Notes under the pieces: model-generated
Databases searched by the model: none
Told to the model about the DNA's origin: nothing
The model's input: the letters and a program-made list of their open reading frames with translations, nothing else
Part shown: piece by piece, positions 1-22,399 of the stretch
How positions within the stretch are numbered: position 1 is the first letter of the stretch
Layout: each line of letters opens with the position of its first letter
From: a virus
Reading direction: 5' to 3' (one strand)
IMG/VR virus record: IMGVR_UViG_3300031612_000506
Span: 1-22,399 of that record
DNA length: 22,399 nucleotides
Program-made: the position numbers and the translations under genes

Positions 1-39
1 CAACCACCATATACAACAGTACCTCCAGCAGAGGACTAA
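1..39 (+). CDS. 3' end of an upstream virion gene (partial)
   Basis: The first frame is open from the window edge to a TAA at 37-39 and would end a protein in QPPYTTVPPAED, a proline-rich tail. It stops seven bases before the next start and includes the GAGG that probably serves as that gene's ribosome binding site, which is the tight packing seen through the rest of this operon. The other two forward frames also close within the first 53 bases, so the frame choice is a judgement. By position in a T7-like order this would be the end of a tail-tube or similar structural gene, but nothing in 12 residues shows that. Confidence 0.4.
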   Translation, partial: QPPYTTVPPAED

Positions 40-45
40 CTATAA

Positions 46-441
46 ATGATTAAATTATTAAGCGGTCCAGAGTTGGCCGATCAATGGCATGTAATAAAAC
101 CTAAGATTGAAGAGGCAATGATACATGGCAGTGGTCTTATTACAAGTCATGGTTTATTCCTGCAATGTTTAGGTGCAGTCGCGCAATGTTGGATTAGGGA
201 TAAAGGTGGTGTTTGTATAACACGATTTGAAGAAATAGAAGGGAGAAAACAGTTAGCTGTTGTTGCCTGTACATCTCCGGGATGGTTCACACATGGACCT
301 GAATCACTGGAGGAACTAGAAGAGTTCGCACGAGCCACTGACTGCATAAGAACTGTGGTGTATGGACGTAAAGGTTGGGCAAGAGCCCTTAAGAAATATG
401 GATATCATGAGCCGTTTGTAACGCTCATCAAGGAGGTTTAA
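46..441 (+). CDS. Small gp13-like internal virion protein
   Basis: This 131-aa protein has no signal peptide or membrane segment. Its C-terminal third, with a GRKGWARALKKYGYHE segment, resembles the end of T7 gp13 and GNAT-like phage proteins, where a basic helix followed by a GxxxE/H strand closes the fold. T7 gp13 is about 138 aa and sits just upstream of gp14, gp15 and gp16, as this gene does. In T7, gp13 is needed for assembly of the internal core. Two Cys (W-x-x-C in the first half, TDCIR near the end) are not an obvious metal site. The start is the first ATG, with GAGG about 11 bases upstream. It is followed after two bases by the next gene, whose AAGGAGG lies in this gene's last codons, so the two are translationally linked. 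The gp13 assignment rests on size, position and weak similarity only. Confidence 0.6.
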   Translation: MIKLLSGPELADQWHVIKPKIEEAMIHGSGLITSHGLFLQCLGAVAQCWIRDKGGVCITRFEEIEGRKQLAVVACTSPGWFTHGPESLEELEEFARATDCIRTVVYGRKGWARALKKYGYHEPFVTLIKEV

Positions 442-443
442 TT

Positions 444-1130
444 ATGGGTGGTGGCGGAAGCACAACAACAAGTACGTCTGGTTTACCTGACTGGGCTGTG
501 CCCTTTGTAAAGGATGCACTTCAAACATCTACTGACTTATATAAAGTTGGTGGTATGAATTACGTAGAGGGTATGTCACCTGAACAGGTAGATGCACTTA
601 AGAAAACCAAACAACTATCAGATACTGGTGGCGTCTATGATAAAATAGCACAAGATAGCTATGAAGCCACTGAAGCATATCGTAATGCAGCCTCAGGAAC
701 TGGGCTATTTGGTGCTGATGCATTGGGTAGGCAGACTGAAGCTATGAAATCAAGTATAGGAACTGCCGTTGGTGACATCATGGGTCAGCAGCAGGGTCAA
801 TTCTCACGATCAGGTAATTTAGGTGGTGCAAGAGCACAAGCAGCTAACAGTCAAGCAGCTATGAGAGTAGGTGGTGAAATGGCAGCTAATGAATTAGCAT
901 CAAGGCGTCAAGCAGCAATGTCTGGAGCTGGTGGTGTATTAAGTGCTGGTGGTAATTTACAAAGTCAATTCGGAACTGGTGCTACAGCACTTGGTGGAGT
1001 TGGTTCAGCTATTCAACAACAGAAACAAAATGAGGGTGACTCTGCATACCAAGGTGTTCAACGTCTATTTGGACTATATGGTTCTCCTGCAATAGGATCT
1101 CAAACTACACAGACTGGTGGAGGTAAGTAA
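444..1130 (+). CDS. Gly/Ala/Gln-rich gp14-like internal virion protein
   Basis: This 228-aa protein begins MGGGGSTTTSTSG and is rich in Gly, Ala, Ser and Gln. Its middle (about residues 85-160) is a long Ala/Gln/Arg helix-forming stretch (QQQGQFSRSGNLGGARAQAA region) and its C-terminus is a flexible Gly-rich tail. Composition, size and place, directly after the gp13-like gene and before the giant proteins, match the gp14-class core or pore protein of T7-like phages, which leaves the virion first and lines a channel in the outer membrane. No catalytic motif is visible. A near-consensus AAGGAGG lies 7 bases before the ATG. Its stop overlaps the next start by one base (TAATG). The gp14 role is inferred; homology is not demonstrable by eye. 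Confidence 0.6.
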   Translation: MGGGGSTTTSTSGLPDWAVPFVKDALQTSTDLYKVGGMNYVEGMSPEQVDALKKTKQLSDTGGVYDKIAQDSYEATEAYRNAASGTGLFGADALGRQTEAMKSSIGTAVGDIMGQQQGQFSRSGNLGGARAQAANSQAAMRVGGEMAANELASRRQAAMSGAGGVLSAGGNLQSQFGTGATALGGVGSAIQQQKQNEGDSAYQGVQRLFGLYGSPAIGSQTTQTGGGK

Positions 1131-2482
1131 TGAAACGTATCATTCAAGGTTACCAAAGCGGTGGCTATGTACAAAGATATAATGAGGGAGACAGTGTTTC
1201 AGCTGCAGGATTTGGTACCAACACTGGGTTACCTGAAGGTGGTAACGCATCTTCAGCTATCACAAGTTACCTAAAAGGTCCACTGGGTATTGACATATCT
1301 TATGACCCTAACGCTAAACAACAAGGTGATATCTTTAACGAACTAGCTGCAAAACGAAGAGCATTAGCTGCATCATTAGGTGGCACTGCTATGTCTGCAT
1401 CTAATCAGCAACAAGTTTTAGATGATTCTGATAAGACATTTGCTAGTGCTAAAGCATCTGGTGGAAGTTTAGGTAACTACACTACTTATGGTGGACATAA
1501 AGATGTTGCTCACGCTACTATAGATAAAGCTTTTGCGGATTATGGAAAATCCATTAGTGATGGAACAGCTAAGAAAGAAGATAATCCGGGATTTAACCAA
1601 GAGGTTGCTGATGCTAATAAAAACAAGATAGCTACTTGGACTAATTCAAATGGAGATAGTGTTTCTAAAACTTATAGTCAGTTAACTTCAGATGATTTTA
1701 AAGGTGTTAGTACTGCAGATCAATATCGATTAATGGCAAATAGTATGCAAGGTAATGGTATCAGTGATATCGGTGGTGGGTACAATCAAAGTGATTCTAC
1801 TAGTACTCTAAAAGATATCTATGGTAATGTTACAAGTAGTCTTAACAATGCTATGCAAGGCAAGGGTATATTTAGTTACCTACCTACAGCTCAATTAGTT
1901 AAGAAAATAGCACCACCTATTAGCACTTACGATCCAGTCCCAGTGACAACACCTGTTAGAACTTACACTCCACCCTCAGTGACACTGAGCTCAGTGACAC
2001 CACCAAATCTGTACAGTTCTGTACCAGCGGTATCACAACCAAGAAGAACTTCTACTGATAGGGCTAATGACCAAGCTCAACAAGCCCACCACGAACGGAA
2101 ACATGCGGATAGAGAAAATGCTTATAGTAAAAAAACTGGAATGACTCATGGATACACTGTGGGTAATACGGGTGGTGAAGTTTATCAAAACACTATTGGT
2201 AATAACCCAATGTATAAAGGTCCACTTAGTTTAAACATGGGTGGTGTGTCTATAGCAAACTCACAAAAAGTAGATGAGGAACAACAAATGGTTGCACCAT
2301 TACGTGCCCCACAGATAACTCAACAACCACAAGGTTCTCTTGGTATGCTTGGTGATCTTGTTAAAGGTAAAGTTATAAACAAAGGTGCTGATATGGCTGT
2401 AGATGGTGTAAAGAAAGCAGCTTTAAAAATGGGTGTCTCACAGATACCGGGGGTTGGTCCCTTCCTTGCGATGCTACTATAG
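1130..2482 (+). CDS. Virion-associated protein with GGYVQRYNEGD N-terminus
   Basis: This 450-aa protein is of unknown function. It starts with the basic Gly/Tyr segment GYQSGGYVQRYNEGD, a motif common at or near the ends of structural proteins in marine podoviruses. The body is Ser/Asn/Gly/Thr-rich with few hydrophobic blocks. Residues about 270-310 form a Pro/Thr/Val-rich linker (VTTPVRTYTPPSVT and similar), followed by a charged His/Arg/Glu stretch (HHERKHADRENAYSKK). The last 45 residues contain an amphipathic or hydrophobic segment ending IPGVGPFLAMLL, which could insert in a membrane. It is coupled to its neighbours by a 1-base overlap upstream and a 13-base gap downstream that holds the next ribosome site. 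The setting argues for an ejected or core protein. I do not recognise a family. Confidence 0.6.
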   Translation: MKRIIQGYQSGGYVQRYNEGDSVSAAGFGTNTGLPEGGNASSAITSYLKGPLGIDISYDPNAKQQGDIFNELAAKRRALAASLGGTAMSASNQQQVLDDSDKTFASAKASGGSLGNYTTYGGHKDVAHATIDKAFADYGKSISDGTAKKEDNPGFNQEVADANKNKIATWTNSNGDSVSKTYSQLTSDDFKGVSTADQYRLMANSMQGNGISDIGGGYNQSDSTSTLKDIYGNVTSSLNNAMQGKGIFSYLPTAQLVKKIAPPISTYDPVPVTTPVRTYTPPSVTLSSVTPPNLYSSVPAVSQPRRTSTDRANDQAQQAHHERKHADRENAYSKKTGMTHGYTVGNTGGEVYQNTIGNNPMYKGPLSLNMGGVSIANSQKVDEEQQMVAPLRAPQITQQPQGSLGMLGDLVKGKVINKGADMAVDGVKKAALKMGVSQIPGVGPFLAMLL

Positions 2483-2495
2483 ATAGGAGAATACA

Positions 2496-5400
2496 ATGAT
2501 CGATAGAACAGACCCAACAAATAGGGATACTGTACCTGCGATGCTTACCCCCGGAGAATTTGTTCTTAATAAGGAAGCATCCAATATGTTTGCCCCTACT
2601 ATAGAGCAAATGAATAATGCGGGATTACAGCAACGTGCAATGAAAAACATGGGTGGTGGTATTCCCCCTCAATATTTAAACTTAGGTGGTGAAACCAGTG
2701 GTCGAGGTAGGATATCTACTGAACAGTCTGAAGCTACACCTTGGATACAGAATCTTGAAAATCGTGAAGGCTTTCGAGACTACGTGTATATAGATAGCGA
2801 AGGACATGCCACTATAGGTACTGGTCACAAACTCCCAGCTAGTTTTAAAAAATATGCATGGGATGGTAAAAGCGAAAGTACAAAGCATAAGCCATACAGT
2901 AAAGCTGAGTTAGATCAGATGCTCCTAGATGATTTAAGTACTGCTAGATCTGCTGCAGAAAAGAACTTTTCTAACTGGAATGAATTACCAGAGCCTGTTC
3001 AAAATGGGTTGACTAACATGGCATTTCAACTTGGTGGGAAAGGTCAATCTAAATTTGAAAAGATGAGAGAAGCTGTTGAAGCAGGTGACTACTCTAGGGC
3101 TGCTTTTGAGGCCAATGATAGTAAGTGGGCTGAACAAACTAATGTTCGTTCTGAAGACTTGGTTAATGTTTTCTTAGCTCAAAATCCAGTTCAATCTAAT
3201 TTCGATGTCCCAAGGCCCGGACAAGGGTTTGGTGTTGAAGCATTTGGCACAGGTAACTCTTTAAATAATCCACGCCCTTCAAGTGATCAATCTGCTGAGT
3301 TGGTAATTCCAACACAAGATCCTAGCATCAGAGGGGTGGTCCCTGAAGTAATTCAAACTAGCTTTTTACCCAATTCACCCCCTGAACAGTCAGAACCAAA
3401 CCAATATAGGTCTGTACCAACAGAACCAAACCAGTATAAGTCTGTACCAACTATCGAATCAGTTCCACCCCAACCAGAACAATCTTTTGGGCAAGCATTT
3501 GCTTCAGGTAGAGCTGCTCATGGTGGTGGTGGCGGCGTGTTTAGTTACAAAGGTCAAGAATATAGTACAAACATAGCGGAAGAAGAAGAACAAAACCGTA
3601 TGATGGCAAGTCAACCAACAATGACTGCTAACATGGGTGGGGATGTTCAGCATCTTAACCTAGGGGATTACGTTAAAAGTCTATTTGGTGGTGGACAACC
3701 TGATGATGAAGAACTTTTGTCTCAGTCGTCTCAAAGCATTGATCAAATGGCCCGTAAGAAACTCCAAGATGATGTTGACAATTCAATATTTTCAAGGAAT
3801 GAAAGGGATGCATTGACTAAATTTGATCAAGGCATGCTAAATGTAAATAGAAATGCAGTTCCTCCACCTAGACAAATGGGTCTATCTCCCGGAGAAATGG
3901 CTAATCAAACGACACTTGAATCCACTGTGCCTCCAACTGTAGCTGTACCCCCAAATGGATCGGCTCTTAATACATCTTTAAGAAAATTCTTTGAGCCTGT
4001 TGGTAATGTTATGGATAACAACCCTTTAAAGGATGCAATTGCAGCAGGTAATGGAGATCTTGAAGCACAGAAAAGGTTAGAGGCTGCTAACCAAGTTGTC
4101 CCGCAAGTTAACTCTCCTCCTGCACCTCCTCCAGCAAACTATAGCTTGTTAGATGCAAATCAATTATCTTTCCTTGCGGGTCAAGGTGATGATGATGCAA
4201 TTGCACAAGAGTTAATAAATGAAAGAAAACGCCTTAGCGAACAAGACGAGATGTCTTCTTTACCACCAGATCCGATTGACTTAACTACTCCTATACTTGC
4301 CAAAGTAGATGTGTTAGAGAAAAATACTTTCTCTGCTGCAAACACTGTTGAGAATACGGAGAGAGAACTGAATAGGGTAACACAAATTGCTAGTACTCTT
4401 GGGCCAAATTTTGGTTTTATTGATGATGATATTGCATCTATTGAACGACAACTGGTGAAAGATAGAGAAGCTTTAGATGCTGCAAGGCAAGCGGAACAGA
4501 TTGCAACATCCGAAGCAGATCAGACTTTAAGATCACAAAATCTTGTACGTCCAGAAGTCATTGCAGTAAAAGGTCTACCAGCAACTAATCTTGAACCTAA
4601 TAGGGATACATTAACTAAGACTGGGGCTAGTCGAAAGACTCCCGCTCAGATAGTGGCAGATTTAGAATTAGATAATACTGAAGCTAAAAATCTTGATGTT
4701 GATGAGACCCCTGATCCAGATCCTATTGAAGATACTGGTAAGGGTATTGCAAACTCTGATCCTAAAGCTTTTTCAAATGCTAAAAGTATTCTTAAGGATA
4801 TATTTGGAGATCTTTTTGACCCTAAAGAGTTAACAAGGGCTGCTATTATGTATTTAGGTGGTCGTGCTACTGGTATGAATGGTAATCAAGCCCTCGCATT
4901 CTCAGGTAAACAATATATTGCTCGTACAGATGCTAAGGCAAACAACTTTCAAACAGTTGCAATGAAAGCTGTACATACTAAAAAAAGTCTGTCTATCTAT
5001 AAGAAGACTATGGACCCTACAGATCTTATCCTTAAGTCTGTTGCACCTATATCAACTGGTGATTTTCAACAGTATTATAATCGTATAACAGGAGCTCCTA
5101 TTAATGCCCAGAAAAAGAAAGTGGGTAAGGAATACTTTTGGTTTGATGGTAATGAGCAAATGAATATGCAGGAGGTAACTAAAGATGCAAGGATGGCTAA
5201 AGGAACTAAGGAAAACAGGGAGTATAGTACCTCTGTTAGGAAAGGCTTTAGTGATTTAGTAGGTGAGTTAGATTCTTTAAATTCCTCTGAAGGTGAGGGG
5301 AACAAGAAGGGAACTCCAATATTAAAGATAGCTGCTAAGAATACTGCAGATGCAGCATATGTGTTTATGCAAAAGAATGGTGTCGGAGAAGAAGCAATGT

Positions 5401-5807
5401 CTGATATTATTGAACAGGTTTATAAAGAAGCCCTTGTAGATCAGAAAGCAGGTCAAAATATAGGATCACTTGAGTCTTACTTTAGAAGAGCTTGGGTTGA
5501 AACTCAGACACAAGATGCGGTTAACTTCCAACTACCATCTGGTGAACCAGTTGCTGTGGATAAAATTAAGAATTTCTTAGGTACTATACGTAATGTGGCT
5601 AAGAAAAGGGGTAATGATGAATTAGGTGCTCGAAATGATACTCAACTTTCTGCATTTTTAATGGAAACCCCTGCTTATAAGTTCTATAACTCTCCTGCTT
5701 TATCTGAAGAAGACAGAAAAAGATATATCAAGGATGGTAACAATGCTGGTATCAGTGGACTTATGCAATATATGATTACTGAACTGTCTAAAGACACCTC
5801 GTCCTAG
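2496..5807 (+). CDS. Ejection protein with GH24 (T4-type) lysozyme domain
   Basis: This 1103-aa internal virion protein fills the gp15 position. Residues 11-27 carry the phage structural motif DTVPAMLTPGEFVLNKE. Residues about 82-230 form a complete T4-type muramidase: E91 in NREGFRDY, D100 in YIDSEG and T106 in HATIGTGH match T4 E11/D20/T26 with identical 9- and 6-residue spacing, followed by the usual helical lobe (EPVQNGLTNMAFQLGG). It should cut the glycan strands of peptidoglycan while the DNA is being ejected. Residues about 270-330 are a Pro/Gln-rich linker with a small tandem repeat. The remaining 750 residues are mostly helical and polar, with coiled-coil-like stretches (about 620-680), and have no recognised fold. 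AGGAG precedes the ATG. In T7 itself the virion muramidase is an SLT-type domain at the start of gp16, so both fold and host protein differ here. Confidence 0.85.
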   Translation: MIDRTDPTNRDTVPAMLTPGEFVLNKEASNMFAPTIEQMNNAGLQQRAMKNMGGGIPPQYLNLGGETSGRGRISTEQSEATPWIQNLENREGFRDYVYIDSEGHATIGTGHKLPASFKKYAWDGKSESTKHKPYSKAELDQMLLDDLSTARSAAEKNFSNWNELPEPVQNGLTNMAFQLGGKGQSKFEKMREAVEAGDYSRAAFEANDSKWAEQTNVRSEDLVNVFLAQNPVQSNFDVPRPGQGFGVEAFGTGNSLNNPRPSSDQSAELVIPTQDPSIRGVVPEVIQTSFLPNSPPEQSEPNQYRSVPTEPNQYKSVPTIESVPPQPEQSFGQAFASGRAAHGGGGGVFSYKGQEYSTNIAEEEEQNRMMASQPTMTANMGGDVQHLNLGDYVKSLFGGGQPDDEELLSQSSQSIDQMARKKLQDDVDNSIFSRNERDALTKFDQGMLNVNRNAVPPPRQMGLSPGEMANQTTLESTVPPTVAVPPNGSALNTSLRKFFEPVGNVMDNNPLKDAIAAGNGDLEAQKRLEAANQVVPQVNSPPAPPPANYSLLDANQLSFLAGQGDDDAIAQELINERKRLSEQDEMSSLPPDPIDLTTPILAKVDVLEKNTFSAANTVENTERELNRVTQIASTLGPNFGFIDDDIASIERQLVKDREALDAARQAEQIATSEADQTLRSQNLVRPEVIAVKGLPATNLEPNRDTLTKTGASRKTPAQIVADLELDNTEAKNLDVDETPDPDPIEDTGKGIANSDPKAFSNAKSILKDIFGDLFDPKELTRAAIMYLGGRATGMNGNQALAFSGKQYIARTDAKANNFQTVAMKAVHTKKSLSIYKKTMDPTDLILKSVAPISTGDFQQYYNRITGAPINAQKKKVGKEYFWFDGNEQMNMQEVTKDARMAKGTKENREYSTSVRKGFSDLVGELDSLNSSEGEGNKKGTPILKIAAKNTADAAYVFMQKNGVGEEAMSDIIEQVYKEALVDQKAGQNIGSLESYFRRAWVETQTQDAVNFQLPSGEPVAVDKIKNFLGTIRNVAKKRGNDELGARNDTQLSAFLMETPAYKFYNSPALSEEDRKRYIKDGNNAGISGLMQYMITELSKDTSS
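3391..3450 (+). repeat. Tandem 30-bp duplication (two copies)
   Basis: Two adjacent 30-base units, 3391-3420 and 3421-3450, differ at two positions only. Both stay in frame and encode two copies of a decapeptide (EPNQYRSVPT / EPNQYKSVPT) in the Pro/Gln-rich linker that follows the lysozyme domain of the 1103-aa protein. It looks like a recent slippage duplication in a length-tolerant linker. Confidence 0.85.
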
Positions 5808-5836
5808 TAGAAAACATAAAAACAAGGAGATATGTA

Positions 5837-8800
5837 ATGGGAATACTTGATGATATTGATGCTTATAAACCTAATACTTTAATTGGCACCAATACACATT
5901 TCATTGATGGTGACACACTGGAGAATCCAGATGGTCCTAATTATCGACTTCGTGGATATGATGCTGCCGAGGTTTCTAAAATTTTAAAAACTGGTGAAGT
6001 AAAGGAAGGTACTGCTGGTGGTTCTAATACCACTGGCATTATCTCCAACCTTGCAAATGAACAGGGGTTTACTAATATAAGACCTGTGTTTAACCCTGAT
6101 GGGTCACCTATGATGGACACTCGTGGTGGTCGTCAAATGGTAGATCTTATTAACGACAAGGGAGAAAATTTCTCAAGTATGTTAATGAGTTCTGGTGCTA
6201 TGGATACTACAGAGTTTTCTACAGACTCTGATAGGATCAGGAAGGTTCAAGCTCAAGGTGATAGGGAAAGGGCTATATACCAAGGTACTTATAAGCCATC
6301 GGCATTTGATAAGGCCGCTGCACAGATTGAGAATGCAGAGCTTGAAGCTGGTGCTAAATCATTAGGGTTTAAAAGAACACTTGCTAATGAGAAGGAACGT
6401 GCATCATACATTAGTTACTTTATGGAATCACAGGGCATGTCAAGGAGACAAGCTGAGAGTGAGATGAACAAGTATTTCAATAGGGATGTAGATGTTTTCA
6501 ATCAAGGTGTTAGTTTAAATAATAAATCACTAAACCCAATGTCAGATTCTTGGGAACAGGGTTGGATCAGTGTTGGTGAAAGTGCCTTTGGTGTTGCCAA
6601 CATGCTAGGTTCCGCTACTGGTAGCGAGGGTTTAGAGTCTTGGGGTCAAGATGGTGTTGATAGGCAGAACAGTAAGATGCAACAGTATGGTTACACTATA
6701 AATAGCTATACTGATGTTGACAGTATTGGATCTGCCTTCGAATATTTAGGTAACAACATGGCTCTGTCACTGCCTTACATGGCAGCTACAGCAGCCGCAA
6801 CTGTTGCAGCACCTGTTACCTTTGGAGCTTCCTACACACTACCAGTGGGGCTCTACGCAGGTCAGACTTGGAATGACATGGAGGGGGACAACGATAATAA
6901 GTCTGCCACAATAGCCATTGGATCTGGTATAGCTCAAGCTGTACTAGATAGATTAGGTCTTAGGGGATTAGGTGGACTGGGTAAGAACCCAACAACTGTT
7001 CTCCAAGAAGCTGCAAACTCTCTGGCTAAATCTAGAGGTATAGCATTACCTGAAGCTAAGTCTATTGTTAAAGGCGAAGCAGACATAGCTATTGCTGCAT
7101 TTGCACAAGAAGCTCAGACCATAGCTAAGAAACAGTTAACTGCTAAGAGCTCAGCTAAACGTGTGTTAGGGACTGTTGGTGTAGGTTCTGTTAGTGAAGG
7201 ACTAACTGAGGTTGGTCAGGAAGCTATTGGATATCTTTCTGCTGTTGCAGGATCTGATAAAGTCTTTGACATGGAAGAGTTTGAAGAGCGTCTTGGTAAT
7301 GCAGCTATTGCTGGTGCCTCATTGGGTGCTACATTCAGTGTTCCGGGAACTGTAAAAGATCAAATAACATGGATGGATGCAGCTGTAAAGTATGGTGAAC
7401 CTGCTACCCCAAGGGAAGTAGAGAAGTATCGGGACATAGAGATAGAAAAGTATGGCACAGTTCGTACAATAACACAGGGTCTTGATCAGACTAAGGCAGA
7501 GATACCTAAGAAAGGTATCGTAGGCCCCTCAATATCTGAAAGGAGTGTGAAACATAAAGCTTTAGAATCAACTAAATCTTTTAGAGAACGGGCAAGTAAC
7601 GAGGTTATGAATATATCTCAACTTTGGAGAGCATCTGTTACCAACGCTATACCTAAAAGTATATTGAATAGGTCTGCATCTGCACGACTACTAGCATCTT
7701 CATTAGGTGGTACATTGACACCTCTTCATGGGGGGTCTGGTTTAGAGGCTGCACAACATCATTTGGTAACCTCATATAGAAATCAATTGGTTGATCCTAA
7801 AAAATTCTATGAAGAGATGGGACTTAAAAGTCTAGTGGGGTTACACAGTTCTAAGAAGAAGGCCGCTATAAGTGACAGGGTATATAGTGTATTACGTAAA
7901 GCTACTGACCCTAAGTCAGGGCAATTTGATGCTAACCTTATCCCAGAAGATACTGTAAATAGGGCTCAGATTGCAATGTTAGGTAATCAACTAATAGCTC
8001 TTGGAAAGGTTTTAAGATATGATCAAATGAATGCTGGTGCAAAGATGGGAGACATAACTAATTACTTACATAGGTTTAAATCTATAAGTAAAGCAGCTGT
8101 TCTTGCTAACCCAGACAAATTTAAATCATTGTTGGTGTCTAAGTTTGGAATCACACCAACTGAAGCTTTAGAAATAACCGATAAGGTTATAGATAATCCA
8201 GAGATTAACAGTCTTGGTGAAGCTATGCAGTCTAATATTGGATCTCTAAACCCATCATCTCAGAAGAAAAGAACAATGAACTTGTCAGAAACTGAGGGGT
8301 TTGAAGACTTCTATGAGAGTGATATATTTGCCAATGTAACTAACGCATCTAAATCTGCCGCAAGGTACACAACTCAAATGCAGTATGTTGGAAAGGATGG
8401 TGAGATAATTTCTCAACTACTTAACAATATGAAAGCTGAAGGTCTATCAGAGGAAGAGGTTAACAAAGTGGCTAGGGATGTTCAAGATATCCTTGAAGCC
8501 GTATCGGGTAACTACAGTAGACCTAAAACTCAAGCTGGTAAAAAGGCTATGCGGTTCCAAAAGAGTGCTATGTTTTGGATGACACTCTCTGCACTACCTC
8601 TTGCTACGTTTTCATCATTGCCTGAGTTAGCTATGACACAAGGTGCTCTCACTAAGGATCAGATATTTGGAAACAATGGTAGTATTAAGACAGCTGTTCG
8701 TGAATTTACTTCTGCATTTATCCCAAAACTTAAGAAAGTTGAGGAGTCAATTGATGATAGTCTCTTTGATAATGAAGGTCGTAGGGATGGCAGGGCTATC

Positions 8801-9814
8801 TTACGGGATACTGGTTTCTTTGCACAAGACGTTGGTGCTGCAACTGTAGCTGGTGTAAGTGAAGTTAACGACAACAGAAGGACAGCTATGGAAGCTTTCT
8901 TTAAAGTCACTGGCTTAACTGCATGGACAGACTACATGAGAGCTATACGTGGAGCTATGGCTTTTGATTTCATATCTATAAACACTAAGTTAATGAATGT
9001 TAGGGATGAGTTTGGGGATAAGGTTTACATAAGAGAAACCCAAGATGCTGAACAAAAGCTTAGGTCTTTAGGTATCCCAGTGGAACAGTTTGTGGATATA
9101 CATACTCGAATTGAAAGAGATGGGTATAGTACTATATCACCTGCTGAAAAGAAACTATGGGACACTTCAATTAAAGAAGCTACATTTAACTTCATCAATC
9201 AAGCAGTGGCACTTCCCGGAGCAGCTAATCGTCCTTTGATCTATCAAGATCCAAGGTTCGCTTTGTTCACACAGTTCCAAGGCTTTATATCTACATTTAC
9301 TGCAAATCAATTACCACGCATGTGGAATGATTACATAGCTCGTGGCACTCCTACTATGCGTTATAACACATTTGTTATGATGAGTACTATGATAGCCCTT
9401 GGGTTTTTCTCACAGTCTATGAAAGATCTAATTAAATTTGATGATGATGAAGATAATGAAGGAACATTTGGTAATCCCTATTTGGATAAGCCAGAGTACA
9501 TTCGCCGTGGTGTCATGGCTTCTGGTCTGTTTGGTACAGGCGAGAGGGTTATTGATATGTTTGCACCTATCTATGGACAAAGATCCAAGGGTGTCGGAGA
9601 TTGGATATACAACCAAGCTACTGGTGAGAGCCCTACTTTAGGGTATGTTGGTAGGATTGGTGATGCTGGTATGAATTTAGTTAAGGGTGATGTTGAACGC
9701 GCTGTATATCAGGGCCTCAAGTCTGCGCCTTTAATTGGGCCACTAACCGATGACAATAAAAGGGCAGCTAGTTTTATAACTGGCGGTGGCTGGAATTATA
9801 AGGAGAAAGATTAA
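5837..9814 (+). CDS. Giant ejection protein with N-terminal SNase-type nuclease domain
   Basis: This 1325-aa protein fills the gp16 position. Residues about 20-155 match the staphylococcal nuclease fold end to end. HFIDGDT supplies D26 (SNase D21), YRLRGYDAAE supplies R37, D42 and E45 (R35, D40, E43), and DTRGGRQMVDLIND supplies R99 (R87), followed by SMLMSSGAMD and the closing helix DRIRKVQAQGDRE. All catalytic and calcium-binding positions are therefore present. Possible membrane-active segments lie at about 308-345 (Ala-rich), 913-937 and 1176-1195, and QFQGFISTFTANQLPR near 1144 is typical of giant phage internal proteins. Its last codons contain the AAGGAG of the next gene and the stop overlaps the next ATG by one base. 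In T7, gp16 spans the inner membrane and pulls DNA into the cell; that role is inferred here, and the nuclease activity is predicted from residues only. Confidence 0.85.
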   Translation: MGILDDIDAYKPNTLIGTNTHFIDGDTLENPDGPNYRLRGYDAAEVSKILKTGEVKEGTAGGSNTTGIISNLANEQGFTNIRPVFNPDGSPMMDTRGGRQMVDLINDKGENFSSMLMSSGAMDTTEFSTDSDRIRKVQAQGDRERAIYQGTYKPSAFDKAAAQIENAELEAGAKSLGFKRTLANEKERASYISYFMESQGMSRRQAESEMNKYFNRDVDVFNQGVSLNNKSLNPMSDSWEQGWISVGESAFGVANMLGSATGSEGLESWGQDGVDRQNSKMQQYGYTINSYTDVDSIGSAFEYLGNNMALSLPYMAATAAATVAAPVTFGASYTLPVGLYAGQTWNDMEGDNDNKSATIAIGSGIAQAVLDRLGLRGLGGLGKNPTTVLQEAANSLAKSRGIALPEAKSIVKGEADIAIAAFAQEAQTIAKKQLTAKSSAKRVLGTVGVGSVSEGLTEVGQEAIGYLSAVAGSDKVFDMEEFEERLGNAAIAGASLGATFSVPGTVKDQITWMDAAVKYGEPATPREVEKYRDIEIEKYGTVRTITQGLDQTKAEIPKKGIVGPSISERSVKHKALESTKSFRERASNEVMNISQLWRASVTNAIPKSILNRSASARLLASSLGGTLTPLHGGSGLEAAQHHLVTSYRNQLVDPKKFYEEMGLKSLVGLHSSKKKAAISDRVYSVLRKATDPKSGQFDANLIPEDTVNRAQIAMLGNQLIALGKVLRYDQMNAGAKMGDITNYLHRFKSISKAAVLANPDKFKSLLVSKFGITPTEALEITDKVIDNPEINSLGEAMQSNIGSLNPSSQKKRTMNLSETEGFEDFYESDIFANVTNASKSAARYTTQMQYVGKDGEIISQLLNNMKAEGLSEEEVNKVARDVQDILEAVSGNYSRPKTQAGKKAMRFQKSAMFWMTLSALPLATFSSLPELAMTQGALTKDQIFGNNGSIKTAVREFTSAFIPKLKKVEESIDDSLFDNEGRRDGRAILRDTGFFAQDVGAATVAGVSEVNDNRRTAMEAFFKVTGLTAWTDYMRAIRGAMAFDFISINTKLMNVRDEFGDKVYIRETQDAEQKLRSLGIPVEQFVDIHTRIERDGYSTISPAEKKLWDTSIKEATFNFINQAVALPGAANRPLIYQDPRFALFTQFQGFISTFTANQLPRMWNDYIARGTPTMRYNTFVMMSTMIALGFFSQSMKDLIKFDDDEDNEGTFGNPYLDKPEYIRRGVMASGLFGTGERVIDMFAPIYGQRSKGVGDWIYNQATGESPTLGYVGRIGDAGMNLVKGDVERAVYQGLKSAPLIGPLTDDNKRAASFITGGGWNYKEKD

Positions 9815-12800
9815 TGGCGATACCAATAATACGTGGGGCTAAAGCCGATCTCATTAAACCATCTGAGACATTGATATCAGAAGGTATACAAGGGGAGCTT
9901 CAGTCTACTGCGGCTACACCACAACCTCAGGCTAATATGTCTATACTACAATCAATATCTGAAGCTACACCTGAGAGCCTTGCCCCTGTTGTGGGCGAGG
10001 CTTCAACACAACCTGTGGAGATGGCAGCACTGGACCCAGTACAAGGGGTAGAATTGTCAGAACCTGTGTTTGCAGATTTAAATGCCTTTGAAGACAATCG
10101 TTTTGATGTTGTTGATATGAAGACTCGTAATATTAACGAAGGTAATCCTGATACATCTGTAGGTTTTAAAAGACTTGATGGATCTAAGATACCCCCTCGT
10201 ATATATAATCTTAATCCAAACAACTCTGAAGTTTATTCTGATGCTGGCATAAGAAGCAGATCAGGTACTATGGTTGCTCATGTTAATGCAGGTAGGCTTG
10301 GTATAAACCTATCTGGATTAGGGACACCAGCTTATCAGGGTAAGTCAAACCCAGATGCATTAACTGGACCAGCCTTGTCTGAAGAGATTCAGAAATACAA
10401 AGAGGGGGATATACTAGCAGCTATTAGTAGGTCAGATGCTGTCATTGAGAATGAACAAGGTTTTAAATTACCATCTCCACTGTACACTGGTATAGCTTCT
10501 GCTGTAACTGAGAACGTGATGATGAATGCTTTTGGTGGTCAAACTGCAGACACAGATGCATTACAAGAAGCTATGGGGGAGTCTTCTTTAGTTCCTAATC
10601 TTAAGGATAAAGTTAATCCAACTGTTACTCACGCTTCTGGTAATAAAATGTTGGGGCAGCAGATACACCTAGAGTACTCCCGTATGCAGAAAAAGGTACT
10701 TGAAAGTCAAGGAGTTCCTACTAGTGATCCTCGTATGGTAACATTATCTTCTCCAACTCAGATCCCTACAAGGGAAGCTGAGACTTTAGGTGCTGCATTT
10801 AAACACTTGTGGGCTGAAACTAACCCACACATGGTTACTCGTGGTGTTGACACTGTTACAAAACAGATAACATATGCCCTTACACCTGAAGGTGAAGCAG
10901 TGCTTGACTTAGGTTCTTTAGAAAGGAAAAAGCTTTTCCCAAGACAAATAGTTCGTCCAGCTAAAACATACTCTAAGATACAAGGCACTGATGTTCAAAA
11001 GAATGTAGCTCGTGCCACATCTGGTGCCAAGAAAGGCCAGAAGATGGGTAAGGTTCTTGAGGAGGCTATGCAAAATCTAGGTTCTGTTGCACATGTGGTT
11101 GATAAAACTCGTCTAAAAATCATACTATCAACTACCCTTCCATCATTAACTTCAGGTGAGTTTGAATCGTTTGGTGCTGAGATAAATGGTATTGGTCAAA
11201 CTAAAATGGATAGGTTTAATGCAAGCGAAACTCAACAGAAGAAAAAGTTTAAAGCTAATCCAGAACTTAGGAACACTGAAGATGAGTATGTACCTTCTGA
11301 AAACATGGCTATGTTACAGGATAAATTAGCTAATGAGATAAGATCAATGTCTCAGGAATTGGATAGTGCTAACTTTTTAACTTGGAACATACAAGGGTTT
11401 CAAGGAAGATTGACCCCACAGCAGTCTTATTTTAACCTAACTACATCCAAGACTGTTAGGTTTGCAACCAGAAATGCTGTACCTGCTACTATAAAACCTG
11501 GGAATAGGCAAGAGAAAAACATAAGACAAATGTATGCAATGATACTTATTCCAAAGACTGTTATTAAAAATGTAACAGGTGAGGAAACTGTAGTAAATGA
11601 AGCTGGAGATTCTTATCTACCTGCACAAAGGGATTACCTTTTGCGTCAGAAAGAAGGCGAGCTTTACTCTTATGGTAAAAGATTAGAAGCAGCTTTACAA
11701 ATGTCGGATGCAGAGTTTGAGTCTATAACTACAGCAATAAAAAATGGTGTTGCATTAGACAATCCAAGTTTCCCGAAGGTAACTGGACTTAACCTTGATC
11801 CTAATAATGAACTAGATGCTAAACTTATAGGTCTTATAAGAGACAACAAAGATGATGGTCCTCTTTTCATAGATACAGCTATTGATTTCTCTAAGTATGT
11901 AGATTTTAAAAACCAATACAAATCAACTAAAGATAAGTCACTTACATTTAACTCTTATGTTAATGCTTATATAGATGGTAAGACTAATGGTCCTGCCAGT
12001 AATGCTATGCAATTAGGTAATTCTGACACAGCTTTTATGACAGGAGTACTCAGACGTAGCAGGGTATCTAACCTAGATGAAGGTGATATGCGCGATAAGT
12101 TGATGGATTTAGCATCTGATAGCATAGACAATGGTTGGGAAGGTTTAACTTCAGAGAATTATACACCCATGAACAATGTAGCTAGGCAGGTGTTTGCTAA
12201 TCGTGACTTGGCTAAGCTTGTTATTATGACCTATGGTTATGGTAAAGAGATTGAAAGTTTTAATGCAAACATCGATGAGGTCATTGAGCTTATTAACGAA
12301 AGGAAAATTCGTGAAGAGGCTGAAGGAATGGGAGTCAACACCTTTGCTCATGATATCGCTCTACTTGAAGCAACTGTTTCTCGAAATGAGTTAGCTAACA
12401 TGTTAACTGGAAGGTATGCTCAGTCTGTAGAAGGCGTTCTTGGAGATGAGACAATTGAAGCTCGGTCTATTATGAGATCAGCTGCCGCTTTACATGCAGC
12501 TATGAATGAACCTTTTATAATTAAAGGTCCAACAGGTATGGACATACACATAGGTGGTGAGTCATCTACTGGGTATTTAAATGCTGATCTTAGTACTTAT
12601 AGACTAAGCCCAATGGACTCTGATGTTTTCCAAACAACAACTGTTGCATCTTATAACACAGAACCTACAGCCGCAGCAGCTAGGACAAGAGGGGATCAAT
12701 CTATTCCCGGAGAACATGCCTATGGTGGGTCAGTTGTAGCACCTATTCAAGCTATAGATGCTGCGACAGTTGCCATGACTGCTTCTGGTTCGTCTTGGGA

Positions 12801-13425
12801 TAAGTTAACAAGGGCATCAAAAGGTAGCCCTTACTTGCACACTATTTACGATGCATTTAAAATGGATGCTAATGGGTATGATGTTGTACTGGAAGAGGTT
12901 AATAACAACTGGATGAAGGCCACAATGGACTGGAGCTATCTTGAGCAAGCCAAGGCATCATTAGCTGAAGCCACTGAAAGGTACAATGAAAAGATGAAGG
13001 GTCGTAAACCTACAGATAAGATCACAGATAATGAAAGTGCTTACATGGGTTGGTTATTAACAGTAGTTGTTAACCCTAATACTGGTAAAAGATCTATGGT
13101 AAACATGAGAAACAGACTAGGTAAGTTCACAGATCTACGTAACGATGATAAGTACAAGACTGCTACTCGTGAGATTGAGTCTCGGTTTTCAAAGTCGATG
13201 GCAAGTGTTGGCTTTGATGTTAACAATCCACCATCTGAGTTTACTGTTGCCCAACTAAAACAATTTAAAGGCACATTAAGTACTGTACTAAATTCAGATA
13301 GTCGTTTAAATAAAATGATTAGTGAAACCAATAACAATAAGAAGAAGTTAAAGGACATGATCATGAAGACAGGTTACAAGTTGGAGAATGGTAAACGTAT
13401 TGTTCTTCAGTACTTCGGACATTAA
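9814..13425 (+). CDS. Putative virion-packaged single-subunit RNA polymerase (N4 vRNAP-like)
   Basis: This 1203-aa protein shows the signature motifs of the T7/N4 single-subunit RNA polymerase family in the right order. QGFQGRLTPQQSYFN has R532 (T7 DWRGR, R425). YIDGKTNGPASNAMQLG is motif A with catalytic D721 (T7 D537). RDLAKLVIMTYGYGKE is motif B with R797, K801, Y809 and G810, the same spacing as T7 R627, K631, Y639 and G640. APIQAIDAATVAM followed by LHTIYDAF is motif C with D1013 (T7 D812). The first 500 residues have no clear relative. The whole length is close to the N4 minimal virion polymerase (about 1100 aa). It is the last gene of the ejection block, overlaps the 1325-aa gene by one base and is followed directly by a terminator. 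It is not the phage's conventional RNA polymerase, which lies on the other strand. Packaging and injection are inferred from location and the N4 precedent. Confidence 0.8.
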   Translation: MAIPIIRGAKADLIKPSETLISEGIQGELQSTAATPQPQANMSILQSISEATPESLAPVVGEASTQPVEMAALDPVQGVELSEPVFADLNAFEDNRFDVVDMKTRNINEGNPDTSVGFKRLDGSKIPPRIYNLNPNNSEVYSDAGIRSRSGTMVAHVNAGRLGINLSGLGTPAYQGKSNPDALTGPALSEEIQKYKEGDILAAISRSDAVIENEQGFKLPSPLYTGIASAVTENVMMNAFGGQTADTDALQEAMGESSLVPNLKDKVNPTVTHASGNKMLGQQIHLEYSRMQKKVLESQGVPTSDPRMVTLSSPTQIPTREAETLGAAFKHLWAETNPHMVTRGVDTVTKQITYALTPEGEAVLDLGSLERKKLFPRQIVRPAKTYSKIQGTDVQKNVARATSGAKKGQKMGKVLEEAMQNLGSVAHVVDKTRLKIILSTTLPSLTSGEFESFGAEINGIGQTKMDRFNASETQQKKKFKANPELRNTEDEYVPSENMAMLQDKLANEIRSMSQELDSANFLTWNIQGFQGRLTPQQSYFNLTTSKTVRFATRNAVPATIKPGNRQEKNIRQMYAMILIPKTVIKNVTGEETVVNEAGDSYLPAQRDYLLRQKEGELYSYGKRLEAALQMSDAEFESITTAIKNGVALDNPSFPKVTGLNLDPNNELDAKLIGLIRDNKDDGPLFIDTAIDFSKYVDFKNQYKSTKDKSLTFNSYVNAYIDGKTNGPASNAMQLGNSDTAFMTGVLRRSRVSNLDEGDMRDKLMDLASDSIDNGWEGLTSENYTPMNNVARQVFANRDLAKLVIMTYGYGKEIESFNANIDEVIELINERKIREEAEGMGVNTFAHDIALLEATVSRNELANMLTGRYAQSVEGVLGDETIEARSIMRSAAALHAAMNEPFIIKGPTGMDIHIGGESSTGYLNADLSTYRLSPMDSDVFQTTTVASYNTEPTAAAARTRGDQSIPGEHAYGGSVVAPIQAIDAATVAMTASGSSWDKLTRASKGSPYLHTIYDAFKMDANGYDVVLEEVNNNWMKATMDWSYLEQAKASLAEATERYNEKMKGRKPTDKITDNESAYMGWLLTVVVNPNTGKRSMVNMRNRLGKFTDLRNDDKYKTATREIESRFSKSMASVGFDVNNPPSEFTVAQLKQFKGTLSTVLNSDSRLNKMISETNNNKKKLKDMIMKTGYKLENGKRIVLQYFGH

Positions 13426-13480
13426 AAAAATAAAGCCCCCAAGGATATCATAGAGATATCTCTGGGGGCTTTTTAATTTT
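13426..13480. terminator. Bidirectional intrinsic terminator between convergent operons
   Basis: AAAGCCCCC at 13432-13440 pairs with GGGGGCTTT at 13464-13472, and inside it two GATATC copies (13444-13449 and 13455-13460) extend the stem. On the plus strand it is followed by TTTTTAATTTT. On the minus strand the exit side reads into a run of T's (the A-run at 13424-13430). It therefore works as a terminator in both directions and sits exactly between the stop codons of the two converging operons. Confidence 0.93.
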
Positions 13481-13757
13481 AAAGCATTCCTCGTTTAGCA
13501 AGTAACTCTCGGTACTCTTTTAATTGATCTTGCTTACGTTGTCTAGCTTTCTTATCATCAATGACACCACTGGCAAGATCTTCAGCGATACCAAGGTCTA
13601 TTACACGAGGCATTAGATCCTTTGTGAAAGCCAACTCTTCAGCCAGATTATCATGGGTCAGTGGGTTATTGTTCCAATCGGTAATGAACTCATCGTCATC
13701 TACCTGCACACCTCTGAGTGCTAAATGATTGTATGATTTACGCGAAGAAGTAGTCAC
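13479..13757 (-). CDS. Small hypothetical protein, last gene of the leftward operon
   Basis: This protein of about 92 aa is of unknown function, soluble, highly charged and helical, with an acidic middle (DDDEFITDW) and a Lys/Arg/Glu-rich C-terminal helix (KKARQRKQDQLKEY). I chose the GTG at 13755-13757 because AAGGAG lies 10 bases before it. The frame also has a TTG at 13764-13766, but that would leave a single base after the same GGAG. Either way it overlaps the end of the RNA polymerase gene by 20-29 bases, so it is translated as a rider on the polymerase message. Its stop lies in the terminator's T-run. It could be a small regulator of transcription or of host functions, but nothing in the sequence shows it. 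Confidence 0.6.
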   Translation of the reverse strand: MTTSSRKSYNHLALRGVQVDDDEFITDWNNNPLTHDNLAEELAFTKDLMPRVIDLGIAEDLASGVIDDKKARQRKQDQLKEYRELLAKRGML

Positions 13758-16032
13758 TATTTTCAATCTCCTTTATATCTAGGGTGCCAAGTGTGGGCTG
13801 TTCCACATCGTCTTCGGCATCTGTTATGAAGTTACGTATGACTTCAAAGTAATTATCATAGTCATACATACGTATGAATACTTGTTTAGTTAAGTCTAGT
13901 AGTTTATCAACATCACTAGCGTGTGTGCTAAAACTATCATGTACAGCCGCAAAGCAACCATCCCATTCAGATATCACAAGGGCCATGTGACTGGCATCCA
14001 TAGAGTGTATGTAATTAGGTGACATACCACACACAAACCCTCTACGATCAGGCATACGTGTTGGTACTAAGGCTACGTGCGTAACCTGTCCAGTCTTATT
14101 ACCATACCCTTTGATCCTACCTCTGGCTTTCCTGTCTTGCATTATCCATTTCTCATAGATAACATCAAACCCTGAAGGGGTACTCCACTCAATCCTATCA
14201 TCACCTTTGCCATGTTTAAGATCTGTAGTGTACTCTTTTAACTTGATAACTACATCATTCAGTTCTTCTAGATCCTCATCGGTCTTGAAGTTCTTCTTCA
14301 TTAGTTCATCACGTTTCTTAGAGAACTCTCTGTACTCAGCATTAGCTTCGTAACCATCAGAGTCTACCTTAACATGTGTACCTAGTTGATACATAGCTAA
14401 GTTCTGTAGATAACTCATGGTAGATAGAGGTCCGGGACATACCTTATCGATTGCTTTGATAAGGAGTTTAGATAGTTTAGTACAGTCATCCTGTGTTATT
14501 CCATACTCTGTGTGGTAGTCCTCTGATTTACAATCAAAGAACATGTTCTCAGCTATCTTCTTAGCACCAGCAGAGTATGCCCTAGTCATTGACCCTCGCT
14601 TAGAGATACCCTTTCGGATATGCTTCATGGGCATTAAGGCTATAATAGAATTCAACCTGTCATCTTTACACAGGTTAATCATTTCTTTGGCAGTCTGCAC
14701 ATAGAAATCTTTCTGTATATCTACAGGGATCAACCCCACTAAGTCACCAGTCTGTTCATCTTTAGAGATGGCCCCTAAGTGTTGCCATCCATTATTACTA
14801 CCATCAATTGGGATAGGTAACGATGTCATGTGTATCCTGTTGTCTTTGAATGCACAGTCAAAATCATACCACTCCACACAAGCAGCTAAGAAAGATACCT
14901 TCTTTTCAGCTGAGTCAGAGAACTCTTGGTGCTTACCCGCATCTATGATCTCAGACATGTATTCATTAGTCCAAGATATACGATCCTCAAGTGTCATCTT
15001 GTCAACTGATATGTTATCCAAGCCTTCACTTTTTAGGTACTCTCTATAGTCTTCATTGCACCAATCTGGTATCTCATCAATGTTGTAAGACATATTAAAC
15101 ACAGACGCAGTGTGTATAGCTAACCACTGTAACCCACTTTCTGTCATGGGCTTAGCATGTTGAAACTTAAACAGTCCCCTTGCTAGATCAGATCCTTGAA
15201 AGTTCATAAAGCTTTCACAGTAGTAGAACCTACCTCTGTAGTCTACATCTAGGTACTGATAGAACTCATCTAACTCAGACAGCTTACGTGCCTTTTCAGA
15301 TATGAATGCCCACTCTACCATCTTGCTTCTACGTTTAAGCTCTTTGGCATCGTTGTCCTCTACTGGATCTTGAGATACAAATAGATCTTTATTATTAACC
15401 ATAGCCTCATACACAGGTGTGTTGATTACCCATGCTGTTTGCTGTAGTTTGTTTAAAGCTTGTATCCAAGGAGCATAAGGATTTAAGGGATCATTCTCTA
15501 GCCTTCCCTTTATTATTGGTCGATTAACTCCATTGATCTGTTGGAACATTTTAGTTATGTCCACAGGTCTTTCAGTGGTTGTTGCAGCAAGTGGGAAGCT
15601 TACTCCCTTAGCTGGTATAACACCTAGCTCAAACCACCTAGGGGCAGCTGACACAACGTGACAACTGTTCCTTGTTTTAGCATAGGATAACTCAATGAAG
15701 TTAAGATTATACAGTGCCTCTATAAACAGGTCACCTATAGACACTTGAGAGCCCCAAGGTAGGGGCTCCCGATCTAACTCTCTTCCAATACTCTGACCTA
15801 TCTTCGTTGAAGCGTTGGTCAATGTAGTAGTACCTGATGGGCTGGAGCTAGTATCTTTTGTAAATTGCATTTGCAGAATTGCAATAGCTTTAAGAACGTA
15901 ATCTTCCATACGTTCACTGTAGTCTATCGATAACCTTAGCAAGAGACCCGCTACGTGGGGTCTTCGTCTTGCAGGACTTACCCCATCTACTCTCTTTACG
16001 AGGTAGTTAACTATCTCTTCAACTGCTGACAT
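13738..16032 (-). CDS. T7-like single-subunit DNA-directed RNA polymerase
   Basis: This 764-aa phage RNA polymerase is shorter than T7's 883 aa, mostly at the N-terminus. The motifs are clear: DYRGRFYY with R268 (T7 DWRGR), motif A PIDGSNNGWQHL with D410, motif B SKRGSMTRAYS with K478 and Y486, and motif C with NYIHSMDASH and AVHDSF (D699). The C-terminus SDYFFA matches the T7 ending FAFA that contributes to the active site. Two positions in motif B deviate: K474 stands where T7 has R627, and S487 follows the key tyrosine where T7 has Gly640. It would transcribe phage genes from its own promoters, probably the late virion operon. It is nearly the last gene of the leftward operon, unlike T7 where it is the first phage gene expressed. 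GGAG lies 6 bases before the ATG. Confidence 0.95.
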   Translation of the reverse strand: MSAVEEIVNYLVKRVDGVSPARRRPHVAGLLLRLSIDYSERMEDYVLKAIAILQMQFTKDTSSSPSGTTTLTNASTKIGQSIGRELDREPLPWGSQVSIGDLFIEALYNLNFIELSYAKTRNSCHVVSAAPRWFELGVIPAKGVSFPLAATTTERPVDITKMFQQINGVNRPIIKGRLENDPLNPYAPWIQALNKLQQTAWVINTPVYEAMVNNKDLFVSQDPVEDNDAKELKRRSKMVEWAFISEKARKLSELDEFYQYLDVDYRGRFYYCESFMNFQGSDLARGLFKFQHAKPMTESGLQWLAIHTASVFNMSYNIDEIPDWCNEDYREYLKSEGLDNISVDKMTLEDRISWTNEYMSEIIDAGKHQEFSDSAEKKVSFLAACVEWYDFDCAFKDNRIHMTSLPIPIDGSNNGWQHLGAISKDEQTGDLVGLIPVDIQKDFYVQTAKEMINLCKDDRLNSIIALMPMKHIRKGISKRGSMTRAYSAGAKKIAENMFFDCKSEDYHTEYGITQDDCTKLSKLLIKAIDKVCPGPLSTMSYLQNLAMYQLGTHVKVDSDGYEANAEYREFSKKRDELMKKNFKTDEDLEELNDVVIKLKEYTTDLKHGKGDDRIEWSTPSGFDVIYEKWIMQDRKARGRIKGYGNKTGQVTHVALVPTRMPDRRGFVCGMSPNYIHSMDASHMALVISEWDGCFAAVHDSFSTHASDVDKLLDLTKQVFIRMYDYDNYFEVIRNFITDAEDDVEQPTLGTLDIKEIENSDYFFA
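15749..15768 (-). other. GC-rich perfect hairpin inside the RNA polymerase gene
   Basis: GAGCCCC (15749-15755) and GGGGCTC (15762-15768) form a perfect 7-bp stem with a 6-base loop, unusually GC-rich for this sequence. It falls around residues 88-95 of the RNA polymerase coding region. There is no T-run after it, so it is not an intrinsic terminator. It may be chance or a structural signal. Confidence 0.3.
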
Positions 16033-16040
16033 GTAATCTC

Positions 16041-17666
16041 CTATGTCGTTACGTAATCAAACCCCTCCTCTTTAGCTACGAGTCGGGTAGTCTTAGTGTC
16101 ATAAGATGCACTACCTGCATCACCTGTTTGTCCAGTGAATCTAGACTTGAGAACCCTGAAGGTAACTGTGTTACGTTCATAATCATCAACAGCTACTAGG
16201 TTCCTAGAGAATGCGATGATGTCAAATGAGATCTGTTTAATAGAACCAGAGCCTTTGATGTCATCGATGGATGCAATGTTACCATCCTCAAAGGCTTTAC
16301 CACCCTGTGCTTTACGCAAGTGTGAGATCAACCCCAGCCATATGTTATGCCTCTTAACAATCTTAAGTAAGTCTGACATAAATTTATCGATAGCTTCGTT
16401 ACCAGACAACCCATCACTACCTTCTGATACAGCAATGGTGATGTGATCTAGTACCAAGTACTTGCAACCCATGAGGGCCATGTACTCTATCTTATCTATC
16501 AGGCTATCGTCACCTACTGATCCTTGGTGGTCGAGGAGTACAAGTCTCTCATCTCCAAATACTTCATCAAAACCTCGTCTAAGTTCGTCTTCAGGCGGAG
16601 GTGTATCCTCATTAAGAGGCTTCTTGATAGCCATCCCAATGAATTTCTCTGCCGTATCTCCAACGCTTTCTTCCAAACTGATAAGCCCAATACGATCTTT
16701 TGTTTTTGTGAGAAGATCCAAGATAATCTCTTTGATAACAGTAGACTTACCACTGCCAGTTCCAGAAGTGAATAGAGTAATCTCACCATGTCTAATTCCT
16801 TTTAGTTTCTTGTTCAAACCACTGAGACAATCAGGGTAAGGAACACACTCTACGTTTTGACGTTGCTTGAATTGGTTCCAGATAGGTTCACCTGTAACAA
16901 TACCAGATGGGTTCCAACTCTGTGCATTCCATATGCATTCAATCAGAGTCTTCCAACCATGCTTCATAAGCGTATCATTGGCATCCTTCTCAGGCAGCTT
17001 AGCTATCTTAGCTTTTCCCGGTTTAATCATCTTACCTAGGAAGTCAGCCATCTTCTTACCAGCTTCATCCTGATCCATCATGATCACTACAGTTTTAAAA
17101 CTATTGATCCAATCCCTTTGAGCAAGAGGCACAGAGGTAGAAGATGCAGAAGGGACACCAACCACAGCATAGGTACGTCCGTATTTTTCTTGGTATGCTT
17201 GGGCAACCGACATGGTGTCGATGGCTCCTTCACAGATGACCAACGTAAATCCTGAAGTTGCTTGTCGTTGTCCGAATAATTCGACATTTTTAAAGTCTCC
17301 ATAAACACGGAAGTCTTTTGGTAACTTACGTTCTTGATAGGCTGTAACGTCACCATCAACTGTCCAAGGATAGTAATGAGCTAGGGGTTTACCATTGGTA
17401 TCCACAGACATCTTTACTTTAAAGTGGTCCACAATCTTATGTGAGATACCACGAGATGTCATAGGGTAGCTACGATAGGTTCCTATCTCTCCCAGAATTG
17501 GGCTTGATAACATATCATCTATGTCGTCATCGTCTATTAAATTATTCATGTTACTACTTTCTTTAAACACAGTCTTCCCACATGAGAAGCAGTGTGTTCT
17601 TGGGTTGTCATCATTATAAATATGGTTAGCATCTGAGCTACCACAACTTTCACAATTAGTCTTCAA
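16041..17666 (-). CDS. T7 gp4-like bifunctional primase-helicase
   Basis: This 541-aa protein has all gp4 parts in order. A four-cysteine zinc ribbon (C5, C8, C26, C29) reads the priming site. A TOPRIM primase domain has E146 in ICEGAIDTMS and D198/D200 in MMDQDEAG. A RecA-type hexameric helicase has Walker A GTGSGKST (302-309), the catalytic Glu in SLEESVGDTAE (332-333), Walker B LVLDHITI (D407) and the C-terminal LKSRFTG Arg-finger region. It unwinds the fork and lays primers for the DNA polymerase. The start is a TTG at 17664-17666 with AAGGG 7 bases upstream; the next ATG would delete the zinc ribbon, so the TTG is the functional start. It lies 8 bases upstream of the RNA polymerase gene. 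Confidence 0.95.
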   Translation of the reverse strand: MKTNCESCGSSDANHIYNDDNPRTHCFSCGKTVFKESSNMNNLIDDDDIDDMLSSPILGEIGTYRSYPMTSRGISHKIVDHFKVKMSVDTNGKPLAHYYPWTVDGDVTAYQERKLPKDFRVYGDFKNVELFGQRQATSGFTLVICEGAIDTMSVAQAYQEKYGRTYAVVGVPSASSTSVPLAQRDWINSFKTVVIMMDQDEAGKKMADFLGKMIKPGKAKIAKLPEKDANDTLMKHGWKTLIECIWNAQSWNPSGIVTGEPIWNQFKQRQNVECVPYPDCLSGLNKKLKGIRHGEITLFTSGTGSGKSTVIKEIILDLLTKTKDRIGLISLEESVGDTAEKFIGMAIKKPLNEDTPPPEDELRRGFDEVFGDERLVLLDHQGSVGDDSLIDKIEYMALMGCKYLVLDHITIAVSEGSDGLSGNEAIDKFMSDLLKIVKRHNIWLGLISHLRKAQGGKAFEDGNIASIDDIKGSGSIKQISFDIIAFSRNLVAVDDYERNTVTFRVLKSRFTGQTGDAGSASYDTKTTRLVAKEEGFDYVTT

Positions 17667-17696
17667 TTGAAATCCCTTTCTTCTTTCAGATCCCTA

Positions 17697-18095
17697 TTAT
17701 AGTTTCGTTTCTTTCGAGTCTTGGAGTGCTTCGACTCCCACTTCGAGTTCTTCTGTTTGTGTAACTCGGACCCAGAGATACTCTCTTCCTCGTTTGACTC
17801 TATCTCGTTGTAAGATGATACCTTGGACAGTTTTGTCATTGAACTCCTCAAATATGTTTTGGTATGTATCTAGTAATGGTTTAATTATGTTGTCTAAGTC
17901 TGAGGCTTTATTAGATAACCCAGCATAGACAATGAAATGAACAGGGCTGTTACCATAGGGCCACTCTTCGCCCATTAGTATCGTTGCCATCTCTTCTTGA
18001 AACCTCTTATAGTCAGCTGTCTTGTAGGTTGTCCTTCCCTTTCTCACAAACATCTTGTTTGCTGATAATGGTTTGATCTGGAATAGCTGCTCCAT
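17697..18095 (-). CDS. RusA-like Holliday junction resolvase
   Basis: This 132-aa protein matches RusA in length and signature: an N-terminal KPLSANKMF segment equivalent to the PPSxN loop, then SDLDNIIKPLLD with D66 and D68 and NDKTV with D87. These correspond to E. coli RusA D70, D72 and D91, and the 19-residue gap between the last two is identical. It should be a dimeric endonuclease that resolves four-way junctions and branched replication products before packaging, the job done by gp3 endonuclease I in T7. The ATG at 18093-18095 is chosen because GGAG sits 7 bases upstream and the RusA fold begins there. The frame runs open to 18173 but those residues are not RusA-like. It overlaps the upstream HNH gene by 83 bases. 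Confidence 0.88.
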   Translation of the reverse strand: MEQLFQIKPLSANKMFVRKGRTTYKTADYKRFQEEMATILMGEEWPYGNSPVHFIVYAGLSNKASDLDNIIKPLLDTYQNIFEEFNDKTVQGIILQRDRVKRGREYLWVRVTQTEELEVGVEALQDSKETKL

Positions 18096-18366
18096 TTCTA
18101 CGCTCCGCTGTTCTAATGGCATGACAATTGTGACACACCACTTCTGTTTTAAACACCTCATCAAGCACTGCACCTATATCCCTGTCTTGTGAGATCATTC
18201 GAGAAACATTGTGTAGCTTCTCGAACTGAGGTAAATGATCAAATGCAAGTGCATCTGGGTGCTTGTTGTATCCACAATCAGTACACCCTATATCAGTTTT
18301 AAGAAGCCCTATGAACTTCCGCTTCTGCTTTCGACTTATGCTGGCTAATTTGTTCTTTAATGTCAT
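18013..18366 (-). CDS. HNH endonuclease, overlapping both neighbours
   Basis: This 117-aa HNH nuclease of the zinc-bound type has C28 and C31 (CTDC), D43-H44 (FDH) as the catalytic His, N53, then C78 and C81 with H82 (CHNCHAIR) closing the zinc site and the metal site. The N-terminal 25 residues are very basic (KNKLAS, RKQKRKF) and probably bind DNA. Such free-standing HNH genes in phages are often homing-type nicking enzymes, but some take part in packaging or host DNA breakdown. The ATG at 18364-18366 with GAAGAG upstream puts its first 22 codons inside the end of the exonuclease gene. Its last 27 codons overlap the start of the RusA-like gene in another frame. The tail after residue 90 has no HNH features and may exist only because of that overlap. 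Confidence 0.82.
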   Translation of the reverse strand: MTLKNKLASISRKQKRKFIGLLKTDIGCTDCGYNKHPDALAFDHLPQFEKLHNVSRMISQDRDIGAVLDEVFKTEVVCHNCHAIRTAERRNGAAIPDQTIISKQDVCEKGKDNLQDS

Positions 18367-19042
18367 CTAACTCTTCCCAAGATGTTATCATTGTTAATAG
18401 GCGCTTAGAGATGTCTGGATCTCCTGCCCTGTTTGTTCTCCATGCTGCACGTACTCGGTTCCACCTACGTTCCATAGGTACACCATGCAGTATTCTTTCT
18501 GCCTTCTTAGGGCCAACTCCTTTAATTCCCGGAATGTTATCCGATCTATCACCAGTTAGACACTGAAGCATAAGCTTAAGGTTAGCAGTGTCATCGTTGA
18601 TCTCTTGTATTTCTTTCTTCACAAAGTTATAGTGAGTCCCAGGAATTTGTAGTAGATCTTTATCAATACCTGCAACTGTGTACTCTTGACCTACCTCTCT
18701 GCACTCGGATGCCCATATACTAACAAGGTCATCCGCTTCCATATCATCTGCTTCAATGGCTTCGTACTTATCAACCATGTATTTATGGCCGTAGTTCAAT
18801 GCTTCTTTTACATCTGCATCTAGATCCTTTCTTGTTGACTTGTAGTTGGGGTAAATATCCTTTCGGAAATTACCCCTTCCTTTGATTGCCACTAGGAAAC
18901 TATCAGACCCACAGTTCTGTTGGATCTCTCTCATAGTGTGATCGATACCTACTCGTATATCCTTTTGCTTCTTTGTGACACAAGCCATGCGAAAGTATAT
19001 TGAGTCTGAATCTACTAGTATTACTGCGTTATCAGTGAACAT
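18299..19042 (-). CDS. T7 gp6-like 5'-3' exonuclease (FEN family)
   Basis: This 247-aa flap/5'-3' exonuclease carries the acidic metal-binding residues of the PIN-like core: D11/D13 (VDSDS), the IYPNYKSTRKD arch segment with basic residues, E102/D104/D105 (MEADDLVS), D127/D129 (GIDKDLL) and D165/D168 (GDRSDN). A helix-3-turn-helix DNA-binding loop follows (IPGIKGVGPKKA, 170-181). It would remove RNA primers and degrade host DNA to supply nucleotides. It is somewhat shorter than T7 gp6 (about 300 aa). It overlaps the end of the DNA polymerase gene by 11 bases, suggesting coupled translation, and its C-terminal 22 codons are shared with the start of the HNH gene. The C-terminus is Lys/Glu-rich and may be disordered. 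Confidence 0.93.
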   Translation of the reverse strand: MFTDNAVILVDSDSIYFRMACVTKKQKDIRVGIDHTMREIQQNCGSDSFLVAIKGRGNFRKDIYPNYKSTRKDLDADVKEALNYGHKYMVDKYEAIEADDMEADDLVSIWASECREVGQEYTVAGIDKDLLQIPGTHYNFVKKEIQEINDDTANLKLMLQCLTGDRSDNIPGIKGVGPKKAERILHGVPMERRWNRVRAAWRTNRAGDPDISKRLLTMITSWEELDDIKEQISQHKSKAEAEVHRAS

Positions 19043-20870
19043 CTGCGTAACTCTCTCCGATTACATAATCACCACCATCCATACATGTTACACCGAACAG
19101 TTCTGGACCAGCAGCGAAAGATTCTTTTAGTATTTCCCCAACACGCTTAGCGTCATCAGGGTGTGATTGAAATGCCATCTCATCATGGTAGAACAAACGA
19201 GGTTCAGCACGTAGTTTCTCTTCCTTAATCTTATCCCATGCCCACATCAGTGCAGCCTTACAGGTCACACCTTCAGCGGCTTGAAGTAAGTAGTTCAAAG
19301 TCTGATGACCAGAACCACAGAAGACTGGGCGTCCATCAAGTGCAGGGAACCATCCATCACCTTGGTTGTGTGATGTTTTGTTCCAGATACCTAATAGTTT
19401 CTTCTTGAGTTCTTCCAAACCCTTTATGCCCTTTGAGAAGTTAGCACGAGACTTACGCCCTGCCTCACTGTTAGCTTTACCTGTCAGGACTTGACCCAGT
19501 TTAGCATCACCTGCACCGAAAAGATAAGCATAAAGATATCCCTTGGCTACACCTCGGCTACAGCCAAGTGCATCTGCATTACGCTGATGTTGATCACCAT
19601 AGCGTACCTCATTAGTGAAGTCGTCATTGCCAACGTAATGGCATAGCCCACGCAACTGATTACCAGCTGAGTCAGCACCAACAATTACTGTTCCCGGATC
19701 AGGCTTAAGCATTCCACGAATCTCTTTACCCCAAGGAGTTTCAATTCCCGGAAGGTTAGCAATAACTTCGTGACGGACCCTGAAGGTAGGAGTACCAATA
19801 GTCCACATGTTACCATGAAGTCTCTTATCATCTGTAATCTCCACTCGTTCTACCCAACCTTCCATGAGAGAAGCCTTGTGGCGCAGTACATAGTACTCAT
19901 CTACCATAAGACCAACCTCACCAAGTTTAGATAGTGATGATGTTGTAAGTTTAGGGCCAGTAGTTATCCACTCGCGTCCTACTTTCTTTCTGTTGTATTC
20001 GTCTGGCTTCCATCCGATTGTTGTAAGCCAATCCTTAACCGCTTCTTGTGATCCCAGTTTAGCTTGTTCCTTAGTTGTTCGTTGGAACTTGAAAGCTGGT
20101 CCCGCGAGATGGGTGTCTTCGATGCTGACTTTCGTTTCAAAATATTCACTAAGCAGCTTGGCAGTTGTCGCGGTGTATGTACCATTCTTTTTATACTTAG
20201 GAGTCTTAGGTTCTTTATCTATGAACACAACCTTAGTACCCATCTGGGGTTCGATTATGTTTGAGATCTCAGCCATGCGTTGTTGCATAGTACCTAGTAG
20301 TTCCTTAGCCTCCTCCATGTCAAAGTACCAGCCCTTGTTCTTGCAGTATGCGTTGAACTTGGCTGTCTCATGTTCTGCTTTCATACCCAGTTTAATCTTA
20401 GGGTTAAACGTAGCTACCTTCTTGTATTCTGTTAGCAACTCATTGTACACATCTACATTCACTCGTACATCTTGTACACAGTAACGTAACATCTCACGAG
20501 AGTAAGCATCCCAACCATCTTCATATGTTATTTTACTGTTGCCTAGGTGTTCACCCCAACCAGCAAGACCATGACGATGGTTACGTTTGTACCTAAGAAC
20601 CTGAGACATAACCCACGTATCATGTAGTCGCTTCTCATTGAGGGTAGTACCGCACAGCTTGTCCATTACCACATTATCAAAACCAATGATGTTATGGCCT
20701 ACCAGAAGCTCTGCGTTCTGTAGTAGTGAAGCACCATCAGAGATGGAGCCATGTAAGTTATCGTGATCAGAGAATTTGTAAATCTGATTTGTATCTAAGT
20801 TCTGTGCAACAATCATCCAGATAGTATCAGGAGTAAGACCATTACATTCTATATCATAACATAGGCGCAT
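19032..20870 (-). CDS. A-family replicative DNA polymerase with proofreading domain
   Basis: This 612-aa T7 gp5-like polymerase begins with an intact DEDD 3'-5' exonuclease domain: D6/E8 (YDIECNG), D65 (GHNIIGFDN) and Y130/D134 (YCVQD). The polymerase domain has motif A GADSAGNQLRGL with D400, motif B RGVAKGYLYAYLFGAG with K443 and Y447, and motif C LFYHDEMAF with D563/E564. Two positions are of note. Q405 replaces the Glu that follows the catalytic Asp in T7 (E480). Y447 occupies the position of E. coli Phe762, placing it in the Tyr762 class of viral PolA, which has been associated with lytic phages. It works with the primase-helicase. AAAGGA precedes the ATG. The gene is shorter than T7's 704 aa, with a smaller thumb region. 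Confidence 0.96.
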   Translation of the reverse strand: MRLCYDIECNGLTPDTIWMIVAQNLDTNQIYKFSDHDNLHGSISDGASLLQNAELLVGHNIIGFDNVVMDKLCGTTLNEKRLHDTWVMSQVLRYKRNHRHGLAGWGEHLGNSKITYEDGWDAYSREMLRYCVQDVRVNVDVYNELLTEYKKVATFNPKIKLGMKAEHETAKFNAYCKNKGWYFDMEEAKELLGTMQQRMAEISNIIEPQMGTKVVFIDKEPKTPKYKKNGTYTATTAKLLSEYFETKVSIEDTHLAGPAFKFQRTTKEQAKLGSQEAVKDWLTTIGWKPDEYNRKKVGREWITTGPKLTTSSLSKLGEVGLMVDEYYVLRHKASLMEGWVERVEITDDKRLHGNMWTIGTPTFRVRHEVIANLPGIETPWGKEIRGMLKPDPGTVIVGADSAGNQLRGLCHYVGNDDFTNEVRYGDQHQRNADALGCSRGVAKGYLYAYLFGAGDAKLGQVLTGKANSEAGRKSRANFSKGIKGLEELKKKLLGIWNKTSHNQGDGWFPALDGRPVFCGSGHQTLNYLLQAAEGVTCKAALMWAWDKIKEEKLRAEPRLFYHDEMAFQSHPDDAKRVGEILKESFAAGPELFGVTCMDGGDYVIGESYADVH

Positions 20871-20884
20871 ATTGCGTCCTTTCT

Positions 20885-21106
20885 TTACTTGTTTAAGTAC
20901 ATTTTTAAATCGTTGTATCCACCTATCAGTTCATCATTATAATAAATGATAGGCACTGTGTTCATTAGTGAGCGTTTCATTATGTTTTTACCTATTCCAA
21001 TTTGCAGGTCAATGGCATACTCTGTAAAACCTTTACCAGTTTCCCTTAGTAACTCCTTAGCCCTAATGCAAAAGGGACAGTTAGCTATGCAATAGATTTC
21101 ATACAT
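20885..21106 (-). CDS. Glutaredoxin
   Basis: This 73-aa glutaredoxin has a thioredoxin-fold start (MYEIYCIANCPFC), active-site dithiol C10-P-F-C13, the cis-proline strand TVPIIYYND and the closing GGYNDL glutathione-side motif. It would supply electrons to a ribonucleotide reductase, so it fits beside ThyX in a nucleotide-synthesis set. No reductase gene is seen in this window. The frame is open to an ATG at 21149-21151, but I choose 21104-21106 because the fold begins exactly there and GGGAG lies 10 bases before it, while the longer start has only weak GAAG. The start overlaps the stop of the 35-aa gene upstream by 8 bases. Confidence 0.9.
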   Translation of the reverse strand: MYEIYCIANCPFCIRAKELLRETGKGFTEYAIDLQIGIGKNIMKRSLMNTVPIIYYNDELIGGYNDLKMYLNK

Positions 21107-21206
21107 TGTTCTTGTACTCCCATAATATCTTATTGAGTTTAGCCAACTCATCTTCTAATTTATATATTTGACGCTGTAGGTTTTCTATTTCACCGCACAT
21201 GCTCAT
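21099..21206 (-). CDS. 35-aa coiled-coil peptide
   Basis: An ATG at 21204-21206 opens a 35-codon frame ending in TGA at 21099-21101. The peptide (MSMCGEIENLQRQ... ending in WEYKNNV) has leucine/isoleucine heptads (ENLQRQIYKLEDELAKLNKIL) and is probably a short coiled coil. A very strong purine-rich ribosome site, AAAGGAGAGGAGAGAGG, lies immediately upstream and has no other gene to serve. The stop overlaps the glutaredoxin start, so translation is probably coupled. It fills what would otherwise be a 100-base gap between ThyX and glutaredoxin. It resembles the short Rz-like or replication-accessory coiled-coil peptides of phages, but its function is unknown. Confidence 0.7.
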   Translation of the reverse strand: MSMCGEIENLQRQIYKLEDELAKLNKILWEYKNNV

Positions 21207-21227
21207 CCTCTCTCCTCTCCTTTATAC

Positions 21228-21926
21228 TTACAGCGTCATCAACGCATCCCATGATACAGGGAATAGTTTTACCATACGATCACTGATCTGATTGGCAACA
21301 CTTTGAGTTTCCACTTGCGTATCTTTAGAGCATCTAAGTTTACACATGTCGGCAAAAGCATCTAGACTGCCGCTCCAGTACCATTCTGTTACAAGGTTGA
21401 GTGGTAAGACAGATCTTGCTTGTTCCTCACAGACACCCATAGTCAGTAGATACTTATACTGTTTGGCAGCTTCTATGCCAGACTGTTGTATTACTGCATC
21501 TAACATGTGGTTATCTATAGGTTTACCTGACCCTTGTTTCTTATCCGAGATGGATTCCCTTAGTGTGGGTATGAAATACTGTGGTTCATCTGCAACATAT
21601 CTCCTTGATATCTCATTCCAACGTAAAAACTTGTGCTTAACTAGTTGTCGTGCTACATAAACACTTGACTTTACATGAAAAGATGCAAAGGCATGTCCGA
21701 ATGGTGATGTGTGTTTGTGTTTAGCCAAGTATTTTATTAGCTTTATATCTTTATCTTTCAGACAACCTTCGTTACCTATGCCACGCATATCAAAACCACG
21801 CCACTCACTCTTTTTACCATAGCTAACTCGTGCTGCATTAACAACTGACAGGTCAGTACCCATAGCATCTATGAATGTAACCTCACTGTCACGTATACAT
21901 CGTTGGGTGACACTTTCAACTATCAT
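21228..21926 (-). CDS. thyX: Flavin-dependent thymidylate synthase ThyX
   Basis: This 232-aa ThyX converts dUMP to dTMP using methylene-tetrahydrofolate and FAD/NADPH. It is the usual length. It shows HTSPFGHAFASFHV, the signature region KHKFLRWNEISRRY (residues 97-110) and the C-terminal substrate-site region EEQARSVLPLNLVTEWYWSG followed by KDTQVETQ. The signature differs from the canonical RHRxxSxNExSxRY: K97 and K99 replace the two Arg, and R102 stands where Ser is usual, while N104, E105, S107, R109 and Y110 are kept. It makes thymidine for phage DNA and sits with glutaredoxin in the same operon. AAAGGA lies 8 bases before the ATG, and its start overlaps the end of the gene upstream by 11 bases. 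Confidence 0.95.
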   Translation of the reverse strand: MIVESVTQRCIRDSEVTFIDAMGTDLSVVNAARVSYGKKSEWRGFDMRGIGNEGCLKDKDIKLIKYLAKHKHTSPFGHAFASFHVKSSVYVARQLVKHKFLRWNEISRRYVADEPQYFIPTLRESISDKKQGSGKPIDNHMLDAVIQQSGIEAAKQYKYLLTMGVCEEQARSVLPLNLVTEWYWSGSLDAFADMCKLRCSKDTQVETQSVANQISDRMVKLFPVSWDALMTL

Positions 21927-22110
21927 TATCTATCCTTTCTAAGAAAATCCTGACACATGCAACTTGAGCATTGTCAGTTGTAACCATTATTTTAGCAGTT
22001 TCCATTATAGCTGAACATCTTTTCAGACTTCCATAGTTTCCTAATTGAAATACATCCACACCCATTCCCGGTACAGCGTTTACCCATAAGAGTACCCACA
22101 TTGTAACCAT
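21916..22110 (-). CDS. Small membrane or exported two-cysteine protein
   Basis: This 64-aa protein has a short hydrophobic N-terminus (MVTMWVLLWVNAVPGMG) that could be a signal or membrane anchor. A compact domain follows with FQLGNYGSLKRCSAIMETA and a second cysteine in QVACVRI, a strand-helix-strand pattern with one Cys after the G-x-Y/S segment and one near the C-terminus that could form a disulfide outside the cytoplasm. Small proteins of this look recur in marine phages, but I know no function for them. AGGAGG 7 bases before the ATG is one of the strongest ribosome sites in the operon, so it should be well expressed. It overlaps the ThyX start by 11 bases. Confidence 0.65.
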   Translation of the reverse strand: MVTMWVLLWVNAVPGMGVDVFQLGNYGSLKRCSAIMETAKIMVTTDNAQVACVRIFLERIDNDS

Positions 22111-22124
22111 AATTTATCCTCCTG

Positions 22125-22346
22125 TTAGCGTTCAGCTTTTAATTTATCCTCTGGTTTACTAAGTATGTTACCATCCCTGACTGTCCTGTGGAAGTCGATG
22201 ATTCCCCTAGCTACCTCTTCGATTTGATTACGATGTAACCCAATGTCTTGCAGTTGATGATCATGCAGTTTGTGTAGTTCTCTTACTGTAGCGTTCATGT
22301 TAGCACGTTTACGAAGTGTTTCTGCTATGTTTCTAATCAAGCTCAT
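22125..22346 (-). CDS. DUF1127-domain small protein
   Basis: This 73-aa protein is mostly helical and basic, containing the DUF1127 (YjiS-like) signature: an Arg/Glu helix ATVRELHKLHDHQLQDIGL followed by HRNQIEEVARG. Bacterial DUF1127 proteins are about 40-70 aa and are abundant in Alphaproteobacteria; some have been tied to RNA turnover and to phosphate or nitrogen metabolism through RNA binding. In a phage it could remodel host or phage mRNA early in infection, but that is inference. GGAGAGG precedes the ATG, and the stop lies 14 bases before the next start. It is the most upstream complete gene of the leftward operon in this window. Confidence 0.85.
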   Translation of the reverse strand: MSLIRNIAETLRKRANMNATVRELHKLHDHQLQDIGLHRNQIEEVARGIIDFHRTVRDGNILSKPEDKLKAER

Positions 22347-22399
22347 ATAGAACCTCTCCTATTCTTTTGTTGGCATATCCCATGTACTCACTGCTCAAA
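22333..22399 (-). CDS. Possible 3' end of a further upstream gene (partial)
   Basis: One minus-strand frame is open from the window edge to a TAG at 22333-22335 and would end a protein in MGYANKRIGEVLYELD, an amphipathic helix-like tail. It would overlap the DUF1127 start by 14 bases, in line with the overlaps elsewhere in this operon. The alternative is that the upstream gene stops at a TGA near 22388 in another frame, leaving about 40 bases of leader. The sequence shown cannot decide. Confidence 0.3.
   Translation of the reverse strand, partial: LSSEYMGYANKRIGEVLYELD

Follow-up and report, generated by a model that had tools for sequence, protein, structure and literature searches.

A staphylococcal-nuclease-type domain at the N-terminus of a giant, probably virion-located protein in a group of largely marine phages

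INTRODUCTION

In short-tailed phages, the channel that crosses the host envelope is lined by ejection proteins, whose enzyme domains act on envelope material, as in T7 gp16. Known enzymes on such proteins are murein hydrolases and, in phage N4, an RNA polymerase. Internal virion protein D of T7 (gp16) has 1318 amino acids and an SLT lytic transglycosylase at its N-terminus.

Staphylococcal nuclease (SNase; PF00565) is known as a fold and as an enzyme, and it also occurs as a free endonuclease in phages. The enzyme needs about millimolar Ca2+, of which seawater contains ~10 mM and the cytosol far less. Its residues R35, E43 and R87 are required by the catalytic mechanism, not by the fold, and the degenerate SNase domains of Tudor-SN are said to serve as binding or sensing parts.

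Here we describe an SNase-type domain that forms the N-terminus of a giant phage protein, in a group of phages that are largely marine and for the most part uncultured. One cultured phage, Roseobacter phage CRP-7 (MK613349), has a counterpart, gp34, which is annotated as a hypothetical protein. The C-terminal family of the giant protein is shared with the virion structural protein of Kochitakasuvirus (KPP25, phiR18 and CRPAP1904) and with the relatives in Vibrio phage 1.262.O, JB8 and BroderSalsa. A literature search, with most subscription papers outside its scope, found no published account of an SNase fused to an ejection or virion protein. The CRP-7 paper (PMC6918029) contains no word that begins with 'nuclease', and the term 'mass spectrometry' is absent from the CRPAP1904 paper (PMC13340246). 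What appears to be new is the fixed fusion of SNase to a probable ejection protein across a lineage.

RESULTS

A giant gene next to murein hydrolase and probable virion RNA polymerase genes

We analysed a virus record of 22,399 bases (IMG/VR IMGVR_UViG_3300031612_000506), hereafter referred to as the window. The coordinates of the giant gene, P0001, and of the features discussed below are given in Table 1. Relatives were gathered from viral contigs, one cultured phage (Roseobacter phage CRP-7) and two metagenome-assembled genomes. From 122 aligned rows, we dropped two that were shorter than 120 residues (from L087 and L098) and reduced the remaining 120 at <90% identity to 54 representatives: the window and 53 others, 25–78% identical to it (median 31%).

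Table 1. Positions in the window of P0001, its domains and active-site codons, and the flanking genes
Feature	Coordinates	Strand	Basis
P0001 gene, 1325 aa; N-terminal SNase-type domain and large body with C-terminal phrog_6958 family	5837..9814	+	ORF call, profile match
AAGGAG ribosome-binding sequence, 7 bases 5′ of the P0001 ATG	5824..5829	+	read in sequence
SNase-type domain as modelled and aligned, P0001 residues 1–178	5837..6370	+	model and profile alignment
SNase match proper, P0001 residues 16–143	5882-6265	+	structure alignment
D24 codon (counterpart of SNase D19)	5906..5908	+	Asp in 54/54 relatives
D26 codon (counterpart of metal ligand SNase D21)	5912..5914	+	Asp in 54/54 relatives
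R37 codon (counterpart of SNase R35)	5945..5947	+	Arg in 54/54 relatives
D42 codon (counterpart of metal ligand SNase D40)	5960..5962	+	Asp in 34/54 relatives
E45 codon (counterpart of SNase E43)	5969..5971	+	Glu in 54/54 relatives
R99 codon (counterpart of SNase R87)	6131..6133	+	Arg in 54/54 relatives
First hydrophobic stretch of P0001, residues 309–327, modest (Kyte-Doolittle 1.35)	6761..6817	+	hydropathy scan
phrog_6958 'virion structural protein' match, P0001 residues 833–1205, E 3.4e-28	8333..9451	+	profile match
P0002, upstream gene, 1103 aa; phage lysozyme domain PF00959 at residues 89–217	2496..5807	+	Pfam
P0003, downstream gene, 1203 aa; probable virion single-subunit RNA polymerase	9814..13425	+	phrog_414 / phrog_2206 in relatives

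P0001 lies between the murein hydrolase gene P0002 and the probable virion RNA polymerase gene P0003. In the relatives examined, the gene has the same location: a large gene that often encodes a murein hydrolase lies on one side and a gene for a probable virion RNA polymerase on the other. An upstream ORF was found for 51 of the 54 representatives; 11 of these ORFs are truncated at contig ends, and the scan covered the 40 complete ones. The murein hydrolase families matched by the 40 upstream proteins were PF00959 (8 proteins), PF18013 (7), PF01464 (7), PF05838 (2), PF07486 (1) and PF16754 (1), where one member may match more than one family and the remainder of the 40 had no such match. The Pfam family of the upstream murein hydrolase changes from one relative to another, and these families are unrelated.

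On the downstream side, the P0003 family matched phrog_414 (T7-type RNA polymerase) in eight of 15 relatives and phrog_2206 ('virion RNA polymerase') in four of the 15, the latter with a best E of 4.2e-11. Its residues D721, Y809, G810 and D1013 are invariant; we take them to represent polymerase motifs A, B and C. A P0003-family profile searched against the PDB returned nothing relevant, and a search with P0003 against phages returned no match. In addition to the T7-type polymerase encoded at 13738–16032, the window appears to encode in P0003 another single-subunit RNA polymerase, one that is probably packaged in the virion. Farther downstream, on the minus strand of the window (17697–19042), are genes that match the RusA-like resolvase, HNH endonuclease and exonuclease families, so that the phage has other nucleases available.

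Gene order, protein size, the neighbouring genes and the PHROG label, from which we infer a location in the virion, suggest that P0001 is probably an ejection (internal virion) protein. Alternatively, P0001 could be a nuclease fusion that is expressed early or at the lysis stage and lies by chance among structural genes, outside the virion altogether. The virion assignment is a PHROG label, and the hydrophobic segments of the protein are weak, both of which would suit such a protein. On the other hand, the match to phrog_6958 is a highly significant one and recurs in 15 of 17 relatives, and the relatives keep the position between the two kinds of genes described above. We therefore consider a protein excluded from the virion to be very improbable, and regard P0001 as a probable ejection protein in what follows.

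The N-terminal domain of P0001 is of the SNase type

The original prediction had placed an SNase-type nuclease domain at the N-terminus of P0001, a proposal that single-sequence comparisons did not recover. P0001 alone gave no Pfam SNase match, remaining below the PF00565 gathering cut-off of 21 bits; a single-sequence PDB search with the window domain found no SNase, and tblastn of the same domain against phages found nothing. A domain profile of 12 sequences, which did not yet include CRP-7 or the most SNase-like relatives, also found no SNase in the PDB. When the profile contained 21 sequences, SNase chains occupied ranks 1–5 (best E 6e-5; first unrelated chain 0.25). With all 54 domains, SNase came first in the whole PDB (E 3e-6, profile positions 8–150 against SNase 8–141), and all the chains with E <0.04 were SNase or SNase fragments, the first unrelated one being at 0.048. 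The sensitivity of the profile thus depends on CRP-7 and the most SNase-like relatives, without which the 12-sequence version missed the family.

As a direct comparison, we aligned the phage domain profile by hhalign with 33 cellular SNases, which comprise 30 of the best-scoring matches and three others, so that weaker members are under-represented. The alignment had a probability of 98.5, a score of 77.9 and a P of 2.2e-14. In a column-shuffle control, 197 of 200 shuffles scored ≤6.8, and the reversed profile scored 7.9; the remaining three shuffles printed scores near 125 with one aligned column and no alignment, and were counted as degenerate (two of the three were inspected). Among individual relatives, two exceeded the Pfam SNase cut-off (L125, 26.1 bits; L118, 21.5 bits) and three approached it from below (L129, 19.6; L119, 17.2; L041, 17.1), while only six of the 54 domains reached E 0.01 against PF00565. 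L046 gave no Pfam SNase match although its motif pattern is very SNase-like. As the Pfam cut-off is a detection threshold and not a feature of the fold, we claim PF00565 membership through the relatives; the SNase assignment rests on them and on the structural model, since P0001 by itself has neither a Pfam nor a PDB match to SNase.

The AlphaFold2 predictions agreed with the profiles. A first model, from 12 sequences, had a pLDDT of 75 and already gave SNase as its top match; a second, from 23 sequences, reached a pLDDT of 82 and a pTM of 0.75. In the Foldseek search with the second model, ranks 1–20 were all SNase (E 3.6e-4 to 1.7e-2, probability 0.96–1.00), and the probability fell to 0.28 at rank 21. 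The VIA search with this model returned SNase in 50 of 50 rows (Z 8.1–8.5, rmsd 3.8–4.2, 113–118 residues). Residues 16–143 of the model matched SNase residues 11–136. The TM-scores were moderate (0.40–0.45 by query length), and Z values slightly over 8 are not high by themselves; the evidence from the predicted fold appears strong in that SNase stands alone at the top of the matches. In the viral model library, the best match was A0A646QXC0, a protein of 1368 amino acids that has the same length as CRP-7 gp34 and is presumably that protein. The predicted fold is an SNase-type OB barrel, the fold that the original prediction had named beforehand as one of two points on which it could fail.

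These results, taken together, show that P0001 residues ~16–143 form an SNase-type domain, as had been proposed. The profile, fold, shuffle and residue-invariance (see below) results rule out a chance resemblance to SNase. The phage domain shares with the SNase family its predicted fold and the order of its elements. It differs from the cellular members in being fused at the N-terminus of a giant protein and, in the window's subgroup, in having an 'NPDGS' insert before the counterpart of R87, and the window member lies below Pfam detection.

The active-site residues are retained

The profile alignments to SNase paired D24, D26, R37, D42, E45 and R99 of P0001 with the residues that we take to be D19, D21, R35, D40, E43 and R87 of SNase, respectively. 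The five pairings claimed earlier, those from D26 through R99, were thus upheld, and D24 joins the set. The window domain has the counterparts of both metal ligands, D26 and D42.

Across the 54 representatives, only seven of the 178 columns never vary (D24, D26, R37, E45, G77, R99 and G109), and a separate MAFFT alignment of the 54 returned the same seven. Five of them are the counterparts of SNase D19, D21, R35, E43 and R87. The catalytic residues are thus kept among the homologs, as the original prediction demanded, with the exception of the D42 column, which contained D in 34, E in eight, N in five, S in five, Q in one and T in one. When the Asp/other state of this column was placed on a tree made from the C-terminal columns, it required 10 changes, eight of them being forced by well-supported branches. 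The cellular enzymes are equally variable here: all 33 have D19, D21, R35, E43 and R87, whereas the D40 position is N in 17 and D in 16. The phage domains therefore appear, as far as aligned residues can tell, to follow the same rules as cellular SNases.

The variability of D42 raised the idea of a catalytically dead domain, which we set aside; drift at this position is not taken as a sign of catalytic death because the 33 cellular SNases vary in the same way. Metal might be bound less tightly by the 20 of the 54 relatives that lack the D40 ligand. In a broader form of this alternative, the SNase fold would have been kept as a non-catalytic module that binds or senses nucleic acid or Ca2+, in the manner of Tudor-SN. 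The 20 relatives without Asp at the ligand position are in line with such a module, as is the acidity of the domain (see below), which does not favour strong DNA binding. The invariance of the R35, E43 and R87 counterparts in all the 54 domains argues against it, as does the equal variability of D40 in the cellular family, and we think it improbable that the domain is non-catalytic. Judged by its residues, the N-terminal domain of P0001 is probably an active nuclease.

The fusion is fixed in a lineage of phages

The C-terminal family comprised 135 ORFs in 134 records, many of which overlap and represent one contig more than once. Of the 135 ORFs, 121 contain the SNase domain in whole or in part. 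The 14 without it consisted of 10 that are cut at contig ends and four distant relatives, from KPP25, Vibrio phage 1.262.O, JB8 and BroderSalsa, in which no SNase domain was found. Searches of INPHARED with the L125 domain, the CRP-7 domain and the whole of gp34 revealed the domain within a giant protein only in CRP-7; the L125 domain otherwise matched a Microcystis phage endonuclease and one unannotated record. CRP-7 gp34 has the same domain order as P0001 and all six active-site residues, although it is only ~25% identical over the domain. The neighbours are also alike, with gp35 bearing a lysozyme-like Pfam match, gp33 belonging to the P0003 family and gp30 being a T7-type RNA polymerase.

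Retention of the domain in all the close-family relatives with a complete N-terminus is what a step needed in every infection would produce, and such a step might be the handling of the phage's own DNA in the particle or the channel, such as trimming the genome end or releasing it for ejection. As part of a virion protein, the domain would indeed lie next to the packaged DNA. However, SNase is sequence-nonspecific and hence a poor tool for a defined cut, the four distant relatives named above manage without the domain, and none of our results points to a role of this kind, to which we assign little probability. We prefer a nuclease that is delivered by the virion and acts on nucleic acid other than the phage genome, as set out in the Discussion.

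In one clade of six representatives (L043, L127, L119, L125, L129 and L118; support 100/98), an extra N-terminal region precedes the SNase domain, which starts near residue 173–212. The lysozyme match in front of SNase passed the cut-off in two members (L118 and L119), fell short of it in two more (L125 and L129) and was weak in L043; L127 was scanned against NCBIfam only. The giant proteins with the extra region (L043, L045, L118, L119, L125, L127 and L129) are each one polypeptide of about 1520–1610 amino acids. L045 is a close copy of L043; its upstream gene had no Pfam match.

Three further records deserve mention. In L098, a single in-frame TAA (L098:1866-1868) splits the SNase domain from the remainder of the giant protein, whereas related contigs are uninterrupted. 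L133 has a full relative in a contig binned with a Candidatus Pelagibacter metagenome-assembled genome, and L132 a partial relative in a Bacteroidetes one; both are weak hints of a host, as the binning may be wrong.

Comparison with T7 gp16, topology and charge

P0001 had been described in the original prediction as a gp16-like, membrane-spanning DNA-injection protein. It resembles T7 gp16 in its size (1325 versus 1318 residues), in being encoded behind other large genes of the internal-protein type and in having an enzyme domain at the N-terminus. It differs in the nature of this domain, which is SNase in place of the SLT lytic transglycosylase; by Pfam, an SLT domain is absent from P0001 and present in the upstream gene of some relatives. 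The C-terminus looked by eye like a likely homolog of gp16, and one alignment was collinear there. The hhalign comparison of two profiles (A2 and A7) with seven gp16 sequences was not significant, including the collinear alignment (probability 0.2; scores 21.8 and 23.1), and profile A2 searched against the PDB did not find gp16 although the PDB contains it. The label 'gp16-like' therefore stands for size and gene order only. Gene order, size, neighbours and the PHROG match make a DNA-injection role plausible; significant similarity to gp16 is not part of the case, and the strongest hydrophobic 19-mer of P0001 reaches a Kyte-Doolittle value of only 1.35, so that P0001 may, but need not, span a membrane.

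In all the 54 representatives, no 19-residue window reaches a Kyte-Doolittle value of 1.3 before the end of the SNase domain. The first hydrophobic segment follows the domain, mostly near residues 277–550. In the lysozyme–SNase clade, no hydrophobic segment separates the lysozyme-like region from SNase. The periplasmic side is the simplest location for the nuclease, given the analogy with ejection proteins and the lysozyme that immediately precedes it in the polypeptide of this clade.

The same topology is compatible with attack in the cytoplasm, where the nuclease would enter with the leading end of the genome and cut the host chromosome or RNA early, for host shut-off and nucleotide supply. 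This is the main rival reading, because the adjacent probable virion RNA polymerase must reach the cytoplasm to act; a domain with an intact active site that is N-terminal to any hydrophobic segment could equally be carried through. On the opposite side, the Ca2+ requirement of SNase is far above cytosolic levels, the phage genome would share the compartment with the nuclease, genes of the HNH endonuclease and exonuclease families are already present in the window, and the domain of the fusion clade follows lysozyme, a periplasm-acting enzyme. We consider cytoplasmic attack unlikely and retain envelope-side action as our preferred reading, since the Ca2+ that SNase needs is present in seawater and scarce in the cytosol.

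The core of the phage domain is acidic, with a median net charge of -4.6 per 100 residues (range -11.1 to +2.2), compared with -0.5 for the remainder of the same proteins and +3.1 for the 33 cellular SNases, most of which are basic. The domain was more acidic than the remainder of its own protein in 51 of the 54 cases. L020 and L039, which have basic domains, are exceptions to the acidic rule. Part of the contrast with cellular SNases may reflect habitat, because three cellular SNases from the L132 and L133 genomes had net charges of +0.8, -1.5 and +6.8 per 100 residues. Acidity might be common among marine phage proteins in general, but the remainders of the same proteins do not share it.

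DISCUSSION

Our best reading is that P0001 brings a Ca2+-dependent nuclease with the virion and that this nuclease acts on the envelope side during passage of the genome through the channel. We give this reading about an even chance of being right; we infer the activity, the presence in the virion, the compartment, the target and the self-protection. The giant protein would be delivered together with the murein hydrolase and the virion RNA polymerase from the neighbouring genes. At infection, its N-terminal domain would emerge on the envelope side, where Ca2+ at the seawater level is available, and would cut nucleic acid outside the delivery channel, be it the DNA of a competing phage in the same cell or DNA or RNA in the envelope. 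The phage's own genome would be spared first by its tight packing in the head and later by running through the inside of the channel, and the acidic surface of the domain may perhaps also help to spare it. The channel geometry is borrowed by analogy, as P0001 has no significant similarity to T7 gp16.

Host nucleic acid, periplasmic eDNA or RNA, and competing phage DNA had all been proposed as substrates at the outset. The topology and the lysozyme fusion lean towards the envelope side. Two points make degradation of the host chromosome a less attractive role: HNH-endonuclease-like and exonuclease genes are already present in the window, and the Ca2+ need of SNase exceeds what the cytosol offers. 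Competing phage DNA is the target that we favour, the results themselves being neutral on this point.

The finding raises the question of how a phage carries a nonspecific nuclease beside its own genome, and for what purpose. That the nuclease has been retained, whereas its murein hydrolase neighbour is exchanged between unrelated families, suggests that of the two the nuclease is harder to replace. The cultured phage CRP-7, which infects marine Roseobacter of the RCA lineage, makes tests of activity, location and superinfection possible. We tentatively propose, as a possibility that we hold to be well short of probable, that the domain serves superinfection exclusion: a pre-made envelope nuclease, switched on by the Ca2+ outside, would destroy the DNA of later phages that is not shielded by the same channel, while its acidic surface would spare the phage's own packed genome. 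If this is true, the lineage would bring a ready nuclease into every infection, an instant, virion-delivered weapon of superinfection exclusion.

Follow-up and report, generated by a model that had tools for sequence, protein, structure and literature searches.

The virion RNA polymerase (vRNAP) of phage N4, gp50, is the textbook virion-borne polymerase and is treated as a hallmark of the Schitoviridae. It is a 3500-aa protein, in which the polymerase of single-subunit fold (mini-vRNAP, residues 998-2103) is accompanied by an N-terminal domain of ~1000 aa and a C-terminal domain of 1400 aa. Its gene is the last of the virion block and converges with the replication genes, and its partner, RNAPII, is a split T7-like heterodimer of 269 and 404 aa. 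We know of no report that T7 packages its own RNAP. The mini-vRNAP, at 1106 residues, is the smallest active domain of the N4 enzyme (PMC4496689); the same paper cites unpublished data by which genome injection depends on the N-terminal domain, and encapsidation on the C-terminal one. A cryo-EM preprint ascribes autoinhibition to the C-terminal domain of gp50 and membrane association to its N-terminal domain (PMC12633501). The closest precedent for the locus described here is found in the Alteromonas phages vB_AmeP_PT11-V19 and R22Y, which encode another RNAP in addition to a vRNAP of 2083 aa (PMC11705849). An N4-hallmark RNAP was also reported for the Poorviridae phage vB_PunP_Y3, with distant PSI-BLAST matches to DNA polymerase, major capsid protein and RNAP (PMC11654794); by that paper's description, this is a podovirus outside the Schitoviridae with such an enzyme. 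For StenR_269 a vRNAP was suggested from size and the absence of cysteine (PMC10747016). Our search of open-access papers brought up no account of a vRNAP of the minimal size reported below, or of its family.

The stretch of DNA analysed here, which we call the window, comprises positions 1-22,399 of a single viral record (IMG/VR IMGVR_UViG_3300031612_000506; 22,399 nucleotides). The last gene of its virion block encodes a 1203-aa protein, follows the genes of two large probable ejection proteins and converges with the replication genes (Table 1), as N4 gp50 does. Its reading frame runs uninterrupted through 1203 codons from an ATG start with a good ribosome site, and this ATG meets the stop of the upstream 1325-aa gene in a TAATG overlap. 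For the neighbouring proteins, no homology to the N4 N- or C-terminal domains, to N4 gp51-53 or to T7 gp14-16 could be detected. The phrog_6958 similarity in the C-terminal part of the 1325-aa protein is common to podovirus structural proteins (KPP25, Vibrio phages), and in KPP25 and Vibrio phage 1.262.O, annotated phages that have this domain, no vRNAP was found at the corresponding place. A possible small gene of 95 aa with a TTG start overlaps the T7-like RNAP gene at its end.

Table 1. Features of the window, followed by sites in related and comparison phages (coordinates refer to the window unless another sequence is named)
Feature	Position	Strand	Basis or remark
1103-aa probable ejection protein, phage lysozyme domain (residues 89-217), 0 Cys	2496..5807	+	
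1325-aa probable ejection protein, 0 Cys, C-terminal part similar to phrog_6958 (virion structural protein)	5837..9814	+	
Putative short N4-type virion RNA polymerase, 1203 aa	9814..13425	+	ORF, profiles, predicted structure, conservation
GR motif, codon of R532 (N4 mini-vRNAP R424)	11407..11409	+	Profile alignment; invariant 48/48
Motif A DGKTNG, codon of D721 (N4 D559, DGVTNG)	11974..11976	+	Profile alignment, conservation
Motif B, R797-K801-Y809-G810 (N4 R666, K670, Y678)	12202..12243	+	Profile alignment, conservation
Motif C IYDAF, codon of D1013 (N4 D951, IFDGM)	12850..12852	+	Profile alignment, conservation
Strong hairpin (~-27 kcal/mol) flanked by T-runs, likely terminator for both directions	13432..13472	.	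Between convergent polymerase genes
Possible small gene, 95 aa	13479-13766	-	
T7-like RNA polymerase, 764 aa, last large gene of replication operon	13738..16032	-	phrog_414, E=1e-97
Replication block: primase/helicase, RusA-like and HNH nucleases, exonuclease, DNA polymerase A, thioredoxin-like protein, ThyX, small ORFs	16041..22346	-	
TTCTCTAAGTTCCTTATAGGGA sites, relative G001	G001 (L086-L088): 5040, 36059, 42018, 42356, 44172	+, +, -, +, +	Syntenic sites in G002, G003, G009
AACCGACAAAGCGCACT tandem pair	G001: 36568-36617; G003: 20502-20550	-; +	Also in G002, G009
V19 2083-aa vRNAP	L095: 32493-38741		phrog_2206
V19 single-chain 670-aa RNAP	L096: 17979-19991		
CRP-7 gp33, 1235-aa hypothetical protein	L012: 17859-21566	-	0 Cys

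Fold, sequence profile and conservation together give good support to reading the 1203-aa protein as a divergent single-subunit RNA polymerase, the second in this phage beside the T7-like one. The sequence-only reading had recognised an RNAP motif set in this protein and proposed a structural comparison; the frame is indeed open and every residue that it named is in place. An AlphaFold2 model, built with 32 sequences in the alignment, has a pLDDT of 80 and a pTM of 0.82. All 50 Foldseek matches listed in the PDB are single-subunit RNAPs (E 1e-15 to 1e-12), including the yeast and human mitochondrial enzymes, T7 RNAP and N4 mini-vRNAP, the last having the highest query TM-score (0.43) among those listed. 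Matches in the viral library were T7-like RNAPs and schitovirus vRNAPs. Global TM-scores by query length are moderate (about 0.3-0.43), which fits a long chain and distant homology. In the model residues ~1-130 are mostly predicted to be disordered, and residues ~135-1203 (~1070 residues) form the folded polymerase, with the chain ending 190 residues past motif C, compared with 155 in N4 mini-vRNAP.

Among uncultured bacterial viruses, scans of IMG/VR gave up to 69 loci with relatives and 65 distinct family proteins, of which 48 are full length (1116-1366 aa) and diverge, when aligned, down to about 30% identity. R532, D721, K801, Y809, G810 and D1013 are invariant in all 48, and position 797 is arginine in 40, lysine in seven and serine in one; conservation so nearly total argues that the motif pattern did not arise by chance. 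R532, K546, D721, R797, K801, Y809 and D1013 co-align with R424, K437, D559, R666, K670, Y678 and D951 of N4 mini-vRNAP. From this co-alignment D721, K801, Y809 and D1013 would be expected to meet in space, and the active site is predicted to be intact. The distances between the motifs (189, 80 and 212 residues) had been described as within or near the T7 and N4 ranges, which holds only in part. T7 has distances of about 112, 94 and 181, and N4, by residue numbers, of 135, 111 and 281; the third distance lies between the two, but the first exceeds both and the second falls short of both.

Sequence searches of the usual kind say little about this protein. There was no match in Pfam and nothing useful in a sequence search of the PDB, and tblastn against 50,697 phage records gave weak matches to T7-like RNAPs and no close homologue; vRNAPs thus escape standard annotation. 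The PHROG that does detect it is that of T7-like RNAPs, phrog_414, which matches residues 697-911 (E 4e-4), 18 of 32 family members and, with E down to 1e-9, the same gene in near-complete genomes. Since the overall fold and motif order are also the same, the gene might be a duplicate of the phage's own T7-like RNAP moved into the virion block, rather than an N4-type enzyme. We regard this as extremely unlikely, because phrog_414 is matched by N4 mini-vRNAP as well and profile comparison separates the two types. Using hhalign, a profile of 29 relatives matched ten schitovirus vRNAPs with a probability of 97.4% (E 1e-11, residues 393-1062), but T7-type RNAPs, including the phage's own, with 0.8%. 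A larger profile of 48 relatives gave 97.3% against 3.2%. Control profiles of a neighbour and of DNA polymerase stayed below 1%, and the positive control, N4-type against T7-type RNAPs, reached 95%. A schitovirus HMM also matches family members directly, with E down to 1e-4 when scaled to 15 million sequences, and the signatures DGxTNG, in motif A, and GR...SK.VR.A are common to N4-type enzymes and this family. The earlier assignment to the T7/N4 family is therefore borne out and narrowed to N4 vRNAP. The 1203-aa protein shares its fold with T7 RNAP and the Autographiviridae, and both the partner enzyme and the promoters of the relatives are of T7 type, but by sequence profile it falls outside the T7 family and groups with the N4-type virion polymerases.

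The protein appears to be a variant rather than a typical vRNAP, because at 1203 aa it has neither the giant size nor the N- and C-terminal domains of N4. It consists of a polymerase-sized part and a mostly disordered start of ~130 residues only. No match to either N4 domain was found in the protein or its neighbours, and no transmembrane segment was found in the protein itself. It is possible, then, that the family is an active N4-type RNAP that is made late but left unpackaged, and that serves late transcription or primes replication in the cell. The domains reported for encapsidation and injection are missing (PMC4496689), and an intact active site would suit such a role. The cysteine content argues otherwise. 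The 1203-aa protein has no cysteine, which would have a probability of about 1e-8 if cysteine were as frequent in it as in the window's other proteins, and the whole family has seven in 68,947 residues, compared with 1.42% in the paired T7-like RNAP. N4 vRNAP has none in 3500 residues, the two large neighbours (1103 and 1325 aa) and T7 gp15 and gp16 are likewise cysteine-free, and so are the catalytic regions sampled from nine further schitovirus vRNAPs; other virion proteins are cysteine-poor too, yet often not free of cysteine. This near-absence, common to ejected proteins, groups the enzyme with them and apart from intracellular enzymes such as the T7-like RNAP and DNA polymerase. The gene also comes last, after those of the large ejection proteins, and the virion genes are already served by T7-like promoters. 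An unpackaged enzyme consequently seems unlikely to us. The sequence-only reading had proposed a packaged and injected enzyme like N4 gp50, and this proposal gains indirect support from the N4-specific homology, the operon position of gp50 and the scarcity of cysteine that marks ejected proteins.

The relatives also suggest when such an enzyme might act. A convergent T7-like RNAP gene adjoins the family gene in all 65 distinct relatives, usually with a gap of ~310 bases. In four near-complete relatives (about 57-60 kb) we observed copies of a T7-type promoter, TTCTCTAAGTTCCTTATAGGGA, one of which stands at the head of the replication operon closed by the T7-like RNAP gene, and others of which head packaging and structural genes. 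No promoter of this type was found in the window, which ends before the promoter region. As the operon encoding the T7-like RNAP is headed by that enzyme's own type of promoter, its first transcript must come from another polymerase, and the packaged enzyme would be the natural candidate for making it. A possible alternative is that host RNAP transcribes the early operon through sigma-70 promoters. We found no excess of N4-type promoter hairpins (7-bp stem, 3-nt loop) in the window or the relatives, a search that leaves shorter or other hairpins outside its scope. With no identifiable N4-type promoters, and given the strong sequence divergence, the protein could instead be a polymerase-derived ejection protein that is now structural only, a part of the channel or a DNA-pulling motor that no longer transcribes. 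A structural role, however, would not need the catalytic residues, which are invariant across 48 sequences as divergent as ~30% identity, and we judge this very unlikely. Two further observations concern relative G001 and its kin. The 36059 (+) copy of TTCTCTAAGTTCCTTATAGGGA runs opposite to the replication operon and faces a lone 130-aa ORF (36146-36538, +). A conserved tandem pair of AACCGACAAAGCGCACT, ~34 bases apart, lies beside a terminator-like hairpin and is a candidate origin, promoter or terminator.

In silico, the analysis establishes the fold and active site of the protein, its kinship with N4, the position of its gene, the depletion of cysteine, the constant pairing with the T7-like enzyme and the T7-type promoters of the relatives; from them we infer packaging, ejection, activity and an early role. 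We consider it likely that the gene product is a virion RNAP of the N4 kind cut down to roughly its catalytic domain, about a third of the N4 enzyme, so that nature would offer its own version of the laboratory-made 'mini-vRNAP'. The protein would be made late alongside the virion proteins and enter the particle together with the lysozyme protein (1103 aa) and the 1325-aa protein. All three would be threaded through the short tail, and a chain free of cysteine would be well suited to unfolding and to crossing the envelope. Once refolded in the host, the polymerase would start the infection cycle by transcribing the initial phage genes itself, independently of host RNA polymerase. These early transcripts would lead to synthesis of the 764-aa T7-like RNAP, which would then take over from the T7-type promoters to transcribe the replication and virion genes.

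How this lineage relates to the Schitoviridae is also of interest. The portal of relative G001 belongs to phrog_1216, the PHROG of the N4 portal gp59 (the window itself is without the portal region). The major capsid protein, in contrast, is of phrog_1328 in G001 and in Roseobacter phage CRP-7, compared with phrog_1357 in N4, and a single T7-like RNAP takes the place of the split RNAPII (RNAP1 and RNAP2) in 65 of 65 relatives. Because the capsid PHROG differs and the second RNAP is single-chain, despite the N4 portal PHROG, the lineage would be a relative of the Schitoviridae at most, and not a member by hallmark genes. A scan of bacterial genomes found relatives on two MAG contigs only, labelled Dehalococcoidia and Bacteroidetes, and both are most likely phage contigs binned by mistake. 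V19 and R22Y resemble the present locus in that a shortened vRNAP ends the virion block and the genome also encodes a second, single-chain RNAP, but their vRNAP is longer and their portal and capsid are of N4 PHROGs. The 2083-aa V19 enzyme is of intermediate size; a regular-expression search of it with simple N4 patterns did not recover motifs A and B, and no direct match between the V19/R22Y vRNAP and our family was detectable. The novelty first attached to such an enzyme beside a T7-like replication set is tempered by these two phages (PMC11705849) and by N4 itself, whose RNAPII is T7-like. The pairing of a short vRNAP with a single-chain T7-like RNAP may preserve a state ancestral to the giant vRNAP and split RNAPII of N4, and the family bears on whether that pair came first. 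At least 65 distinct relatives keep the polymerase-sized part only, which raises the question of what packaging and ejection really require, and the family offers enzymes that are minimal by nature to studies of transcription in vitro.

CRP-7 (MK613349) is the closest cultured relative by its T7-like RNAP (36% identity over the full length) and has the same layout; the paper describing it noted the T7-like RNAP only (PMC6918029). In place of the short vRNAP it has gp33, a cysteine-free hypothetical protein. Collinear D, YG and HDA motifs are shared between gp33 and our family, with low hhalign probabilities, and its structure model has a pLDDT of 37 and was built from eight similar rows. The homology is at most suggestive, and it is possible that gp33 is a divergent vRNAP in a cultured phage.
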